Shown piece by piece: positions 1-64,000 of a stretch of DNA of 64,000 nt (positions are counted from its first letter, which is position 1; the number at the start of each line of letters is the position of its first letter). The DNA comes from Halomarina salina. GTDB lineage: Archaea > Halobacteriota > Halobacteria > Halobacteriales > Haloarculaceae. Where the stretch lies: assembly GCF_023074835.1 (NCBI RefSeq), contig NZ_JALLGW010000001.1, forward strand, positions 2,728,001-2,792,000, read 5' to 3'. Below the pieces are notes generated by a model. The model ran no database searches. It saw nothing but the letters and a program-made list of their open reading frames with translations, and had not been told where the DNA came from. Made by a program: the position numbers and the translations under genes.

Positions 1-580
1 GTCCCTCCAGGAACGGGATGGCGTCCTCGACGAGGGCGTCCAGGTCGGCGTCCGCGACGGCGTTGAACAGCACGCCGTCGAGTCGGTCGCCGAGGTGGCG
101 CGCCGCGGAGAGGACCGCGTCCACGTCGGTTGGGTCCTCGTAGGTGGCGACGAGCACCGCCCGCGCGTCGAGCAGGTCGGCGACGTCGGCGTCCGTGAGG
201 TCGGCGACGCCCCCAGTGGCGAACGACCCGCCGCCTTCGAGGACCATCAGGTCGGTGTCCGCCGCGAGGCCGTCGTAGCTCTCGCGGATGCGCTCGTGGA
301 GTTCGTCGGGGTCCTCGCGGCCGCGCATCGTCTGCTCGACGAACGTCCGCGAGTAGACGACGGGTTCGAGGTCGGCCACGTCGGCGTCGAGGTCCAGCAG
401 CTCCCGCGCCAGCAGCGGGTCCTGGTCGAGCGTCTTGCCGACGGCGCTCTGCAGGCGCGTGCCCTTCGGTTTCATGTAGCCGACCGTGTGCCCGCGCTCG
501 CGGGCGATGAGCGCGAGTGCGAGCGCGATGGCCGTCTTGCCGGTGCTCTCGTCGGTCGAGGTGATGAGTATCGGGTTCAT
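1..580 (-). CDS. BioD-like phosphotransacetylase-family protein (partial)
   Basis: The reading frame starts at the ATG at 580 and runs off the left edge of the window, so the C-terminus is missing. The N-terminus (MNPILITSTDESTGKTA) carries a P-loop like that of dethiobiotin synthetase and of the N-terminal BioD-like region of phosphotransacetylases. A later stretch, VLEGGGSFATGG, fits the same fold. Its ATG overlaps the TGA of the upstream acetate-CoA ligase by 4 bp (ATGA), which implies translational coupling. The pairing with an ADP-forming acetyl-CoA synthetase is common in haloarchaea and suggests a role in acetyl-CoA/acetate metabolism. The catalytic function of the stand-alone domain is not established. 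Confidence 0.85.
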   Translation of the reverse strand, partial: MNPILITSTDESTGKTAIALALALIARERGHTVGYMKPKGTRLQSAVGKTLDQDPLLARELLDLDADVADLEPVVYSRTFVEQTMRGREDPDELHERIRESYDGLAADTDLMVLEGGGSFATGGVADLTDADVADLLDARAVLVATYEDPTDVDAVLSAARHLGDRLDGVLFNAVADADLDALVEDAIPFLEG

Positions 581-2673
581 AGCTCGTCGGGGTCGATGGT
601 GAGGCGCACGTCGACGGCGGCCGCGCCGTCGTCGGTCGCCACGAGGGGGTTCACGTCCAGTTCCAGGATGGCGGGGAAGTCGGTGGCCAGCTGCGAGAGG
701 CGACCGATGGTGTCGACGACGGCCGACTCGTCGACGGGGTCACGGCCGCGAGCGCCCCGGAGGAGCGGTGCGGCCTGCACGTCGTCGATCATCTCGCTCG
801 CCTCTCGTTCGGAGAGCGGCGCGACGCGCACCGTCGTGTCCTCCAGCACCTCGACGAAGATGCCGCCGAGGCCGAACAGCACCAGCGGCCCGAACTGCGG
901 GTCGCGGTTGACGCCGACGATGGTCTCGACGCCCTCGTCGAGGTCCAGTTGCTCCTGGACCTGCACGCCGAGGATGTGCGCGTCGGGCTGGTAGGTGCGG
1001 GCGCGCTGGACCAGGTCGTCGTACGTCGCGGCCACCTCCTCGTCCGGGACGCCGACCCGGACGCCGCCGATGTCGGACTTGTGGAGGATGTCCGGCGAGA
1101 CGATCTTCATCACGACGTCGCCGCCGATGGACTCGGCCACCTCCTCGGCGTCCTCGGGCGTGTCGACGACGCTCCCCTCGGGCGTCGGGATGCCGTACTC
1201 CGACAGCAGGTCCATCGCCTCGACGCCGAGGCGGGTCTCGCCGCGGTCGGCGGCGTCAACGAGAATCTCGCGAGCGGCCTCGCGGTCCACGTCGTCGTAC
1301 TCGGCCGGCGGGTCGTAGGTTCGCTGGCTGACGTCGCGGTACTCCCGCAGTGCGTCGAGACTCCGGATCGCCCGCGCGGGGTCGAAGTACGCCGGGATGC
1401 CCGCCTCGTTGACGGTGCCCATCGCGTCTCGCGCCGAGTCGCCGCCCATGAAGCAGACGGCGACGGGTTTGCCGTGTTCGGCCTGCTTCTCGACGACCAC
1501 CTCGGCGAGGTCCTCGAACGTGAGGACGGCGACCGGACAGGAGACGATGCAGCACGCGTCGACGTTCGGGTCGCCGAGCACCGTGTCGATGGCGGCGGCG
1601 AACCGCTCGACGTCGGCGTCGCCGATGACGTCCACGGGGTTGTACCGGTTGGCCGTCTCGGGGAGTTCCTCGGCGAGTCCGTCGAGCGTCTCCTGGGTGA
1701 ACGACGCGAGCGAGAGGCCCGCGTCGCCCACGGCGTCCGTCGCCATCACGCCCGGACCGCCCGCGTTCGTGACGACGGCGACGCCGTCGCCCTCGGGGAG
1801 CGGTTGGCCGGCCAGCGCCTCCGCCGAGTCGAACAGCTCCTGTACGTTCTCGGCGCGGAGGACGCCCGCCTGTTCCAGCCCCGCCTCGTATGCCGCCTCG
1901 CTCCCGGCGATGGTGCCGGTGTGCGAGGCCGCTGCGTGCGCTCCGGCTTCGGTGCGCCCGGACTTGACGAGGACGATGGGCGTGTCGTCGGTCACCTCGC
2001 GGGCGGCGTCGACGAAGGCTCGCCCCTCCTCGACGCCTTCGAGATACCCCAGTATCACGTCCGTCTCCGGGTCGTCGCCCCACGCGCGGACGAAGTCGCG
2101 TTCGTCGAGGACGGCCTTGTTGCCGAGCGAGACCACGTCCCGGAAGCCGATGCCCCGGTCGTTCGCCCAGTCGAGGACGGCCGTGACGAACGCCCCCGAC
2201 TGGCTCATGAACGAGATGCTCCCGTCGAGCGCCATGTCGGGGCCGAACGTAGCGTTCATCCCGACGCCGGTGGCGATGACGCCGAGGCTGTTCGGCCCGA
2301 CGAGGTTCAGGTCGTACGCCTCGGCGACGTCGCGCAACTCGCGCTCGCGGGACGCACCCTCGCTGCCCGTCTCGCCGAACCCGGCGGTGATGACGACGAC
2401 GTTCTCGACGCCAACCTCGCCCGCCTGTTCCACCACGTCGATGGCGACGCTCGGCGGGACGACGACCACCGCCAGGTCGACGTCGCCCGCGCTGGCGAGG
2501 TCCGGCACCGTCTCCCGCCCGAGCACCGACTCGGCGTTCGGGTTGACGGGCACCGTCTCGCCGTCGAACGTCGCGAGCAGGTTCTCGACGACGGCTCTCC
2601 CGACCGACCCTTCGCGTTCGGTCGCCCCGACCACGGCCACCCGTTGGGGGGCGAACAGCGTCTCCAGTCCCAT
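577..2673 (-). CDS. acd: Acetate-CoA ligase (ADP-forming), fused alpha/beta
   Basis: This 698-residue protein has the full domain order of archaeal ADP-forming acyl-CoA synthetases. An N-terminal CoA-binding Rossmann domain (RVAVVGATEREGSVG, residues 11-25) is followed by two succinyl-CoA-ligase-like domains and a C-terminal ATP-grasp domain (KIVSPDILHKSDIGG, about residue 523). The phosphorylated active-site His is the H of ASHTG near residue 251. The enzyme converts acetyl-CoA, ADP and phosphate to acetate, CoA and ATP in the cytoplasm. Length equals that of known fused haloarchaeal enzymes. The start is the ATG at 2671-2673. It is first in an operon with the BioD-like gene. A long antisense open frame (949-2865, +) is a GC-bias artefact. 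Confidence 0.95.
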   Translation of the reverse strand: MGLETLFAPQRVAVVGATEREGSVGRAVVENLLATFDGETVPVNPNAESVLGRETVPDLASAGDVDLAVVVVPPSVAIDVVEQAGEVGVENVVVITAGFGETGSEGASRERELRDVAEAYDLNLVGPNSLGVIATGVGMNATFGPDMALDGSISFMSQSGAFVTAVLDWANDRGIGFRDVVSLGNKAVLDERDFVRAWGDDPETDVILGYLEGVEEGRAFVDAAREVTDDTPIVLVKSGRTEAGAHAAASHTGTIAGSEAAYEAGLEQAGVLRAENVQELFDSAEALAGQPLPEGDGVAVVTNAGGPGVMATDAVGDAGLSLASFTQETLDGLAEELPETANRYNPVDVIGDADVERFAAAIDTVLGDPNVDACCIVSCPVAVLTFEDLAEVVVEKQAEHGKPVAVCFMGGDSARDAMGTVNEAGIPAYFDPARAIRSLDALREYRDVSQRTYDPPAEYDDVDREAAREILVDAADRGETRLGVEAMDLLSEYGIPTPEGSVVDTPEDAEEVAESIGGDVVMKIVSPDILHKSDIGGVRVGVPDEEVAATYDDLVQRARTYQPDAHILGVQVQEQLDLDEGVETIVGVNRDPQFGPLVLFGLGGIFVEVLEDTTVRVAPLSEREASEMIDDVQAAPLLRGARGRDPVDESAVVDTIGRLSQLATDFPAILELDVNPLVATDDGAAAVDVRLTIDPDEL

Positions 2674-3261
2674 TCGTCGGCTGGAAGTTCTGGGGCAGCG
2701 TGGAAATACGTGCCGACGGTAACGTTCTCTCGGGGGAGTATCACACGCTTCGACCGGTCGGGGAATTCAGGAGCCTCGCACGCGATGACAGTCGTCGTTT
2801 CGTTGACTTTTCACGCGTGGAGCGAAGTTGACGGTCAGAGAGCCGTAGTGACAATCACACAGTAGTCTTTGACATGTTTCCCACTCTGTGCGGCAAGGAG
2901 TTCCCTTTGCACGTTCATATTGGATATCTCTGGACATAGGCCAGCACCTGCTAAGTGAACGTATTGGTGAACCGCCTCGGGAATCAAGCCCTGAAGCACT
3001 TGGCCCGCTTCGCCTGTAGAATACCTTGTCGGCGACGAGAGCTCCCCGTTGAGCGATAATCGCTGCTCCTCAAACGGGAGGGGTTGAGCGACGTACCTAT
3101 CGCAATACCTATCTAATAATTATACTGATGGGTCCTCGTCCGTTGGCGTCTTGAGGGCGATTCACCATGGGATGCGTGGTCTTCTTGGCTATTGGACCGG
3201 CGATACCGGAAACGCCAATGGACTTTTCTCCATCGCAATTTTCCGATAAGCCCTCGTTCTG
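2674..3261. other. Intergenic region with an IS right-end remnant
   Basis: I see no credible gene in these 588 bases. It holds the acd promoter region and, at 2967-3024, a copy of a hairpin-forming repeat that recurs at 11493-11549. The small open frames here have no recognisable composition or homology. Confidence 0.6.
2967..3024 (-). repeat. IS200/IS605-type right-end remnant, copy 1
   Basis: About 58 bases match the segment at 11493-11549 with scattered substitutions. Read on the minus strand it ends in GTTCAC and contains an imperfect hairpin (GCCTCGGG versus CCTGAAGC, decayed relative to copy 2). Haloarchaeal tnpB elements commonly end in such a GC-rich hairpin followed by a GTTCAC-like terminus, so I read this as a solo element end. 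No transposase coding sequence remains. Confidence 0.5.
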
Positions 3262-4675
3262 TCAGCTTACTTGTGGTTCTCTCAGAATGTATCGGTAGAA
3301 GCCCTGCCAAGCAATAAGCGTCTTCCACTGCCGAAAGCCGACATTCTCGACGATACCAGATCCGAACAATGAGAGCACCTTGTCTGGTGTCTCATACCGT
3401 TGATGGCCCCATACCTCTCGATAGACACCGAGCCATGAGAGGATGAGTCCGACACATACGATGAGACCGAAGTAGGTGACTGCGAACCATGGATTGATGA
3501 GTCCGATTACGACTCCGACGACGATGATGAGATAACCAACACCCCTAATGAGTGGGCCAAGAACTTCAGCAAGGACGAACGCGAAGAGGACAACGCTGTC
3601 GAGACAACGATTCTGTCGAGTAGCAATAAGTGAACGGTGGGTCCATAGCGTCTGGATAAGCCCCTGGAACCGTCGGGGTCGTTGCCTCCGAAACGCAGAG
3701 ACTGTTGACGGAGCTGCAACCTCGACAATATCGTCAGGGACGAACTCGACCCGATATGACTGGCCAGCAGCCGAGAGATGGCGAGAGAGACGCATGACGA
3801 GATCGAGTCTTCATCGAGTGCCGTGGGGTCGTAGCCACCAATGTCCCGGAGGACGTCGGTTCGAAAGACTCCGAATCCAGCGGAGATACGGAGAAGGGAG
3901 CTCAGGCGGCCGACATCGGACCGGGCTAGTGAGGATGGGCGGAGACCCTCTGAGACCTGTACGTATCTCAGCAACCGTCGTGGAAGACGATTGTGTGGGA
4001 GTTGCTCATTCTCGATGGAAAAGCCATTGCTGAGACGGTTTGCTGCACCTGTTGCGACCATCTCCTCAGGATGCTCGAGGAACGGCTTGACCATCGAAAG
4101 CAACCATTACCGTCGATGATCGCATCAACACCAATCGCACCGAACAGTGGCTTGGAAGTCAGCCACAGTCCTGCGTTGAGTGCGTCCGACTGGCCACCAG
4201 CAGCCTTATCGATAACACTCAGAGAAAGGCGGTCTCGAGAGCGATACACCGCATGGATCTGTTCACATGGCATCTCCAGAGGTATATCGGCCTCAATCGC
4301 CTCCAGATCGAACACATCAAGTAGCTTGCTGAGTGTCTCATCCGTCGCTCCATCGTTAACGACAATCACCTCTGAATCGGGATAATTCGAGTCGAGCAAT
4401 GACTGAATATTCTCGATGAGATCCGGCGTGTACGCGTGAACGGGAACGACGAGTGCGATTCCAGGATAGAATGGCGAATCGAGTGGGTGAAACAACGGGC
4501 CCCACGTCTTATTCCGCAGTACAGCTCGCAATTTGAACAAATCGGCGAACACAGCGAGGATGGATGCCCCGGTAAAGAGGAGATGATACCCCAAGATGAC
4601 GAGCGCCGTCGAGAGAAGAAGCCTCGCCACGTCCTGATGAATCACTGGCTCACCTGTGCCTCTGCGGTCACCCAT
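3262..4675 (-). pseudogene. Family 2 glycosyltransferase, broken by two frameshifts
   Basis: Three overlapping frames on one strand together encode one membrane GT2. The N-terminal part (from 4675) has a TM segment, ALVVPVHAY, VVNDGATDET and a degenerate DxD (GVDAIID). Near 4100-4110 the homology jumps frame to LSMVKPFLEHPEEMV, then ISAGFGVFRTDVLRDIGGYD. Near 3808-3812 it jumps again to LDLVMRLSRHL, ending in a hydrophobic C-terminal region (about 3420-3600) with two or more TM helices. Each jump is explained by a single-base indel. The upstream HEAT-repeat gene overlaps its start by 34 bp. As read, the gene cannot make a full enzyme; a sequencing error at both sites is the alternative. Confidence 0.75.
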
Positions 4676-5589
4676 TCGAGTGCTAGCGATTCGGCTGAGC
4701 GAGTGGACGTCGGATGACGATTTGTCGTACTCGCGCGCGGAGAGTACGTATCACTTCTCGCACTTTGATCGCTTCTCGCGTTGAAGAGTGCCCGAGGGGC
4801 CCCGACTCGTGCTTGATCGTCAGGTTTAGTTTGGAGGGCAGTTCGTAGATGGGTTAGTGTGGCACTTGTCGCCCAGTTCCCAAAGATCTGATAGACAACA
4901 CTGCGGACTTGAGGAGAGGGATCATTGAGGAGACGGTCACAGATGACGGCTTCCCGCACGTCTTCACGCCATCCATACGCCGAGAGTGCGTGTAGCGCTG
5001 CACTTCGAATTCGAGGAGAGTCGGCCGTCAGTTGTGAACACACCCATATGAGTGGCGTCTCTCGCTCGCCGGAGCAACAAGCACCGAAGTCGTGCAGGTG
5101 CTGGAGAGTCAATGAGAGTTCCTGCTCCTCGTTTTGAGCTACCAGACGTGCGAGTTGCTCCGGTGAAGACTCGAATAGCCGATACAGAGTGTCGACTCCG
5201 AGAACTGATAGCGGCGCACCCGAATCAAGCAAAAGCACACTACCGACATCGGTGGCATCGGGGTGACTTGTATCACTGAGTAACCGAACTCCAGCAGCCC
5301 GAGTATCTGGATGTTCCCTGCAATCGTCGAGCAAGGCATTGGCATCGACCGAGAGGTCCAGTAACGAGCACCACGTCATGCCGACCAATCGTTGGTGCCG
5401 AGCAGAGTCATCAAGCAATGCCCGGGCGCCCTCGTCGAGGCCGAAATACGACGCCAACTCCTGGAGACTCTCTCGGTCTGGTCCCTTGACCCAGCGAAGT
5501 TGCTTGTCGAGCAGAGTCCGGACAACACGTTGATCGATACGGTCGAATCCGGCCACCCACTCTGACCATTGTGGGTCCTCACTATACAA
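4642..5589 (-). CDS. HEAT-repeat domain protein (probably N-terminally damaged)
   Basis: The 315-residue product is rich in paired helices typical of HEAT-like repeats, for example DSPRIRSAALHALSAYG and DPSPQVRSVVYQIFGNW in the C-terminal half. The only start in frame is a TTG at 5589. The same frame stays open and family-like upstream (LRRHFPHRQNAHRYDQ) to a TGA near 5733 without any start codon. The natural N-terminus, which in relatives usually carries a TM helix, therefore appears lost or frameshifted. It overlaps the neighbouring broken GT2, and such HEAT/GT2 pairs recur in haloarchaea and bacteria. The C-terminal 50 residues look low-complexity and may also be altered. Confidence 0.6.
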   Translation of the reverse strand: MYSEDPQWSEWVAGFDRIDQRVVRTLLDKQLRWVKGPDRESLQELASYFGLDEGARALLDDSARHQRLVGMTWCSLLDLSVDANALLDDCREHPDTRAAGVRLLSDTSHPDATDVGSVLLLDSGAPLSVLGVDTLYRLFESSPEQLARLVAQNEEQELSLTLQHLHDFGACCSGERETPLIWVCSQLTADSPRIRSAALHALSAYGWREDVREAVICDRLLNDPSPQVRSVVYQIFGNWATSATLTHLRTALQTKPDDQARVGAPRALFNARSDQSARSDTYSPRASTTNRHPTSTRSAESLALEWVTAEAQVSQ

Positions 5590-5594
5590 CCGCG

Positions 5595-5921
5595 TCAGTA
5601 GTTCCGTCCGGAGTTGGTCGTAGCGATGAGCGTTTTGTCGATGTGGGAAGTGGCGACGAAGCTTTGGCCAAGTGTTTCGATGGCTATCGCGACCACAGGC
5701 AGGATCATGGAGGTGGCTGTAATCTCAGAACACCGCGCTATCTGTCGAGAGACTTCAGATCCAACGATAACACAGTCTACTGTGTCGTACCGATGCTCAG
5801 GCGTGAGTTCGAGTACCTGAATCTCGCTTTCGAGTTGGTCGAGGGACTCACACAAATTCTTCAGGACTCTCTCCTCGATTCCCATTACCCTGATCCGGAC
5901 TACACCCACCCCGCTTGGCAT
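5595..5921 (-). CDS. Small hypothetical protein, possibly receiver-like or frameshifted N-terminus
   Basis: A 108-residue frame (a better start is the ATG at 5885, MGIEERVLKNL) precedes the HEAT-repeat gene. It contains VDCVIVGSEVS followed by MILPVVAIAIET, spaced like the beta-strands of a response-regulator receiver fold, but I cannot identify a phospho-acceptor Asp with certainty. Its last 45 codons overlap, in another frame, sequence that looks like the missing 5' part of the HEAT gene. It could be a separate small gene or the displaced N-terminus of a frameshifted HEAT protein. Confidence 0.35.
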   Translation of the reverse strand: MPSGVGVVRIRVMGIEERVLKNLCESLDQLESEIQVLELTPEHRYDTVDCVIVGSEVSRQIARCSEITATSMILPVVAIAIETLGQSFVATSHIDKTLIATTNSGRNY

Positions 5922-6320
5922 ACCTGTCCGACGATAAATACCAATTATAGTTTAAAAATTCCTACAATTTCAATTTATGAGGGTTGGGTCGGCTATAATC
6001 AATTCCTCACCAACAGCGACCTTAGGTAGACACACGCCAGAATGTGTCAGCTGTGACCGCGATGTAGCAATATTGTATCACAATGGAGGGAGCAACCACA
6101 CCGTTTGAGTTGGAGCCTTGGTTCTCACTGGCAACGGGATAATCGAGTTGCGTAAGAGACGAAGGTTGGCCGCAGCTGGTCGTGATGGAGAGTGATGTTG
6201 AGCGTGCTTTTATTCTAAAGGTGGAGACACCCAGCTCGGCCAGCAACACATCACACGATAGGGCTGCGCGATTGAGACGGATATATCAGTTCGGCATTCA
6301 AGACGGTACACAATGGAGCA
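5922..6320. promoter_or_regulatory. Intergenic region with promoter of the ABC operon
   Basis: No gene is evident. The left third is AT-rich (5935-5990). A TATA-like stretch (GATATATC, 6280-6287) lies about 33 bases upstream of the ATG at 6321, a fitting position for an archaeal promoter of a short-leader or leaderless mRNA. Confidence 0.4.
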
Positions 6321-9197
6321 ATGGTCTCTGTGAGTTACCGACGTGCTCTTCTCACACGTTGGTCCAGCAGGGACCGGCTTGCAGTACTCATCGTAGCGGT
6401 CGCGACCGCATTCCTCGTGGGAGCAGTCGTCGTATTGCTCGCTGTCTCAGGGTACACGACGACGATTGCAGGCAATCTTGGATCGGAGACAGCAGTCGAA
6501 TTGACCAGCGATGCTGCAGGTGCAGGTGATGGTACAACGTTTCCAATCACAGCAGTCTCGGTCAATGGAGAGCCCTACACACTTCTTGGCGTGCCCACTA
6601 CAACGTCACAGGACATTGCAGTTCCAAACGGTGTTGCCGGGCCACTATCCGGTAGGACCGTCACAATCGCTGGCGAGCAAACCACGCTCGAAAGGGGGGT
6701 GGTCAAGCGCAGTGATGACACGCCTTTCCCCGATTCATGGCTCATCACGGATGCATCAACGGCTCGGGAACTGGGAGCTGATCGGGCCCTCGTCATTCGC
6801 GAGTCATCCGATCCAGTTCCGCAATCTGGTGCTCCACTGATTGGCGCTCTTGCGTTCTTTATCGCCGGTACACAGCAAGTACTCGGCCTCTTGACCGTTG
6901 TGTGTGCTGGCGCAGCCGTTCTCATCGGCGTCATCATCTTCAGCGTAACCCGCATGACGGTTCGCGAACGTCGGGAAACACTTCGCGTGTTGCGCGCGAC
7001 TGGAGCGACTCAACGTACCGTCCTCATGCTGGTCGCCGCTCGGGCAGGACTCCTCACACTCATCGGTATCGCCCTTGGCTATGCATTCGGGGTGATTATT
7101 CCGAATGCAGCAGCGAACATCGCCATTACGCTCGGGTTCCCGATTGGCCTTCCGATGGCGATGAGCGCTCAGACAGCGCTCGTTGTTGCCGGAATGCTTG
7201 GGGCACTCGTCTGTGTTGGCATCCTTGCAGGTGGGCTCGCTGGACGGCAGGTCGTCAGCGGAGAGCCACTTGATGTGAAGAACAATTCATCCCGACGATG
7301 GCCCGGTGGCCCCTCGTTTCTGCCGAGTGGAGCGGTCGTGCCAACGACGGCAACGCTCGCTGTCTTCATCGCGTTCGTACTTGTCGTCTTCTCGCTTGGT
7401 GGAGTCGTCGGCAGTGTAGGCGCGACAGACCAGCAGGGCGGGACGATTGTTGCGCCGAATGCGGTCCACCCAGTTGCAAGTCAGGTCGATGTGGCCTATG
7501 CTGAGGCACTACAGCGCGCTGGCACAGCCGCAAGTCCGGAGATACTGCTCTTTCAGGTGTCTGATGGCCATCCGTTCCCCGCCCGAGGCGTCCAGTTTGA
7601 CGCCTATCAGAATGTCACAGACGCCAAACTCGTGGCAGGCCGAGCACCGAATGCAACTGACGATGACGAGGCAGTCATTGGCACCGACCTCGCCACGACT
7701 CTGGGAGTTGGCCCTGGAGACGAACTCGCACTGGGGGGGTCCACGAAAGCCGGGGTGGCGACGGTAGAGATCGTCGGGACGTTCTCGGCGAGTGGGGCAG
7801 CTGATGACCACCTCCTCGTGTCCCTGCCGGTCGCTCGGCATCTCTCGACGGTCCGACAGGGGAAGGTGAACCTCATTCGCCTCGCTGATCGGCCCCAGCG
7901 TGGGGCGCGTGGGGGTGTCGCCGTTCTCGACGTGAGCACCCCCAGACAGGTCGTTGCGGGCGAACAGCTACCAGTTCGAGTGCAGGTGCGTAACGTAGGG
8001 CAGGACACGACGACCGAGACGCTCCGAGCGACGTTTGGCTCACAGGAACAGTCTACACAGATATCGCTCACAGCCGACCAGCAACGGACGGTGACATTCC
8101 GTTTCACTGCGGAAGACCCGGGTACACAGACGATTCGCGTCGGAGAGACGAACCAGTCGGTTCGGGTCGTCACACCGACTGCATTGCGATTGTCACAGGT
8201 GCCGAAAACAGCACCACCAAATGCCACGTTCGAGCTTCGAGTTACGACGGCGACTGGGCAGTCGGTTTCGAACGCGACGGTCACACTCGGTGACCGCTCG
8301 GTGGGCACGACTCCCAAAGGAAGGGCCCGGGTCCAGCTACCAACTGCCGATGGGACCTACAGCCTCCGTGTCGTGGCCGGTAATCGCTCAGTGTCACGGC
8401 AACTACGGGTCAACGAAGACGTACAGCGAACCCCGACCGTCCAACTCTCGATGGTGAACGAGACCGGAGTGTTGACCGCTCCGACAGCGCGCGTGCGTGT
8501 CTCGAATCCGTGGTCTACTCCACAGACAGCGTCGGTCTCGGTATCCGGGCCTGGCGCGACAGTCAACCAAGCAGTTCGACTGGCACCAGGCGCATCCAAG
8601 GCGGTCGCTGCAAATCTCGAGCGTCGGCCCCCTGGAACCTACACCGTAGAGGCGACGGTCAATGGAACCACGATCGAACAGCAGTATCGAGTGACGGGTG
8701 ATGAGCGCCTCGCCAGTGCAATTGCATCGAGTGGCCGCGTCTCAGGCGGCGTGGGAACGAGTGGGTTCATCGCCAGAGCCTTCGGGAATATCGGGCTCGT
8801 GTTAGCGACACTGCTCGGCCTCGGTGTTGTGATGACCGTCGGGAGTACCATCGCCTCATTTGCAGACGCCGTGCAGGCCCGTCGCCGTGATATCGGCGTG
8901 CATCGAGCTGTCGGTGCTGGGCCGCTGCAGGTGGGCAAATTGGTTCTCAGTGATGCACTGCGAATCGCCATCCCTGCCGGTCTCGGTGGCGCGCTGCTTG
9001 CGGTCATCACGCTCACCGCATTGTCGTGGGCTGGCGCCCTGACCGTGTTCGGCGTCCAGCTTGCCCCGCAGGCTCCGCTTGCTCTGATCGGTGGTATCGT
9101 ACTCGGTGCACTCGGCCTCGCACTCGTCAGTGCGGTCATGGTCGTTGCTCGGTACGTAAGAGCCGACCCATCCCGACTGTTCGGAGGTAGCCAATGA
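6321..9197 (+). CDS. ABC transporter permease, FtsX/MacB type, with large extracellular Ig-like insert
   Basis: The 958-residue protein begins with a TM helix (residues 20-45) and an extracellular loop. FtsX-like helices follow (about 170-300), including the cytoplasmic TVRERRETLRVLRATGA motif typical of FtsX coupling regions. A long outside region (about 350-790) contains a MacB-periplasmic-core-like stretch (GTDLATTLGVGPGDELAL) and then several beta-rich CARDB/Ig-like repeats. It ends with three more FtsX helices (RRRDIGVHRAVGA, about 850). Its stop overlaps the next start (ATGA), and the partner ATPase is two genes down. It likely exports or releases a lipid-linked or surface molecule, or acts mechanically on surface proteins rather than importing solute. 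The substrate is unknown. Confidence 0.85.
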   Translation: MVSVSYRRALLTRWSSRDRLAVLIVAVATAFLVGAVVVLLAVSGYTTTIAGNLGSETAVELTSDAAGAGDGTTFPITAVSVNGEPYTLLGVPTTTSQDIAVPNGVAGPLSGRTVTIAGEQTTLERGVVKRSDDTPFPDSWLITDASTARELGADRALVIRESSDPVPQSGAPLIGALAFFIAGTQQVLGLLTVVCAGAAVLIGVIIFSVTRMTVRERRETLRVLRATGATQRTVLMLVAARAGLLTLIGIALGYAFGVIIPNAAANIAITLGFPIGLPMAMSAQTALVVAGMLGALVCVGILAGGLAGRQVVSGEPLDVKNNSSRRWPGGPSFLPSGAVVPTTATLAVFIAFVLVVFSLGGVVGSVGATDQQGGTIVAPNAVHPVASQVDVAYAEALQRAGTAASPEILLFQVSDGHPFPARGVQFDAYQNVTDAKLVAGRAPNATDDDEAVIGTDLATTLGVGPGDELALGGSTKAGVATVEIVGTFSASGAADDHLLVSLPVARHLSTVRQGKVNLIRLADRPQRGARGGVAVLDVSTPRQVVAGEQLPVRVQVRNVGQDTTTETLRATFGSQEQSTQISLTADQQRTVTFRFTAEDPGTQTIRVGETNQSVRVVTPTALRLSQVPKTAPPNATFELRVTTATGQSVSNATVTLGDRSVGTTPKGRARVQLPTADGTYSLRVVAGNRSVSRQLRVNEDVQRTPTVQLSMVNETGVLTAPTARVRVSNPWSTPQTASVSVSGPGATVNQAVRLAPGASKAVAANLERRPPGTYTVEATVNGTTIEQQYRVTGDERLASAIASSGRVSGGVGTSGFIARAFGNIGLVLATLLGLGVVMTVGSTIASFADAVQARRRDIGVHRAVGAGPLQVGKLVLSDALRIAIPAGLGGALLAVITLTALSWAGALTVFGVQLAPQAPLALIGGIVLGALGLALVSAVMVVARYVRADPSRLFGGSQ

Positions 9198-10831
9198 GTC
9201 CACGACGCCGTCTCGACCTGGTACTCGTGCTTGCTGTGATCGCGGTCGGAGTCGCGACTCGACTACTGCCGTTGCACTTCTCGCCGCTGCCGTTCAACAC
9301 TGATGCGTTTGTATTCGTTCGGTATAGCGAACTGATCCTGCAGAACAATCACCTCGCGTTCAGTGGCCCCGCAGCACCATACCCCGACGAGTACCTGTTC
9401 GACATGCTGCTCGCGATGGTGAGCGAAGTGGTCGGGATGTCGCCTCTCTATCTCGTCCAAATACTCATCGCCTGCCTAGCTATCGTCCCCTCGCTTGTCG
9501 CAGTCGCGTATGCGCGGTCACTTACCGCAGATCTCCCACGGGCGCATCGGCGAGGGGCGATGGCACTCGCCGGGATTGGACTCTCTGTAGAGGGGCTCTA
9601 TCTGTGGCGAACAGCGACGATCAGCAGCGAGGTCTACGGTCTATCGTTTATCGCATGCATCGTGCTCTCGCTTCATCGAGGGCTCCAGACCGGGTCGCGA
9701 CGCTGGCTCGCTCTCACAGCCATTCTGAGCGCGCTGATGCCCATCGTCCACAATGGGAGCACGTTCGTCGTGGGGCTCATCGGTACCGTCCTAACCGCAC
9801 TCGCCGTGGGTCGTCAGTTCACGATTCGTCGTGCGCTCGGTGGGACGATTGGCGTCGTTGGATTCTGGGCGCTCGCGTTCGGGTATTACGAAGTCGTCGA
9901 GCTACCGAATGCCGCGACCATCTCTGCAGCGCCTGGGCTGTTTATCGCCTGGACGATTCTCATCGTTGGGGTGGCCCGATGGCTCGACCGAACATCTCCA
10001 CGAGTGCAGCGTGGAGTCCCGGTTACTGTATTCAGCCTCGGCGTGCTCGTGTTCACGTTCAACGCGTTCGTCCCTGTGTTCCCCGGGATGCCGACAACAT
10101 CGATCTGGTTACTGATCTACACCGTTCCGCTCGTCACTCTCCTGGTTGTGGCCGCTGTTGGCATTCCCTGGGTAACCACCAAGCAGAGTCAGGGCATCGC
10201 GATGGTCGCAGTCGTCATCGCTCCTCTCGCTGCCATTGGATTCGCACTAACCGGGGGGCGAACGCCCGAATATCAGGCACTGCTCACTCGCTCGACGACG
10301 TTTATGCATCTGGGAGTGGTTGTCATCGCAGCCGTCGCACTCGCGATACTCGCTCACCGACGACCGACGCTTGGTCGTATGGCTACAGTCATCGTCGTGA
10401 TTGCAATACTCATCTCCGCGCCATTTCCATTCGCTGGCCTCGGGACGATTCCGTTCGAGGCCGTCACCGAGCCGACCGAGTTCGAGACGGTGATGTTCGC
10501 GACCGAGCACATGAATGGTACGTGGGCAAGTGACGATCACTTCACTCACATCGGCACGAAGTACCGGGGTGCAAACGTGGTCGATACTCCGACAAGCGCC
10601 TGGCTTCGGGGGGACGCTTCGCAGCCTGCTTGTCCAACGATTGGCCGTGAAATATGGACGACGCGGGGAGCGCCAGCAGTACCGAAACCGCTGTCACTAT
10701 CCACGGCCGCATACGAGCAGTGGGTAATGACAGGGGACATCATCTATAACGGTGGAGGGAGTGAGTCGACGGTCGTTCGGTGGGTGAACGGCCAGTGTGA
10801 GCAGTCGGTCCTCAGTGAGGGGACGCGATGA
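9194..10831 (+). CDS. Multi-pass membrane protein, GT-C/STT3-like
   Basis: The 545-residue protein has about 11-13 predicted TM helices and a short outside C-terminal domain (from about residue 425). The first loop (LPFNTDAFVFVRYSELI, then YPDEYLFDMLLA) carries acidic residues in the place where GT-C glycosyltransferases and STT3 oligosaccharyltransferases have their catalytic loop. I infer a membrane glycosyltransferase or a related lipid-sugar enzyme. It overlaps both neighbours by 4 bp (ATGA), so it is encoded inside an ABC-transporter operon and is probably functionally tied to it. No WWDYG-type STT3 motif is visible, so oligosaccharyltransferase activity is not supported. Confidence 0.65.
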   Translation: MSPRRRLDLVLVLAVIAVGVATRLLPLHFSPLPFNTDAFVFVRYSELILQNNHLAFSGPAAPYPDEYLFDMLLAMVSEVVGMSPLYLVQILIACLAIVPSLVAVAYARSLTADLPRAHRRGAMALAGIGLSVEGLYLWRTATISSEVYGLSFIACIVLSLHRGLQTGSRRWLALTAILSALMPIVHNGSTFVVGLIGTVLTALAVGRQFTIRRALGGTIGVVGFWALAFGYYEVVELPNAATISAAPGLFIAWTILIVGVARWLDRTSPRVQRGVPVTVFSLGVLVFTFNAFVPVFPGMPTTSIWLLIYTVPLVTLLVVAAVGIPWVTTKQSQGIAMVAVVIAPLAAIGFALTGGRTPEYQALLTRSTTFMHLGVVVIAAVALAILAHRRPTLGRMATVIVVIAILISAPFPFAGLGTIPFEAVTEPTEFETVMFATEHMNGTWASDDHFTHIGTKYRGANVVDTPTSAWLRGDASQPACPTIGREIWTTRGAPAVPKPLSLSTAAYEQWVMTGDIIYNGGGSESTVVRWVNGQCEQSVLSEGTR

Positions 10832-11496
10832 CCGACGATACCGTCATCACTGCTCGCGATATCTCCGTCTCACGTGGTGGCGAACCAGTCCTCGATGAAC
10901 TCTCACTTACCATTCCGAGTTCAGCTCGAACCCTCATTCAGGGTGCGAGCGGGGCCGGGAAGTCTACGCTGTTCTCTGTGCTCGGCCTGCTGTCGACCCC
11001 TGATTCTGGAACTCTCAAGATAGATGGCGATGACGCCGCGACGCTACCCGAACGAAAGCGAGCGGCCCTTCGTCGAAATCACCTTGGGTTTGTCTTCCAG
11101 GATTTCAAACTCATAGATGATCTCACAGCGTTCGAAAACGCTCGGGTTCCACAGGAGCACGCTGGCGAACTCGATGAAGACTGGCTCAACTCATTGTTCG
11201 ATCAACTGGGGATTGCACCGCTCACCCATCGACTCCCACCGACGCTCTCTGGAGGGGAACGCCAGCGAGTCGCGATTGCCCGTGCGCTCGCCAATCGACC
11301 AAGCGTCATCCTCGCAGACGAGCCAACGGGCCAGTTAGACCCACAGACGACCGACGACGTCCTCGACACGCTGTTTTCTGTTCACGAGACGTTCGATACC
11401 GCAGTCGTCGTCATCAGTCACGATACGCAGCTCAGTGGTGCATTCGATGAACAGTATACCCTCGCCGATGGAACGCTCAATTCGGGCGGTTCGTGA
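10828..11496 (+). CDS. ABC transporter ATP-binding protein, MacB/LolD type
   Basis: The 222-residue ATPase has Walker A (GASGAGKST, residues 39-47), the signature LSGGERQRVA, Walker B (VILADEPTG) and a switch His (VISHD). Length and the LTAFENARVP region match the LolD/MacB/FtsE branch that partners FtsX-type permeases. Start and preceding stop overlap by 4 bp. It would energise the 958-residue permease. An IS-end remnant begins right at its stop codon, but the C-terminus (YTLADGTL) looks intact. Confidence 0.9.
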   Translation: MTDDTVITARDISVSRGGEPVLDELSLTIPSSARTLIQGASGAGKSTLFSVLGLLSTPDSGTLKIDGDDAATLPERKRAALRRNHLGFVFQDFKLIDDLTAFENARVPQEHAGELDEDWLNSLFDQLGIAPLTHRLPPTLSGGERQRVAIARALANRPSVILADEPTGQLDPQTTDDVLDTLFSVHETFDTAVVVISHDTQLSGAFDEQYTLADGTLNSGGS

Positions 11497-11549
11497 ACTG
11501 CCTCGGGGTCAAGCTCCGAGGCACTCGGCCTGCTCCGCCTGTAGATTAC
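11493..11549 (-). repeat. IS200/IS605-type right-end remnant, copy 2
   Basis: This copy of the 2967-3024 repeat has an intact hairpin: GCCTCGGGG / CTCCGAGGC around a TCAAG loop (11500-11522). On the minus strand it ends in GTTCAC. It lies exactly between two converging stop codons, overlapping the TGA of the ATPase gene and the TAA of the 79-codon fragment on the other strand. It could act as a bidirectional terminator now. Confidence 0.5.
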
Positions 11550-11785
11550 TCTTCAGTCCGGCGTACTCGGGTGAGTAACCACCGAAATCCAGGGTAGCCA
11601 TCATGCACCCACAACGCTCCCGCAGCAACAGTGAGTGCTAAGCTTAGCAGATTAGCGTACGTCAGTCCAAAGAGAACGTCGTGACTGAGAAACACCCAGG
11701 TCGCCCCATTGGCACTGAGCAAGAGGCCAATCAGCGTATAGAGGCCCTCACAAGACATAGTCGGTGCGTGAGTTGTTAGTAACAA
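11546..11785 (-). pseudogene. C-terminal fragment of a membrane metal-dependent hydrolase
   Basis: The 79 codons encode two TM helices and end LSLALTVAAGALWVHDGYPGFRWLL. This closely matches the C-terminus of the neighbouring 175-residue protein (LALTLAVLGLWAHDRYPGIRWLV). The N-terminal metal-binding part is absent, so I read it as a truncated duplicate. It still has an ATG start and could be expressed as a small membrane protein. Confidence 0.55.
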
Positions 11786-11869
11786 ATATGCATCGATGTA
11801 CTGCTAGGAATCTATCGGGCTGTTCAGCGAGCCGCTCAGAGTCACCTCCTGAGGGATTCGCCTTGCATG

Positions 11870-11924
11870 ATTGGTGGAAAGTCGCGAGGCGCAAGCCTCG
11901 CCGTTCACGGTGAGGAGGATGTCA
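11870..11924 (+). repeat. Solo IS right-end with GNRA-type hairpin
   Basis: GCGAGGC-GCAA-GCCTCGC (11884-11901) forms a perfect 7-bp stem with a GCAA loop. It is followed by GTTCACGG and GAGGAGGATGTCA, the tail seen at right ends of haloarchaeal IS1341-like (tnpB) elements. No transposase sequence accompanies it. Confidence 0.45.
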
Positions 11925-12452
11925 TTAGCGTACGAGCCATCGAATCCCTGGGTATCGGTCATGAGCCCAGAGGCCCAGTACAGCGAGGGTTAATGCGAGG
12001 CCGAACAGGGTGAACGGGTCAGGGGTGACGTTCACGAAGTGTTCGATAAAGCCTGAGTCGTTCTCATAGGGGGGCGGGGGTAAGAGCGGCCATGCGAGAA
12101 ACGTGAGGAACTCCGTGTCTAATTGCAAGATTGGCAGTAAGGCATCCCCGAGGAGATGGGCACAATAGCCGATCGAGAATGCCCACGCAGGCGTTCTGTA
12201 GCCATATCGACGGGACACCACGATAGCGATGCTGCAGATGATTGTTGCAATGAAGATCGAATGGGCGAACGATCTCCCCGAGGGGAGCACATTGAGAGAC
12301 CACGCAAGCGGCTTGTCGATGAGGTCTGGAAACTGCGTGCCGAGCGCCACTGCAATCGCTGGACCGTCGCCTGGCGGCCATGATTGATCACGACTATGCC
12401 GAGCGACCCGATAGATGAGATAGCCGAGCGCCGCATGCCCCCATGGCCACAT
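11925..12452 (-). CDS. Membrane-bound metal-dependent hydrolase (YdjM/DUF457-like)
   Basis: The 175-residue protein starts MWPWGHAALGYLIYR. It has the family pattern of an N-terminal His in the first helix (GHAALGYL), a GTQFPDLIDKP acidic motif, RSFAHSIF and a CAHLLGDAL motif, which together bind a metal at the membrane surface. Four TM segments are expected. Family members are annotated as inner-membrane hydrolases of uncertain substrate. All metal-binding motifs appear present, unlike in the fragment next to it. The start is the ATG at 12452. Confidence 0.75.
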   Translation of the reverse strand: MWPWGHAALGYLIYRVARHSRDQSWPPGDGPAIAVALGTQFPDLIDKPLAWSLNVLPSGRSFAHSIFIATIICSIAIVVSRRYGYRTPAWAFSIGYCAHLLGDALLPILQLDTEFLTFLAWPLLPPPPYENDSGFIEHFVNVTPDPFTLFGLALTLAVLGLWAHDRYPGIRWLVR

Positions 12453-12501
12453 TAGCGAATGATTCAGCGACGAGACTGATAGCTGTTTATACGCGCTAAG
12501 C

Positions 12502-12544
12502 CCCCACCCTCAAGGAGCGACCAACGGGAGCGAGTAGGGTGGGG
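12502..12544 (+). repeat. IS-end hairpin (CCCCACCCT / AGGGTGGGG)
   Basis: A 9-bp perfect stem (12502-12510 with 12536-12544) encloses CAAGGAGCGACC and GGGAGCGAGT. The same architecture recurs at 34802-34844 (CCCCTCCCT stem), 39709-39758 and 58524-58566, each next to tnpB sequence. It marks the edge of a tnpB-type element; the tnpB pseudogene follows at 12708. Confidence 0.6.
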
Positions 12545-12707
12545 ATACAGCGTCCCCAGAACGCAGAGCGTTCTGGTGTGCGGACGAGAGCCGTGCTCTC
12601 GTCAACGCCGTCATCAGTTGTTCACGTCCTCGGTTGCTGACTCACAGGCTCGCCGTGAACTGTACATTCAAGTTACAACACGACGATAATTTGAGTGTGT
12701 CGGAGCC

Positions 12708-13931
12708 ATGAAATACAGTCCACGCTACCGCGCACTCCCGTCCACGGAGCAACGCGGACTGATGGGCTGGCAACTCGACACGCTCCGGCAACTGAACAAC
12801 GACGCCCTCAAGCGATTCAAGGAGATACTCGACGACGCAGGCACGGTCAAACAACGCGTCAGGATGGTGAGTGACGAACTCCCCGACCTCAAGCAGTGGT
12901 GGCCGAGACTCAGCGACATCTACTCGAAGGTGTCCCAACTCGCCATCTAACGCATTGCCAAAGCCATCAACTCCCTTCGCGGGTTGAAAGCCGCTGGCTA
13001 CAACGTTGGGTCGCTCAACTGGAAGAAACCGCGAGAGTATCGCTCGTTCACGTATCAGCAGTCCGGCTTCGAACTCGACAAGAAGAGTGGTCGGACTGGC
13101 CGAGCGATACTCACGTTGAATAAGGTCAAAGGCGAGACCATCGAGGTGCCGATTCGGTGGCATCGTGACCTGCCCGAAGACGCGACCATCAAATCAGTCA
13201 CGCTCAAACGCGAGCCCACCGGCGCGTGGTACGCATCGATCACCGTCGAGGCTGACACGTCAGAGAAACCCGCTATCGAGGACATCAACGCTACGGACTG
13301 CGTCGGGCTCGATCTCGGGGTGCTGAACCACGCCCACGACTCGAACGGAGTGTCTGTCGGCAGACTCAACCTCTCAGACGACCGCGAGCGCCTCGAGCGT
13401 GAGCAACGCTCGCTGTCACGGAAGGAACACGAGTCAAACAACTAGGAGACTCAGAGACAGCGAGTTGCTGAGGTTCACGCGGAGATGTCCAACAAGAAGC
13501 AGGACTACAAGCACAAGCTCGCCCATCACTACACCACGACGTTCGACGCGGTGGTTCTCGAAGACCTGAACGTCAAGGGCATGTTGGAAGACATTTCAAA
13601 CGCCCGAACCAAAGCGGAGGTCGGCTGGCGTGACCTCATCAGCATCTTCGAGCATCACGGGGAGAAGAACGCGTGTCACGTTCTTACGGTCGACCCCGAG
13701 AACACGACGCTGGAGTGTGCGTCGTGCGGGTCATCGGTGTGGAAGCCGCTGTGGGTTCGCGAGCATAGGTGCCCCACGTGCGGGTTTGAGACGGACCGGG
13801 ACTGGAACGCGGCGTTGAACGTGCTTCAACGTGGTTGTGAACCCGTCGCTCGGCGTCATCGTTCCAGCCCGCAGCCCACGATGACTGTTACTCGCCGCGC
13901 GTCCGCTTCGGTTCGAATCCTCGCGCTTTAG
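12708..13931 (+). pseudogene. tnpB: tnpB (RNA-guided endonuclease of IS200/IS605 group) with two in-frame stops
   Basis: A single reading frame is interrupted only by TAA at 12948-12950 and TAG at 13443-13445, with no frameshift. The second stop sits in NN*ETQR where relatives have NW, so a TGG-to-TAG change is likely. RuvC elements remain readable: GLDLGVLNHAHD, VVLEDLNVKG, a CASC...CPTC zinc ribbon and DRDWNAALN. No tnpA lies nearby. The first stop would leave only an 80-residue N-terminal peptide. Internal starts (12984, 13485) could yield fragments but not a full nuclease. Confidence 0.85.
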
Positions 13932-13957
13932 GGCTGGGAGCATATTACCCGAGGTAG

Positions 13958-14233
13958 ATGAGGTTGCAACGTCGCCAGCGGTTTGTCTTCGGTCATTTGA
14001 CGGCGACGTGTTCGGCGATAATCCTTCTGGCAGCACTGGGAAGCCTGACACTGGAACTCGTGTTTGTTATCTCACTGATTGCGTTTCTTGTGCTCGTCGA
14101 GCTGACTGCACCTATAGCAGTTACCCCTCGCTGGCGGTCACGCCTGAAGTGGGTTATCGCCGCTGGGTTGCTCGTCTTTGCGTATCTCGTCATCAAGCGA
14201 ATTCTGGAGATCCTCCCTCCAGGGGTGATCTGA
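13958..14233 (+). CDS. Small membrane protein heading the DUF4350-MoxR operon
   Basis: The 91-residue product has three predicted TM helices (about 13-35, 35-52 and 62-85), separated by a basic TPRWRSRLKW loop. I do not recognise a named family from sequence alone. It ends 4 bp before the DUF4350 gene and is therefore probably co-transcribed with it and with moxR. The tnpB pseudogene ends only 26 bp upstream of its ATG, so the native promoter may have been displaced or replaced. Confidence 0.6.
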   Translation: MRLQRRQRFVFGHLTATCSAIILLAALGSLTLELVFVISLIAFLVLVELTAPIAVTPRWRSRLKWVIAAGLLVFAYLVIKRILEILPPGVI

Positions 14234-14237
14234 GCCG

Positions 14238-15404
14238 ATGCGGACAGATCTCCCACGGATCGCACTGTGGGTACTCACTGGAGTCGTTCTCCTGGGGGTC
14301 GTCGTTGGCGCTAGTACGTCGGGAGCAGCGTACGGTGCGTTCAATCCCTCGTGGGACGGTGGTAGTTCACTTCGAACAATCGCCGAGAGCCAGGGGACCG
14401 ATGCGGTCTACATTCAGGAGGCAACGGAGTATCGCTCGCTCTCCAGTGAGAGTGTCGCGTTCATACTCGCGCCCGATGAATCTTACAGTCCGAACGAGTC
14501 TGCCCAGGTGCAATCGTTCGTTGAGCGTGGGGGGACAGTCGTCGTTGCTGACGACAGCACGGGCTCGAATAGCCTTCTCGCATCGGTCGGGGCATCGAGC
14601 CGTGTTGATGGGCGACTCGTCCGTGACGAGCGACGGTACTACCGCGGGCCCGCGTTACCAGTTGCGACGAACGTGACAGCACTGAATCGCTCAACGCAAC
14701 CGGATGAGTCAGCCACTGCATCGAATCTCACGGCCTCCATCGACCGACTGACGCTCAACTACGGGAGTGTCTTGCAGCCTGGGAACGCGACCGTCCTCGT
14801 CTCCACGTCGGAGTTCGCGTATCTGGACTCGAATCGGAACGAGGAACTCGACGATACGGAGACACTGGCCAGTCGGCCTGTCGCAACGGTCGAATCCATT
14901 GGTGAGGGACACGTCGTGACGGTGAGTGATTCGAGTGCGCTCATCAACGCGATGCTCGACCGGCAGGACAATCGTGCGTTTATCGAGAATCTCATCTCCG
15001 GGAGCGATCGCGTCGCACTCGACTATTCGCATACAGCCAGTCTACCACCACTCGCGTACGTGCTGGTGACGTTTCGGGCGTCACTCCTGTTCCAGCTCTG
15101 GGTGGGTATCCTCTTCATCTGGGCGATTGCTGTGTATCTCTACTGGCCCACGCTACGTGAACAGCCGGCACTCCGCCGACTCCGACACCGCATTCATGGT
15201 ACCAATGAACAGATCTCACCTCGCCTCGATGCAGAGACAGCGGCAACAGCACTTCGACGGCGGCGACCAGACTGGGATGAAGACCGCATTCAGCGAGTCG
15301 CGACTGCGCTCGGTGGTGAAGGACCACGGGATCCATGGCGCGGAACTCGAACGAGTCGAGCTCAGCGTGGGGAAGACCCCTCCGATGAGCCATCCGAGAA
15401 TTGA
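14238..15404 (+). CDS. DUF4350 domain protein
   Basis: The 388-residue protein has an N-terminal TM anchor (residues 8-25). An outside domain follows with the DUF4350 pattern (AVYIQEATEYRSL, FILAPDESYSP, FVERGGTVVVADD). A second TM helix near residues 278-300 (LFQLWVGILFIWAIAVYLYW) precedes a basic, Arg-rich cytoplasmic tail. DUF4350 proteins are constant companions of MoxR ATPases and DUF58 proteins and are thought to be assembly or scaffold components at the membrane. The fold is related to GATase-like domains. It lies between the small membrane protein and moxR. Confidence 0.8.
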   Translation: MRTDLPRIALWVLTGVVLLGVVVGASTSGAAYGAFNPSWDGGSSLRTIAESQGTDAVYIQEATEYRSLSSESVAFILAPDESYSPNESAQVQSFVERGGTVVVADDSTGSNSLLASVGASSRVDGRLVRDERRYYRGPALPVATNVTALNRSTQPDESATASNLTASIDRLTLNYGSVLQPGNATVLVSTSEFAYLDSNRNEELDDTETLASRPVATVESIGEGHVVTVSDSSALINAMLDRQDNRAFIENLISGSDRVALDYSHTASLPPLAYVLVTFRASLLFQLWVGILFIWAIAVYLYWPTLREQPALRRLRHRIHGTNEQISPRLDAETAATALRRRRPDWDEDRIQRVATALGGEGPRDPWRGTRTSRAQRGEDPSDEPSEN

Positions 15405-15453
15405 GCCCCTCCAAGTGCGAAGAAGTTGTACTCCTTGTTCCAGCCCTCGGGGT

Positions 15454-15475
15454 GATGTAAGAGCGTTTTTACATC
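15454..15475. promoter_or_regulatory. Inverted repeat upstream of moxR
   Basis: GATGTAA (15454-15460) and TTACATC (15469-15475) form perfect 7-bp arms around an 8-base spacer, ending 21 bases before the moxR ATG. The position suits an operator or a short hairpin in the leader. It is unproven and could be chance. Confidence 0.3.
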
Positions 15476-15496
15476 GTGGATTGGTAAAGTGGTAAA

Positions 15497-16504
15497 ATGA
15501 GTGCGCGCGACCCTGAATCGCTTTACAATGCGCTCCGGAAGGAGATGGGAACGGTCCTCATCGGGAAAGACGACGTAGTAGAGGGCCTCACCATCGCGCT
15601 TCTCACACGTGGGCATGTTCTGCTGGAAGGTGTCCCAGGCGTCGCGAAGACGACGATCGCCAATCTATTTGCCCGAACGACTGGCCTCCAGTATACCCGT
15701 ATCCAGATGACGCCGGACGTCCTTCCGGCAGACGTGGTGGGAACGACTGTCTACCGCGAATCCACCAGTGAGTTCGAACTTCGGAAGGGGCCGATATTTG
15801 CCAACGTAGTCGTCGCCGACGAGATCAACCGCGCGACGCCAAAGACGCAATCTGCACTCCTGGAGGCGATGGCAGAGCGAAACGCGACAATCGACGGCGA
15901 GACGCTCAGCTTGCCCGACCCGTTTGTCGTTGTAGCAACGCAAAATCCGATTGAGATGGAGGGGACCTTCGAATTGCCAGAAGCACAGCGTGACCGCTTC
16001 TTGTTCCAGCTTGACGTCTCGCTACCAACTCGCGACGAAGAACGCGAGCTCCTGAACGAGTTCGACAGAGCTCCTACACTCGGCCCCGACGCAGTTGAAC
16101 GAGTCGTTACCCCGAATGACCTGCTGGAGGCCCGAGAGATGGTCGAGTCCGTTCACGCTGCTCCAGAGTTGAAAGAGTACATTCTGGATATCGTCGGGGC
16201 CAGCCGCGACACTGCGGATACGCGTCACGGTGGATCACCACGAGCATCGCTGGCGTTTTTGAACGCTGGGAAAGCTCGGGCAGCGATTCACGGTCGTGAG
16301 TATGTGATTCCCGACGACGTCAAAGCGCTCGCCCAGTCCGTACTCGCCCACCGACTCGTATTAAGCACGGACGCAGAGCTCAGCGATCTCAGTGCCCGGG
16401 AAGTCGTCGATGAAATCGTTGGGTCGGTCGAACCACCGGGAAGCGATACCGAGGCAGTAGAGTCCGTTCCGGTCAGTGATGGCGGCGATGCTTCGGAGCA
16501 ATAG
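15497..16504 (+). CDS. MoxR-family AAA+ ATPase
   Basis: The 335-residue ATPase shows Walker A (GVPGVAKTT, residues 45-53), Walker B (VVVADEINRA), sensor I (VVATQNP) and an Arg-finger region (LPEAQRDRFLF), all canonical for MoxR. These chaperone-like ATPases work with DUF58 (VWA-like) proteins in maturation of complexes. The gene follows DUF4350 by 92 bp. The DUF58 operon runs toward it from the other side (70 bp gap), so the module is complete but convergently arranged. Confidence 0.95.
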   Translation: MSARDPESLYNALRKEMGTVLIGKDDVVEGLTIALLTRGHVLLEGVPGVAKTTIANLFARTTGLQYTRIQMTPDVLPADVVGTTVYRESTSEFELRKGPIFANVVVADEINRATPKTQSALLEAMAERNATIDGETLSLPDPFVVVATQNPIEMEGTFELPEAQRDRFLFQLDVSLPTRDEERELLNEFDRAPTLGPDAVERVVTPNDLLEAREMVESVHAAPELKEYILDIVGASRDTADTRHGGSPRASLAFLNAGKARAAIHGREYVIPDDVKALAQSVLAHRLVLSTDAELSDLSAREVVDEIVGSVEPPGSDTEAVESVPVSDGGDASEQ

Positions 16505-16573
16505 GTCCGAATTGATAGACGGGGAGACGCAGACCCTCGTCTCACAGACATCGAGTGTGAATCGGGGACCGAG

Positions 16574-17452
16574 TCAGCTTGAGCTGGCCTCTGCTCCCTC
16601 CCACGTGAAGACGAGGCGCGCATCGTACCGGTCGTCATCCGACTTCTGGACAGTGACCGCTATTGGGGTCTCGAGCTGGGTTGTGAGCCCGACAGCGACC
16701 AGTGACGTAACTGGATGGTCGAGTGCGGACAGCGGTGTGATTTGTGCCCCGGCACACCCGATAGCGAGGCGGCCCGATTCGACGTCAGGCTCAGCCCTCG
16801 CGAGGAGTTCGAACTGTTCGATGGCTGCATCCGTGAGTGCCTGTGCAAGTGGGGCTGGCCCCTCCGGGACGGGCCCCGAATGCGCGCGCTCGAACGACTC
16901 GTACAGCGTGTTCCCCGTCGGCTTGAGCGACAGTCCGCGTTCACGAGTGTTGTCCGTCGTGACAAAGGGCGTGCTGAGCGCATCGGCGGCCGGTAGTTCA
17001 TAGTCGTCATACTGCGGGAGGTACAGTCGGGTGTCATCGCCCGCTCGAAGGTACACGCGCTTCTCGCTCAATCCCAGATCAGCGGCAATAGCGGCCATGT
17101 TATCGGAGTGCGTCCGGGAGACCGCTTCACCAATGCTCGCCGGAACGAACGACTCAGGAGTGAGGTAGAGGGTCATCACGGCCGCGAACAGCCCCGTACC
17201 ACCAATAGCGAGTAGTATCGTTCGAACGCCGGGAAAGAGTGTCCCACCAGCAAGTGCGAGCAGCCCAATTACTCCAAACCCGACTGCAGTTCGGCGATAG
17301 CGCTGGCGCTGTGCGTCGTGGTATGCCGCTCGGAGCCGCTCGTTTTCTGACCGAAGGGCTTCAACCTGCGCGAGCATGTCAGCCCGGTCGAGGTCGTCGT
17401 GGTCGCTCGCGTCGGTCGTGGCCGGTCGGTCTGCAGTGGCTGACTCACTCAT
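16574..17452 (-). CDS. Haloarchaeal membrane protein of the MoxR/DUF58 locus
   Basis: The 292-residue protein has an acidic, coiled-coil-prone N-terminus (MLAQVEALRSENERLRAAYHD cut here for length: LAQVEALRSENERL, residues 28-45). Two TM helices follow (about 55-75 and 80-100), then a soluble domain with LYLTPESFVPASIGEAVS and RLYLPQYDDYELP. I do not recognise a characterised function. It is third in an operon behind DUF58 and a small membrane protein, with a 4-bp overlap, and such proteins accompany DUF58 in other haloarchaea. Confidence 0.7.
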   Translation of the reverse strand: MSESATADRPATTDASDHDDLDRADMLAQVEALRSENERLRAAYHDAQRQRYRRTAVGFGVIGLLALAGGTLFPGVRTILLAIGGTGLFAAVMTLYLTPESFVPASIGEAVSRTHSDNMAAIAADLGLSEKRVYLRAGDDTRLYLPQYDDYELPAADALSTPFVTTDNTRERGLSLKPTGNTLYESFERAHSGPVPEGPAPLAQALTDAAIEQFELLARAEPDVESGRLAIGCAGAQITPLSALDHPVTSLVAVGLTTQLETPIAVTVQKSDDDRYDARLVFTWEGAEASSS

Positions 17453-17964
17453 GAGGGCTCCTCTCGCTCGCCGCTGTCAGTGACGAGTCCCAGCATCACT
17501 CGCTCATACCGGTGGGCCCCATATCCGAGTACTGCAATCGCTGTCACGGTCGCGAGCGTGGCGAGCCAGGGTGGCCAGTTCATCCACGCCCCATACGCGA
17601 GGCCAGCAATCACGCCTGTGACTACCGAGAACACAAGGACGCCGAGAAGTGGACGTCCTGTACTATCGAGTCCTGCGACTGCGATGAGCGCGAGCCCACC
17701 TCCGGTAACGAGGAGTGTCAGGGTACTGGAGGGGGCGAACAGGCCAACGAGCAGCACACAAACGGTGAGTGCAACAGGCGTGGCAAGCGTTACGGCGGCG
17801 ATGATTGCGACTGGCATCGCACCCAGTGCAAGGAAGTCGCCTGACAACGCGAGTCCGCCAGCAACAGCGAAGCCACCCAGCGAGGCAACCATCGTCCCCC
17901 ATGTGGTACCCGTCCGCCCCACAGTCGATGTGCCGTCTCGCAACTCGCTCGTGATTGGACTCAT
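17449..17964 (-). CDS. Multi-pass membrane protein between DUF58 and DUF58-partner gene
   Basis: The 171-residue product has five or six hydrophobic helices and almost no soluble domain. It overlaps both neighbours by 4 bp (ATGA at 17961-17964 and 17449-17452), showing a tightly coupled operon. The function is unknown; position suggests a membrane anchor or channel-like subunit of the DUF58/MoxR system. Confidence 0.7.
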   Translation of the reverse strand: MSPITSELRDGTSTVGRTGTTWGTMVASLGGFAVAGGLALSGDFLALGAMPVAIIAAVTLATPVALTVCVLLVGLFAPSSTLTLLVTGGGLALIAVAGLDSTGRPLLGVLVFSVVTGVIAGLAYGAWMNWPPWLATLATVTAIAVLGYGAHRYERVMLGLVTDSGEREEPS

Positions 17965-19412
17965 GCAGTTCGCCCCCGTCGCGACCGTCGACTGTCAAGT
18001 ACGGCAGCAAGCCGTGCCCCCGGTGCAATCTCGTATGCTTCCACGCGGTCGAGACCAGCTAACGACCGTCTGAACTCCTCGAACTCGAGATACGAATCGT
18101 AGGCAGACCCCAGATCGGCGAGTCCCCCCGATTCGAACAACGTTCGGGGGGCGAGGAAGACAGTCACGAGACTGTCTGCCTGACGAGCCAGCTTGACTGT
18201 CTCTCGGATCTCACTGCGATTGCTATCGGTCGTGAAGATGACCGTGTGCGTGACGCTCTTCGCCGCCCGTCTGGCCGCCGCAAACAGCGGGTCCTGGCCG
18301 ATTCGCTCGACATAGCGTTCGCTCGCCTCGAAGTATGGAGCGAGCAGTTGTGCGAACTGGTCTGAGTTAGTTGTGGATGCAGAAAGTGTCGTTGCAGCTC
18401 GTCGAGCCGCTGCTGGTGACCGGCGCTCCTGTGAGGAGTCCAGTGCAGTGTCGTCGAGCGCTGTCGGTTCTGTCGGTGTGAGCGTGGTCAGATGCCGACG
18501 AATCCGGTTGTAGCCCGACTCCGAGGCCGAGACCGGGAACCGACCGGTAATCCCCGCATCTCCGACTGTGAAACACCCGACCGGGTCATCGACAGTGTCT
18601 GCCTTCTCGACGATGGCGAGTGCGACTTCGCGGATGAACTCTTGGGCCGTCTCGCCGGGCTGACCAACGACCGTTGATCCACGGTGATCGACGAGAAGCA
18701 TGGAATCGCGATCCGTTTCTGCCTGATACTCTCGGACCTGTGTGGTCTGGGTTCGGGCAGTGGCCTTCCAGTCGATTTGCCGGACTGAATCCGTGGGGAC
18801 GTACTCCCGAATCGACTCGGGTTCTACGCCCCCACCAGATGGGCGGATAGCTTCGTGTTCGCCGTAACCGGATGCAATCTCCTGGCCTCCCTGGCCGATG
18901 TGGATATCATCCGGAACGCGTGGCTGAACCTGGATACGACGGCGCTCGCCGCGAGTAATCGACTCCCAGAAGAGGTCACCATCTGTCACCACGATATGAG
19001 GGCAATCGAACGTCGCCACTCCGGCGACCGAGAGGCGGACAGTGACTGTCGTCGCTGCGTCTCGGTGTGTGTCTGAGAGCTCGATTCGCTGCTGGCCTTG
19101 CGATGGCGTCTCAGCAACAACTGGTGGCTGGAGCGTGATGGAACTGGTGAGTGCTGTTGGCCGCTCAATGGTTGCACTGAGCGTCACTGGCGTCTCCGTG
19201 TCTGGTCGTACTGCCGATGGAATCGACTGCCTGACTGTCAGTGCATCGTCGAACGTCGAGAGTGCTGTAACGAACAGTACGGCACGAGCGAGCAGCCACG
19301 CCCCTAGGAGGGCTGTCCCTGCGAACAACAGCCACGACCGGAGAATCACGGCGAACGCGGCGAGACCACCGACGAGCCCAATGGTGGCCCAGCCGCGACG
19401 CGTGAGATGCAT
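17961..19412 (-). CDS. DUF58 domain protein
   Basis: The 483-residue protein has two N-terminal TM helices (about 10-50) and a beta-rich region. It carries the DUF58 signature EPESIREYVPTDSVRQIDWK (about residues 197-216), followed by a VWA-like segment (DSMLLVDHRGS). DUF58 proteins are the standard partners of MoxR ATPases; the MIDAS-like site would bind metal or protein partners. It heads a three-gene operon convergent with moxR. The start is the ATG at 19412. Confidence 0.92.
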   Translation of the reverse strand: MHLTRRGWATIGLVGGLAAFAVILRSWLLFAGTALLGAWLLARAVLFVTALSTFDDALTVRQSIPSAVRPDTETPVTLSATIERPTALTSSITLQPPVVAETPSQGQQRIELSDTHRDAATTVTVRLSVAGVATFDCPHIVVTDGDLFWESITRGERRRIQVQPRVPDDIHIGQGGQEIASGYGEHEAIRPSGGGVEPESIREYVPTDSVRQIDWKATARTQTTQVREYQAETDRDSMLLVDHRGSTVVGQPGETAQEFIREVALAIVEKADTVDDPVGCFTVGDAGITGRFPVSASESGYNRIRRHLTTLTPTEPTALDDTALDSSQERRSPAAARRAATTLSASTTNSDQFAQLLAPYFEASERYVERIGQDPLFAAARRAAKSVTHTVIFTTDSNRSEIRETVKLARQADSLVTVFLAPRTLFESGGLADLGSAYDSYLEFEEFRRSLAGLDRVEAYEIAPGARLAAVLDSRRSRRGRTA

Positions 19413-20054
19413 ACGCGGTGGTAGAAGAGAAGACGATTCAACGTTCTGGTACTGTCGCCACGTTTGACAGCGATATGTTGATTCTCATATACGAATCGAC
19501 GAATCGAAACCCCCCGAAACGAGTCCGGGGCTCATCGGCTCGGGACGATAAGTACAAGTATATTTGTGTTATTCCCCAATCCAACATGGGGATTGGAAAA
19601 ATAAAGTGTTATCTAAAATACAACGAATAATGTATGAATTGGGTTTTATAGCATATTATATGCAAAATTTCCACTATAAATTTCCCAGTGCGTGCTAGTT
19701 CGCCCCTTATAATACCAGTTCCCGACTGTTTCTTATAGCTGGTGTTGTACTCGAACAGCAGATTTAACCCATATTACCCATGTTTGATGAATTTATGTCC
19801 ACGAATAAATAGGCAGGCACCAGCGAACAGTAACACGAGCCAGATAAACGAGTCGGTCAAGTCCTGTTCTCCGGTAGGTTCCCCTATCGCGTCGACCACA
19901 CGTCTGGCTGATAGCCTCCTGGGTGTACTCCGTGTGGACCCACACCAGCGACGATGAACGGAGGTTGGTCAATAGCTGAACGACGGACCGAAGAAGAACG
20001 AAGCGATGGGCGTACGGGCGCCAATATTTCCGTTCGCCAACTGAGAGTCTAGCT
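19413..20054. other. AT-rich intergenic region between divergent operons
   Basis: There is no credible gene in 642 bases. The centre (19555-19760) is strongly AT-rich. A hairpin CCAATCC/GGATTGG lies at 19577-19597. Promoters for the DUF58 operon (leftward) and the DUF2238-like gene (rightward) must lie here. The low GC may mark an old insertion scar. Confidence 0.5.
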
Positions 20055-21329
20055 ATGAGCAGCAGTCGGTTCGGGGGGGCGATCACCACTCCAACGCGCA
20101 ATGCCGCGCTTGGCTGGTCAATCGTAGCGATGCTCGCCGTCCTCATGATCACGCAAGTAGCTATCGAGTCCTATCGCTGGGGGTTCTTCCTTGGCTTAGC
20201 ACTCGCGTTGATTGTTCTCCCGGCAGTAGCGCTGCGGGACATCTCCGCCATGCCCCCCTGGGAGCTGCTGGTGTTGGTGGCGATACCAGCGGTCGATGCG
20301 ATACTCCTCGGCGAGACCGTGCTCTCTCCGGTAACAGTGTATCTGGGAGTCGCAGCGGTTGCGCTGATCGTCGCCGTCGACGTGCGTACGTACACCCAGG
20401 TCCAGATGAATCGCTCATTCACCGTCGCGCTCGTCGTCATCGCGACGCTGGCTACCGGTGCGACGTGGAACGTTGCGTTGTGGATTGCAGATGGCGTGCT
20501 CGGAACCTCGTACTTGCTTGGCGGGCGAACGCAGGACGCTGCCAACCACGTGATGATGATCGACTTCCTCTACGCGGCGAGTGCGGGGCTGCTCGCGGGC
20601 ATCCTCTTCACGGTCTACCTCAGGCGTCGGTCGTTCGAAGCGACCTCACACGCAGAGGCCCCCGGCGGAGAAGCGGGAGAACGCCCTGAGCCGACGCCGT
20701 CGCTCACCAGAGGCCGATTCAACCTCTCAGAGCGCCGAGTCACCCAGATCACCGTGACGATGCAGGTCATCCTTGGCGTGCTTCTTCTCTATGGGTTGGT
20801 GGTTCGCGACGTTCCGACGATCACCAACGCCAGTATCGCACTGTTGGTCACCTTCCTCCCCGCCGCCCTCGAGCACAACTACCGACTGCCAATGGAACCG
20901 GAGCTCGTTATCTGGCTGACGACGGCGGCGTTCCTGCATACCCTTGGGTCTGCTGGGCTCTACGATCTTATCGGGCAGTGGGACAGCCTCACTCATTCCC
21001 TATCAGCATCGATCGTTGCGGCGACGGGCTACACGCTTGTCCGCACGATAGACCTGCACTCCGCTGACGTGTACTTGCCGTCGAGAACGATGTTTGCGTT
21101 CATCCTGTTGTTCATCCTCGCCGTTGGCGTCGTGTGGGAACTCGTCGAATTCGCGCTCGACCTCGCTGCCGATCGATACGGCTTCGACGCTGCTCTCGCC
21201 CAGCACGGCGTGAGCGACACCGTTACCGACCTCCTGTTCAATCTCGCGGGGGCCATCATTGCTGCGACGCTTGGAGCGACGTATCTGACGAACGTCTCTC
21301 ACCAGATCGCCGAACGGTTTGGAAACTGA
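20055..21329 (+). CDS. DUF2238/YjdF-like multi-pass membrane protein
   Basis: The 424-residue protein has about 11 TM helices. The C-terminal half has the YjdF/DUF2238 pattern: LYDLIGQWDSLTHSLSAS, then GVVWELVEFALD and GVSDTVTDLLFNLAGA. These conserved polar residues (D, H, E, D) within helices suggest a metal- or lipid-related membrane enzyme, though the function is unknown. The N-terminal half is an additional poorly conserved membrane domain. It is a monocistronic gene, convergent with the DUF1508 gene. Confidence 0.75.
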   Translation: MSSSRFGGAITTPTRNAALGWSIVAMLAVLMITQVAIESYRWGFFLGLALALIVLPAVALRDISAMPPWELLVLVAIPAVDAILLGETVLSPVTVYLGVAAVALIVAVDVRTYTQVQMNRSFTVALVVIATLATGATWNVALWIADGVLGTSYLLGGRTQDAANHVMMIDFLYAASAGLLAGILFTVYLRRRSFEATSHAEAPGGEAGERPEPTPSLTRGRFNLSERRVTQITVTMQVILGVLLLYGLVVRDVPTITNASIALLVTFLPAALEHNYRLPMEPELVIWLTTAAFLHTLGSAGLYDLIGQWDSLTHSLSASIVAATGYTLVRTIDLHSADVYLPSRTMFAFILLFILAVGVVWELVEFALDLAADRYGFDAALAQHGVSDTVTDLLFNLAGAIIAATLGATYLTNVSHQIAERFGN

Positions 21330-21398
21330 CGCAAAGGGAGCTACTAGCGAATCTGCGCAATAGAGGCCTTCCTGATACTCCCCCGATTGAAATAGCCC

Positions 21399-21587
21399 CT
21401 ACTCAGCGTCAACGACCTGAGCGTTCGGAGCACGCTGTTTTACGGTCTGGATTCCGCGTTTCGCCTCCTGTTTCGAGGGGTATCCCTCGCTACTATCTGC
21501 GATGGTACCTCCATCAGAGACAATCAGCTCCCATCCCCATTCTCCAGACTCATCTTGGAAGAGTTCGAACCGTGCTGGCGTTGGCAT
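21399..21587 (-). CDS. DUF1508 (HVO_2922/YegP-like) small protein
   Basis: Sixty-two residues beginning MPTPARFELFQDESGEWGWE match the DUF1508 domain, a small alpha/beta homodimeric fold seen in HVO_2922 of Haloferax volcanii. The GYPSKQEAKRGIQTVK motif is characteristic. I chose the ATG at 21587 because family members begin there; an upstream in-frame start (21650) would add 21 residues without similarity. The function is unknown. Confidence 0.85.
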   Translation of the reverse strand: MPTPARFELFQDESGEWGWELIVSDGGTIADSSEGYPSKQEAKRGIQTVKQRAPNAQVVDAE

Positions 21588-22192
21588 ATGAACTCCCCAC
21601 ACGGGATTCGTATGTGCGTTTGGGCCGGTACAGGTGGCAACAGCGGCCAACTATCCTGGGCAGCAGGAGCTAGCTGATAATCAAGTCAAACCCTGCTCTC
21701 GGTGGCTAAATGTCCGATAGTAGTGAATTCAAATATACAAGAGGGGAATAGCTTCAAAGGTACACAATCCGTGACTCTATCTCCGCTAATAAATGTTGTT
21801 TAGTGTGTATAATGGCGAGTCTCACCTTGTTCTTCGCATTTAGGTTTCATTAAGAAACATTGATTTTGAGAAAGTCAGCAGCGATTTCAACAGTATTGGC
21901 AATGAGATTGGAGTCCGTCTGGAGCGGCTGCTTGAGTCATCCGAGAGTGGTCTCTGTCCAGCGAGGATGGTGGGTAGCTCATCGATTGCCTTGCCAACTG
22001 CGCGGGTTCGTAGTGGCCAGCCAGCTCGGTGATTAGCTTCGAAGCCACTCCCCGAGCCGTTTTACCTGTTCTGTCTGTGGAATTGACCGTCGCTGGCTCG
22101 ACATAGACTCACAATCTCCCGATCGGCAACGACGCCGACGTGCTGGTTTCAATTGGTTTCCTCGCCGCAAGGCGTTGGTCGTCCTCGTGATC
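21588..22192. other. Intergenic region with possible gene debris
   Basis: I see no intact gene in 605 bases. On the plus strand at about 21849-22031 a coherent peptide frame (FEKVSSDFNSIGNEIGVRLE) without a start may be debris of a transposase or other gene, but I cannot assign it. The rest is AT-rich (21700-21830). Confidence 0.4.
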
Positions 22193-23146
22193 TCAGTGGT
22201 TCTCCCGGAACGCCTGGACCGTCTTGCGGTTGGGGAGAGCAGTCATCGCCCCCTCGGCAGTTGTCGTCACCGCTGCGACGGCATTGGCGAACGCGAGTGC
22301 CTCATTGAGCGCTTCCTCGTCAGCGAGTGCTGCAAGCGCGCCGGCCGTGAACGCGTCCCCCGCGCCAGTCGTGTCAACCGGATCGACCGAATAGCCGGGG
22401 TGGTCGACCGTCGTCGGTCCCCACGGTGCGACGTCAGTTGCAGAGGCGAATGCGCCCGCATCTCCTCGGGTCAACAGAAGGGTATGCGGGCTGGCGTCGT
22501 GGATTGCAGCGGCGAGTGTCTCAGTGTCAGTGTTCGTGTCGAACCCGGCAGCAGCGAGATCATCAGGGGTCGCTTTCACCACGTCTACCCGAGCGAGCGT
22601 GTCGTCTACCACCTCGGGAAAGTCCTCATCCCACAGTTCGGGGCGAGCGTTGGGGTCGAACACGACCGTCGCGCCGTGCTCGCGAGCCCGCTCGGCGAGG
22701 TCGAGCGTCGCCGTCCGCGCGGGCTCAGAGGCGAGCGAGACGCCGCCGATGGCGACCCACTCGAGCGACGCAAGCACGTCGTCGGGAACGGTCCCCGGTT
22801 CGAGTCGCGTGTCGGCGGTCCGGTCGCGATAGAACGTGAACGCACGGTCGGCACTCGCGTCGTGTTCGACGAACGCAAGCGTGGTTTTTGCCTCGGGGTC
22901 GCGCTCGACGAATCGGTCGGGAACGCCCCGGTCGTCTAGCGTCGCGGCTAATGCGTCGCCGAAGGGATCCGCCCCAACCCGTGTCCAGAACCAGGGCGTA
23001 TGACCGAGTGTCGCCAGCCCGACGGCGAGGTTCGCTGGTGCGCCGCCCGGTCGCCGCTGGAACCGCTCGACGCTCGCGAGTGGGCCGGCGCGTTCCGGGA
23101 GGAAATCGACGAGCGTCTCGCCGGCGACGAGGATACCCGGATTCAT
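22193..23146 (-). CDS. PfkB-family sugar kinase (fructokinase-like)
   Basis: The 317-residue kinase shows the PfkB N-terminal GG motif (RRPGGAPANLAVGLATLG, residues 31-48) and the C-terminal catalytic motif DTTGAGDAFTAGAL (about 258-271), whose Asp is the base. Overall similarity is to fructokinases/ribokinase-type sugar kinases. It would phosphorylate a hexose or keto-sugar in the cytoplasm; substrate cannot be fixed from sequence. It stands alone, divergent from the next gene. Confidence 0.88.
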   Translation of the reverse strand: MNPGILVAGETLVDFLPERAGPLASVERFQRRPGGAPANLAVGLATLGHTPWFWTRVGADPFGDALAATLDDRGVPDRFVERDPEAKTTLAFVEHDASADRAFTFYRDRTADTRLEPGTVPDDVLASLEWVAIGGVSLASEPARTATLDLAERAREHGATVVFDPNARPELWDEDFPEVVDDTLARVDVVKATPDDLAAAGFDTNTDTETLAAAIHDASPHTLLLTRGDAGAFASATDVAPWGPTTVDHPGYSVDPVDTTGAGDAFTAGALAALADEEALNEALAFANAVAAVTTTAEGAMTALPNRKTVQAFRENH

Positions 23147-23409
23147 ACCAGGCCTGTGCCTGCTACAGGCAAGAAACCGCCGATAAGGCTGCCTCGCTCG
23201 GTGGGCGGCTTGGGCCGATGCTGGTCCGATGTCTTCGTATCTGTTCTGTAGAGCCTCTCGTTCGAGCGGGGGGAGTGTTCGCCGGGTGAGGGCGACTCGA
23301 CTTCAGCGAGGTCAAGGCGGCGACCGCAATCTCGGTGGTGGGTAGCTGTCTGTCGAGCGACGAGCGAGCAATAACGTTCATTGCAGTCGACCACGGAACT
23401 CGGACAATC

Positions 23410-25494
23410 GTGTTCCGGTCGGTTGTCCTCGTTTGTGTCGTCCTCTCTCTGGTAACTGGCCCGGTTGGGGCCGCTGCAACGGCTGGTGGTGGCGCGCCTG
23501 ACATCTCGGCATCGCAGGCTGGCCCTGAGACGAACGGGACGAACACCACGTCCTCGAATGACTCGGTTGCGCATCGAGACCCCGATACCGTTGGTCAAGA
23601 GGGCGACCTTGAGGGGCTCAGATCGTGGTTGATTGGGCAACTCGCAGGCCGACTTGGTGAGGGTGCGATACAACTCAGTCAGGGAGAGTACGACGCTGCC
23701 CGGAAGCTGGTGGGCGACCAGTATAGCGACCGACTGGACCAGCTCGTCGACGTCGCTGGTGAGACAGAGACGACCCGAACCTACCGGCGGACCCAGGAGA
23801 ACCAGCGGGAAATGGCGAACGCGACGAACGATTATCGTGAGACGTACGACGACTACCGAGACGCCCGCGAGAACGGCAACAACGAGCGCGCACGGGAGTT
23901 AGCTCGAGAACTCGAAGGAGACGCTCAACGGGTGCGTGAGAACGCTCGAGACACGCGTGATGGATTCGGTGGGCTGGGCAACCAGACGGGGCAGAACTTC
24001 ACTGATGCCCGGACGGCTGTCACTGAGGTCGAGCAGAACATCACCGACACGCAGGAGCAGGTGCGGCGGTCGACGTTCGAAGCGACGAATCTCTCAGTGA
24101 GTGCAGATGGAGAAGCGGTGTCGTTCATTGACCCACTCGCCCTCTCGGGGGAGTTGACGACCGAGAACGGGTCGGTGATTGCTGAGGAGGACATTCGACT
24201 GCAGGTCGGCAATCGGACCTACAGGACGGAGACTGACGAGGAAGGAGCGTTCACTGTGGACTATCGACCGACCGAGCTTCCGCTGAATATCTCGGCGCTA
24301 CCGGTCGAATACCAGCCCGCTGGGTCGTCGCCGTATCTCAACTCCTCGACGACCGTCCCAGTCGATGTCGAACAGGTGACGCCAACGGTCTCGGTCAACG
24401 CATCACCGCAGCGTATCGCATTCAACGAGCGGCTGAGTGTGAGCGGGGCGGTGCGTGCAGACGACGTGGGGGCACCCGTTCCGATTGCGGTGTACCTGGG
24501 TGGAACACGCGTCGCGACTGTGCGTAGCGATGGGAACGGAAGCTACCAAACGACGCTGCGGGTCCCGGCACGTATCGACAATGGAACGCGAAACGTAACC
24601 GCTCGTATCGCCCAGACCGACAGAGCGCTTGCGAGTACGAACGCGAGTACCACGGTCGATGTTAGAGAGACCGCGACAGGGTTGACCGCCAACGCGTCGT
24701 CTATTGATGACGGACCGATCCGTGTTTCAGGGACGCTCCAGACTGAAGCAGGGACAGCAGTCGCCAATCAGCCGATCACTGTGTCGATAGGCGGCCAGAC
24801 CCTCGACACTGTACAGACGAAGGGTGAGGGACGGTATACTGCCCGCATCGACCCAGCAGAGCTCGGTGACGCCAATGGGTCGATGACGATCAATGTCGCC
24901 TATAGGGGTGAGGGGACGAACCTCGAAGCTTCGCGTGCGAACGCGACAACCGTGCTTGCTGGGGTGAATAGCGGTGGCGGTGAGCCTGCTGATGAATGGA
25001 GCCTCTTCGGTACGGACATGCGTATTGCACTCCTAATTGGCCTCTTGGTCCTCGGCCTGCTGGCCGCACTCGGCATCCGGTACTGGTCCGGTAGGGAGGG
25101 GTCCGAACCTGACGATTCACCCCCTGCAGTCGGCGACGCTCCGACATCTGCAGTACAACGGGTCGAACCAACCAGCAGTGTGAGCCTCTCGACACGGCTG
25201 GAGAGTGCTCGTGAGCAGCTTGCAGCCGGTGATATCGATGCTAGTGTAGTGACGCTATATACCGCAATGCGAGCGCAGTTTGGCCAGCAGGGCGTTCGCC
25301 GTGGGCTTACTCACTGGGAGTTCTACAACGCCTCGGCTGACGACCTCGAAAGCGAGGAGCGATCGTTTCTCGAACGGCTCACGAGTGCGTACGAACAGGC
25401 CGTGTTCTCACCACTCGGTGTCTCCGAAGAGACTGCAGAAGACCTACTGGAGCGGACGTCACAATCCTCTGATTCCTCGACTAGCGCAGACTGA
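23410..25494 (+). CDS. Secreted/membrane DUF4129 protein with Ig-like repeats
   Basis: I chose the GTG at 23410 because it places a signal peptide (VLVCVVLSLVTGPVGAAA) at the N-terminus; an upstream GTG (23335) is possible. The 694-residue product has an outside helical, Glu/Arg-rich coiled-coil region (about 100-225) and three carboxypeptidase-regulatory/Ig-like beta domains (about 230-535). A TM helix follows (MRIALLIGLLVLGLLAALG, about 537-555), then a cytoplasmic DUF4129 domain (RGLTHWEFYNASADDLES). DUF4129 belongs with MoxR/DUF58/transglutaminase modules, linking this gene to the 14-19 kb locus. Confidence 0.85.
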   Translation: MFRSVVLVCVVLSLVTGPVGAAATAGGGAPDISASQAGPETNGTNTTSSNDSVAHRDPDTVGQEGDLEGLRSWLIGQLAGRLGEGAIQLSQGEYDAARKLVGDQYSDRLDQLVDVAGETETTRTYRRTQENQREMANATNDYRETYDDYRDARENGNNERARELARELEGDAQRVRENARDTRDGFGGLGNQTGQNFTDARTAVTEVEQNITDTQEQVRRSTFEATNLSVSADGEAVSFIDPLALSGELTTENGSVIAEEDIRLQVGNRTYRTETDEEGAFTVDYRPTELPLNISALPVEYQPAGSSPYLNSSTTVPVDVEQVTPTVSVNASPQRIAFNERLSVSGAVRADDVGAPVPIAVYLGGTRVATVRSDGNGSYQTTLRVPARIDNGTRNVTARIAQTDRALASTNASTTVDVRETATGLTANASSIDDGPIRVSGTLQTEAGTAVANQPITVSIGGQTLDTVQTKGEGRYTARIDPAELGDANGSMTINVAYRGEGTNLEASRANATTVLAGVNSGGGEPADEWSLFGTDMRIALLIGLLVLGLLAALGIRYWSGREGSEPDDSPPAVGDAPTSAVQRVEPTSSVSLSTRLESAREQLAAGDIDASVVTLYTAMRAQFGQQGVRRGLTHWEFYNASADDLESEERSFLERLTSAYEQAVFSPLGVSEETAEDLLERTSQSSDSSTSAD

Positions 25495-25696
25495 TGGTTG
25501 CATGGGATAGGCAAGTCTGATCGTGTACAATCTTGCTGAGGCACAATCGCTACTGGAGTCTCTACAGCAGACAGATCTTCTCGTTGGGAGTCGGTGGATG
25601 ACTCTGAGGGGGGGGACTCCGGCGTCCGTCAGAGAGCCGTGAATATAGTGTTCAGATAGCACAACCACCCAGGACAGCAGGTCTGACCGTTGGTGT

Positions 25697-25990
25697 TCAC
25701 ACCGGGTCAGGTGGCGCATCCTGATAGTTCACAACCGCGTCTCGGAAGTCATCGGGCACACGGGTTGGCTCGCCAGATGCTGCATCGACGGCGACATGGG
25801 TCACACTTCCCTCAGCGACGATATCGCCGCTGTCCTGCGTTCGGCAGGCGTACTCAAACTCCATGCTCGAGGTTTGAATCGCGCTGATTCGCATCCCGTT
25901 TATGAGCTGGTCATCGAATGCAGCCGAATCCCGATAATTGAGGTCAACGTGGACGACGTGGATATCCCAGCCCTCACTCGCGAGTGTGTG
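25697..25990 (-). pseudogene. Hotdog acyl-CoA thioesterase, N-terminus lost
   Basis: The frame from about 25990 to 25697 encodes HVVHVDLNYRDSAAFDDQL and SMEFEYACRTQDSGDIVAEG, the C-terminal two-thirds of a 4-hydroxybenzoyl-CoA thioesterase/YbgC-type hotdog protein. The N-terminal active-site segment is missing. Upstream, the similarity stops at about 25990-26000 where an AT-rich junction with the RAMP cassette begins. An internal ATG (25894) leaves only 65 residues. The missing 5' part was not found elsewhere in the window. Confidence 0.7.
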
Positions 25991-26074
25991 ATAATAATTT
26001 TTGGTAATATGATTTCTTTATCCAGTCTGCACAGCGAATATTTGCCGCACGGTTCATGTTACTCACGAGCGCTA

Positions 26075-27001
26075 TCAGTCCTTCTTCTCCGATTCTTGAG
26101 ACCGTTCGCCAAGAGGTTTCATCCGGAGTTCACCGAAGCCGTATCTGGAGTGCGAGCCGATCCGCGTGAGGCCGTTCTTCGCGGTCTCCACTGGGCTGTC
26201 CCCGAGGTAGTTCACGACTTGCCCGTGGTCGACCGTCTGAAGGCGGAAAACCTCGCGCTGTTCGAGAATCTTCTCCTCACGGAACCGCAGGTCGCCGCGG
26301 TTCTCCGCCCACCACCATGGTACGGGGCGGTCGTTCGCCTCCGGGTACTCCGACTCCAAGACGAACGGCGTCACGAGTTCAATGAGGTACGTCTCCGCGC
26401 CTTCGAGCCGGGAGTAGTCCAGTTCGTCAAGGTTCACCACTTGCGTATCTTTCAGTTGGACCTCGCCGTAGCCGTAGTTGCGCTTGCCGCCGAACTGAAT
26501 GCCCTCCAGCACCTCCTTGTCGAGCGGAAGAACCGCCGGGTCATCGGCGTGCAGGTATGCGTGGACGTACCACTTCGTCGTTTGGCGGTTCTTGCGTTGT
26601 TCGGGCCGCCGCCCCATGATTGTCTCGTGAGCCAGCACGGGATGGCCACCGTGGACGCGGAGGTCGTGTGTGTTCAGCGCGTCCCGAGCACGGGTATCAA
26701 GCATCCACGAGTGCGACGCCTGCCGCTGGAGGAAGAGGTCGTCGTAGGCTTCGACCTCAGGGAGACCACTTCCGAGGTACGGACGAATTCCTGACTGGGA
26801 GTGTTCTTCGGGGAACGTCCCGAACTGGCCGGGGACGAACACTCCGTGGCTCGCCGAAATTGCAGCGTGCGTCTCGGGGGCGAGATGCTGGCCAAGGGCG
26901 TGCAGGATGGCGTTCCCGCTCACGTAGTAGGGGTGACCGATGTAATCCATCCTCAACCCCCAGAGGACCTGCTGAACCTCCGTCACCGGTCGGGCCTCCA
27001 T
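26075..27001 (-). CDS. RAMP-superfamily protein, Cas5/Cas6-like, two glycine-rich loops
   Basis: From the ATG at 27001 (MEARPVTEVQQVLWG) the protein has 308 residues. Two glycine-rich loops typical of RAMP RRM folds are seen: GGKRNYGYGEVQL (mid-protein) and IGSHSRYGFGELRM near the C-terminus, suggesting two ferredoxin-like domains as in Cas5/Cas6. A YVHAYLHADDP strand and WYVHAY aromatic cluster lie between. It is last in a four-gene operon and overlaps the preceding gene by 19 bp. Likely an RNA-binding subunit of a RAMP ribonucleoprotein. Catalytic His residues of Cas6 cannot be assigned. The alternative start at 27046 adds a poor N-terminus. Confidence 0.6.
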   Translation of the reverse strand: MEARPVTEVQQVLWGLRMDYIGHPYYVSGNAILHALGQHLAPETHAAISASHGVFVPGQFGTFPEEHSQSGIRPYLGSGLPEVEAYDDLFLQRQASHSWMLDTRARDALNTHDLRVHGGHPVLAHETIMGRRPEQRKNRQTTKWYVHAYLHADDPAVLPLDKEVLEGIQFGGKRNYGYGEVQLKDTQVVNLDELDYSRLEGAETYLIELVTPFVLESEYPEANDRPVPWWWAENRGDLRFREEKILEQREVFRLQTVDHGQVVNYLGDSPVETAKNGLTRIGSHSRYGFGELRMKPLGERSQESEKKD

Positions 27002-27723
27002 GCGGCGTAGTCCTCGATGTACTGGAGTGCGGTACTCCACGACCACATCCGCCGTAGGTTCGCATCGAGTGTCATGTCGTACTTGTTGTGGTCGGCATCA
27101 AGAGGGTGCGCCGTGAGGCGGTTCCACGCCGACGACCACGACTGCCACGGGCGACTTCCGAGTCGGGCCGACGGTCGCCCGTCGTCATCCGCGTCAATGC
27201 GAAGTGCGAACCGTTCCCCGTCGTAGACGGTGCGGAACGGGACGACCTCGCCCGCTGAGTCCACGATGAGTCGGAGGTTAGCGAACTCATGGTGGGCACG
27301 GTAGTTGTCCAGCAGGGCTGCCACTAGAAGTGTGTGGAACTTCAGGCTCGTGTACGGGTGATAGACCGTCTCGTTGAACGCGGCGGCCACGTCGGACGCC
27401 AGCCACCGCTCGTGGGCGGCCAGTGCGTCCTCGGTGGCGATGAGTTCAGACACCTCATTCTCGACGGTCGCTCGTGTGAACGTCTGTGGGTTGTAGAGCG
27501 TCTTCCCAGTGAACAGAGACAGCCGGTAGTGGTCGGCGTGCGTCGGGACGGTCTGCTTCTGCACGTCCAGCGGACGTGAGAGCGCCGCCGCATCGCCGTC
27601 CGCACCCTCAGAAACCGACTGGTTCACCCGAACGCCTGCATACATGTCACTGGCGTCGTCGTGGCTCTCGCCCGTGAACTTGTGGGCGTCGTGGCGGTAC
27701 GCGGTCAGCAGCGGGTCGCTCAT
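26983..27723 (-). CDS. Uncharacterised subunit of RAMP cassette
   Basis: I do not recognise a family for this 246-residue protein. It has an N-terminal polar region, a central SLKFHTLLVAALLDNYRAHHE helix region (written shorter: FHTLLVAALLDNY) and an aromatic C-terminus rich in Trp (RRMWSWSTALQYIEDYAAW). It overlaps the Cas7-like gene by 4 bp (ATGA) and the Cas5/6-like gene by 19 bp, so it is very likely a subunit of the same complex. By position it could be a reduced large (Cas8-like) or small subunit; this is inference only. Confidence 0.6.
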   Translation of the reverse strand: MSDPLLTAYRHDAHKFTGESHDDASDMYAGVRVNQSVSEGADGDAAALSRPLDVQKQTVPTHADHYRLSLFTGKTLYNPQTFTRATVENEVSELIATEDALAAHERWLASDVAAAFNETVYHPYTSLKFHTLLVAALLDNYRAHHEFANLRLIVDSAGEVVPFRTVYDGERFALRIDADDDGRPSARLGSRPWQSWSSAWNRLTAHPLDADHNKYDMTLDANLRRMWSWSTALQYIEDYAAWRPDR

Positions 27724-28580
27724 GACACGTGCTCCACGCGCTCAGTGAGCGCCGACTGCAATTCAGGAAGGCACTCGTCGGCCCACTCATCGTCCTTCGC
27801 GTCCATCCTCTTCGTGTTTCCCTTGCCCCGGTCGAACACCCGCCGAAGTTCTGACTTTTCGTAGAGCGGGTTCATGAGTTCGCAGTCCACAATCCCTCCG
27901 CCGAAGTTCCGAGCGCCACCCAGCTGGTGCATAAAGTCGGTCTGGTGGGCATCGAGGTAATCGATGCCCGCAGCGAGCAGAGCGATGAACTCGGGTTTGG
28001 CTTCTCGGAACGAGAGATGCCACGCACCGTCGAGATTCGCGACAGCGTCTACCTCGGTGTTCCGAAGCGGTTCGCGGTTGTCTTCGCGATTGCGAGAGAC
28101 GATGTTCCGGTTCAGGCGACGGTAGTGGCCTTCTGCCTGTCCACGCGTATAGTCCACGCTGGAGCGAATGGGCGAGAACCTGATGGGCCGCCGCATTACC
28201 TTGCCAGGACGATTGCCGAAACCGCCGAAGAGGTCGTGAATCACGCATCCGTCGCCGCCTTCGTCTTCAAGGCAGTCACCCTTCGGGTGATAGCCGGCGT
28301 CAAGGTCGCGGTTGTAGACACCGTCTTTGCGAAAATTGGCGTTGGCCTCACCGGGATGACAGACGGTGCCATCGCGTTCGTGGACGGCCTTTTCCATCCC
28401 ATGACGGAGCCAGCCCGAGGGACTGAACGCTGGGATGATGCCTCCGATCTGGTTCTGGGGGTCGGTGTCCTCGTAGTTCCCATTGCTGGCGTGATGGCGG
28501 TCAGTCATGATACTGTCGTCAATGATGAGGAGGTCCGACTGAACACGGACAAACACATCACGGAAATCAGATGTCTTCAT
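27720..28580 (-). CDS. Cas7-like RAMP protein (Csf2/Csm3-like)
   Basis: The 286-residue protein has the Cas7 layout: an N-terminal strand (VFVRVQSDLLIID), GGIIPAFSPSGWLRHGMEKA equivalent to the PGSSLRG-LR region, a Cys-containing stretch (GDCLEDEGGDGCVIHDLFGG) followed by RRPIRFSPIRS, and a glycine-rich LGGARNFGGGIVDCEL loop. This closely follows the pattern of Cas7-group RAMPs of types III and IV, which coat guide RNA. A conserved acidic residue for type III target cleavage is not obvious. The gene begins 9 bp after the 156-codon gene and overlaps the next by 4 bp. No CRISPR array lies in the window to supply guides. Confidence 0.75.
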   Translation of the reverse strand: MKTSDFRDVFVRVQSDLLIIDDSIMTDRHHASNGNYEDTDPQNQIGGIIPAFSPSGWLRHGMEKAVHERDGTVCHPGEANANFRKDGVYNRDLDAGYHPKGDCLEDEGGDGCVIHDLFGGFGNRPGKVMRRPIRFSPIRSSVDYTRGQAEGHYRRLNRNIVSRNREDNREPLRNTEVDAVANLDGAWHLSFREAKPEFIALLAAGIDYLDAHQTDFMHQLGGARNFGGGIVDCELMNPLYEKSELRRVFDRGKGNTKRMDAKDDEWADECLPELQSALTERVEHVS

Positions 28581-28589
28581 CTTCGTAGG

Positions 28590-29060
28590 TTAGCAGCCAG
28601 CCATTCGGTTGATTTTCTCCAGGGAGACACCGATTGCTCGGGCGAGTTCGCAGGAGGTGGTTGAAACCGCCCCCTCCCACCACGCTGCGTTATCAATGAC
28701 GTAGAACGGTTTGTCGAACCCGATGTCCTCCGGTATCATCGGCTTGGAGGTGTTACACTTGTCGCTCATGCTTCGTGACAAGCGGCGTTCACCCCAGTTT
28801 CGTAGGTCGGAAGGTAGTAACTTGCACCAACGCCGTGTCCGTGCCCCCGGGAGTGCCTCACGGATGTCGTCCCAGTCCTGCACGTGGGCGAATCCGATGA
28901 GTTCCTTTGCGACCGGGACCTCACGCCCGAGGTGAGAGCGATATTCGGTTTCGACCTCGTAGACGAGTGCGGCTAGGCTGGTGTCGGCGAGTTCAATGTT
29001 CTGCTGCGATTCGACGATCGTGTCGGGGGTTTGAAGTCCGGTGGAATATGATTCGGACAT
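28590..29060 (-). CDS. Uncharacterised first gene of the RAMP operon
   Basis: The 156-residue product matches no family I know. Visible features are an acidic helix (LAALVYEVETEYRSHLG), a basic-aromatic centre (RTRRWCKLLPSDLRNWGERR) and a C-terminal helix pair (CELARAIGVSLEKINRM). It is the promoter-proximal gene of the cassette, 9 bp before the Cas7-like gene and about 90 bases after the inverted repeat. It could be an RNA-binding small subunit or a toxin-like effector; neither is shown. Confidence 0.6.
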   Translation of the reverse strand: MSESYSTGLQTPDTIVESQQNIELADTSLAALVYEVETEYRSHLGREVPVAKELIGFAHVQDWDDIREALPGARTRRWCKLLPSDLRNWGERRLSRSMSDKCNTSKPMIPEDIGFDKPFYVIDNAAWWEGAVSTTSCELARAIGVSLEKINRMAGC

Positions 29061-29151
29061 GGGTCTTCTGTTCCCAGAAACCCGACCCGAGTGCTGGAAT
29101 CACTCGGGCATTTCCTGCGATAGTAACGCCCCAACGGGACCGGGCTTCCTT

Positions 29152-29210
29152 ACCTTCTGCTATACAGCATAACGTTATAAGGTTTCGCCTTATGCTATAG
29201 GGCAGAAGGT
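29152..29210. promoter_or_regulatory. Long inverted repeat between RAMP operon and wHTH gene
   Basis: Two 23-base arms (29152-29174 and 29188-29210) match as inverted repeats at 19 of 23 positions, including perfect outer ACCTTCTGC/GCAGAAGGT and inner GCATAA/TTATGC blocks, around a 13-base centre that itself holds TTATAAGG. The inner sequence also has the palindrome ATAACGTTAT (29170-29179). It lies between divergent genes, overlapping TATA-like sequence for both. The best reading is an operator for the adjacent winged-helix protein controlling both directions. Confidence 0.55.
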
Positions 29211-29240
29211 TGAAAAGGAAAGGACCTGTCTGTGATAGTG

Positions 29241-29471
29241 ATGGGTGAAGATCGGGAAAGAAACGAAGGCGGGCAGTTCGAACCTGAGCACACCGACGAA
29301 GACGTGCTGGAAGCGGTTCGTGAACATGCGCCCGCTGGGACTCAAGAAGTCGCTGGTGAGCTTGGGATTGCACGGCAAAGTGCTGACTACCGACTCCGGC
29401 GTCTTCTCGAAGAGGGCCGAGTCTCGAAGAAGAAGGTCGGGAACTCTCTCGTTTGGTCTGCTGACGAATGA
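29241..29471 (+). CDS. Small winged helix-turn-helix regulator
   Basis: Seventy-six residues from the ATG at 29241 (two GTGs lie just upstream at 29232 and 29238). After a polar N-terminus comes TQEVAGELGIARQSADYRLRR, a helix-turn-helix, and a wing (EEGRVSKKKVGNSLVW). It is divergent from the RAMP operon with an inverted repeat between them, so autoregulation and control of the cassette are likely. Small wHTH proteins of this kind are abundant in haloarchaea and on their mobile elements. Confidence 0.75.
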   Translation: MGEDRERNEGGQFEPEHTDEDVLEAVREHAPAGTQEVAGELGIARQSADYRLRRLLEEGRVSKKKVGNSLVWSADE

Positions 29472-29842
29472 CGATGGAACCGCGACCACAACCGGGTATC
29501 AACGACACCGTTGGAGTTCTGCGTTCGCCATTGAACCGGCTACAGTCACGACCACGCGATGGTGAGGGGTGGGGTCGTGAGACAGATAGAGTATTGATTT
29601 GATAACGGGTAGGCAGAGGTCGTTTATTCACCCCGACTCCGAGAGCGGACCGGACCACACTCCAACCGTCGAGGGCAGCTACATGGATATCTACCGGGGA
29701 CCGAGAAGATATGCACGCCAGATATCTGCCGCCAATGCCCGCGAACGAAGCACTCACGAGCGCCAAATTATGACATATCAACGACTAATGTGGCTCTTAG
29801 AAGTCAACTGATTTATCCCAATTGAGGGTCTCCACCGAATCA
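29472..29842. other. Intergenic region, nothing recognised
   Basis: There is no gene that I can support in 371 bases. The right part (29700-29820) becomes AT-richer and should contain the promoter of the DUF1616 gene. The second boundary of the RAMP cassette probably lies here. Confidence 0.4.
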
Positions 29843-30931
29843 ATGGATGCCCGATTGCTGCTCCCCCGTCCGGTTCGTCGGCTTCCCGCCGACCTCGCAG
29901 CAATCATCGTGCTGACGCTGGTGACCGACCTCTTCGTTCTCGCGCCGGTCCTCAACGAGACCCCGGTTCGCATTGGGCTCGGGCTGGTGTTCGTGTTGTT
30001 CGCCCCAGGCTATGCCTTCATCGCCGCGTTGTTTCCGGAAGCAGGCGAGGGCCCAACACACACTGGAAACGCTGAATGGAACGATGGTGCTGTCGATGAG
30101 GTCAGTGAGGGAATCGACGGCATCGAACGGCTCGCGCTCTCGCTGGGGACGAGCATCGCAATCGTTCCGCTCATCGGATTGGTACTGAACTTCACCCCCT
30201 TCGGGATTCGGCTGGTGTCCATCGTGGTGAGTTTGAGTGCGTTCACGCTCGGCGTGAGTGTCGTCGGGGCGATGCGGCGGTGGGCCCTCCCTGCCGATGA
30301 ACGCCTCGTCATCCCGTATCGTGAGTGGATCGCGGGGACGCGCTCGGAGTTGTTCGAACCCGATTCGCGTGGTGATGCGCTCCTAAACGTTGTCCTGGTG
30401 CTCAGTCTCCTCCTTGCTGTATCGAGTGTTGGCTATGCGGTACTGGTACCAACACAAGGCGAGCAGTTCACTGAGCTGTATCTGCTCACCGAGAACGAAA
30501 GCGGGGACCTCGTTGCTGATGACTATCCCACGAACCTCACTCAGGGCCAGAGTGCGTCGCTGTACGCCGGAATCGGGAATCACGAAGGCGAGACGGTAGA
30601 TTACACACTGGTGGTCGAACTCCAGCGCGTGAATGTGACCTATCTCGAGAACGGGACAGCGGTCCAGCCGTCCTCGAATCAGACGAACGTGACGAACGTC
30701 TCTGTTGACGTTCGGGAGCAAGCAGAACTACGGCGATTCACCCCTAGCGTCGGGTCGAATGAGACGTGGCAACGGAACCACACGTTCACCCCACCGTTTG
30801 CTGGTGAGCGACTGCGACTCGTCTATCTACTGTACAAGGAAGACGTCCCAGAAAACCCGACAACGGAGAACGCCTATCGAGAAGTGCATCTCTGGGCCAA
30901 CGTCTCCGGCGACCAATCAGGTTCCAACTAG
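29843..30931 (+). CDS. DUF1616 membrane protein
   Basis: From the ATG at 29843 (MDARLLLPRPVRRLP) the product has 362 residues. Four TM helices lie in the first 210 residues (LGLVFVLFAPGYAFIAALFP, LSLGTSIAIVPLIGLVLNF and two more), matching DUF1616. A C-terminal outside beta domain has many N-glycosylation sequons (NLT, NVT, NQT, NVS, NHT). DUF1616 proteins occur in haloarchaeal cell-surface glycan loci and with DUF4350-type genes; function is unknown. Confidence 0.8.
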   Translation: MDARLLLPRPVRRLPADLAAIIVLTLVTDLFVLAPVLNETPVRIGLGLVFVLFAPGYAFIAALFPEAGEGPTHTGNAEWNDGAVDEVSEGIDGIERLALSLGTSIAIVPLIGLVLNFTPFGIRLVSIVVSLSAFTLGVSVVGAMRRWALPADERLVIPYREWIAGTRSELFEPDSRGDALLNVVLVLSLLLAVSSVGYAVLVPTQGEQFTELYLLTENESGDLVADDYPTNLTQGQSASLYAGIGNHEGETVDYTLVVELQRVNVTYLENGTAVQPSSNQTNVTNVSVDVREQAELRRFTPSVGSNETWQRNHTFTPPFAGERLRLVYLLYKEDVPENPTTENAYREVHLWANVSGDQSGSN

Positions 30932-30958
30932 AAGCTCTGGTTCGTTACCAAACTAGAC

Positions 30959-32368
30959 TCACCTTCGGCGCTCGACGACCTTTGCAGCGGTTAACACCGG
31001 GTCCCAGGTCGTGTTGAATGGTGGTGCATACGCCAAATCGTAGTTCGCGAAATCCTCGACGCTGACGCCCTCGGTCACCGCGCCAACGAGGGCGTGGCTG
31101 CGGTGGACCGCCCCCTCGCCGTACTCTGAGACCAGACTCCCACCAAGGACGCGCCCCGAAGGACGGTCAATGGTGAGTGTCACCCGGACGGTGCCACCTT
31201 CAGGGTAGTATCCAGCCCGAGAGTTCGCGTCGATGGTCTCCGTTAGCGGGTCGAAGCCCGCGGCCTGTGCCGTTTCGTGGTTGAGGATACCCGTTCGGGC
31301 GGCTTCGACGTCGAACGCTTTCACGGCGGCCGTGCCTGCGACACCGCCCCCTTCAGTTCGCTCACCAGTGACTGTCTGCCCGATAGCACGGCCATGGCGA
31401 TTGGCAGTCAGGGCCAGTGGGATGTAAACTGGCTCACCGGTGACGACGTGTTGGGTCTCCGCACAGTCGCCCGCGGCGTAGACGCTCGGCAGGTTCGTCT
31501 CCCGATAGCTGTCCGTCGCGATGGCACCGGTCGGTCCTAGTTCGACACCGGCGTCCTCGGCGAGGGCCGTTCGCGGCCTGACGCCGGTTCCGACGAGCAC
31601 CATCTCGACCGGAACGTGGTCTTCGTTCGTCACCACTGCCTCGACGGCGTTGTCACCGTCGAACGAGGTCACTTCTGCATTCAGGTAGACTGCGACGTCC
31701 TGTTCGTCGAGGTGGTCAAGGACGGCCTCGCTGGTTGCCTCACTGAACGACGTCAGGATGCGGTCGCCGCGCTGGAACAGGTGGACTTCGAAGTCGTTGG
31801 CAGCGAGGGCTTCGGCCATCTCGACGCCGATATAGCCGCCACCTACAATACCCACAGGACCACTGCACGTCTCGAGAAACTGGCAAGCCGGCCCGCGGTC
31901 AGGTTGTTGGAGGTCCTGGTCCTCACGTGACCGGGCGACGTACTCCCGGAGGTCCTTCCCATCAGACATGGATCCGAGTGTGTAGACGCCCTCCTTGTCG
32001 AATCCGCCGATTGGTGGAGTGACGGTGGCAGCGCCCGTCGCGATCAGCAGGTGGTCGTATGGCTGGACGACCTCGCCCGCCTCGTGCTGGGCTATGACGG
32101 TCTGTTGGTCTGGGTCGATATCGACCACTTCGTGGCCAGTTCGGAGGTCAATTTCTCGCTCTTCACGGAACTGCTCGGGCGTCACCGAGACGAGGTCTTC
32201 GAGTGACTGAATCTCCCCTTTGATATAGTACGGTAGTCCACACGCGCCGTATGAGACCCACTCCCCCTGCTCGAAGACGACGACGTCGAGGTCGGGGTTT
32301 TCACGTTTCGCTTTGCTCGCTGCAGACATGCCAGCGGCATCACCACCGACGACGACAAAGGTGCTCAT
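30959..32368 (-). CDS. CoA-disulfide reductase/NADH oxidase-type flavoprotein
   Basis: The 469-residue enzyme has an N-terminal FAD-binding GGDAAGMSAASKA motif (residues 8-20) and the active-site Cys motif SYGACGLPYYI (about 39-49). It also has a second nucleotide-binding site (VGIVGGGYIGVEMAEAL) and the AAGDCAE flavin motif near residue 300, followed by the dimerisation domain. The pattern fits class III pyridine-nucleotide disulfide reductases (CoA-disulfide reductase, NADH oxidase, persulfide reductase). Its role would be thiol redox balance in the cytoplasm. The exact substrate is not determined by sequence. It is monocistronic. Confidence 0.88.
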   Translation of the reverse strand: MSTFVVVGGDAAGMSAASKAKRENPDLDVVVFEQGEWVSYGACGLPYYIKGEIQSLEDLVSVTPEQFREEREIDLRTGHEVVDIDPDQQTVIAQHEAGEVVQPYDHLLIATGAATVTPPIGGFDKEGVYTLGSMSDGKDLREYVARSREDQDLQQPDRGPACQFLETCSGPVGIVGGGYIGVEMAEALAANDFEVHLFQRGDRILTSFSEATSEAVLDHLDEQDVAVYLNAEVTSFDGDNAVEAVVTNEDHVPVEMVLVGTGVRPRTALAEDAGVELGPTGAIATDSYRETNLPSVYAAGDCAETQHVVTGEPVYIPLALTANRHGRAIGQTVTGERTEGGGVAGTAAVKAFDVEAARTGILNHETAQAAGFDPLTETIDANSRAGYYPEGGTVRVTLTIDRPSGRVLGGSLVSEYGEGAVHRSHALVGAVTEGVSVEDFANYDLAYAPPFNTTWDPVLTAAKVVERRR

Positions 32369-32747
32369 ACTGCCGTATCGTCACCAGTCTGAATAAGGTC
32401 GGTTCGTGTGTGCGGTGGCGGGTAAGACCGTGCGCCCTCTCGGCAGGTGGTCGATTTGGAGGCTACAGTGGTGATTTCGGCGAGCGAGTGGGTTCGCTGA
32501 GGTGTTCAGTCGAATTGGCTGGGAAGAATGGACACTTCGGGTTAGAGGGGGGAAGTGTTGGCTCGACCGCTGAAAACACCGGCCCTCTTGAGACGACGTT
32601 TGTATCACGGTTCCAACCCACTGCTCCCGCTGCGTCGAGTGTGAGGAGGTGACTGTGGTACAATTCAGTTGCTTCCCGTGTATTCTGGTTGCAGACGTAG
32701 TGGTTGGACCACTCGGAGGAGTTGCGGGTCCCTCTATCGGTCGGTGT
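32369..32747. other. Intergenic region, nothing recognised
   Basis: These 379 bases contain no supported gene. They separate two leftward genes. Part of the flavoprotein promoter region should lie at 32369-32420. Confidence 0.4.
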
Positions 32748-33752
32748 CTAGAGCCCGCCGTATGGGCCTGCCTTCGATCCCGTCAAGCGCTCGACTTGCT
32801 CGGCCGAGAGGTCGATACGCGCAGCACCGAGATTTTCCTCTAACTGCTCGATGGTCCGTGCCCCGACGATAGGTGCGGTAACGCCCTCGCGGTGCATCAG
32901 CCACGCAAGCGCCGTCTGGGCGGGGCTAGCGTCTACCTCTTCAGCGACTGCTTCGAGCTCGTCGTGAACGTCGAAGTTCTCCTCGGTGAGGTAGGCGTCT
33001 TCGAACCGGCTCGACTCCGACGCTCGGGATTCCCCAGTCAACCCCTCATCACGAGTGTATTTGCCGGTCAGGAAGCCCTGGCCGAGCGGACTCCACGGAC
33101 AGATAGCGATGCCGAAGTGCTTCGCCATCTCGAGATAATCGCCCTCGATTTCTCGGTCGACGAGGTTGTAGCGTGGTTGGGCGACAGTGAACGGCTCCCA
33201 TCCCTCTGCGCGGGCAATCTCGTTTGCTTTGGCCACCTTCCAGGCGTTCGGGCACAGCGTCGACGTCCCGAGATAGTTGACCTTGTTCTTCTCGACGAGG
33301 CCGTTGAGCGTCTTCATCATCTCGCGAGTCGGCGTCTCGTCGTCCCAGCGGTGGATGTAGAGAATGTCTACGTAGTCGGTATCGAGGCGATCCAGTAGCG
33401 CGTCGATTCGGTGGCGAATGTTCTTGCGGTTCGTCCCTCGCGAGTTGGGGTCGCCCTCGCGAATCTGCCAGTACAGCTTCGACGCAATCGTATAGCGCTC
33501 GCGGTCTCGGTCTTCGAGCCACTCACCGATCCAGCGTTCGGAGTCGCCCCCACCGTAGACGTCTGCCGTGTCGATGAACCGACCGCCCGCGTCCGCGTAG
33601 GCATCGAGGAGTTCGTGTGCACGCTCCTGACCGATCTCGATGTTTCCTTCCTCGGTCTCCTTCCCGAACCGCCACGTGCCGAACTGGAGTTCGCTCGTCT
33701 GCATCCCTGTGTCGCCGAGTTGTACAAAGTCGAGTTCTGAGTCCTCAGTCAT
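32748..33752 (-). CDS. Aldo/keto reductase
   Basis: The 334-residue TIM-barrel protein has the AKR catalytic tetrad. Asp and Tyr lie in FIDTADVYGGGDSE, Lys in TIASKLYW and His in DILYIHRWDD. The cofactor motif GARTIEQLEENLGA is close to the C-terminus. It is an NADPH-dependent reductase of aldehydes or ketones; length and the GDSERWIGEWL region resemble the bacterial general-stress AKR group. It is monocistronic and starts at the ATG at 33752. Confidence 0.92.
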   Translation of the reverse strand: MTEDSELDFVQLGDTGMQTSELQFGTWRFGKETEEGNIEIGQERAHELLDAYADAGGRFIDTADVYGGGDSERWIGEWLEDRDRERYTIASKLYWQIREGDPNSRGTNRKNIRHRIDALLDRLDTDYVDILYIHRWDDETPTREMMKTLNGLVEKNKVNYLGTSTLCPNAWKVAKANEIARAEGWEPFTVAQPRYNLVDREIEGDYLEMAKHFGIAICPWSPLGQGFLTGKYTRDEGLTGESRASESSRFEDAYLTEENFDVHDELEAVAEEVDASPAQTALAWLMHREGVTAPIVGARTIEQLEENLGAARIDLSAEQVERLTGSKAGPYGGL

Positions 33753-33876
33753 CAGTCTGGCTTCGGACGAGCGACTGAAAAACGCCCAGAACGCGGCAGG
33801 CTAGACGGTCGTCGCGACAATCATCTATAGCGGACTCTTGGGTGATCACTCCTGAAATGCGGGGCAAAAGCCGAGT

Positions 33877-34680
33877 TCAGATATCGCTCATGACTTCCTC
33901 GTGGTACCCTGCCTCGAGTGCGATGGAGACTGCTTCCTCACTGAACGTTTCGAGGTCGACTGCAGCAGTGTTCGCCCCCACGAGGGCGTGCTGCGCGAAC
34001 GAGTGTGAGAGGATCGTTGTCTGAGTGGTTGGTGGCAGTTCGTTGGGGACGCCCATCACGTACGCAATCGGGCTCTCAATCATAGAGTCGATGGCTTCCT
34101 GTGGGAACGGCTGCTCGTCGCCGCTGGTGCTGACTATACTTCGAATCGTCCCGTCGCTTCTGAGCACCTGGAGCCAGAACAGCGTCAGATCGGAATCAGA
34201 TAGCACGTCCGTCGCTTGCTCGAGGCGGGTCGACAGCGAGCCCCGAATCGGGTAGTCGACAGGGGCTGCATCCGACGCCTCCGATAACATGCGAGCAAAT
34301 TGAGTGATGTCTGAGCCAATCTGGGTCAGGGCGTCTTGATTCGAGAGGCTGGCGGCACGGCCGTCAGTGAGGACTCCCAGATGGTGGCCAAACAGTTGCC
34401 GAGCAAGTTGCGTGATCTGTGGGTACTCGAAATCATCAGCATAGCCAGCGAGGTGCGTGATTTGTGGTGTTGTGTTTGGACTGGAGACCTCAGTTGGTGT
34501 TGAATCAAGGGTCGTTCCGTCGCCGGTTGCCTGGAGCCAGACTGCGACGATATCCGTTGAATCGAGCGTCTCAAGGGCTTTCGAGCGTGCCCTCTCGAAG
34601 CTCGCATCAAGACCACCATCCAGAAGCGAGACGAGCGCCGGATCCGGGCGATTTGCATCCGGGTTCGGGATATGTGCCAT
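33877..34680 (-). CDS. Hypothetical protein with internal duplication
   Basis: I do not recognise this acidic 267-residue protein. It appears to contain two related halves: LDSTDIVAVWLQATGDGTTL (residues 37-57) and LSDSDLTLFWLQVLRSDGTI (about 158-178), each followed by a Thr/Ser-rich segment and helices. The pattern suggests a duplicated sensory (GAF/PAS-like) fold, but this is speculative. No signal peptide or TM helix is visible. It stands alone between an aldo/keto reductase and a tnpB element. Confidence 0.6.
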   Translation of the reverse strand: MAHIPNPDANRPDPALVSLLDGGLDASFERARSKALETLDSTDIVAVWLQATGDGTTLDSTPTEVSSPNTTPQITHLAGYADDFEYPQITQLARQLFGHHLGVLTDGRAASLSNQDALTQIGSDITQFARMLSEASDAAPVDYPIRGSLSTRLEQATDVLSDSDLTLFWLQVLRSDGTIRSIVSTSGDEQPFPQEAIDSMIESPIAYVMGVPNELPPTTQTTILSHSFAQHALVGANTAAVDLETFSEEAVSIALEAGYHEEVMSDI

Positions 34681-34801
34681 GGGTCAGTGCTTCGAGAGAG
34701 ACCATATGACTGTTTGCTGAAGTGCCAATAGAGGCCCTCTTTGTATTGATATCAGCAGTTCGGAGACAGAAGATGGTTCAACTGAAGCGGTAGCGTGGAG
34801 T

Positions 34802-34844
34802 CCCCTCCCTCAAGGAGCGACCGAAGGGAGCGAGTAGGGAGGGG
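34802..34844 (+). repeat. IS-end hairpin (CCCCTCCCT / AGGGAGGGG)
   Basis: A perfect 9-bp stem (34802-34810 with 34836-34844) encloses a loop matching the hairpin at 12502-12544 almost base for base (CAAGGAGCGACC then GGGAGCGAGT). It precedes the intact tnpB by 64 bases and marks its left edge or a neighbouring element end. Confidence 0.6.
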
Positions 34845-34908
34845 AGGAGCGCGTTCGTACCGGCTACAATTATCAGTCTATAAGTAGCCACCCATCAACA
34901 TTGAATAC

Positions 34909-36165
34909 GTGGCAGACGACTACGTGCGTCGGACGGCAATCACCCGCCTCTCGGTAGATGGTGAGCAACGCGAGTTGCTTGAGGAAACCATCTCCGAGTG
35001 GAAGCGTGGTTGCCAACTCGCCACGGACATGGCGTGGGGTAAATGCAACACCAAAAGCGACGTCCAGCCCCTCGCCTACGACACCGTGCGCGAACACACC
35101 GACCTCGGCAGTCAACACACGATTCTCGCCACCCACCAAGCTGCACAAGCCATCACCGGCTGTCTCGACCGTCGGTCCAACGGCAAGAAGGTCAGCAGGC
35201 CAACCTTCACCGCATCCACGGTGAAGTACGACACTCGGACGATGACGCTGTTTGACGATGATACGGTGTCGCTCTCCACAACGGAGAGTCGCGTCAGGTG
35301 TGACCTTGCTTTGCCCGACGCCGACGATGGCTACCAACGACAGTACGTCGACTCCGAGATATGGAGCGTCACGGAAAGTACGCTCACCGCTCGTGACGGC
35401 GACTACTTCTTGCATATCGGCTTCCGCCGACACAAAAACGATACTGAGCGGAACACTGCCGAGGACGGAACGGTCCTCGGAGTTGACCTCGGTATCGAAA
35501 ACCTCGCTGTCACCAGTACCGCCCACTTTGTCAGCGGGCGAGAGTTGACTCACGACCTCCGTGAGTTCGAGACGGTCCGTGCCGGACTCCAACAGACCGG
35601 GACACGAAGCGCCCACCGAACGCTCGAACAGTCTAGTGGCCGGGAACTTCGCTACGTCCGTGACGTGTTGCACCGGGCGTCGAACGCGATCGTAGACGAA
35701 GCGCTTCGATACGACTGTGACGTAATCGCGTTCGAGGACCTGACGTATATCCGCGACCGGACGGGTGCGTCGTGGGGGCACAAGTGGGCGTTCCGAACGC
35801 TGTACGAGCAAGTGGCGTACAAAGCCGAAGCGGTCGGGATCCTGGTGAAGCAAGTCGGGTCGGCGTACACATCGAAGCGGTGCGCCGAGTGCGGATTCAC
35901 GGCAGACGAGAATCGCCCAACTCGCAACGACTTTCGGTGTCAGAGCTGCGAGTCGGAAGCGAACGCGGACTACAACGCGGCGAAGAATATCGGGATGCGG
36001 TACGTCCGTCGGGGCCAACAGTCGTCTCAGCGGACGGGCGACAGTCAGCTCGCCCTGAAGTCTGGAACGGTGACGCTGAGCGGCGGATTTACCGCCCACC
36101 CGGACGGGTTCGAAGCCGAGTTCATGGACAAGCCCCATCACCAGAAGTCCTCGACTTCTGGTTAG
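34909..36165 (+). CDS. tnpB: TnpB, RNA-guided endonuclease of an IS200/IS605-group element
   Basis: The 418-residue protein is intact. The RuvC acidic residues are all present: D in VLGVDLGIENLAV, E in VIAFEDLTYIR and D in NADYNAAKN. The zinc ribbon is CAEC...CQSC. TnpB proteins cut DNA guided by a transposon-end RNA, promoting element retention. There is no tnpA beside it, so it is an IS1341-type element that would need a transposase in trans. Its guide RNA (omega RNA) would lie at the 3' end of this gene and in the adjoining right end. The N-terminus is typical of haloarchaeal TnpB. Confidence 0.93.
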   Translation: MADDYVRRTAITRLSVDGEQRELLEETISEWKRGCQLATDMAWGKCNTKSDVQPLAYDTVREHTDLGSQHTILATHQAAQAITGCLDRRSNGKKVSRPTFTASTVKYDTRTMTLFDDDTVSLSTTESRVRCDLALPDADDGYQRQYVDSEIWSVTESTLTARDGDYFLHIGFRRHKNDTERNTAEDGTVLGVDLGIENLAVTSTAHFVSGRELTHDLREFETVRAGLQQTGTRSAHRTLEQSSGRELRYVRDVLHRASNAIVDEALRYDCDVIAFEDLTYIRDRTGASWGHKWAFRTLYEQVAYKAEAVGILVKQVGSAYTSKRCAECGFTADENRPTRNDFRCQSCESEANADYNAAKNIGMRYVRRGQQSSQRTGDSQLALKSGTVTLSGGFTAHPDGFEAEFMDKPHHQKSSTSG

Positions 36166-36169
36166 CAGC

Positions 36170-36240
36170 CAGAACTCAGAGAGTTCTGGCGACACCCTCC
36201 ACGAGCGAACCCGTCAGGGTGAGCGAAGTAGGGTGGGGTA
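36170..36240 (+). mobile_element. Right end of tnpB element, candidate omega-RNA scaffold region
   Basis: Just after the tnpB stop lie CCAGAACTCAGAGAGTTCTGG, an inverted repeat (CCAGAACT/AGTTCTGG, 36170-36190), and a CACCCT/AGGGTG structure (36193-36235) ending GTAGTTGAC. The latter tail resembles the GTAGTTCAC tails of the tnpB remnants at 39701 and 58567. Omega RNA in this family normally ends at the right end, with the guide just outside, so bases after about 36244 would be its guide. Confidence 0.5.
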
Positions 36241-36426
36241 GTTGACTTATCTGGGGAGAGGGCCAGTGATTTGCACTGGGGGTACGCCCGAATCGGTTCA
36301 CAAACCAGACCAACCTGTCGTGGGTGGGCCACAGGCTGGACCTGGGTGGTCTGATGAGGAGTTCTATCGAAGGTGGGCCAGCGGGCTTCGGCTTGACCAG
36401 ACCGTAATATCGATATGTCGTAGGTT

Positions 36427-37377
36427 GTGACCAACAGTGTGAACCTTACCGGAAAGAGAATACTCGTCACTGGAGGTGCTGGGTTCATTGGCTCGAATCT
36501 CGCCAATTCGCTCGCTGAAGACAACGACGTCGTCGCCGTCGACGATGGCTATCTCGGTACCCCAGAGAACCTCAACGATGACGTAGAATACTACGAGGCA
36601 AGCGTCCTCGATGACGAACTCCCCACCGATGTTGACGTGCTGTTCCATCTGGCTGCGCTCTCGTCGTACAAGATGCACGAAGAAGACCGGATGAAAGGGG
36701 CGAAGGTCAATATTCTCGGCTTCATCAACACCGTTGAGCAGGCGATGGAGGATGGCTGTGACACCGTGGTCTATGCGTCGACCTCCTCGATCTATGGGAG
36801 TCGGACGGAGCCGTCTCCGGAGGACATGGACGTGACTGTGAACACGGGGTATGAAGCGTCAAAGATGGCACGCGAGAACTATGCTGAGTACCTCGCGAAT
36901 CACTACGGCCTCAATATGGCTGGGATGCGCTTTTTCTCGGTCTATCAGGGCTACGGCGGCTCAGAGGAACACAAAGGTGAGTTTGCGAACGTCATCGCGC
37001 AGTTTGCTGATGATCTTGCAGACGGCGACGCTCCGGTTTTGTTCGGTGATGGCTCCCAGACGCGGGACTTCACCCACGTTGATGACATCGTTCGTGGACT
37101 TAGCGCTGCCGCAGAGCATGAGTTGACGGGAATCTACAACTTGGGCACTGGCGACGCAACGTCGTTTAACGAACTCGTTGAGATGCTCAACGACGAACTC
37201 GGGACGGATATCGAACCAGAATACATCGAGAACCCCATCCCTGAGAGCGTGTACGTCCATGACACAATGGCTGACTATTCGAAAATGAACGCGGAGACAG
37301 GGTGGGCGCCACAAATTTCATTAGAAGCAGGTATCCAGCAGGTTTGTCAGCAATACGTGCCGAACCCCTCTCAGTAA
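36427..37377 (+). CDS. NAD-dependent sugar epimerase/dehydratase (GalE-like SDR)
   Basis: The 316-residue protein is an extended short-chain dehydrogenase. The Rossmann motif is GGAGFIGSNLANSL (residues 15-28) and the catalytic pair is Tyr/Lys in GYEASKMA (about 141-148) with an upstream Ser/Thr (YASTSSIYG). The C-terminal substrate part has DFTHVDDIVRG. It interconverts nucleotide sugars, for example UDP-glucose/UDP-galactose, for surface glycans. The start is a GTG at 36427 (another GTG is at 36439). It lies beside the origin and upstream of the glycan genes. Confidence 0.9.
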   Translation: MTNSVNLTGKRILVTGGAGFIGSNLANSLAEDNDVVAVDDGYLGTPENLNDDVEYYEASVLDDELPTDVDVLFHLAALSSYKMHEEDRMKGAKVNILGFINTVEQAMEDGCDTVVYASTSSIYGSRTEPSPEDMDVTVNTGYEASKMARENYAEYLANHYGLNMAGMRFFSVYQGYGGSEEHKGEFANVIAQFADDLADGDAPVLFGDGSQTRDFTHVDDIVRGLSAAAEHELTGIYNLGTGDATSFNELVEMLNDELGTDIEPEYIENPIPESVYVHDTMADYSKMNAETGWAPQISLEAGIQQVCQQYVPNPSQ

Positions 37378-37424
37378 CCAGAGCACCACTTACTGTACTT
37401 CTACTAACACTCTATCGACAAGTG

Positions 37425-38088
37425 AGAGTACATTTCGTCTGTTCCGGTGGGCAGGTGCCACGGGTAGATACCAAGTGTATGAGAAATGTCGAGACACGGC
37501 CGCTCGGAGAGATATGCCATATTCACCCATTAGCTCCCGAATTGAGCAGGTAAACAGACGAACTGTACTCTTTCACAACCAATAGTAAACTGGCAAGGTT
37601 ACTTTCTAAGCGATTGGCTTTGTGGCGATATTTCTCCCTCAGAGGGGATTAGAAAGAGAGTACATTTCGTCTGTTCCGGGGCTGCTGAATGACTACTGAA
37701 GGATGCCAGAAAGGGGGTTTTGAAGACGCTCAGTCCCTCCTCGCGCAGCGGCGTGCAGAGCGAGTGAGGCGTGGAAGTGCACTATGAGAAGTGCACAGTG
37801 GATGCTCATCTAGTAACCGGGGGTAACTAACCATTAGAAAGAGAGTACATTTCGTCTGTTTACCTGCTAGCTGAGGCTCAGCATTCGTGAGTCTCAGGTA
37901 CGTCCGATTCAAAAGGAGTGCCTCAGAGGGGCAACCGATTATTGACGACAGAGGCTGACAGCAGCGACATCTTCAGCTCACAAATTGCAGCAGATTATAA
38001 AAGATCCAGAGACCACTAAGGGTATCGAGTAGCTCCCAAAGAACCGCTCGTCTATCATTCTGGTCAAAAACAGACGAAATGCACTCTC
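37425..38088. other. Replication origin: repeat-bearing intergenic region beside orc1/cdc6
   Basis: Five copies of a 20-base repeat, consensus AACAGACGAAMTGTACTCTC, lie here: 37425-37444 (-), 37553-37572 (+), 37656-37675 (-), 37841-37860 (-) and 38069-38088 (+). Two more lie beyond the orc gene at 39457 and 39603. Copies 1 and 3 are followed on their outer side by GG-rich sequence (CCGG, CCGGGG), like the G-string of archaeal origin recognition boxes. With an Orc1/Cdc6 gene starting the cluster at its right, this is almost certainly an origin. A candidate unwinding stretch is the AT-rich part around 37580-37640 or 37980-38010. Confidence 0.85.
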
Positions 38089-38106
38089 TTCGTGATTACA
38101 GCGACA

Positions 38107-39324
38107 TTATTCGGAGGGTGAAGTAATCGAATCGTTACCCAGTTCGAGATCGTTACGCGTTTCGAGGACTATGGATGCGTCCAGATCCAACTCGTATTCG
38201 AAATAGTGTCCACCACTACGGCCTTCGTTTCTCTCATGTTGGGTGAAGAACCCCAGCATGTGGAGCTCTGAAAGATGGCCTTGAATACTCTTCAGAGTAG
38301 TCAGAGGGTCTCTGTCCCAGGAGTGCGCTACGGTCTCGTACGTCGCCATGACTTGCTTGGAACGGGCAGGCGTCTTTCCGTCTTGTTCGAGTCTAGCAAC
38401 GGCTTCGAGAACAAACTGTGCATGCTTAGTCTGGTCGCTGATGCGGTTTTGCAGCCTCCCCCGTTGCACAAGCGTCCGAGCCCGAGTGATGTGGGTGTCA
38501 GTGACCTGTGAGTCGCCATTCTTCTCTGCAACCTCGGCCCCCACACGAAGCAGGTCAATCGCCTGGCGTGCGTTGCCGACGTCTTGTGCAGCGATTGCGG
38601 CGGCAGCCCTGATAGCAGACGAATCGTATCCACCTTCTACAAATGCGTTCTCTGCCCGGTCGTTGAGAATGGTCTGAAGTTCAGTTGCGTTGTACGGGGT
38701 AAACGCAATCTCAGCCTCCATCAGCGTATCCTTGACCTTTGGCGAGAGTGACTTGCGGAACGTGTAGTTGTTACTAATACCGATGATTCCGACTCGCGCA
38801 TCATCGAGATAGTCGTTCGAACGTGCCCTTGGAAGTTCGTACAGGAGGGTATTCGCATCGTCAATGTGGTCGATTTCGTCAAAGACAAACAGATGAGTTC
38901 CACCGAGTCTTTCTAGTTGCTGGTATAGCGTCTCGAAGGCATCCCCGGTACCGAGACCGCGGCGAGGGAATGAACTCGCCTCTTCGGGAAGAATTTCGTT
39001 GACTAGTGTCCGGGCCACCATGAACAGCGACTTGCCGTTACAATTGACCGTGTGGATGAAGAGATCGTCGGCCTGCTCGCGAGTCTCGACCTCCTCATTG
39101 AGTGCATCCATCATATACATCGTCACGGCCGTCTTGCCAAGGCCAGCTTTGCCGTAGATCATCACATTCTCCGGATCATTTCCAAATAGAACATCACGGA
39201 GCGCGTGTCGGTACTCGTCGATTTCTTTGTCCCGCTCAAGAATCTGCTCCGGTTGATACTCCTCTTGGAGAACGCTCTTGTCTGCGAATATTGTGTCCGT
39301 GATATCGCTAAATGGCCCGGACAT
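38107..39324 (-). CDS. Orc1/Cdc6 replication initiator
   Basis: The 405-residue AAA+ protein has Walker A (GKAGLGKT, residues 58-65), Walker B (LFVFDEIDHID, about 150), sensor I (GISNNYTFR), sensor II region (GNARQAIDLL) and a C-terminal winged helix. It binds the flanking repeats and loads the replicative helicase. It is flanked on both sides by the same repeat family, as expected for a cognate initiator-origin pair. Haloarchaea carry many such pairs, so I give no paralogue number. The start is the ATG at 39324. Confidence 0.93.
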   Translation of the reverse strand: MSGPFSDITDTIFADKSVLQEEYQPEQILERDKEIDEYRHALRDVLFGNDPENVMIYGKAGLGKTAVTMYMMDALNEEVETREQADDLFIHTVNCNGKSLFMVARTLVNEILPEEASSFPRRGLGTGDAFETLYQQLERLGGTHLFVFDEIDHIDDANTLLYELPRARSNDYLDDARVGIIGISNNYTFRKSLSPKVKDTLMEAEIAFTPYNATELQTILNDRAENAFVEGGYDSSAIRAAAAIAAQDVGNARQAIDLLRVGAEVAEKNGDSQVTDTHITRARTLVQRGRLQNRISDQTKHAQFVLEAVARLEQDGKTPARSKQVMATYETVAHSWDRDPLTTLKSIQGHLSELHMLGFFTQHERNEGRSGGHYFEYELDLDASIVLETRNDLELGNDSITSPSE

Positions 39325-39456
39325 TGATTCTATAGCAGAGTTCGGAAGAAGGCTATTTAATTCCTTCTTTCGTTTGTTTCGTGTGTTAGTGAGTAGACAC
39401 CGTTCTCGTGAGAGGGCGTATATCGGCTGCCGATTTTGCGTATCGAACCTGTCCTA

Positions 39457-39622
39457 AACAGACGAAATGTACTCTCTGTCTCTTGACGGCGACTGGGACG
39501 GCTTTCTGTAATCTTATTGGAGGAGTTGTGTCAGAAACGATTCGCCAATCTTGCCACGTCCAAGTGTTCCAAACGCGGGCAGTGAAACTCCAGGCGGCAG
39601 AGAACAGACGAACTGTACTCTC
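39457..39622 (+). repeat. Two origin-type repeats upstream of orc1/cdc6
   Basis: Copies at 39457-39476 (AACAGACGAAATGTACTCTC) and 39603-39622 (AACAGACGAACTGTACTCTC) have the same sequence as those at 37425-38088. Both point in the same direction. They lie in the upstream region of the orc gene and may serve as origin boxes and as autoregulatory sites. Confidence 0.8.
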
Positions 39623-39715
39623 TTTCTCCTTTAACTGGCGGTGTGGGCGACCACTATGCCGGTATCTTTGCGGTCTAGTTGGGGACTTCCAATCGGCCGT
39701 GTGAACTACCCCGCC

Positions 39716-39893
39716 CTACTCACTTTCCGCTTTCGCGACTCGTTCGTTGAGGGCGGGGCTTCCTGCTTCCACGACGCGGCTTGCTTCCGCCGCCGTAGCG
39801 GACGTAGAGGTCGCAGTCTCCACAGGCGGACCTTCGGAGTGATCCACTCCTAGCTTATCGAGACCCCGTTCGACAACGTTCAACGCGGAAGCC
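39716..39893 (-). pseudogene. tnpB 3' remnant
   Basis: On the minus strand the frame reads ASALNVVERGLDKLGVDHSE ... VEAGSPALNERVAKAE and a TAG stop at 39718. This is the C-terminal tail of a haloarchaeal TnpB, followed by its right-end hairpin (CCCCGCCCT/AGGGCGGGG, 39709-39758) and GTTCAC terminus (39701-39706). Everything upstream of the ALNV segment is gone. Confidence 0.75.
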
Positions 39894-39973
39894 ACTCTGC
39901 AAAATTGATCTCAATATAGTCCGCGGTCGGTGTAGCGGTCGTAGATGAAAGGTCGTCGAAACTGCTGTGGTCG

Positions 39974-40295
39974 CTATTCGACCGTTACCGACGTTGCGAG
40001 ATTGCGTGGCTTATCGATTGGCCGGCCGAGTTGGTCTGCGATATGATAGGAGACGAGTTGCAACTGAATATTCGCGAGAACGCCTGCGATATCTGGATGG
40101 GTCTCTGGGAGTGGGAGGAAGTAATCGGCAAACTCGAGTTCGCGTTCGAGGGAGGACGGAGCCACGACGATAACAGGCGCATCACGAGCCTGAACCCCCT
40201 TGAGGTTGCTGACCGTCTTGAGGTCCTCCTTGCCCGTGATGATACCGAAGACGGGCGTGTCCTCGGTGACGAGTACGAGCAGGCCGTGTTTTAGC
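39974..40295 (-). pseudogene. glmS: glmS C-terminal fragment
   Basis: About 105 codons encode ELKHGLLVLVTEDTPVFGI, ETHPDIAGVLANIQLQLVSY and GRPIDKPRNLATSVTVE with a stop at 39974. This is the C-terminus of glucosamine-6-phosphate synthase (isomerizing), the SIS domain end. The glutaminase domain and first SIS domain are absent. Bases beyond about 40295 no longer match. An ATG at 40369 would give a 131-residue product, but it is surely non-functional. A TnpB remnant sits 80 bases downstream. Confidence 0.8.
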
Positions 40296-40603
40296 TCCGA
40301 CGACTGAGAACCCCTACTGCGAGCTTCATCTCTGCTTGAACGTCTTGGAATTACTACAATAATTGTCATGATGTCGTTCAGCCGAGCTTAACAGACTGCC
40401 AAAAGATACGTCCATAGATGCCATATTGTATATTTTTATCAGTGATGTGAATTGATATATGTAGTCGCTCGTAATTACATCCCTAATGGAAGCATTTTTG
40501 TCCTTCTACTTCTGCACCTAGGATAAGCGCCCTGATTGGACTGTCGTGTGATGCTTTGCACGGCAGGCGTGTCAGAGGGGGGTCGCAGTAACAACTATAA
40601 ATA
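40296..40603. other. Intergenic region
   Basis: AT-rich between 40380 and 40500 and without a gene. The promoter of the GT2 gene at 40604 should lie within about 40540-40590 (ACTATAAATA at 40592-40601 is very close to the ATG). Confidence 0.4.
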
Positions 40604-41851
40604 ATGTCAAGCGGAAACCAAATACAGTCGGGTTCGACGGGTGGTGTCGAGACGGAGCCCACTCAGACGAAGCCGAGGGCACCAGTAAAAGAGGTTGAAC
40701 CAGAAGGCTACCTTCTGTCTGCGGATAGCGAACTCCAACCCACGTTGAGCGTGGTCATGCCGACGCTCAACGAGGAAGAAGGAATTGCAGAGTGTATCGA
40801 CCGCATCAAGAACGCGCTCGTCGACATTGGCGTCTACGGCGAAATCATCGTCAGTGACGACTCGACCGACCGAACGCCTGAGATTGCCCGAGAGATGGGC
40901 GCCATTGTCGTCAATCCTGACGGGAAGGGCTACGGCTACGCGTATCAGTACGCGTTCGAACACGCCCGTGGGGAGTTCATTGCGATTGGTGACGCGGACT
41001 GTACGTACGACTTCGAGGAACTGCCCAAGCTCTACGACCTCGTCGCGAACGGTGATGCGGATATGGCGATGGGCTCCCGTCTCGAAGGGAAGATCCTCCC
41101 CGGCTCGATGCCGAAGCTTCACCAGTACGTCGGCAACCCGTTGCTCACGAAGTTCCTCAATGTCTTCTACGGGGCTGGCGTGAGTGACGCACACAGCGGC
41201 ATGCGCGTGTTCACGCAGGATGCACTGGCAACGATGGATTGTGAGACAACTGGGATGGAGTTCGCCTCAGAGATGATCATGGAGGCGGGGGCACGTGGCC
41301 TAACCATCGAGGAAGTTCCCATCACCTATCACGCCCGAGCAGGAGAGGCGAAACTCGATAGCTTCCGCGATGGCTGGCGTCACGTGAAGTTCATGCTCGA
41401 AAACGCCCCGGGGTATCTATTTTCGGTTCCTGGGTTTGTACTGGGCACCTTTGGGCTGCTACTGATGGGCCTAGCGTTCTTCCACGTTAGTCTCGGTGGG
41501 TTCACTCCCGGCGCACATTCGATGATGGCTGGGAGTCTACTGACGCTCGTTGGGTATCAGATTGCGAGTATGGGCGTCTTCGCAACCATTACCACGAACC
41601 CCATTCGGAAGCCCGAGGACAGGGTAACGACTTGGATCACGAACAATCTGCGACTGGAGCAAGGGGCAACCCTTGGGACAATCATCTTCGGTGCAGGGGC
41701 GGCCTACGGGGCGGTGTTGTTCGGCCAGTGGGCCAGTAGTGGATTCAGCCAGCTTCCGCTCCTGATGGCTGACGTCGTGGCCTTGACCGCGGTCGTCCTC
41801 GGAATCCAGATTGTGTTCGGATCGTTCTTCCTGAGCGCGATCGCAGAATAG
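40604..41851 (+). CDS. Family 2 glycosyltransferase, dolichol-phosphate sugar synthase-like, membrane-bound
   Basis: The 415-residue protein has a soluble GT2 domain (residues 45-270) with VVMPTLNEEEGI, SDDSTDRTPE and the catalytic GDADCTYDF motif. A C-terminal membrane domain of four TM helices follows (about 270-410). The pattern matches archaeal enzymes that transfer a sugar from a nucleotide donor to dolichol phosphate (AglJ/AglD/DPM1-like). It would act at the cytoplasmic membrane face in N-glycosylation or surface polysaccharide synthesis. Its neighbours are sugar-nucleotide genes. Confidence 0.88.
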   Translation: MSSGNQIQSGSTGGVETEPTQTKPRAPVKEVEPEGYLLSADSELQPTLSVVMPTLNEEEGIAECIDRIKNALVDIGVYGEIIVSDDSTDRTPEIAREMGAIVVNPDGKGYGYAYQYAFEHARGEFIAIGDADCTYDFEELPKLYDLVANGDADMAMGSRLEGKILPGSMPKLHQYVGNPLLTKFLNVFYGAGVSDAHSGMRVFTQDALATMDCETTGMEFASEMIMEAGARGLTIEEVPITYHARAGEAKLDSFRDGWRHVKFMLENAPGYLFSVPGFVLGTFGLLLMGLAFFHVSLGGFTPGAHSMMAGSLLTLVGYQIASMGVFATITTNPIRKPEDRVTTWITNNLRLEQGATLGTIIFGAGAAYGAVLFGQWASSGFSQLPLLMADVVALTAVVLGIQIVFGSFFLSAIAE

Positions 41852-42016
41852 ACGCTGTTTTTCCTTTAACGGTAACTGGTCACGATTTAGCAGACTGTCT
41901 TTGAAGGCCGGCATCTACTAATAGGCTCGATCAGCAATCTACGATGTTACAACCTTTTGAAGGTCGTGTCCCAGCATCGATCCGGGTGCAATCGACCCGA
42001 GTCATCAGGAAGTCGT

Positions 42017-43039
42017 CTACTCCGATGTTAGTGCTTCATACCGCTCGGTATCTCGATCGTCTTGCCGAAGTTGTTCAGGAGTAGCTTCGATGTCACAATG
42101 TGCTCCAACCGTCGAATCGACGAGCACTGCTCCCGAGACGGTCGCTTCGCGGTCGACAACTGAGCGAGTCAAGGTTGCGTCCTTGATTGTTGTGTCAGGG
42201 AAGACAACCACGTTCTCAAGCGTGCTGTTACGGACGTCTGCCCCCGGGAGAATGCTGACGTCTCGCAGTTCTGAGTTCTCGACGAGAGCGTTCTCTGCGA
42301 TCTGTGAGTCACCGTCGATTGCCCACGAAACGGCATCCAGATACCCCTCTGATGAGCCGATGTCGAACCACGCGTCGTCGAAGGTGAAGGCGTGTACCGG
42401 TTGTTGGGCCTGTAGCCACTGAATGAACCAGCCTGGCTCGTCTGGGTTATTGTCTTCGGCGAGATACGTCTCGAACTGCGGGACAACCTCCTTGGGAAAC
42501 GCATAGCAGGCAATCGAGACGAGGGTGCTGTTCGGGTTATCTGGCTTCTCCTGGAAGTCGACGACGCGCTTTCCATCAAGTTCGACCAACCCGTATGATG
42601 TGGCCTTCTCACGGGACCCGACGTCGTAGGCTGCAATCGAGGGGGTTTCTTCTTGTTCGAAGAAATCGACGAACTCGCCGAGGTCGAACCCCACCAAGTT
42701 ATCCCCAGCGACAACGAGCAGGTCATTGTCAATATCCTCACGTTCAACGAGTTGGGCAAGCGCGCCGACGACACCGAACTTGCTCGCTTCGTCGCTTGTC
42801 TCCTCGACCGAGAGGATTGGTTTTTCGAAGGGCTGATTATCGAGATGCTCGGCAAATGTGTCCGCGAACGCCTCGTTGGTGCTTACGTAGACGTCATCAA
42901 TTCGGTCATCGGCTTCAAGATCGGCAAGGAGGGAGTCAATGACAGTCGTTTCCCCGACTGGGAGGAGCATCTTCGGCCGATTCCGTGTAATTGGCCAGAG
43001 CCGTGTCGCAAAGCCCCCTGCAAGAACTATTGCATCCAT
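42017..43039 (-). CDS. Sugar-nucleotide pyrophosphorylase (nucleotidyltransferase)
   Basis: The 340-residue enzyme has the nucleotidyltransferase signature LAGGFATRLWPITRNRPKML (residues 6-25), the metal-binding VVAGDNLVGFDL and DFQEKPDNPN. A left-handed beta-helix tail follows (hexapeptide-like ENALVENSELRDVSILPGAD). It joins a sugar-1-phosphate with NTP to form an NDP-sugar, related to glucose-1-phosphate thymidylyl/uridylyltransferases and AglF. It is a single gene, convergent with the GT2 gene. Confidence 0.9.
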   Translation of the reverse strand: MDAIVLAGGFATRLWPITRNRPKMLLPVGETTVIDSLLADLEADDRIDDVYVSTNEAFADTFAEHLDNQPFEKPILSVEETSDEASKFGVVGALAQLVEREDIDNDLLVVAGDNLVGFDLGEFVDFFEQEETPSIAAYDVGSREKATSYGLVELDGKRVVDFQEKPDNPNSTLVSIACYAFPKEVVPQFETYLAEDNNPDEPGWFIQWLQAQQPVHAFTFDDAWFDIGSSEGYLDAVSWAIDGDSQIAENALVENSELRDVSILPGADVRNSTLENVVVFPDTTIKDATLTRSVVDREATVSGAVLVDSTVGAHCDIEATPEQLRQDDRDTERYEALTSE

Positions 43040-43189
43040 GTTGGCACTTTCATCACCCGGTGCTTAAATTCCTTCTCAATGACTAATTTGCTATGAACTA
43101 CTGTCACTGACTGATGTCGAAATGTACGAATTACTACGTATCGCCAATGTAAGAGAGAAGCCTGGTAAACACCGTCTTTTGGTTTTGGG

Positions 43190-44359
43190 TTATAGGTCTC
43201 TGGACGATTGAACTGCTCGTTGATATACTGCCTCGGCTTGGTCTGCAACTGAGTCCCAGTCAAAACGTTCAGCCCGTCTCGTAGGTGACGTCGGGGGTTG
43301 TTGACCCGAGAGAGCAGTGGACAATGCGGTCGTTACGCCCTCAACTGTGGGTGTAGCGAGAAAGCCCGCATCGCCAATCACCTCCCCAGCAGCAGATTCG
43401 GGATGGTCAGCACCAATTACGAGGCAGTCAGCTGCCATCGCCTCTGCGTATGTGATTCCGAACCCCTCCCTCGTTGATGGTGAGGCAAATACAGAGGCCG
43501 CTCGCATATGCCCGAGAACAGACTCATATTCATCAAGAAATCCAAGGAAGGTGATTCTGTCTGCGCTATCGAGTTCTGCAGCTTTCGACTGCAACCGTTG
43601 GGCCTCGGGACCATCGCCGATAACTCCCAATGAGACATCGAACTGAGAGGCAATATTATCGAACGCATTGAGAAGCACGTCGACACGCTTGTCTTTGATA
43701 AGACGACCCGCGAAGAGGATGTCGAAACCTGGCATTCCGTCGAGCCGATACGATTCGTCAGGGAGGGGTGCCGCATGTATTTGTTCAACATCAATGCCGT
43801 TCGGGACGACTTCGATTTGACCTCGGGATGGGCCAATCTGCGATAAGCGATCGGCTGTGACTCCAGACACAGCAACTGGAGACTGTGGAAGCTGCGCGGT
43901 GAGATATTCGATTCCTTTCCCACCCAACGCGAGACGGCCGAGGTACTCGTCCCAGTAGTCTCGCCACACCTCATGCCAGGTCGTGACCAGTGGCGTCTGC
44001 GTGCCAATACTCACGAGTTTCGAACTGAGGACTGGGAAATAGGGGAAGACAGACGCAATAATGAGGTCGTGGTCATGCCTACGAAGGCTCTTTCGAAGAG
44101 ACGGAGCGAGCCGTGCTGCAAAATCGATTGCCTCAGATATCGATCGGCGCTCATCACTGTAGAGTTCAACCCCTGGGGCTACTGCTCGGAGTGTCATCCC
44201 GTCGTGAGTGAACACCTCCTCCCCGTCCCAGAAGTGGCGCGCGTATACCGTGATGTTGTGTCCCCGATTTGCCAGTCTCGACCCGATTTCGTGGATTCGC
44301 TTCTCGGCGCCACCGGTAACAAACGGGTAGACGACATTAGAGACAAACGCGATATTCAT
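43190..44359 (-). CDS. Family 4 glycosyltransferase
   Basis: From the ATG at 44359 (MNIAFVSNVVYPFVTGGAEK) the protein has 389 residues. The GT-B fold is clear: an N-terminal GGAEKRIHEIG glycine motif, VVPNGIDVEQIH at the domain hinge, LFAGRLIKDKRVDVLL and the C-terminal EX7E motif in PSTREGFGITYAEAMA. It transfers a sugar from a nucleotide donor in the cytoplasm. A GTG six bases upstream is an alternative start. Confidence 0.9.
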   Translation of the reverse strand: MNIAFVSNVVYPFVTGGAEKRIHEIGSRLANRGHNITVYARHFWDGEEVFTHDGMTLRAVAPGVELYSDERRSISEAIDFAARLAPSLRKSLRRHDHDLIIASVFPYFPVLSSKLVSIGTQTPLVTTWHEVWRDYWDEYLGRLALGGKGIEYLTAQLPQSPVAVSGVTADRLSQIGPSRGQIEVVPNGIDVEQIHAAPLPDESYRLDGMPGFDILFAGRLIKDKRVDVLLNAFDNIASQFDVSLGVIGDGPEAQRLQSKAAELDSADRITFLGFLDEYESVLGHMRAASVFASPSTREGFGITYAEAMAADCLVIGADHPESAAGEVIGDAGFLATPTVEGVTTALSTALSGQQPPTSPTRRAERFDWDSVADQAEAVYQRAVQSSRDL

Positions 44360-44430
44360 GGACACATTAGCCTCTAGCTTTCAGTCGGGAAGCATACCGC
44401 TTTTGTCTAAGTTGTTACAGACGTCGCGAA

Positions 44431-44450
44431 GTATATATTACAATATATAC
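44431..44450. promoter_or_regulatory. Perfect AT-rich palindrome between divergent glycan genes
   Basis: GTATATATTACAATATATAC has two perfect 9-base arms around AC. It lies 72 bases before the leftward GT4 start and 240 bases before the rightward sulfatase-like start. It could be an operator or a pair of TATA elements; the surrounding 300 bases are AT-rich and have no gene. Confidence 0.35.
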
Positions 44451-44691
44451 ACGCCTTCTGACTAGTAGAGACATTCGCCAATACGTGACATTCTCGTTAG
44501 AGATTTTGTAGTATTGAGCCGATGCAAGTTATGTGGTGACAATGATTATATAATAGTATAGCTAGTATAAAAGGATGGGTTGTCCTGCAGTGTTTGAATA
44601 TAAATTTACAATAAATTCGCTCCACTCAATTGCCCGGGGGCGAAATGATTCCTCCGGAAGAGTCAAATTGCTGCATAGTAAGAAACTTCCA

Positions 44692-45954
44692 ATGAGCGAG
44701 TCACCACAGAATATTGTCCTCCTTTCAGCTGATGCCCTGCGAGCCGACCATCTCTCCTGTTACGGGTATCACCGCGATACATCGCCAATACTAGATGCGC
44801 TCGCTGAAGAGAGCATTCAATTTACCAACGCATACAGTGCCAGTTCGCACACTCGAGAAGCAGTTCCCGCACTGCTTACCGGGAGATATCCCGACGTCGC
44901 AATCGACTCCAAATACAATCTCGCCTCTGAGTCTATCGCATCAATGCTTACTAAAAACGGATTTGCAACCGGAGGCTTTCACTCGAATCCGTTCGTCTCA
45001 CGTGCCTACGGCTTTGATCAGGGATTCGACGTCTTCGACGACGATCTTCGTCTCGGCCAACACAAACTGATTGCGCTCGCACAACGAGTATTCGATAAGC
45101 TCCGGAACCGCCACTACGCACGCGCCGAAGAAATCAATACACGATCACTGAAATGGATTGATTCATTAGACGATGGCGAGCCGTTCTTTCTCTGGAACCA
45201 CTACATGGACACGCATGGACCGTATGATCCGCCACAGGAGTATCTCTCTGCATATCGTGACCACGGTGCCACAAAACAAGATCTCCAGTCGCTCTACCAA
45301 CGGGCAATTAAGCAGCCAGAATCGATCACTGACGACGAACGTGCGTTGTTAATCGACTTGTATGATGCCGAAATTAGATACAATGACGAGAAAATTGGGG
45401 CTTTCCTCGAAGCCCTACGTGAGCGCGACCTGCTTAAACAGTCTCTGCTTATCATCACTGCAGACCACGGCGACGCCTTCGGTGAACACGGCTATTATGA
45501 ACATCCGCGGTATCTCCACGACGAAATCACACACGTCCCGTTGTTGATTCACAGCCCAGGGACACCGGGGAGGACAATTTCGACCCCAGTAAGTACGATT
45601 GATATTGTCCCGACGATTCTAGACGCAATAGGCCAAAAGACCGACGATGATCGAATTTCTTTGCTATCTCCATTAGCGAAGAATCGGAATGTCTTCTCGC
45701 AAGTTCGGGGCGAAAAAGACGAGAGTCATCTCCGTCGTTACGCGCTTCGCTCCAGCGAGGGCGTCGGCTTCTGTGAACGAGACTCGGACGCTGACACGCT
45801 TCGCTTCGAAGAGTGTACCTCGGCGTCGCATCGAGCGGACCTAGAGGCCTACATTGAGAACCGGGTTGGCGCAGACGACAACGACACGTCCGTCGAGTCT
45901 GAGGAGGTCGACGATGAGATTGAGCGTCGACTTGAGGCGCTGGGGTACAAGTAA
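44692..45954 (+). CDS. Sulfatase-fold enzyme (alkaline phosphatase superfamily), copy 1
   Basis: From the ATG at 44692 (MSESPQNIVLLSADALRADH) the protein has 420 residues. The metal site is built by SADALRADHLSCYGY and ITADHGDAFGEHG. At the nucleophile position, 8 residues before the TG of PALLTGRYP, there is Thr (SHTREAVP) rather than the Cys/Ser that becomes formylglycine. This resembles phosphoglycerol/phosphoethanolamine transferases and related hydrolases of the superfamily rather than true sulfatases. No signal peptide is visible. The upstream in-frame ATG at 44575 adds residues without similarity. It opens the surface-glycan island. Confidence 0.82.
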   Translation: MSESPQNIVLLSADALRADHLSCYGYHRDTSPILDALAEESIQFTNAYSASSHTREAVPALLTGRYPDVAIDSKYNLASESIASMLTKNGFATGGFHSNPFVSRAYGFDQGFDVFDDDLRLGQHKLIALAQRVFDKLRNRHYARAEEINTRSLKWIDSLDDGEPFFLWNHYMDTHGPYDPPQEYLSAYRDHGATKQDLQSLYQRAIKQPESITDDERALLIDLYDAEIRYNDEKIGAFLEALRERDLLKQSLLIITADHGDAFGEHGYYEHPRYLHDEITHVPLLIHSPGTPGRTISTPVSTIDIVPTILDAIGQKTDDDRISLLSPLAKNRNVFSQVRGEKDESHLRRYALRSSEGVGFCERDSDADTLRFEECTSASHRADLEAYIENRVGADDNDTSVESEEVDDEIERRLEALGYK

Positions 45955-46533
45955 TCCCCTGGATTTCGCGATGATTAGGATAACTGGTAGGTACGTATTG
46001 ACGGTGACCCAGCCTAAGTATTGAGCCCCCTCGCGTACCAGATAAATATTTTCCCTTTAATATTACTAGCAATGGTTAACCCATCAATTAAAAATTGCCA
46101 GGCGGGGCTTACTCCCCAAACTCGCTGACTATTTCAATGACGACTCGTTCAGCGACGAGTTCAAGGTCATTGATGGACCAGGAGAGTGACAGACGTCCCT
46201 ACGGGCGCTAGAAGCCATACTATTACCAGGCATCTCTATTATGTAGATCTCATTTTATCGAGCGATGAGCGTAGAAGTAGTGAAGGACACTTTCAGGAGC
46301 TTTACCGATTCCTAGATCCGGATTCACTCCTGAGGAAAGTGGGTGAACACAGAATAGTCGGTAAGAAATGAGACATCAAGCTATTCGAACAGTGTCATTG
46401 TATCTGTCTATAGTGTTATTCATCTTGTTTGACCGTAGCGCTATCCAGGGGACAAACCCAGTTCAGAACATGTCAGGTTCGTCCTACAGCTTCCATCTAA
46501 GGACTTCTGCTTTGCCTCCCGTTCGGGCAAACG
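45955..46533. other. Intergenic region with possible 3' gene remnant
   Basis: No intact gene is seen in 579 bases. At about 46105-46190 (+) a frame LLPKLADYFNDDSFSDEFKV ends in a stop and looks like the tail of a lost gene, which I cannot name. The rest is AT-rich. Confidence 0.35.
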
Positions 46534-47850
46534 TTATATGTAGCCCAGATCCTCGAGGTTATCCTCAACTTCTTTGGAAAGACCGCCGTCATCTAATTCA
46601 GATTGACCAGTCCCAGCTGCCCCAGCACTAGCCCGATACTGTCCAACAAGCGTCTGGAGCTCCTGCCGTTTTTCTTCGTTGTTCGATTGTTCCGATTCCG
46701 CGGCTGCGTGAGGGACCTGGTAGAGTTCTTTTCTCCCATCGGATTCAATGTACTTCCACCCACCAACTCGAACACCAATCTCATCTGGGCCAAGAGTGAA
46801 GAATATTGGTTCTCCAGATTTCCTATCGACAGTTTGTAGTGGCTCGCCCTCCCAATGTGAGGGGATATCTAATCCTGCTGCATGGAGTAGGGTCGGCGGG
46901 ATATCGAGATGTTGTGCAGGCATTTCTGACCGACCAGGTGCCAATTCCGGATCTCGAACGATGATTGGGACTTGCGTCAGAGTGCTGTACAGTGAGGCAT
47001 TATGGAAGTCCCCGAACTGACCAAACTCCTCGCCGTGATCCCCTGTGAGCACAACCGTCGCATTATCGGGAACAGCCTTTAGTAACCTCCCGATTTGTTT
47101 GTCAGCACTTCTGATTCCAGCATCATAAGTGTCGATGACTTCCTTTGATGGCTCTCTTCCTTGTTTGACTTTCCCCTCTTGTCCGGGATGGATTGTGTGT
47201 TCAATATCGGTGTCTCCACGAATCTTTTGCAGGTGCTCTGGCCAGAATCCATACGGAGTATGGGCATCCATCAGGTGGACCCAGAGGAAATACGGATTCT
47301 CGACTTCATCAATGAACGATAGTGCCTGGTCAACGGTATTGGCATCCGAGTGAACGGGCTGGAACTGATTACTGTCTCCACTTCTAAAGTTTCTCAATCG
47401 GTCATGGATCGGTTCAAGGATGAGATTCCTGACGGTCTTACTCCCGAATACATCATTGACCTTTCGACCCGCTCGCATTACAAGACCATGTTGAGATGAC
47501 GAATCTTTGACACTGTAGAAGGAATGGAAACCTGTGTCGTAGCGATAGTCGCGGCTCACAAACCCGTTGACCGCAAAACCGCCTGTCGTATATCCCAGTT
47601 CAGAGAGATAAACGGCTAGTGGATTATATCCCTCAGGAATGCCAAGACCGTCTATCTTGATTGTGGAAACACCAGTGTGGAGTGATTGGAAAGCCCACCT
47701 TGTTCCAGGGCAGTTTGAGTATGAATATTCAAAGAGTGTACTGTTCGAGGCTAGCTGATCAATATTCGGTGATGTTGGCCTGTTGTAGCCATAACAGCCC
47801 AGATGGTCTGCTCGGAGGCAGTCTACACTAATGAAAACGATAGGCCTCAT
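46534..47850 (-). CDS. Sulfatase-fold enzyme, copy 2
   Basis: From the ATG at 47850 (MRPIVFISVDCLRADHLGCY) the protein has 438 residues. Metal-binding motifs are SVDCLRADHLGCYGYNRPTSP and LTGDHGEEFGQFG. The residue 8 before TG in the nucleophile segment is Thr (CPGTRWAFQSLHTG). A Cys lies three residues earlier, but its spacing does not fit the formylglycine motif. The C-terminal 70 residues are acidic, ending VEDNLEDLGYI, a tail shared with copies 1 and 3 (LEALGYK, LKSLGYLE). Substrate is probably a surface glycan or glycolipid. Confidence 0.82.
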   Translation of the reverse strand: MRPIVFISVDCLRADHLGCYGYNRPTSPNIDQLASNSTLFEYSYSNCPGTRWAFQSLHTGVSTIKIDGLGIPEGYNPLAVYLSELGYTTGGFAVNGFVSRDYRYDTGFHSFYSVKDSSSQHGLVMRAGRKVNDVFGSKTVRNLILEPIHDRLRNFRSGDSNQFQPVHSDANTVDQALSFIDEVENPYFLWVHLMDAHTPYGFWPEHLQKIRGDTDIEHTIHPGQEGKVKQGREPSKEVIDTYDAGIRSADKQIGRLLKAVPDNATVVLTGDHGEEFGQFGDFHNASLYSTLTQVPIIVRDPELAPGRSEMPAQHLDIPPTLLHAAGLDIPSHWEGEPLQTVDRKSGEPIFFTLGPDEIGVRVGGWKYIESDGRKELYQVPHAAAESEQSNNEEKRQELQTLVGQYRASAGAAGTGQSELDDGGLSKEVEDNLEDLGYI

Positions 47851-47868
47851 AGACGAACCAAGCATCAT

Positions 47869-48296
47869 CCTGCTAAAAGGTTTTCCGACTCCTGCTAGCT
47901 CTCAACAAGACAGTTGGATCGGGCTTCTACACTGAGAATCTAACCTATGGGACTGACAATAAAACCATATTATTGCTGGCTTTCTTTAGAGGGGTGAGTT
48001 CTCCCCGGTTAAGGGTGTAATAGGAAGTTTAGTAGTATTATCCATTAATGCCCTCAATTGACCATGCGAACCTGTATAGAGATTAGGACTTATCGGATTG
48101 GAATGTGCTGAGACTGTGAAAGTGCGATATCAACGATTCAGTGTAAATATCGGATAACAAACAACATTTATTGAACTATCTTTATGACGTTTGAAACCGA
48201 GTAAAAAAATACAGTCGAACTCAAAGATTATCTTCGGCACGGAGAATTCTTGGATGTCCTATTACTAATTTAGACAGGCCACTACAAACATTCAGT
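47869..48296. other. AT-rich intergenic region, nothing recognised
   Basis: These 428 bases hold no gene that I can support. They lie between two leftward sulfatase-fold genes. The promoter for copy 2 should lie at 47870-47910. Confidence 0.45.
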
Positions 48297-49685
48297 TTAC
48301 TCTAAGTATCCAAGGGATTTGAGGCGGTCTTCAACTACTCCTCCCATATCATCCTGGGATATTTCGCCTTGCGCTAAGCTCTCGATTCGTTCTCGGAGGT
48401 CCTGCAACTCGTCATCAGGTACTGTCCCGATTAGATTATCTTGCTCATTCGGGTCCTCTTGAAGGTTATAGAATTCGAATTTAGTATCCGACCAATCCGA
48501 GTCAGTTTCGTTGAAAATGAGCTTGCGGCCATCGGCGGCCCGACACGAAATGGTCCGACCAATATCCGTTCCTAATCGCTTCACTGATGCCTCACTGAGT
48601 GCATATTCGGTCTTCGGCTGTTTCGTAATCACAGTATTTCCGAGGCTCTCTCCGAGCATTGAGTCTGGTGGGGACAATCCACAGAGATCTATGATTGTCG
48701 GTGCGAGATCTAGGAGACTCACCTGGTTTTCAACATGGTGGTTTGGAACAGCACCACCCGAAAAAATCAAAGGAACACGGATGAGCTCCTCATAGAGTTT
48801 CTGACCATGGAAGAAACCGCCGTGTTCTCGGAACTCCTCGCCATGGTCTGCACTGATGACTAACAAGGTATTCTCCCACTCACCTATATTTTTGAGATGG
48901 TTGACGAGTTCACCAACGTTGTCATCGACGAACCGAATCGCCCCCTTATAGAGCGCTTTTGCTATCTCTAGGTCACGTTCTGAGACAGAGGCAGGGTCTC
49001 CTCGGAACAAGTCCTTATTCGAGAGCAGAAGGTCATTCACCTCATTAATCTTCTGTTCAGAAATATCGCTAGATAAGAAGTTCTTGTAGTAACGCGCAGG
49101 TGGTGTGTACGGCGTATGGACATCCATATAATGGATGAAACAAAATCGAGGAGTCTCTGTTTTCAAAATGTGTTCCTGAAATTGTTCCGTAAGTTTAGTT
49201 GCATCTGCCACCGAATCCACCTGTTCAACGTCTGCAAAGTTAAGTTGTTCAACTAGCCGATGTGCATTATCAAGGACTCGATTCGGGAGATAGTCCAATA
49301 TCGATGAGATATCGAAACGGGCTTCCTCATGATCTGCCAGATCAAGGAAAGTATCGAAACCATTGGCGTAATTGTTAGTCATGCTCATCATCGGTGTTGA
49401 ATGCAGACCAAATGTGCTAAATCCGTTTTGGCGAAAGACCTCGGCGATAGATGTATTTTTGTTCGATATGTGGTGAGACCCTTGGATTGAAGGCAGACTG
49501 GAGGTGAGGATACCGGGGAATGAATCCTTGGTGTGTGAGGCTGTGGAGACTGCTTCGTCAAATGATACACCGGAATTCGCTAAGGTGTCGATTTCCGGGG
49601 TGGTGTTTGAGACGTCCCCATAGCAACTTACATAATCATGTCGAAGACTATCAATTGTAAGTAAAACTATATTTCGAGCGTCCAT
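48297..49685 (-). CDS. Sulfatase-fold enzyme, copy 3
   Basis: From the ATG at 49685 (MDARNIVLLTIDSLRHDYVS) the protein has 462 residues; a GTG six bases upstream is an alternative. The metal site is TIDSLRHDYVSCYG and ISADHGEEFREHGG. The nucleophile segment SHTKDSFPGILTS again has Thr 8 residues before TS. FIHYMDVHTPYTPP supplies the conserved His region. It is about 30-35% GC-poorer in feel than the metabolic genes around 1-2 kb, consistent with a transferred glycan island. It is divergent from the GT4 gene at 49760. Confidence 0.82.
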   Translation of the reverse strand: MDARNIVLLTIDSLRHDYVSCYGDVSNTTPEIDTLANSGVSFDEAVSTASHTKDSFPGILTSSLPSIQGSHHISNKNTSIAEVFRQNGFSTFGLHSTPMMSMTNNYANGFDTFLDLADHEEARFDISSILDYLPNRVLDNAHRLVEQLNFADVEQVDSVADATKLTEQFQEHILKTETPRFCFIHYMDVHTPYTPPARYYKNFLSSDISEQKINEVNDLLLSNKDLFRGDPASVSERDLEIAKALYKGAIRFVDDNVGELVNHLKNIGEWENTLLVISADHGEEFREHGGFFHGQKLYEELIRVPLIFSGGAVPNHHVENQVSLLDLAPTIIDLCGLSPPDSMLGESLGNTVITKQPKTEYALSEASVKRLGTDIGRTISCRAADGRKLIFNETDSDWSDTKFEFYNLQEDPNEQDNLIGTVPDDELQDLRERIESLAQGEISQDDMGGVVEDRLKSLGYLE

Positions 49686-49759
49686 CGGCACACGACAGTC
49701 TAACTAGACCGTTAACGTAAATTCTTTCATGTGTGGCGCCAAAAATCTGGCATACGCTA

Positions 49760-50914
49760 ATGGGTAATTCAGATGGCCAGCGCTTAATTATTCTCGTAGA
49801 GGGATTCTATCCACACCTTGGTGGTGGTTCACTTGAACAATGGCATCTCGCACAGGAGGCTGTTGATGAAGGGTTTGATGTAACCGTTTATACACCAAAG
49901 ATGGATGATACTCCAAAGAAGGAAACTGTTAATGGGGTTAATATTAGGCGTCCATTCTCCGGGCCGAATGATCCAGATGATCTCACTAACCCTATGGCGA
50001 TGTTTCGTCGAATAGTGTTCAATGCCCTACTTCTTCCGTATCTACTTCTTCAACTCAGAAAATCAACAGTCGATATAGTTTATTGTCCCTCGCACTTACT
50101 TCACCCGGTCGCAAAGATTGTAGCAACCCTCAAGTCTGCTCCAGTTGTCCAGTTCATTGGATTCTCACCAAGTTTGCGAAATAATGCTGAATTTGATATT
50201 TTACTGTTTCTCGAGAAAATCAATTTTCGTCTCTTCATGGGGGACTTTGTTTTCACCCGGAACTCATCTATTGCCAATCAAGTGAAAAAATACAATTCTG
50301 AAAGTGTTGTCACTACAGTAGACGGTATAGTTAACGAGGACGATATACTGGACGCCGCCAATGACTTTCATCCGGAATCACTATTATCTGAATTTGAGCT
50401 CCCAGAAGATACAACTCTTCTCTGTTGGGTCGGTCGTGTCGTTGACATTAAGAACCCTGAAGGTGCCATACAAATAATTAATGAGATGCCTGATCAATAC
50501 CATCTAGTCTTCATTGGGGACGGACCACGATCGGGACGGGTTCAGGACTTGGCAGAAGAACTAGATAATTCAGATAGGATACACTTCATAGGACGTGTCC
50601 CCCACCATAAGACGCTACAACTGATGGGGATGTCTCACGGATTAGTTCTCACGTCCCATACCGAGGCATACCCCACCGTTGCGTTCGAAGCCCTTTGCTT
50701 AGACACTCCTGTGTTTTCGACACCTGTTGGTGTTCTTCCAGAAATCTCTGATCCAAACCTCTATTTAGAGGATATCTGTTCACTACATCACGTAATTGAT
50801 AGATATTACACTTCAAATTCCCCTAATTCATTGAATGTAAGGGATGAAAGGCTGGAAAAATATGGGATAAAGCAGTTTTCAAATAATGTTATTAGGGCAC
50901 TCTACACTCTATAA
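49760..50914 (+). CDS. Family 4 glycosyltransferase
   Basis: I prefer the ATG at 49760 (MGNSDGQRLIILVEGFYPHL); an upstream start at 49733 adds nine residues. The 384-residue GT-B protein has GGGSLEQWHLAQEAVDEG near the N-terminus, CWVGRVVDIKNPEGAI and FIGDGPRSG in the C-terminal domain, and EX7E in SHTEAYPTVAFEALCL. It is AT-rich. It adds a sugar during surface-glycan assembly; donor and acceptor are unknown. Confidence 0.87.
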   Translation: MGNSDGQRLIILVEGFYPHLGGGSLEQWHLAQEAVDEGFDVTVYTPKMDDTPKKETVNGVNIRRPFSGPNDPDDLTNPMAMFRRIVFNALLLPYLLLQLRKSTVDIVYCPSHLLHPVAKIVATLKSAPVVQFIGFSPSLRNNAEFDILLFLEKINFRLFMGDFVFTRNSSIANQVKKYNSESVVTTVDGIVNEDDILDAANDFHPESLLSEFELPEDTTLLCWVGRVVDIKNPEGAIQIINEMPDQYHLVFIGDGPRSGRVQDLAEELDNSDRIHFIGRVPHHKTLQLMGMSHGLVLTSHTEAYPTVAFEALCLDTPVFSTPVGVLPEISDPNLYLEDICSLHHVIDRYYTSNSPNSLNVRDERLEKYGIKQFSNNVIRALYTL

Positions 50915-50980
50915 TCATAAGCTGGTAGAAAACTAGCAAACCATTGCAGGCTAATGTAGAAATGCAGTCATGGAGCCGAG

Positions 50981-52072
50981 TCAATCGATGGCTTTCTCAA
51001 TGACTTTTTGAATTTCCTCCTTTTGAAACTCATATGAAAAATACACCTTATTCTTCCACTGCTCGTTCCAGTCTTGCTTTACTAACTTGCGAACCATTTC
51101 GCTCTCTGATTTTACAACGCCATCAAGAATAAACCCAATATCACCAGCCTTCCTTGCAACTACTGGTAGACCCGACTGAAGTGCTTCAAGAATGACTAGT
51201 GGGATGCCTTCAAACTGAGATGGATGTACATAGACTGTCGCAGCTTTGTAATAGTCTTGAATCCGATTGTGTGATACATACCCAGGGAGAAGAACATTAT
51301 TCGGGGAAAATTTCTCCCGAAATCTCTTACGGAATGGTCCTTCCCCTACGACAACAAATTGATAATTAGTAGATTGAATAACGGATTCCATCACTGACTC
51401 AAGAAAATGCATACCTTTTAATTTCGAGAGGCGGCCGACAAACAGTGCTATTGGACGATTTCGATCAAGGTCAATATCCTCTCTAATCGATATTTTGCCA
51501 TTTCTATTTCTAAACTGCGTTTCATCAGGACCGGGTGGAGGAATCAAGTGGATATGATTTTCTGACGCTCCATGCCCCACGGCACTCGACTTCAAATTCG
51601 GTCCAAGCACTACGATCTCGCTCGCTAAACGGAGTGTAATCCGGCCAATTGCGTTGTTCAGCGCAATTACTCCCAAACACTCCGGGAAATCGTATCCACG
51701 ATATACGGAGAAGACATCACCAGTGATTCGAACTACAGTTTCAGTCTCCTTACTTACTCCCGCCAATGTTAGACCGGGGGCGTGAGTAGGTGTCTTCCAA
51801 AGTTGTAAAACCACGTCAGGGTGTGCTTCCGCAATATATCTTGAAACGTGGTTATATACCCCCTTTATCTTTCCAAATGGCGTGCTAACATCATATTCTT
51901 CCACCTTGTGCCATCCATGTTTGCAGCGAAGTGCATTCGGAACGTTCTTTCCACCAATCAAATCGATTTCGTATCCGTATTCGTCTAAGGCCTTTGCCCA
52001 AGTAAACAAGACATTATTTATATTCGAAACATCGTCGGTAGGTGACCCGAGATAAATGCCAATCCGAGACAT
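50981..52072 (-). CDS. Family 4 glycosyltransferase
   Basis: The 363-residue GT-B protein has ALFVGRLSKLKGMHFLESV, VVVGEGPFRKRF and the EX7E motif in PSQFEGIPLVILEALQSGLP. The N-terminal GG motif is less clear (MSRIGIYLGSPTDDVSNIN), as in GT4 enzymes that use short N-terminal loops. It is AT-rich and runs opposite to the flippase gene. Role: sugar addition in the same glycan. Confidence 0.88.
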   Translation of the reverse strand: MSRIGIYLGSPTDDVSNINNVLFTWAKALDEYGYEIDLIGGKNVPNALRCKHGWHKVEEYDVSTPFGKIKGVYNHVSRYIAEAHPDVVLQLWKTPTHAPGLTLAGVSKETETVVRITGDVFSVYRGYDFPECLGVIALNNAIGRITLRLASEIVVLGPNLKSSAVGHGASENHIHLIPPPGPDETQFRNRNGKISIREDIDLDRNRPIALFVGRLSKLKGMHFLESVMESVIQSTNYQFVVVGEGPFRKRFREKFSPNNVLLPGYVSHNRIQDYYKAATVYVHPSQFEGIPLVILEALQSGLPVVARKAGDIGFILDGVVKSESEMVRKLVKQDWNEQWKNKVYFSYEFQKEEIQKVIEKAID

Positions 52073-52540
52073 TATTTGCTGGTGATTGAATCCCAGTTAA
52101 CTTCTAACCCCACTATTTGAAAATGGCTATTATCAAGCATATATTACTTGTCCGGTAGCAACGGTAGTCCGGATCAAAGACAGATATAAGTGTGTGTCTC
52201 ATCGATAGTTGCCAATCAATCACATGTTTGGTTAGTTATCTGCGTTAGTCCCATGACCAATTAATTAATGCCAGGAGAATACCTCTAAAGTGGCTAATCC
52301 AGTCGCACAATGTATATTAAAGGAGTAGGGCGATGAGCTCACAACCAAACGTAGCAAATTCAATAAAATCGGCACTAATTATACCGTATCTAAGCGGTGC
52401 AAATCCGTGGTTCGAACCTAAATTGCTCCGATACAGTTCGCCAGTTGCATATGGATGGGATGGGCACAATAATTTCGAAAGACGGCTTGGCTATCTAACC
52501 GTAACGAAATCTTCTACTAGCATGCGAGTGATTAATTTCT
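52073..52540. other. Intergenic region with a small frame of doubtful status
   Basis: A 74-codon frame (52333-52557) has a GGAG ribosome-binding-like sequence 8-9 bases before its ATG and overlaps the flippase start by 17 bases. Its product shows no known family and I do not call it. The rest is AT-rich and holds the promoters of the divergent glycan genes. Confidence 0.35.
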
Positions 52541-54073
52541 GTGAGTTTGTCCGTTGACAGTCTCGGTGGGCTCGTTAAAAGCGCTGGCATCGTACTTGTT
52601 GGAACGGTTATTGCAAACTTCCTCGGAATTTTCGCCGAAATTTTAATTCCCCGCGCATTGCCGCCCACAGTATACGGTCGGCTAGGGCTTGCATATGGAA
52701 TTATTGGTGCGATGAGTTCACTCGCTATTCTTGGCATTCCAAATGGTGTTACCCGGTTTCTATCGGCAGATAAGTCGACACATAAGCGTCTGGACGTTCT
52801 TTGGAGTGGCTATACCATCTCAATCATAGGAAGCGTCGTAGCAGCGGCGGCAATCTATCTTGCACGCTTCGAGATAGCGATTCTTATGGACGATCCGCAG
52901 ATTGCGCCACTTCTCGTTGCCTTTATACCCTACCTTCTCGCGTTCCCGGTCGCGAAAGTGAGTGTCGGGGTGCTTCGCGCACAAGAACGGACTATTGAAG
53001 CAGTTCTGGCACAACAGATTGGCCCACGTGTAGTCGGACTAGCGCTTGCTCTTGGATTCATCACCGTTGAAGAACCCATCTTTGGTGCCTTTGGTTACTG
53101 GCTTTCCTTTTCGGTCTTAGGAGCAGCACTGGGACTGTATTTCGTCCACCAATGGGTCGACTTCCGCTCAGTCGTCGTTAGACTTCCAGCACATAAGACG
53201 CTCCGTGAGCTGTGGTCATTCTCATGGCCTCTTGCTGCCAGCGCCTCATTGCACATCCTGCTTTCGAATGTCGACATTATCATGTTAGGTTATTTTACTG
53301 ATTCGGCAACGGTCGGCTATTATCGTGTGATTCAGCCGCTCAAACAGATGGTTTTCTTTTTTACCGGAGCATTCGCTTTTCTCTTTCTACCATTGGCAAC
53401 GAAACACTACTCTACGGGAGACCTCGCAGGCCTCAACGCGCTTTACACTGTCACAACGAAGTGGATTGTCTGGCTGACGTTTCCTGTCGTCCTTGTGTTT
53501 ACACTGTTCTCGCCAGGCATAATACGATTATTTTTCGGAGAATCGTACCTTCCCGCGTCTCCTGCGCTCTCAGTTCTAATAGCAGGCTTGTTCTATCGTG
53601 TTCTCGTTGGTCTAAATGGTGATATGGTCAAGGCGATTGACCGACCACGGATTGAGTTTTACTCTGCGTTCACTGGGGTCATTGTGAATATCATCATGAA
53701 TGCGACACTTATTCCACTATTTGGTATCGTCGGTGCAGCGTTCTCGACGGTTGTTGGCTACTTTGTCTACAATACAATCGAAATCATCGCAATCTATCGG
53801 GAGATTGGCAGCTATCCATTCTCGGCGGGGGCAGTCAAACCACTCCTTTTGACAGCCTTCGCCGGAATCGGAGTACTAGCTTTTACTTCCGAACAAATGA
53901 TTGGATTGGTTGTACTCGTAAGCCTCGGCATCACAATGTATGCTGTTGAGTTTGTTTCGATTATTCTTACCCGGAGCATTAGTGACACCGATATTTTACT
54001 GATTGAGCAGTTTGAGTCGCGTTTTGACGTCAATCTCACACGACTCAAAAAGATAATTCGCCGTAAGGTGTGA
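52541..54073 (+). CDS. Polysaccharide flippase (Wzx/MATE-like)
   Basis: The 510-residue protein has about 14 TM helices and begins with the family's amphipathic-then-hydrophobic N-terminus (GLVKSAGIVLVGTVIANFLG), followed by IPRALPPTVYGRLGLAYGI. It fits the polysaccharide transport family that flips lipid-linked oligosaccharides to the outer face. It starts with a GTG at 52541. GC content is intermediate. Its presence between glycosyltransferases and the GT-C-like protein supports one assembly pathway. Confidence 0.88.
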   Translation: MSLSVDSLGGLVKSAGIVLVGTVIANFLGIFAEILIPRALPPTVYGRLGLAYGIIGAMSSLAILGIPNGVTRFLSADKSTHKRLDVLWSGYTISIIGSVVAAAAIYLARFEIAILMDDPQIAPLLVAFIPYLLAFPVAKVSVGVLRAQERTIEAVLAQQIGPRVVGLALALGFITVEEPIFGAFGYWLSFSVLGAALGLYFVHQWVDFRSVVVRLPAHKTLRELWSFSWPLAASASLHILLSNVDIIMLGYFTDSATVGYYRVIQPLKQMVFFFTGAFAFLFLPLATKHYSTGDLAGLNALYTVTTKWIVWLTFPVVLVFTLFSPGIIRLFFGESYLPASPALSVLIAGLFYRVLVGLNGDMVKAIDRPRIEFYSAFTGVIVNIIMNATLIPLFGIVGAAFSTVVGYFVYNTIEIIAIYREIGSYPFSAGAVKPLLLTAFAGIGVLAFTSEQMIGLVVLVSLGITMYAVEFVSIILTRSISDTDILLIEQFESRFDVNLTRLKKIIRRKV

Positions 54074-54315
54074 CTGGTCACCAAATATCTTCAACACACT
54101 CAACTGACCCAGACTGACAAATCTCTCTACCCCAGCGTTGGCGGCGGTTGACATCATTCGAAGTAATACTTAATATTTTGTCCGATAGTTTGAAATTCGT
54201 ATGGAGGTAGTGCGGTGATAACAGAGCAGTCTATACAATATTAATGGTGAATAGAGAAGTGATGCATTCCACAGTAGGTCAAATGAACTCTGCTATTAGA
54301 CTGCCGTCGCGTGAG

Positions 54316-54567
54316 TTACAGTAACTGACTCAACTTCCAAATCCCAACCCCGCCGCCCGCAATGGCCGCTGCAACTCCTATCCAGCGGACTTTTTTAACA
54401 GAGAGGCCTCGCAGCCCGGTCGGATTGAGAACAGAAAGCACGACAACGATAGCACAGGCCGCAATGGCATAGATAGGGAGTGTAAGTGCGTTGAGGAACA
54501 GCATGCCAAGAAGGCAGAGCAGTTGGGTGCTGACCATCAGGTGCACGAACTTAAGCTGTTTTCTCAA
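54316..54567 (-). CDS. Small membrane protein
   Basis: The 83-residue product has two to three TM helices (LMVSTQLLCLLGMLFLNAL, IYAIAACAIVVVLSVL, IGVAAAIAGGGVGIW) and a basic loop. I know no family. It lies divergent from the GT-C-like gene. The frame and hydrophobic pattern look protein-like, but no homologue can be named. Confidence 0.45.
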   Translation of the reverse strand: MRKQLKFVHLMVSTQLLCLLGMLFLNALTLPIYAIAACAIVVVLSVLNPTGLRGLSVKKVRWIGVAAAIAGGGVGIWKLSQLL

Positions 54568-54644
54568 TGCGCATTCACCTCTCCGCAGAGGAGGACCATC
54601 TCTATTCGGTGCATTGAATATGCCTTGACTTAATCCTGCATGAT

Positions 54645-56483
54645 ATGAATCGCGCGGTAAAAGTGATCGCGAGTATCTTTCTTCTCAGTATTTCAGTTGC
54701 GTGTCTCTCGATCTCGAAAGCCGATATGCAGGGGTACGAATTATCAATCTACAGAGGGACCCCTATTGGTTTTTGGGTCGGTATAGGGGCGGCGCTATCC
54801 ATTTCCATCATCACAGCAGGCTGGTTCGAGGGGCGACGATGGCAGCTCGTTGGCGCTGCTGGAGGCGCTATTGCTATCACTATAATAGTTGGGCTACCAT
54901 TTCTCAGCGGATACGTGTTTTTCGGCCAGAGTGATCCGCTGCAACATCTAGGCTGGGCGAAGGATATCGCTGCACATCGGCCATGGGCTTCACTGAATCC
55001 CTATCCTGGCTTGCACTGGCTCGGCGTGGCGCTTCATAGTGCAACCGGACTGCCACTCAATAGAACACTTCTCTTGACGGTTCCGGTGGTATATGGCATC
55101 TTTTGCGCCGGAGTATCGCTTTTGACGCGGGAACTCAGCCCACAGGGATTGGTAAATGGGCGGCTCTCTCCTGAGGCGATTGCACTCGCGTTGACTACAG
55201 CGACCCCCATCATTATCGGCGTCCGACTTCCCCGGTTGCAACCGATCGCGACCGTCGCTGGTTTGTGCCTTGTCCCACTAACAGTTTGGATAGGGCTTAC
55301 GTGGCTATTCAACGACAGACGCCCAGTGCAGAAGGCCTGGCTTCCGGCATTCCTCATTCTTGGCTGTGGATTACTCCTCTTTCACCCACAGCAATCTCTT
55401 GCGGCAGCGTCGCTGCTTTCTACCACCCTCCTCGTCACTGTCCTGATTGAGCGTCACAGGGCAGGAGCGTTTCTCCGTCCAGGCAAGGTTATCGCGGGGC
55501 TGCTAGCGTTGGGGGCAGCGTTGTACTTCTGGCTGATTACTCGACGTGTATTTGTCAGTGCTATCGGAGCCCTGACAACTGGTTTTCTCGCAGATACATC
55601 CGCGTCACAAACAGTGTCACCGGGGAGTGCGTTTAGTGCTATCGGCGGGAGCGTTCCTCTCCTGTTCGCGAAGACACTATCCGTTCAGGCAGCAGTCGCT
55701 ATCGTGTCGGTTGTGGTCTTCGTTGTCGTTGGGACATTTGTGGTCCGTGCATGGTACAATGACGACTGGAGAAGTATCTCGACGTCGACCCGCAAGATAT
55801 TCGCTTTTCTGGTGGGTTTCGTCCCGATTCTCGTCCTATTCGTAGTGTATCTGGCCGCGAATGGCCCAGCGCAAGCGCTCCGCTACGCTGGCTTGCTCGT
55901 AGGACTGGGCACACCTGTCGTTGCTATCGCACTCTACCACATCCAACGCTTTAGCACTCCGCGCATGGGTCGGGGCGCGGTGGCGCTTGTCATTCTCGTC
56001 GCTGCAACGGTGGCGACCCCAGCAATGTTTGGGTCACCTTACATCTACGTCGGTAACTCGCAAGTGACTGAGGCCCAACTGACAGGATACGACTGGTTAT
56101 TTGAACACACTCGTGAGGGGCCGATCTCGTCCGTCGATACGGACGTCCAACGGCAAATCATCGCGTTATACGGCTACCGTCCCGCTCTTAGTTCTAAAAT
56201 CAAGACGATTGGGAGCTCTCGCGGAGATACTCTCGCCGCAGCTCATTTCAATGAGTCGTGGGTTCAGTCTATCAATAGCTCTTGGTATCTCGTGAGTACC
56301 GCCTCTGCCCGCGAGCAGCAGATTGGATTATACAATGAGTTGCGATTTTCAGAGCGTGACTTCCAGCGGTTGAGCCTGTCAAGAGGGGGCGCAACAATAT
56401 ACTCAAACGGAGATGTTCGCGTGCGGAGGCTGGCGGGACCAAACCGAACCTCCCTGCAGATTCCCTCGAAACCCGAGCAATAG
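54645..56483 (+). CDS. GT-C-like multi-pass membrane protein
   Basis: The 612-residue protein has about 12-13 TM helices and a C-terminal outside domain (from about residue 475). The region SGYVFFGQSDPLQHLGWAKD, after the third helix, places acidic D residues and a His in a first outside loop, as in GT-C enzymes and in the large archaeal membrane proteins of glycan clusters. YPGLHWLGVALHSATG follows. It would use lipid-linked sugars, as a polymerase or transferase. It is the last gene of the glycan island; the ATG is at 54645. Confidence 0.65.
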   Translation: MNRAVKVIASIFLLSISVACLSISKADMQGYELSIYRGTPIGFWVGIGAALSISIITAGWFEGRRWQLVGAAGGAIAITIIVGLPFLSGYVFFGQSDPLQHLGWAKDIAAHRPWASLNPYPGLHWLGVALHSATGLPLNRTLLLTVPVVYGIFCAGVSLLTRELSPQGLVNGRLSPEAIALALTTATPIIIGVRLPRLQPIATVAGLCLVPLTVWIGLTWLFNDRRPVQKAWLPAFLILGCGLLLFHPQQSLAAASLLSTTLLVTVLIERHRAGAFLRPGKVIAGLLALGAALYFWLITRRVFVSAIGALTTGFLADTSASQTVSPGSAFSAIGGSVPLLFAKTLSVQAAVAIVSVVVFVVVGTFVVRAWYNDDWRSISTSTRKIFAFLVGFVPILVLFVVYLAANGPAQALRYAGLLVGLGTPVVAIALYHIQRFSTPRMGRGAVALVILVAATVATPAMFGSPYIYVGNSQVTEAQLTGYDWLFEHTREGPISSVDTDVQRQIIALYGYRPALSSKIKTIGSSRGDTLAAAHFNESWVQSINSSWYLVSTASAREQQIGLYNELRFSERDFQRLSLSRGGATIYSNGDVRVRRLAGPNRTSLQIPSKPEQ

Positions 56484-56550
56484 TACACTCCGAGAGACAG
56501 AAGCAACTGCTGGGAGATAAGATTTAACTCCTTCGTTGGGAAGACAATCT

Positions 56551-56756
56551 ATGGTCAATAAGGCGGGAAAACCAGCCACCCTCTTACTCCCGGTGAGGAA
56601 CTAACCGACAATGATGCCCCCCGGAATGCGGTCACCGGCATTGTAGTCTCGCTGGCAACAGCCGTGACGTACTTGCTGGTTCAAAAACCCTTCGTGGCAG
56701 CGGTAGTAGGGGTTCTTATACTCGGCGTGGCCTCTCTCATCGAAAAGTGCTCTTGA
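56551..56756 (+). pseudogene. Small membrane-protein remnant
   Basis: A frame lacking a start reads NDAPRNAVTGIVVSLATAVT, LLVQKPFVAAVVGVLILGVA and ends IEKCS* at 56756. The two hydrophobic stretches look like a real TM hairpin. The preceding frame (ATG at 56551) ends at a TAA at about 56604. A single frameshift would join them. I cannot name the family. Confidence 0.35.
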
Positions 56757-57111
56757 ACAACTGCCGCCCACGGCGCAAACTTTGAGACCACCGCGAACGT
56801 ATCAAACGATGCCCGCCCCGTCAACGAGACTCACCTACCCAGTCCCGTCGTTGAACGCCGGGGCATCGGTGTTTGCGTCGCCTGCTATTGAGGGGTCGTG
56901 ATAGGCTTCGATTCTTGCATATGGGAAACGACGTACTGGAGCAGAAGATTGAGTAGGTACTACTGGATTGCTGCCTTATTACGTCGTTGGCTGCGCACCC
57001 ACAGTGTGCGTCATATTCGCTGAAAATCTCACGTCTCTGAATACCGACAAAGGATGCGGAGCAACGATTCGCACACATGAACCAGCGAGTGGGCACAACC
57101 GGGCAGGCGAT

Positions 57112-57385
57112 TATGGCGCGTTGGACAGTGACTGCTTAGCGACCAACCGAGCATCGTCGACAGCTATCTCACCAAACAACGGGTCGTTTTCGAGCGTTTG
57201 CAGGACTGCGTGAACAGGTTCGATAAACTCGAATAGGAGGTGAACACCACGAGCGAATCCGCTACTGGTGCGTTCGCTTTCCAAAACACCATACGTGGCG
57301 GCATTGCCGATATGGCTGTTGACGGTTTCTTGGGTGTAGATATCTCGGTCAGTCGACTCACTCCTGTGAACTCCCCAGCCCTATT
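57112..57385 (-). pseudogene. Remnant of a winged-helix transcriptional regulator
   Basis: On the minus strand a frame without a start codon reads DIYTQETVNSHIGNAATYGV, then LESERTSSGFARGVHLLFEF and ENDPLFGEIAVDDARLV, ending at TAA 57114-57112. The first part has the shape of the recognition helix and wing of haloarchaeal wHTH regulators. A TAG about 90 codons from the end closes it upstream. It is probably a decayed 3' half of a regulator gene. Confidence 0.4.
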
Positions 57386-57509
57386 GGCTCGATACGCTCA
57401 CTCCGTGCGGACGGCGTCGTAGCGCCCCCTCTTGCAGATAACTGTCACCGCCGAAAACGGTCATTTCTGCCGCGAAAACATTCACATTTGTAGGGTCGAA
57501 CGAGAGCGT

Positions 57510-58127
57510 ATGGACGAGACGCATCGGGAGATCAAAGGACAACTGACCACGAATCTCAAACCGGGGAGACGACTGCCGCCACAGGAATGTTCATATTGCG
57601 CTCGAGATTTTGACCCAGAGGGGCCGTTGTTGTGCGAAGTCGTCCGATATGATAATCGCGCTGGTGAGGTCAGTCTTGACGAACTATTCACGCTCTGGGT
57701 TCCAGCCAGAGGTCGGTGTTCGTACTGTGAAACCGACACGCTAGCGCCTGGAACGGTCGGCTTCGACGAAGCCCTCGTCAGGATCGATGTTGAGCGAAGC
57801 GCGGACGGGTGGTGCATTAAGAGTACGGATATCGAACTCGTCGATTACTCGGTTGCGGGAGATGGGCATCCGGCACCCTGTTCAATTGGACTGGAGGTTC
57901 GCTCCTCAGAGACAGTTCCCCATCGGGAGGGGCAAGTGCTGGTTAACTTGGAAGCCGGCCGCTGGGTCGTCTTGGAGTGGAAGCTCAAAACCCGATTCAC
58001 CCTCCTGGATGAGAGTAGATCCGAGATAGGTCAAGATGAATACGAACGGTTCGAGGAGGAACTCGGACCACTCGAAAAGCTGCCACCGTCGTTGGTCAAC
58101 TTGATCGAGTCAAAAGCTCCCGAGTAG
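57510..58127 (+). CDS. Hypothetical protein with two CxxC motifs
   Basis: From the ATG at 57510 (MDETHREIKGQLTTNLKPG) the product has 205 residues. CSYCARDF (about 27-34) and CSYCETDT (about 69-76) could form a zinc site. The remainder is acidic and beta-rich, without TM helices. I know no family. Frame quality, codon use and acidity are like neighbouring haloarchaeal genes. An earlier in-frame start (57432) adds 26 residues that look non-coding. Confidence 0.55.
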   Translation: MDETHREIKGQLTTNLKPGRRLPPQECSYCARDFDPEGPLLCEVVRYDNRAGEVSLDELFTLWVPARGRCSYCETDTLAPGTVGFDEALVRIDVERSADGWCIKSTDIELVDYSVAGDGHPAPCSIGLEVRSSETVPHREGQVLVNLEAGRWVVLEWKLKTRFTLLDESRSEIGQDEYERFEEELGPLEKLPPSLVNLIESKAPE

Positions 58128-58169
58128 CGACGACAACTGTCACTGGGGGTCGTTCTCGACGATGCAGTC

Positions 58170-58370
58170 TCACTCAACGGATCGTCTTACCTGACACCCG
58201 TTCTGGCCGTTTTTCGTCTTCCGACCATACTCAGCAGAATTGTGAATGGTCTCGCGATGGCGCGCCTCTCGACGACACTCGCTACACTGATAGTACACAC
58301 TTCCGCTTGGAATGCCGTCTGGCCCGTACTCGGTGTGTGGCCCGGTGATGAGCAGTGTTAGCCGTTCCAC
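58170..58370 (-). CDS. Small Cys-containing hypothetical protein
   Basis: The 66-residue frame reads MERLTLLITGPHTEYGPDG, then YYQCSECRREARHRETIHN. The Cys-x-x-Cys followed by basic residues and His resembles small zinc-binding proteins of haloarchaea. A third Cys is close to the C-terminus. It could be real or debris in this degenerate zone. Confidence 0.35.
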   Translation of the reverse strand: MERLTLLITGPHTEYGPDGIPSGSVYYQCSECRREARHRETIHNSAEYGRKTKNGQNGCQVRRSVE

Positions 58371-58421
58371 GTCCTTGACCGATCCATCAGGTCGCAGTGG
58401 TAGCTCGCCATCTGGGCCAGT

Positions 58422-58566
58422 GAGAAACTAGGAGTGGTTTACTCCGAAAACACGCCTGTGGAGACTGCGACCGCTGTGTCAACCCGGATGGTTGATGCAC
58501 GTCACGTCGTCGAAGCAGGAAGCCCCCTGCCTCGAGGAGCCGCCGAAGGCGGCGAGTAGGCAGGGG
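58422..58566 (+). pseudogene. tnpB 3' remnant with right-end hairpin
   Basis: The frame EKLGVVYSENTPVETATAVS ... VVEAGSPLPRGAAEGGE ends at TAG 58557-58559 and matches the C-terminal tail of haloarchaeal TnpB (compare the remnant at 39716). The hairpin CCCCTGCCT/AGGCAGGGG (58524-58566) and GTAGTTCAC terminus (58567-58574) follow. No upstream tnpB sequence remains. Confidence 0.75.
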
Positions 58567-58805
58567 TAGTTCACGAGTAGAACAGAGACGATTGGCAATC
58601 GGCAGAGGACAGGAGCCTTCTTAGAGCCAGAAGTAATTACCCAAATATATCGAATGATGAGATAGCGGTAGTCAATTCCGAGCATGTATCCGTGAGAAAT
58701 CGCCAGAGGGAGTCCAGACAGACCAATCTTCGCACGAAACGCTCCATTTATTGCTGCGCTCAACCACAAACACGACATCTCACAGACTGAGATAGTGGGC
58801 ATGTA

Positions 58806-59080
58806 GGAATTCCACGGAAAACGGTCTACAATTGGCTCGCGGGGCTCGAAGAACACCCAATCAAGGACGCGACTCGAGACGCCGATCGACCAAGCGACCG
58901 CCGAAGCTTCATGTGGACGAATGGAATCAGGTTGAGGCGTACTTCGCGGACTCCCCTGAGAAGGATTGATATGACACCGCTCGATGGGCACCGTCGTTCG
59001 TCCAACAATTTCTGCTCGAGAATGCGGAATCGAGTACGCACTCGTACATATTCGACGCTTGCTGCGACCACCGGTTCCAA
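58806..59080 (+). pseudogene. IS630-family transposase remnant
   Basis: GIPRKTVYNWLAGLEEHPIK is the helix-turn-helix segment of an IS630-type transposase. After a one-base frameshift within an RPSGRPPKL-like motif (near 58890) it continues KLHVDEWNQVEAYFADSPEK, an in-frame TGA, then YDTARWAPSFVQQFLLENAE. This order is the N-terminal half of haloarchaeal IS630 transposases. The DDE catalytic half is gone. Confidence 0.7.
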
Positions 59081-59304
59081 ATTAACGCAGCAATGGATTT
59101 GCTCCCTCACTTATTTATATGTCATAGGTTCCTACATTCTCTGCTCCATTCGACAAATGAGTAAATACATTTGATAGCTCGTAGGCGAATTCTGTGAAGT
59201 GCGTCCATGGGGGAGGGTGGCCAAGAAAGACAGGGGAGTAATCGAAAGCGCGATGGTCGTTTGATATTCCCAATCACTATTGTTGGGGAGCGTTACTGGG
59301 GACT

Positions 59305-60081
59305 ATGAACGATTCAAGGCAGCCTCGACGCATCAAATCCGTCGACAGAGCGTTTGATATTGTCGAAGCGCTCCGAAAGAACGGAGCAACGACTATTTCG
59401 GAGCTCGCTGAGGAGGTTGACCTCTCTCCAGGCACGATTCACACCTATCTGACGACACTGGAATCACGTGGGTACGTGCAATCAGATGATGGCGTGTACA
59501 GTGTAGGGCTCTTCTTCCTCCCGATGGGTGAGCACGCCCGAGCAAACACAAGGCTCTATGAGGCAGGCAGATCAGTTGCTGATGAACTTGCCGAAGAGAC
59601 AGGAGAGGCAATTCATCTCATCGTCGAAACCAATATGCACGAGATTGCCCTCTACGAACAGTTCGGTCCGAATGCAGTCGGCCAAGAGATCTACATGAAG
59701 AATCAGGGGACACCAAAGCGAAATCTTCACTGTTCGGCTGCTGGTAAGGCGATTCTCGCCCATCTCGATGACGCGTACCGCGCTGAAATCCTCGATGACT
59801 ACAGTTTTGACGCCTATACACAATCTACGGTTACTGACCCGGAACAACTTCGTGAAGAGCTGGCCACGATTCGAGAGAGTGGGGTGGCGCTCAACGATGA
59901 AGAACAGATTTCTGGACTCCGTGCCGTTGGTGCGCCCGTCTTGACAGAAAGCGGTGTAGAGGGCGCAATTAGCCTCTCAGCGCCTGTCAGCCGAGTACAA
60001 GGTGACCGATTCGAATCAACATTTCCTAACCACGTGCGCCAAGCTGCGAACATCATTGAGGTGAACTTACAAGCCACCTGA
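59305..60081 (+). CDS. IclR-family transcriptional regulator
   Basis: The 258-residue protein has an N-terminal winged helix (RIKSVDRAFDIVEALRKNG ... TISELAEEVDLSPGTIHTYL, residues 9-47). An IclR effector-binding domain follows, with LHCSAAGKAILAHL (about 140-153), SGVALNDEEQISGLRAVGAP and APVSRVQGDRF. Such regulators in haloarchaea control sugar catabolism. The glycosidase genes at 61.8-64 kb, beyond an inserted tnpB element, are its plausible targets. Confidence 0.92.
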   Translation: MNDSRQPRRIKSVDRAFDIVEALRKNGATTISELAEEVDLSPGTIHTYLTTLESRGYVQSDDGVYSVGLFFLPMGEHARANTRLYEAGRSVADELAEETGEAIHLIVETNMHEIALYEQFGPNAVGQEIYMKNQGTPKRNLHCSAAGKAILAHLDDAYRAEILDDYSFDAYTQSTVTDPEQLREELATIRESGVALNDEEQISGLRAVGAPVLTESGVEGAISLSAPVSRVQGDRFESTFPNHVRQAANIIEVNLQAT

Positions 60082-60084
60082 TAT

Positions 60085-60140
60085 CATCCCGCGCCTGAAG
60101 ACACGGGAATCCCACGGCACCGCACCGCTGAGTTGGGATA
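60085..60140 (-). mobile_element. Right end of the tnpB element at 60141
   Basis: On the minus strand, just after the tnpB stop, GTGGGATTCCCGTGTCTTCA then GGCGCGGG gives the CCCGTGTC...GCGCGGG hairpin that closes many haloarchaeal tnpB elements, followed by ATGATATCA. It overlaps the expected omega-RNA region. Confidence 0.55.
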
Positions 60141-61457
60141 TTACGGTTTGCAGTCCACCACCTCTGTCCGAGGTTGGAATCCTCGGGAGAGGTCATGAAG
60201 GTAGACTCCGGGCTGTGCCAACCAGCCGGTACTCCTATCTCCGCCCAAGTTGGGCGCAGACTCGGAGTTACTTTCGTTGATGTTGAGACGGATGTTTTCC
60301 GCCCCGTTCACGTCAGCATTGAACGCCGCATCACACGACTCGCACACGTACAACCCGCGCTCGACACGCTGACTATCGTCCTTTCTACCGCAGACGCAAC
60401 ACGTCTTGCTCGTGTCGCGCTCTGAAACTCCTACGACTTCGATACCCGCGACTTTCGCTTTGTATGTGAGTAGCTTCGTGAAGCGGTCGAACGCCCATCC
60501 GTGCAAGTCGAGGTTGCCGTGCCGACCCCAGTTCTTTGACTCGCCGTTTTCGTCGTCGCGGATACCAGCGAGCTTGCCGATGTTGATGCGGCACACGCCG
60601 TTCTCGACACACCGTTCAACGATATGTTTGGCGAGGGAGTGGAAGATGTGCGTGCGGCGCTCCGACCATTTCGCGTGCAGACGAGTGGCTTCAGAACCCC
60701 CGCTGTCATCGCACTTGGCGATTTCTTTCGGGAAGTAGTACCCGTCTTGCTTCAAGCGGTTGCCGGGATACAAGTCGGCTTCTTCGGTGCTGTATGAGAC
60801 CGCAGCGAAGTTACAGATGCCGAGGTCGATACCAGCCGTCTCGTCTCCCGGTGCGTCAGGGGTGTCCACTTCGTGTTTGCAGACGAGGTGCAACCCCCAC
60901 TGTCGCTTGGCCGGGTCGTAGACCGCCCGGACTTGCTGGATGTTTTCGACAGTGGTCTCGGGACGAGTCTCGTACTCGATGAGGATGTAGTCCCAGTCTC
61001 GCGGGTGGTCTTTGTGATTCGTCCCTTTCGAGAGACGAACTCGCTCGTTCTTCGTGTCGTGACGGATGCCTTTCTGTTTCCACGTCACCGTGCTTCGTGG
61101 GTGTTCTTCGTGGACGCGGTTGCCGTGGTCGTCGTAGTAGTTTTTCTTGCGGTATCCGGGCGGGTTTGCTCGGGCGTCTTCCTTGCGTTTGCCGAACCAC
61201 GAGGTGAAGGCTTCAGCGAGTTCTTCCAGAACGCGCTGACTGGACTGACTGTGCAGTCCCTTGTAGGTTGGATGCGTCTTCAGCTCGCGTTTGAGTTCGG
61301 CTTCGTCGGGAATCTCGCCCGTGTCATCCCACTGTTCGCGGGAGAAGTAGTTAGCGACGTTCCACAGCTTCGACGCACTCCACCCGTGACAGTCGAGCAT
61401 CTCAGCCACTTGTGAGTAGTTGAGGATTTTGGCTCGGTAGGTGCGGTGGGTGTGCAT
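60141..61457 (-). CDS. tnpB: TnpB-like protein, IS1341-type, with a possibly altered catalytic site
   Basis: The 438-residue protein belongs to a second TnpB lineage (MHTHRTYRAKILNYSQVAEM, KHVV-type ends). RuvC-I is AGIDLGICNFAAVSY, the zinc ribbon is CCVCGRK...CESC and RuvC-III is NADVNGAENIR. At RuvC-II, INIGKLAGIRDDENGE has Lys where relatives I recall have an acidic residue (GDL-GIRED). If this is the catalytic position, the enzyme may bind guide RNA and DNA without cutting; acidic residues follow six to nine residues later and could compensate. No tnpA is adjacent. Confidence 0.88.
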   Translation of the reverse strand: MHTHRTYRAKILNYSQVAEMLDCHGWSASKLWNVANYFSREQWDDTGEIPDEAELKRELKTHPTYKGLHSQSSQRVLEELAEAFTSWFGKRKEDARANPPGYRKKNYYDDHGNRVHEEHPRSTVTWKQKGIRHDTKNERVRLSKGTNHKDHPRDWDYILIEYETRPETTVENIQQVRAVYDPAKRQWGLHLVCKHEVDTPDAPGDETAGIDLGICNFAAVSYSTEEADLYPGNRLKQDGYYFPKEIAKCDDSGGSEATRLHAKWSERRTHIFHSLAKHIVERCVENGVCRINIGKLAGIRDDENGESKNWGRHGNLDLHGWAFDRFTKLLTYKAKVAGIEVVGVSERDTSKTCCVCGRKDDSQRVERGLYVCESCDAAFNADVNGAENIRLNINESNSESAPNLGGDRSTGWLAQPGVYLHDLSRGFQPRTEVVDCKP

Positions 61458-61805
61458 CGTGAAACGCGCTCATAAGTGTGACAGAGGCGTGGACTCATAA
61501 CAGAGCTAGTGGTGTTATGAGTACCGCTAACTGACTCCCGACGCTGGCTCCTGCTGTTTGTTATCGTCAAACACACTTTTGCATGAGGTAATTCCTCCAC
61601 AGAAGGCCGCAAAGAGAGCAACCCAACCCAATCCGAGCAGAGTCGATTACCTACGAACCGTTGTCGTTCACCAAATAGAACAGTCCTTCACCCGTATTAC
61701 TGGCTTCGCGGACCACTGCGTAAATATCAAACGTCATCAGGAGACAGTCTAACGAGTCGGTTTGTGTTAGTTTCCTGTTGGTTATTCAAAAATATTTATT
61801 AATGC
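61458..61805. other. Intergenic region, left flank of tnpB and promoter of GH109 gene
   Basis: No gene is seen in 348 bases. A TATA-like AAAATATTTATTAATG stretch (61788-61803) lies directly before the GH109 ATG. The element's left end must lie near 61460-61560. Confidence 0.45.
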
Positions 61806-63236
61806 ATGTCACAACTGGTAACGCGCAGCATGCAGCGACGCAAATACCTCAAAGGCATGGCGACGGCCGCAGGAATCGTCACAGTCTCATCCACTGGGAA
61901 CGCCCAAGTTTGGGACTCCGATGAACTATCGAAGGGTGAGGAACCAAAGAACCCGTCACCTCCACGAAAGGGCGACTCAGTAATGGGGCTCACAGATCAA
62001 ATCGATACAGTCAATGTAGGCATTATCGGCCTCGGAAACCGAGGCTTCTCGATGACCCAACTCATCGATGCGATGGCACCCGACAAAGGAGTAATCAAGG
62101 CCATCTGTGATATCCGGGAAAAACCAGTCGAGGAGATGTCCGACTGGATTAAAGAAGAAGGAAAGAACGACCCACCAGCGACATACTCGGGGTCGAAAAA
62201 CAGCTGGCGAAAGCTGGTCCAGCGAGATGACCTCGACCTCGTCTTCGTCTTTACTCCTCACCAGGCACACACACCGATGGCGGAGTATGCGATGAAGAAA
62301 GGGAAGCACGTCGCTGTCGAAGTACCAGCGGCTACGACGATCCAGGAATGCTGGACACTGGTCGACACTGCTGAAAAGACCCAGAAGCAGTGCGTGATGC
62401 TTGAGAACGTCTGCTACTTCGATATAGAGATGTGGGTCCTCAACATGGTCCGCCAAGGGGTGTTCGGTGACAAACTCACCTATGCCTCTGGAGGGTACAT
62501 CCATAATCTTGTCGCAGAGTACTTCTTCGAAGCGTACTGGAAGGATTGGCGGTCGAAGAACCACCGTAAATACAAGGGTGATCTCTATCCGACTCACGGA
62601 CTGGGGCCGATTGCCTTCTACATGGGTATCAATCGCGGTGACCGGTTAGAGTACATCGCGAGCCAGGAGAGCCCAGAGACTCAGCTGACTGAACGGGCTA
62701 AGGAGTTGCCCGAAGACCATTGGGCCCATGGCGCTGACGACTGGGCGAACGGTGACACGACGCGTTCGGAGATTCTAACGGAACAGGACCGCCAAATCCA
62801 CCTGCAATTCGACGTAAAGACGAACAGAGGGTATAGTAGAAAGAACGAACTCGCGGGAGTCGATGCGTACCACGAAGGATTCCCAAGCCAACTCGCTGTC
62901 GACAGCGAGGGCCATGGGTTCGTCGACGATGCAACCTACGACCAGTACTATGAGGAGTATCGACACCCGCTCTGGGTCCAGATGGAAGAAATTGCCGAAG
63001 AGTACGGTGGCCATGGTGGTGGAGATTTCCTCGAGATCTACCGGCTCTTCGATGCGTTCAACGATGGCCGGCCACCCGACATGGACGTCTATGATGCAGC
63101 GGCCTGGAGTGCAGTGAGGCCGCTTTCGGCAACGTCCATCGAATATGGTGGCATCCCGGTCAAGTTCCCAGACTTCACTCGTGGTGACTGGCAGAACAAA
63201 CGCAAGCTACAGGTGATGGACTTCGACACCATCTGA
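61806..63236 (+). CDS. GH109-like NAD-dependent glycosidase (Gfo/Idh/MocA fold), Tat-exported
   Basis: The 476-residue protein has a twin-arginine signal (MQRRKYLKGMATAAG, start possibly the ATG at 61830) and a Rossmann motif VNVGIIGLGNRGFSM (about 68-82). GKHVAVEVPAA and the GH109-typical YPTHGLGPIAFYMGINRGDR block follow. GH109 enzymes use bound NAD to hydrolyse alpha-N-acetylgalactosaminides; other specificities exist. Export folded with cofactor fits the Tat route. It is followed by a GH20 gene after 148 bases, so they likely form one degradation locus. Confidence 0.85.
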   Translation: MSQLVTRSMQRRKYLKGMATAAGIVTVSSTGNAQVWDSDELSKGEEPKNPSPPRKGDSVMGLTDQIDTVNVGIIGLGNRGFSMTQLIDAMAPDKGVIKAICDIREKPVEEMSDWIKEEGKNDPPATYSGSKNSWRKLVQRDDLDLVFVFTPHQAHTPMAEYAMKKGKHVAVEVPAATTIQECWTLVDTAEKTQKQCVMLENVCYFDIEMWVLNMVRQGVFGDKLTYASGGYIHNLVAEYFFEAYWKDWRSKNHRKYKGDLYPTHGLGPIAFYMGINRGDRLEYIASQESPETQLTERAKELPEDHWAHGADDWANGDTTRSEILTEQDRQIHLQFDVKTNRGYSRKNELAGVDAYHEGFPSQLAVDSEGHGFVDDATYDQYYEEYRHPLWVQMEEIAEEYGGHGGGDFLEIYRLFDAFNDGRPPDMDVYDAAAWSAVRPLSATSIEYGGIPVKFPDFTRGDWQNKRKLQVMDFDTI

Positions 63237-63384
63237 ATCGAGTTCACACTGACAACACGGCCATCGAGGAGATGGCCTTCGGTTAGCTTCCGCAACGCAC
63301 CGATTTATTCAGCGACCTTGTATTATCCAATTGCAAGTTAATCTAGAATAACTATTTATATATTGCATTTAACTCCAGACATGC

Positions 63385-64000
63385 ATGCCAGACGATAGCA
63401 ACTTCCGAAGACGTAGCGTGCTGCGAGCCATTGGCGGTGTCAGTGCGGTGTCTCTGGGGGTCGGCACCGCGAGCGCACGGTGCAAAGAATCAACAGATGC
63501 AGCAAGATTGGAGACGCTCGTACCGGTCCCGGTCGACGTAACATCGACCGGTAGAGGCTACACAATCACTGACGCGACGACGATTACGGTCGAAGATGCC
63601 ACAGCAGAAGGTGTGGCCGAGTACCTCGCAGAGTTCCTCAGAGCGCCGACTGGGTACGATCTGCCAATCAAGACGCATCAGGGAAGGGGCGGGAGAGACA
63701 CTATCTCCCTGCAACTCAGCGAGCCAAGCTCTGGAGACCATGAGCAGGGCTATCGACTCCGAAGTAATCCAAGTGGGCTTACAATCCGCGCGAACGAACC
63801 TGCAGGATTGTTCGCGGGTGTTCAAACACTTCGGCAACTACTCCCACCGGCCATCGAGCATGATACCGAACAATCGACAGAGTGGACCGTCCCGGGAGGA
63901 CACATCCGTGATTACCCGCGATTCGACTACCGGGGAGCTCATCTCGACGTCGCTCGACATTTCTTCGACGTAGAGACAGTCAAGCAGTTCATCGATTACC
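63385..64000 (+). CDS. GH20 beta-N-acetylhexosaminidase-like, Tat-exported (partial)
   Basis: The frame opens at the ATG at 63385 and continues beyond the window. A twin-arginine signal (FRRRSVLRAIGGVSAVS) is followed by the alpha/beta GH20b-type N-terminal domain (TITVEDATAEGVAEYLAEFL ... GLFAGVQTLRQLLP). The start of the GH20 catalytic barrel (PRFDYRGAHLDVARHFFDVE) comes next, where R of YRGAHLD is the conserved substrate-binding Arg. The enzyme removes terminal N-acetylhexosamine residues outside the cell. The catalytic Asp-Glu pair lies past the window edge. Confidence 0.88.
   Translation, partial: MPDDSNFRRRSVLRAIGGVSAVSLGVGTASARCKESTDAARLETLVPVPVDVTSTGRGYTITDATTITVEDATAEGVAEYLAEFLRAPTGYDLPIKTHQGRGGRDTISLQLSEPSSGDHEQGYRLRSNPSGLTIRANEPAGLFAGVQTLRQLLPPAIEHDTEQSTEWTVPGGHIRDYPRFDYRGAHLDVARHFFDVETVKQFIDY

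Follow-up and report, generated by a model that had tools for sequence, protein, structure and literature searches.

Glycosyltransferases of the GT-C type that act at the outer face of the membrane are generally regarded as independent of ATP, with the activated lipid donor providing the driving force. Among Type VII (mechanotransmission) ABC systems, the nearest precedent for the association of an ABC complex with an enzyme is YbbAP-TesA, in which the partner is a lipid hydrolase (PMC12646458). In the open-licence papers searched, we found neither a Type VII or FtsX ABC system with a glycosyltransferase partner nor a paper joining haloarchaea and FtsX; PMC7775120 concerns a corynebacterial permease. 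Here, we describe a conserved haloarchaeal gene set, which suggests that assembly of the cell-surface sugar coat includes an ATP-coupled step that has not been described before.

The gene set was analysed in a 64,000-nucleotide stretch of Halomarina salina DNA, referred to below as the window. Three open reading frames follow one another with a 4-base ATGA overlap at each junction (9194-9197 between permease and middle gene, 10828-10831 between middle gene and ATPase), in agreement with the initial annotation:

6321-9197, plus strand: P1-type permease with a fused FtsX pair, 958 aa, probable start GTG at 6330 (Pfam FtsX twice, CARDB, structure model, clade P1)
9194-10831, plus strand: middle gene, 545 aa, membrane protein with a predicted GT-C, STT3/AglB-like fold (AF2 model, Foldseek, VIA, conserved residues)
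10828-11496, plus strand: LolD/FtsE/YbbA-like ATPase, 222 aa (Pfam ABC_tran 4.3e-32, LolD 4.4e-50)

On the basis of sequence, structure prediction and comparative genomics, we propose, with a probability of about one half, that the products of these genes form a Type VII ABC complex of haloarchaea in which a GT-C glycosyltransferase is the dedicated membrane partner; the complex would drive or gate the transfer of polyprenyl-linked sugars at the outer face of the membrane.

The permease may start at GTG 6330, which would give a protein of 955 aa, since three homologous reading frames (L022, L025 and L028) have their first residue aligned with residue 4 of the window protein. An FtsX-type permease with a long Ig-like outside region had been claimed earlier, and the protein does contain two FtsX stretches (Pfam 1.8e-17) and a match to the Ig-like CARDB family (8.5e-6); Pfam FtsX was found in all 11 aligned permeases, and MacB_PCD in one of the 11. 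The predicted layout runs from TM1 through a first outside domain to TM2-4 (first FtsX stretch), and then from TM5 through a second outside domain, with the Ig-like domains, to TM6-8 (second FtsX stretch). The structure model is of low confidence (pLDDT 61.3, pTM 0.35), and shows eight long helices in this same arrangement, with beta-rich stretches between them at about residues 55-160 and about 465-790, whose sidedness is assumed; the same model shows a beta-rich region at about 530-790. The permease resembles a fusion of two LolC/LolE-type modules, i.e. a Type VII ABC permease, with an FtsX-type fold, a modelled extracytoplasmic domain between TM1 and TM2 of each module, and an accompanying ATPase with LolD/FtsE/MacB-type motifs.

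The best NCBIfam model for the ATPase is LolD, followed by FtsE (5.7e-48), and YbbA also matches; the LolD and FtsE scores lie below the NCBI equivalog cut-offs. Walker A, LSGGE, Walker B and SHD are kept across the nine rows of the ATPase alignment (A3). A defence-system reading was rejected: the six PADLOC matches of the ATPase (best mad3, 8.7e-25) were taken as shared ATPase domains, and PADLOC gave no match for the permease or the GT-C protein.

The second place of FtsE raises the idea of an FtsEX-like regulator, in which the ABC complex handles no lipid or glycan but uses its outside domains to toggle the GT-C protein, in the way that FtsEX controls wall hydrolases. Enzyme activators do exist among the Type VII systems covered in PMC12646458. 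However, the permease fold matches LolC, LolE and MacB best, with Z scores of 12.9-17.0 over about residues 1-315, and the sequence search is led by LolC; such relatives extract or export substrates, and a membrane enzyme, rather than a soluble hydrolase activator, is the partner in this system. We therefore consider simple toggling unlikely. BceB also appears among the structural matches (Z 11.9-13.2), as does YbbP (Foldseek 8e-8; VIA Z 13.8, rmsd 11.6, 339 residues). A BceAB-like role would have the ABC part remove or recycle dolichyl phosphate after GT-C transfer, or clear lipid-linked intermediates from the outer leaflet, and according to PMC12646458 BceABS, a Type VII relative that also has a partner in the membrane, contains a lipid-binding site and resists antibiotics sequestering undecaprenyl pyrophosphate. 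Yet the Lol and MacB matches mostly score above BceB, and the first outside domain, absent in BceAB according to the same source, is present here at about residues 55-160 of the low-confidence model; this role seems improbable.

Neither Pfam nor NCBIfam gives a match to the middle protein at E<=1. Its AF2 model is of much better quality (pLDDT 81.8, pTM 0.85), and the top fold matches in both Foldseek and VIA are STT3, PglB, AglB and Pmt4. All 27 Foldseek matches at E<=0.001 are chains of oligosaccharyltransferases (OST), or of translocons that contain OST and in which the matching chain was taken to be STT3, and other GT-C enzymes. Judged by the predicted structure, the middle protein is thus a GT-C fold closest to the STT3/PglB oligosaccharyltransferases, which upholds the GT-C-like assignment of the initial annotation over the possibility, raised there, of an unrelated transporter. 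At least six annotated relatives carry the RefSeq name 'sodium/phosphate symporter'. This reading was rejected on the fold, given the lack of any Pfam match and the significant GT-C/OST matches, and the public annotation is corrected by the GT-C model; in Foldseek, transporters and receptors rank no higher than 32nd and have query TM-scores of roughly 0.1-0.17. Pfam YfhO, itself a GT-C sugar transferase, is matched by one of 11 family members (1.8e-4). Residues D37, H186, R366 and W444 are each invariant in the 67 relatives (67/67), H372 occurs in 66 of them, and position 146 is Glu or Asp in 62. From its place in the predicted topology (first outside loop), D37 is a candidate catalytic Asp.

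How general is the arrangement? The 391 genomes of the class divide into 66 with both GT-C and permease, 3 with GT-C only, 6 with permease only and 316 with neither, so that 66 of 69 GT-C genomes carry the permease; the corresponding Fisher value of 1e-63 is overstated, since the genomes share phylogenetic history. At 58 of the 67 GT-C loci the fetched stretch includes a permease, and at 54 of the 67 it lies within 1 kb on the same strand. Gene order is reshuffled with linkage kept (P1-GTC-ATPase, GTC-ATPase-P2, ATPase-P1-GTC and P1-GTC-ATPase-P2), and the named loci include Haloarcula, Haladaptatus and Halomarina. When the search was taken beyond the order, to 392 genomes of the phylum, all strong matches fell within the order, and four genomes outside it gave partial matches only (3.8e-6 to 8.7e-4). 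The trio is not a chance arrangement, because the same genes adjoin in many other haloarchaea.

The three-gene operon originally described nevertheless proved incomplete, although the trio itself is conserved: the cluster runs past 11496, many loci have two permease paralogues (P1 and P2) with one ATPase and one GT-C, and the ATPase sometimes lies with a second permease elsewhere. In the window, the permease adjoins the GT-C gene on the upstream side and falls in clade P1. In the window's own genome, a query with a Halegenticoccus protein from the P2 position recovered the trio permease (2.4e-163) and, besides it, just one weak match (1.1e-4); this genome therefore appears to run on P1 alone. 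The ATPase is missing at the GT-C locus in 12 genomes; in 10 of these, a close homologue is encoded at another place, and in seven of the 10 it neighbours a strong permease match. One genome (G224) has permease and GT-C without an ATPase at E<=1e-60, and another (G296) has a full GT-C without either a strong permease or an ATPase at that threshold. Correlations of GT-C/permease and GT-C/ATPase distances were seen, and are also predicted by plain co-inheritance.

At nine of the 67 loci, of which eight share the family label f7, the fetched stretch holds no permease; at least one of these loci (G155) is at a contig end. Co-transcription is thus not universal, which could favour a free-standing surface glycosyltransferase merely co-transcribed with an ABC system of other function. 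However, eight of the nine unlinked genomes, all except G296, have a strong permease elsewhere, so that co-occurrence outlasts linkage, and we regard shared regulation as an explanation with little chance of being sufficient. The near-obligate co-occurrence, as far as genome comparison goes, supports the GT-C protein as a partner of the ABC system.

In relatives, the larger system of two permeases, one ATPase and one GT-C is often found near DUF1616 and a DUF4350-MoxR-DUF58 block. The window has the following counterparts, where the counts give presence in the stretch fetched around each GT-C locus:

11925-12452, minus strand: YdjM-family membrane protein, a recurrent neighbour (Pfam YdjM 1.3e-12; 23/67 loci)
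13958-14233, plus strand: small protein of 91 aa ahead of DUF4350 (23/67 loci)
14238-15404, plus strand: DUF4350 protein (Pfam DUF4350 1.1e-30; 24/67 loci)
15497-16504, plus strand: MoxR AAA ATPase (Pfam AAA_3 2.4e-61; 23/67 loci)
16574-17452, minus strand: conserved 292-aa protein of the DUF4350-MoxR-DUF58 block (no Pfam match; 25/67 loci)
17961-19412, minus strand: DUF58 protein (Pfam DUF58 2.7e-19; 26/67 loci)
29822-30931, plus strand: DUF1616 membrane protein (Pfam DUF1616 3e-117; DUF1616 in 31/67 loci)
36427-54073, strand not given: surface-glycan island (Pfam), made up of the next six entries
36427-37377: epimerase
40604-41851: GT2
42017-43039: nucleotidyltransferase
43190-44365, 49733-50914 and 50981-52072: three GT4-type proteins
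44575-45954, 46534-47868 and 48297-49691: three sulfatases
52541-54073: flippase-like protein

DUF1616 homologues lie near the permease in other genera. The five DUF1616 matches in the window's own genome make the link of the window copy to the trio uncertain and, together with matches in Haloferax volcanii and Methanosarcina acetivorans, speak against DUF1616 being specific to the system. Nor is the DUF4350-MoxR-DUF58 block a private part of it: DUF4350 matches, many of them weak, occur in 31 of 40 relatives, as against 11 of the same 40 with GT-C, so that the block is a more general module recurring beside the trio.

The glycan island lies 25-43 kb from the trio, and may be tied to it by analogy with four Haladaptatus loci in which glycosyltransferase and sulfatase genes stand directly beside P1-GT-C. 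Of five Haladaptatus plasmid loci inspected, four have a protein with a PGF-CTERM sorting domain next to the second permease, and with LolD as best ATPase model and LolC/LolE as best permease folds, one could imagine a Lol-like release reaction in which the complex glycosylates and then lifts a lipid-anchored glycoprotein such as this one. Considering that a single-membrane archaeon offers no outer membrane as destination, and that the ORF list and Pfam scan revealed no PGF-CTERM gene directly beside the window trio, we give such release only a slim chance.

Returning to the Type VII complex with a dedicated GT-C partner, the GT-C protein would use a polyprenyl (dolichyl) phosphate carrier at the outer face as its donor of a sugar or glycan, and the acceptor would be a membrane-anchored component of the surface coat, perhaps a glycolipid, a polysaccharide precursor or a lipid-anchored protein. 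ATP binding and hydrolysis would shift the outside Ig-like domains of the permease, and this motion might make the GT-C protein accessible for catalysis or else raise the acceptor or product at the membrane surface; the DUF1616 and DUF4350-MoxR-DUF58 proteins could serve as accessory or assembly factors. Both the physical coupling of GT-C to the ABC part and the substrate are inferred. A bolder and more doubtful version is an ATP-powered glycan-transfer machine, with a heterodimeric P1/P2 Type VII pair, one ATPase and catalysis by the STT3-fold GT-C protein; here, ATP hydrolysis would provide the mechanical drive for the extraction, presentation or release of lipid-linked glycans at the archaeal surface. 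If true, this would to our knowledge be without precedent among GT-C enzymes, none of which is known to be powered by an ABC motor. More generally, a conserved pairing of GT-C with a mechanical ABC system would mean either an ATP-dependent extracellular step in archaeal glycan assembly or Type VII regulation of glycosyltransferases like that of hydrolases. The system consists of three or four genes, deletable, in culturable genera.

The comparison with known systems can be drawn component by component. The middle protein resembles STT3/AglB in a nearly full-length fold match (model residues 1-532; best VIA match yeast Stt3, Z 23.9, 431 residues, rmsd 5.3; A. fulgidus AglB entries, Z 17.6-20.1) and in having acidic residues where outside loops 1 and 2 are expected. 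It differs in that the WWDYG motif of the AglB/STT3 C-terminal domain is absent from the family, where W-x-[STGA]-D-[HD] prevails at 444-448 in the 67 relatives, and in that the genome has a separate STT3-family gene elsewhere; an hhalign comparison with a small AglB alignment, for which only 8 of 20 STT3-family loci were usable, gave E 0.047 and a probability of 1.1%, below significance. Like BceAB-BceS, the system would combine a Type VII ABC complex with a membrane-embedded partner, but BceS is a histidine kinase and BceAB has a 10-helix fold (PMC12646458). LolCDE shares the best ATPase model, the best permease fold and sequence matches and, for many loci, the use of two differing permease paralogues per ATPase; in contrast, each permease here is a fused pair of FtsX modules, the partner is GT-C, and no LolA-like chaperone gene was noticed among the Pfam-scanned neighbours. 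YbbAP-TesA, finally, has the same FtsX-type permease with two outside domains per chain, a separate LolD-like ATPase and an extracytoplasmic enzyme encoded alongside. YbbP has 10 TM helices (PMC12646458), versus eight predicted for the window permease. Among the Pfam-scanned window proteins there was no esterase. The soluble esterase of that system is replaced here by a membrane GT-C protein; in addition, many loci have a second permease paralogue, and Ig-like domains are added.

The initial annotation had described three ORFs, for a permease, a middle protein and an ATPase, that overlap by ATGA at both junctions. This arrangement is borne out, with coordinates and strand as described and the overlaps at 9194-9197 and 10828-10831:

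6321-9197, + strand, permease
9194-10831, + strand, middle protein
10828-11496, + strand, ATPase

A GTG at 6330 (955 aa) is plausibly the true permease start, because residue 4 of the window ORF is exactly where the homologous ORFs at three loci of relatives (L022, L025, L028) begin.

Pfam finds two FtsX stretches and a CARDB domain in the permease, and among its 11 aligned relatives FtsX was found in 11, CARDB in 5 and MacB_PCD in 1. Its structure was predicted with low confidence (pLDDT 61.3, pTM 0.35). In that model, helix 13-49 is followed by a small beta domain (~55-160) and helices 172-212, 228-267 and 280-309, and then by helix 333-364, a long region, and helices 810-849, 865-901 and 917-944; the last part of the long region (~530-790) is beta-rich and Ig-like, with a block pLDDT of 73-89. 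Because of this predicted order of helix and beta, the permease reads as a putative eight-helix membrane protein with two LolC/LolE-type modules in a single chain. The top structural matches of residues ~1-315 are LolE, LolC and MacB (VIA Z up to 17.0, rmsd ~9-10, ~300 residues), YbbP reaches VIA Z 13.8 and is also among the first Foldseek matches (8e-8), and LolC leads the sequence-profile search among solved structures (2.4e-5). The ATPase is nearest to the LolD, FtsE and YbbA models, yet falls below their equivalog cut-offs.

What is the middle protein? Pfam and NCBIfam give no match to it at E<=1, and a PDB sequence search gave nothing meaningful (best E 0.55); among 11 relatives, one reaches Pfam YfhO (1.8e-4), which we take to be a member of the GT-C class. 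AlphaFold2 gives a good model (pLDDT 81.8, pTM 0.85), whose 27 Foldseek matches at E<=0.001 all fall among oligosaccharyltransferase entries (STT3, PglB, AglB, OST-containing translocons) and other GT-C enzymes (ArnT, AftA, AftB, ALG12, DPY19). A near-full-length VIA alignment to yeast Stt3 gives Z 23.9 (rmsd 5.3, 431 residues), and the A. fulgidus AglB entries give Z 17.6-20.1. The predicted fold thus upholds the earlier description of this protein as GT-C-like.

Across 67 full-length relatives, D37, H186, R366 and W444 are invariant, H372 and C480 are each kept in 66, and 62 have Glu or Asp at position 146. In the model, D37 lies in the loop region past the first helix and 146 just past loop 142-144, presumably where GT-C enzymes carry their outside acidic motifs. 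Whereas oligosaccharyltransferases have a WWDYG motif, these 67 proteins are without it, and W-x-[STGA]-D-[HD] prevails where their C-terminal domain begins; judging by strand-helix-strand order, not superposition, this motif probably corresponds to WWDYG. Considering the fold, the conserved residues and the absence of WWDYG, the family looks like a predicted active GT-C enzyme, though it is not classed with AglB/STT3. In the window's genome, a separate STT3-family gene (G000:C1:2654874-2655689) lies ~72 kb upstream of the window. The RefSeq name "sodium/phosphate symporter", given to at least six annotated relatives on Haladaptatus and Natrononativus plasmids (H1-H6), is contradicted by structure prediction.

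The trio is also kept elsewhere. Gene order was compared at the 67 full-length GT-C loci, from 65 genomes, in stretches of 4-22 kb, several ended by contig ends. The permease is in the stretch at 58 loci; at 54 it shares the strand of GT-C and lies within 1 kb, and at 39 it is immediately upstream (<=200 bases). The ATPase is present at 48, DUF1616 at 31, DUF58 at 26, a 292-aa protein at 25, DUF4350 at 24 (nine genus and four family labels, many from one genus, g6), and MoxR and a YdjM protein at 23 each. Where the stretch lacks a permease (nine loci), the genome encodes a strong one at another site in eight cases and not in the ninth (G296). Among 23 named loci, the permease was found at 20 and the ATPase beside GT-C at 15; L045, L047 and L053 have neither within 8-kb flanks.

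Among permeases read over >=85% of the model, 38 lie just upstream of GT-C (P1) and 30 elsewhere, mostly downstream. Their tree splits with support 1.0, one side holding 36 of the 38 upstream permeases and the other all 30 others plus two (G181, G099). Both kinds, P1 and the second paralogue P2, occur at 15 loci, leaving out G283, where one permease is read in two pieces. The ATPase was sought in 12 genomes without one at the GT-C locus: all nine whose stretch does hold a permease, and three of the nine whose stretch holds none. Ten of these 12 have a close ATPase at another site; G224 and G296 gave none. In G036, G135, G171 and G315 that ATPase adjoins a second strong permease match, in G357, G076 and G282 it adjoins the strong permease match (within 2 kb), and in G306, G343 and G355 it lies farther from a permease. 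Because of the two permease clades and the ATPases beside second permeases elsewhere, the ancestor may have had P1, GT-C, ATPase and P2; Haloarcula loci keep the order GT-C-ATPase-P2, and the window's genome appears to have P1 only. GT-C protein distances correlate with those of upstream permeases (r 0.87, 38 loci), other permeases (r 0.99, 30 loci) and ATPases (r 0.87, 47 loci), with 0 of 2000 permutations reaching these values, correlations that ordinary co-inheritance would also explain.

Some genomes carry additional copies. In Halomarina halobia (NZ_CP119992.1) the permease-to-DUF58 region occurs twice on the chromosome (L037, L048); one copy gives only piecewise matches for permease and GT-C, and ATPase and YdjM identity to the window is the same in both. 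The window's genome has a second, diverged GT-C copy in two pieces (L018, G000:C1:2862317-2863805, and L017; 28-30% identity), whose 17-kb stretch gave no match to permease or ATPase, and a further short fragment at 69% identity (C1:2842830-2842937).

Within the class, 75 of 391 genomes match the GT-C alignment at E<=0.001; dropping six weak, partial matches (G009, G084, G127, G130, G195, G260) leaves 69, four with the gene partial or in pieces (G090, G197, G320, G340). The permease alignment matches 363 of the 391, strongly (E<=1e-105) in 72; the other 291 matches are at 4.3e-15 or worse and, among the matches listed, mostly cover the FtsX or CARDB part alone. In a table compiled from hand-copied match lists, 66 genomes have both GT-C and permease, three GT-C only (G197, G296, G320), six permease only (G216, G245, G268, G322, G331, G334) and 316 neither. 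Since the genomes are related, the Fisher p of 1e-63 is a measure of association, not a probability from independent trials. The phylum sample (392 genomes) gave no strong match outside the order.

Downstream of the ATPase, the window encodes YdjM, a small protein, DUF4350, MoxR, two uncharacterised proteins and DUF58. This YdjM-to-DUF58 block also comes after the trio in the other four genomes of the same genus where the trio was examined (L019, L022, L023, L024), and after P1-GT-C on a Haladaptatus caseinilyticus plasmid. At four other Haladaptatus plasmid loci, what lies past P1-GT-C includes GT2, other glycosyltransferases and sulfatase-like genes; three of these stretches hold a flippase, and all four have a PGF-CTERM protein next to P2. 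Where it adjoins the second permease at L085:405-1427 and L088:3425-4450, this protein has N-x-S/T sites and a Thr/Ser-rich stretch before its C-terminal anchor, and is a possible glycoprotein acceptor. Related genes in the window are not adjacent to the trio:

29822-30931, DUF1616 gene
36-54 kb, glycan genes of the same kinds as at the Haladaptatus loci

DUF1616 has four further matches in the window's genome, and PMC8241124 reports a Haloferax volcanii DUF1616 protein as itself N-glycosylated. Three sulfatase-family genes amid glycosyltransferases (44575-49691), as in the Haladaptatus clusters, suggest a sulfated or otherwise modified surface glycan.

Other features of the window include a Cdc6/Orc1 gene inside the glycan island (38107-39324) and, beyond it, a TnpB-like gene (60141-61457; OrfB_IS605, Cas12f1-like TNB domain). 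Between the YdjM gene and a 91-aa gene, three ORF pieces (12642-13931) resemble, by eye, a broken TnpB/IS605-type element; Halomarina rubra (L031) has almost no gap there. An apparently split family 2 glycosyltransferase frame (3262-4675, - strand; Pfam Glycos_transf_2 on a 235-aa piece) adjoins a HEAT-repeat protein (4642-5589).

How might a GT-C enzyme and an ABC system act together? The initial annotation had proposed that glycan transfer or lipid-sugar handling is coupled to mechanical ABC action at the cell surface. The predicted GT-C fold and the conservation of the trio support and strengthen part of this idea; the coupling of the GT-C and ABC proteins is putative. The fold, conservation and context of the trio were computed, whereas we infer that the proteins form a complex, their chemistry, and the part that ATP plays. 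The GT-C protein would be the partner of a Type VII ABC system and might transfer sugar at the outer face, with a polyprenyl carrier as donor; the ABC part could present or release acceptor or product there, or gate the GT-C protein. In Type VII ABC systems, as described in PMC12646458, ATP moves outside domains so that work is done on the outer face, and function is usually set by the partner. The trio would then be a Type VII ABC system whose enzyme partner is of a new sort: in YbbAP-TesA (PMC12646458) the partner is a lipid hydrolase, whereas the partner proposed here is a GT-C protein.

What the first reader, a model, noticed from the sequence alone, without database searches (positions are those of the whole stretch)
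29152..29210. 23-bp-arm inverted repeat between the RAMP operon and its wHTH gene
Arms 29152-29174 and 29188-29210 pair at 19 of 23 positions and enclose TATA-like sequence shared by divergent genes. The small wHTH would be its natural ligand. The same structure could instead form an RNA hairpin in the transcript, a possible guide or processing substrate for the Cas6-like protein.
Basis: partly seen in the sequence, partly recalled or inferred. Interest (0 to 1): 0.6.

Follow-up and report, generated by a model that had tools for sequence, protein, structure and literature searches.

The report
Paired operators beside structured RNA leader

Summary
The inverted repeat is real: 19 of 23 positions pair, and it is the only repeat of its kind in 64 kb. 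It is better read as two imperfect palindromic operators (29152-29175 and 29187-29210) flanking the BRE/TATA box of the minus-strand operon. Equivalent paired sites sit at the same positions in related loci. Their sequence tracks that of the neighbouring wHTH (partial r = 0.54, 0/1000 permutations), and the predicted transcript starts downstream of them. The operator reading is supported; the IR-as-guide-RNA reading is not.

The larger discovery is the next 92 nt. Between operator and start codon (29058-29149, minus strand) lies a conserved three-way-junction RNA, the operon's 5' leader. In two model-fitted alignments 21 of 24 base pairs show compensatory changes. One strand of its closing stem also pairs with the bases just before AUG, giving two mutually exclusive folds. 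No Rfam family matches. Such leaders precede 91 of 101 examined HRAMP operons and many unrelated accessory genes across Halobacteriales.

The operon is an HRAMP (array-less CRISPR derivative). Most likely, wHTH represses transcription at the paired operators and the leader gates translation. The leader's ligand, and any binding by the HRAMP complex, are unknown.

The parts
29152..29175 (.). Operator site 1: imperfect 24-bp palindrome (relatives: ACCATATGCTAnnTAGCATATGGT), between the operon's TATA box and its predicted transcript start
29187..29210 (.). Operator site 2: imperfect palindrome upstream of the operon's BRE and next to the wHTH gene's own promoter
29175..29187 (-). BRE (CGAAACC) and TATA box (TTATAA) of the HRAMP operon, about 27-39 nt upstream of the leader's 5' end
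   Evidence: base profile of 75 non-redundant loci
29058..29149 (-). Structured 5' leader RNA: stem P1, hairpins P2 and P3 (three-way junction), ending at AUG (29060-29058)
   Evidence: model R2 80.9 bits (the window is one of the 14 seed sequences); covariation; folding -39.1 kcal/mol
29061..29083 (-). Alternative hairpin P4: P1 3' strand (29083-29075, GGGUUUCUG) pairs with the pre-AUG segment (29070-29061, CAGAAGACCC), excluding P1
   Evidence: own pairing -11.7 vs swapped -8.6 kcal/mol, 0/2000 permutations; subtype B; window folds differ by 3.2 kcal/mol
29232..29471 (+). Small wHTH regulator (HTH_24, PF13412); ATG at 29241 is the likelier start because homologues align from residue 3-4
28590..29060 (-). 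156-aa first gene of the operon, no family match; N-terminus fits the leader-linked pattern
27720..28580 (-). Cas7-like (Csm3-related) HRAMP protein
   Evidence: 15 of 33 relatives hit Csm3 models, best E 7e-8
26983..27723 (-). 246-aa HRAMP protein with a Cas10/Csm1-like predicted fold
   Evidence: pLDDT 91.5; VIA Z 12.9 over 230 residues, 3.9 A; Foldseek alone weak, E 0.14
26075..27046 (-). 323-aa Cas5/Cas6-type RAMP protein
   Evidence: Cmr3 models in 28/28 relatives; Foldseek best Cas6 4ilm E 4.5e-5; VIA Z 8-11 to Cas5/Cmr3/Cas6; model only pLDDT 66

Best explanation
The inverted repeat is a pair of palindromic operators for the divergently encoded wHTH, which represses the HRAMP operon (covering its BRE/TATA and the start region) and its own gene. 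When repression lifts, RNA polymerase starts near 29149-29151 on the minus strand. The first 92 nt of the mRNA then fold into a three-way-junction leader whose P1 stem competes with a hairpin (P4) that ends at the start codon, so the leader probably gates translation of the first gene. Shown here by computation: conservation of the repeat, its palindromic build, its co-variation with the wHTH, the promoter position, the leader structure and the P1/P4 exclusivity. Inferred: repression (not activation), which fold is 'on', and what tips the balance.
For: Operators: paired sites conserved at fixed positions around the TATA; single sites upstream of wHTH homologues that lack the leader (L104, L108); partial correlation wHTH-operator 0.54 with 0/1000 permutations, versus 0.09 for wHTH-leader; unique in the genome. 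Leader: 94.3, 93.1 and 96.1% of cells paired, 0/500 shuffles; wobble asymmetry GU 209 versus AC 53, pointing to RNA on the operon strand; TATA 27-31 nt upstream of its 5' end; P4 specific to each sequence and rebuilt with different letters in subtype B.
Against: No binding, transcript or reporter data. Each operator in the window is only 8/11 palindromic, and in the wider set only 16% and 11% of sites reach 9/11 (shuffles 0.7-0.8%). 33 of 103 leader loci have no detectable wHTH homologue beside them, so leader and wHTH are separable. In the window the P1 fold is favoured by 3.2 kcal/mol over P4, and standard parameters do not describe molar-salt cytoplasm. The CM alignments are fitted to the model; permutations ignore relatedness.
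Confidence: 0.74

Rival explanations
1. The inverted repeat is transcribed and folds into an RNA hairpin that serves as guide or processing substrate for the Cas6-like protein.
For: The arms could pair as RNA; Rfam gives chance-level miRNA hits on it; a Cas6/Cas5-type protein is in the operon.
Against: Conserved BRE/TATA lies inside the repeat and places the start at its edge; palindromic half-sites follow the wHTH sequence; single sites occur upstream of wHTH homologues that lack the leader.
Confidence: 0.04
2. The leader RNA, not the repeat, is bound or processed by the HRAMP complex, as its guide or scaffold RNA or as an autoregulatory site.
For: Leader upstream of 91/101 examined HRAMP operons; the system is array-less and no guide is known; a RAMP of Cas5/Cas6 type is encoded in the operon.
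Against: Leaders also precede unrelated genes, and these occur independently of HRAMP in the genome (20 of 71 versus 17.4 expected, p = 0.45). No variable spacer-like part was noticed; the leader ends at AUG.
Confidence: 0.09
3. The palindromes are bound by another factor (a global regulator or a chromosome protein), not by the adjacent wHTH.
For: Several leader loci carry different palindromes and no wHTH homologue, so other regulators can use this position.
Against: Co-variation with the adjacent wHTH where present; operator confined to this locus in the genome.
Confidence: 0.1
4. Repeat plus leader are the end of a mobile element or a recombination site that folds as single-stranded DNA.
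For: Module precedes very different genes, occurs in serial copies (L197, L205, L208, L213) and on plasmids.
Against: GU:AC asymmetry says RNA on one strand; near-fixed distance to BRE/TATA and to AUG.
Confidence: 0.05

Closest known systems
HRAMP (haloarchaeal RAMP) array-less CRISPR derivative (Makarova et al. 2019; summarised in PMC8730458 and PMC12669027)
   Same: Cas7-like and Cas5-like proteins plus a third conserved protein, no CRISPR array in the window, haloarchaeal host, type III affinity.
   Different: The passages on HRAMP in the two reviews read here do not mention a leader RNA or operator; the 2019 paper itself is not held. No recognisable nuclease family in this operon.
Autoregulatory divergent operator of small archaeal wHTH/Lrp/MarR-type regulators
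   Same: Palindromic sites around the TATA of a divergent gene pair; regulator encoded next door.
   Different: Two sites about 35 bp apart straddling the target's BRE/TATA; different letters with different wHTH paralogues.
Cis-regulatory 5' leaders (riboswitches, ribosomal-protein leaders) in Rfam
   Same: Structured leader from the transcript start to the start codon with mutually exclusive helices.
   Different: No Rfam 15 match; linked to accessory genes with no shared metabolism; no ligand known; found only in Halobacteriales in the sample searched.

Membership tests
HRAMP | Cas7 homologue | tested here: met
   Csm3 models hit 15 of 33 relatives, best 7e-8; window member itself 0.006
HRAMP | Cas5 homologue | tested here: met
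   Cmr3 (Cas5 group) models hit 28 of 28 relatives; RAMP fold
HRAMP | Additional conserved uncharacterised protein in the operon | tested here: met
   246-aa protein found with Cas7/Cas5 in nearly all cassettes; no sequence family
HRAMP | No CRISPR array beside it | tested here: met
   No exact 20-mer repeated at 45-90 bp spacing anywhere in the 64 kb; rest of genome not searched
HRAMP | Associated nuclease (HNH or PD-(D/E)xK) | tested here: inconclusive
   No operon protein gives a nuclease family hit; 246-aa protein keeps an HD-like H11-D12 motif
HTH_24 winged helix-turn-helix (PF13412) | Score above Pfam's gathering cut-off | tested here: met
   26.9 bits against 21.9
Any Rfam 15 family (for the leader) | Match at or near the gathering score | tested here: not met
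   No match on the leader in the window at E up to 10 other than spurious miRNA models centred on the IR, nor in six other loci
Riboswitch | Conserved structure with mutually exclusive folds in a 5' leader | tested here: met
Riboswitch | Direct binding of a small ligand | not testable with these tools
   Needs in-line probing or SHAPE; downstream genes suggest no metabolite
CRISPR guide RNA / crRNA (for the IR) | Repeat-spacer organisation with variable spacer | tested here: not met
   The IR sequence is a single site in the genome; no array in the window

The most novel reading that the evidence does not exclude
The leader is the missing RNA partner of HRAMP: the Cas7/Cas5-Cas6-like/Cas10-like complex binds or cuts the 5' leader of its own message, using it as guide scaffold or as feedback switch, and the copies in front of other genes are part of the same or a parent regulatory network.
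Probability: 0.08. Interest if true: 0.92.

Novelty: new variant of a known kind. Interest (0 to 1): 0.62.

Why it matters
As far as I know, structured regulatory leaders are hardly described in haloarchaea. This one is common (158 of 392 Halobacteriales genomes by one of two models), covaries strongly, contains a switch-like pair of exclusive helices, and precedes almost all examined HRAMP operons. It gives a defined place to ask how a CRISPR derivative without guides is controlled, and whether it uses RNA at all. The operator half suggests that transcription and, probably, translation of the cassette are controlled in series.

Tried and rejected
A pattern scan for hairpin-next-to-ATG architecture was too permissive (100 of 107 sense, 88 of 107 antisense); it was used only to find subtype B by eye, and model R3 was used for counting. 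A base-paired hairpin in the first codons (P5) was seen by eye in several loci, but the ungapped covariation scan showed no clear stem, so it is not claimed. The leader as an HRAMP-only RNA was rejected: both subtypes also precede other genes or occur away from HRAMP. The wHTH as ligand of the leader RNA was judged unlikely: their sequences do not co-vary. PDB sequence profiles gave nothing for the operon proteins.

Full report
OBSERVATION. It is the only repeat of this size and quality in the 64-kb window, and three shuffles gave none. The intergenic space runs from the first base after the minus-strand start codon (29061) to the wHTH gene (29232, or more likely ATG 29241).

WHAT IT IS. Upstream regions of wHTH homologues from other Halobacteriales were laid side by side. 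Each 'arm' turned out to be an imperfect palindrome of its own, for example ACCATCTGCTATGTAGCATATGGT. The two sites flank an AT-rich element. Across 75 non-redundant loci that element is a classical archaeal BRE (GGAAA-like, -39 to -35) and TATA box (-31 to -27), measured from the 5' end of the structured element described below. Best palindromes in the two site regions exceed shuffles (16% and 11% of loci reach 9/11 pairs, against 0.7-0.8%), and a control region hardly does (1% against 0.3%). Where wHTH homologues stand without a leader, a single palindrome such as CCATCTACTnnnAGTAGATGG sits just upstream of their TATA-like box (L104, L108). Operator similarity between loci follows wHTH similarity (partial r = 0.54 given the leader, 0/1000 permutations), while leader similarity does not (0.09). 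In the window's genome the operator sequence is found only here. These results fit a local autoregulatory operator pair.

THE RNA NEXT DOOR. The 92 nt between site 1 and AUG (29149-29058, minus strand) are conserved as a structure: a long P1 stem closing a three-way junction with hairpins P2 and P3. In the seed alignment 94.3% of cells pair. In two wider sets found by the model, 93.1% and 96.1% pair, 21 of 24 pairs show changes on both sides, and no shuffle of 500 equals this; sliding the partner by one base drops pairing to 41-47%. GU exceeds AC mismatches 209 to 53, the sign of RNA on the operon strand. These wider alignments are fitted to the model, and seed sequences are included in the first.

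A SWITCH-LIKE FEATURE. The 3' strand of P1 is complementary also to the bases just before AUG (window: GGGUUUCUG with CAGAAGACCC). Each leader pairs with its own pre-AUG segment better than with those of others (-11.7 against -8.6 kcal/mol, 0/2000 permutations). The letters change together: GGGUUC/GAACCC, GGUCUGU/ACAGACC, GGUUGU/ACAACC, GCUUCGG/CCGAAGC. P1 and P4 cannot coexist. In the window the best fold is -39.1 kcal/mol, and -35.9 with P4 imposed.

DISTRIBUTION. Model R2 (subtype A) hits 158 of 392 Halobacteriales genomes. In an even sample of 295 genomes of the phylum, all 19 hits are from this order. Of 150 listed hits 47 have the HRAMP Cas7-like gene 0.4-1.6 kb downstream on the same strand. 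Many HRAMP operons without a strict hit carry a diverged leader of the same architecture (model R3). Together 91 of 101 examined HRAMP Cas7 loci have a leader (the weakest accepted matches have E about 0.001-0.002). The other leaders stand before diverse small accessory proteins, among them a SWIM-like CxC...CxH group, without confident Pfam families in the ten tested; they occur independently of HRAMP in the genome. 70 of 103 leader loci have a recognisable divergent wHTH. No Rfam family matches.

THE OPERON. The Cas7-like, Cas5/Cas6-type and third conserved protein, without an array in the window, fit HRAMP as described in PMC8730458 and PMC12669027. The third protein has a confident predicted fold (pLDDT 91.5) that aligns over 230 of 246 residues with Csm1/Cas10 (VIA Z 12.9, 3.9 A). 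Foldseek alone is not significant (E 0.14) although most of its top hits are Csm1.

MECHANISM. wHTH occupies the paired sites and blocks TBP/TFB and the start region of the operon, and probably its own promoter. Transcripts that escape carry the leader, whose P1/P4 choice sets access to AUG. The direction of the switch, its signal and the binder are not known. The repeat as an RNA hairpin is unlikely because it lies upstream of the predicted start.

LIMITS. All of this is comparative sequence analysis; permutations do not correct for phylogeny; no transcript data were available.

Noticed in passing
window 26983-27723 (-): The 'uncharacterised' third HRAMP protein has a Cas10/Csm1-like predicted fold and keeps a conserved HD(x)HK-type motif near its N-terminus, reminiscent of the HD motif of Cas10; HRAMP may keep a shrunken large subunit.
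   Followed up: partly
L197, L205, L208, L213: Three to four leader-headed genes stand in series on one strand, mostly without a detectable wHTH homologue, encoding SWIM-like and other small proteins; they look like a shared regulon or a duplicating cassette.
   Followed up: partly
G000:C8:1604-1694 (locus L209): Second copy of the leader in the window's own genome, on a small contig, before a 171-aa SWIM-like protein gene.
   Followed up: partly
first 13 codons after the leader, all loci (window 29057-29020, -): N-termini share MxxNxxxxQE-like residues, and bases +33/+34 after AUG are C (91%) and G (99%) although +33 is a third codon position; suggests that the RNA element continues into the coding sequence.
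   Followed up: partly
L220 (Halobacterium salinarum plasmid pKBTZ02_29, 5814-6237): A wHTH 86% identical to the window's, with a near-consensus leader (100.8 bits) but no annotated gene behind the leader; transposase genes lie nearby. A handy laboratory species for testing.
   Followed up: partly
L222 (Natrinema versiforme icosahedral virus 1): A virus gene encodes a 39% identical wHTH domain (annotated transcriptional regulator); no leader was found there.
   Followed up: partly
window 34909-36165 (+): TnpB-like transposon protein ORF (418 aa, CxxC motifs by eye) some 5.5 kb from the cassette.
   Followed up: no
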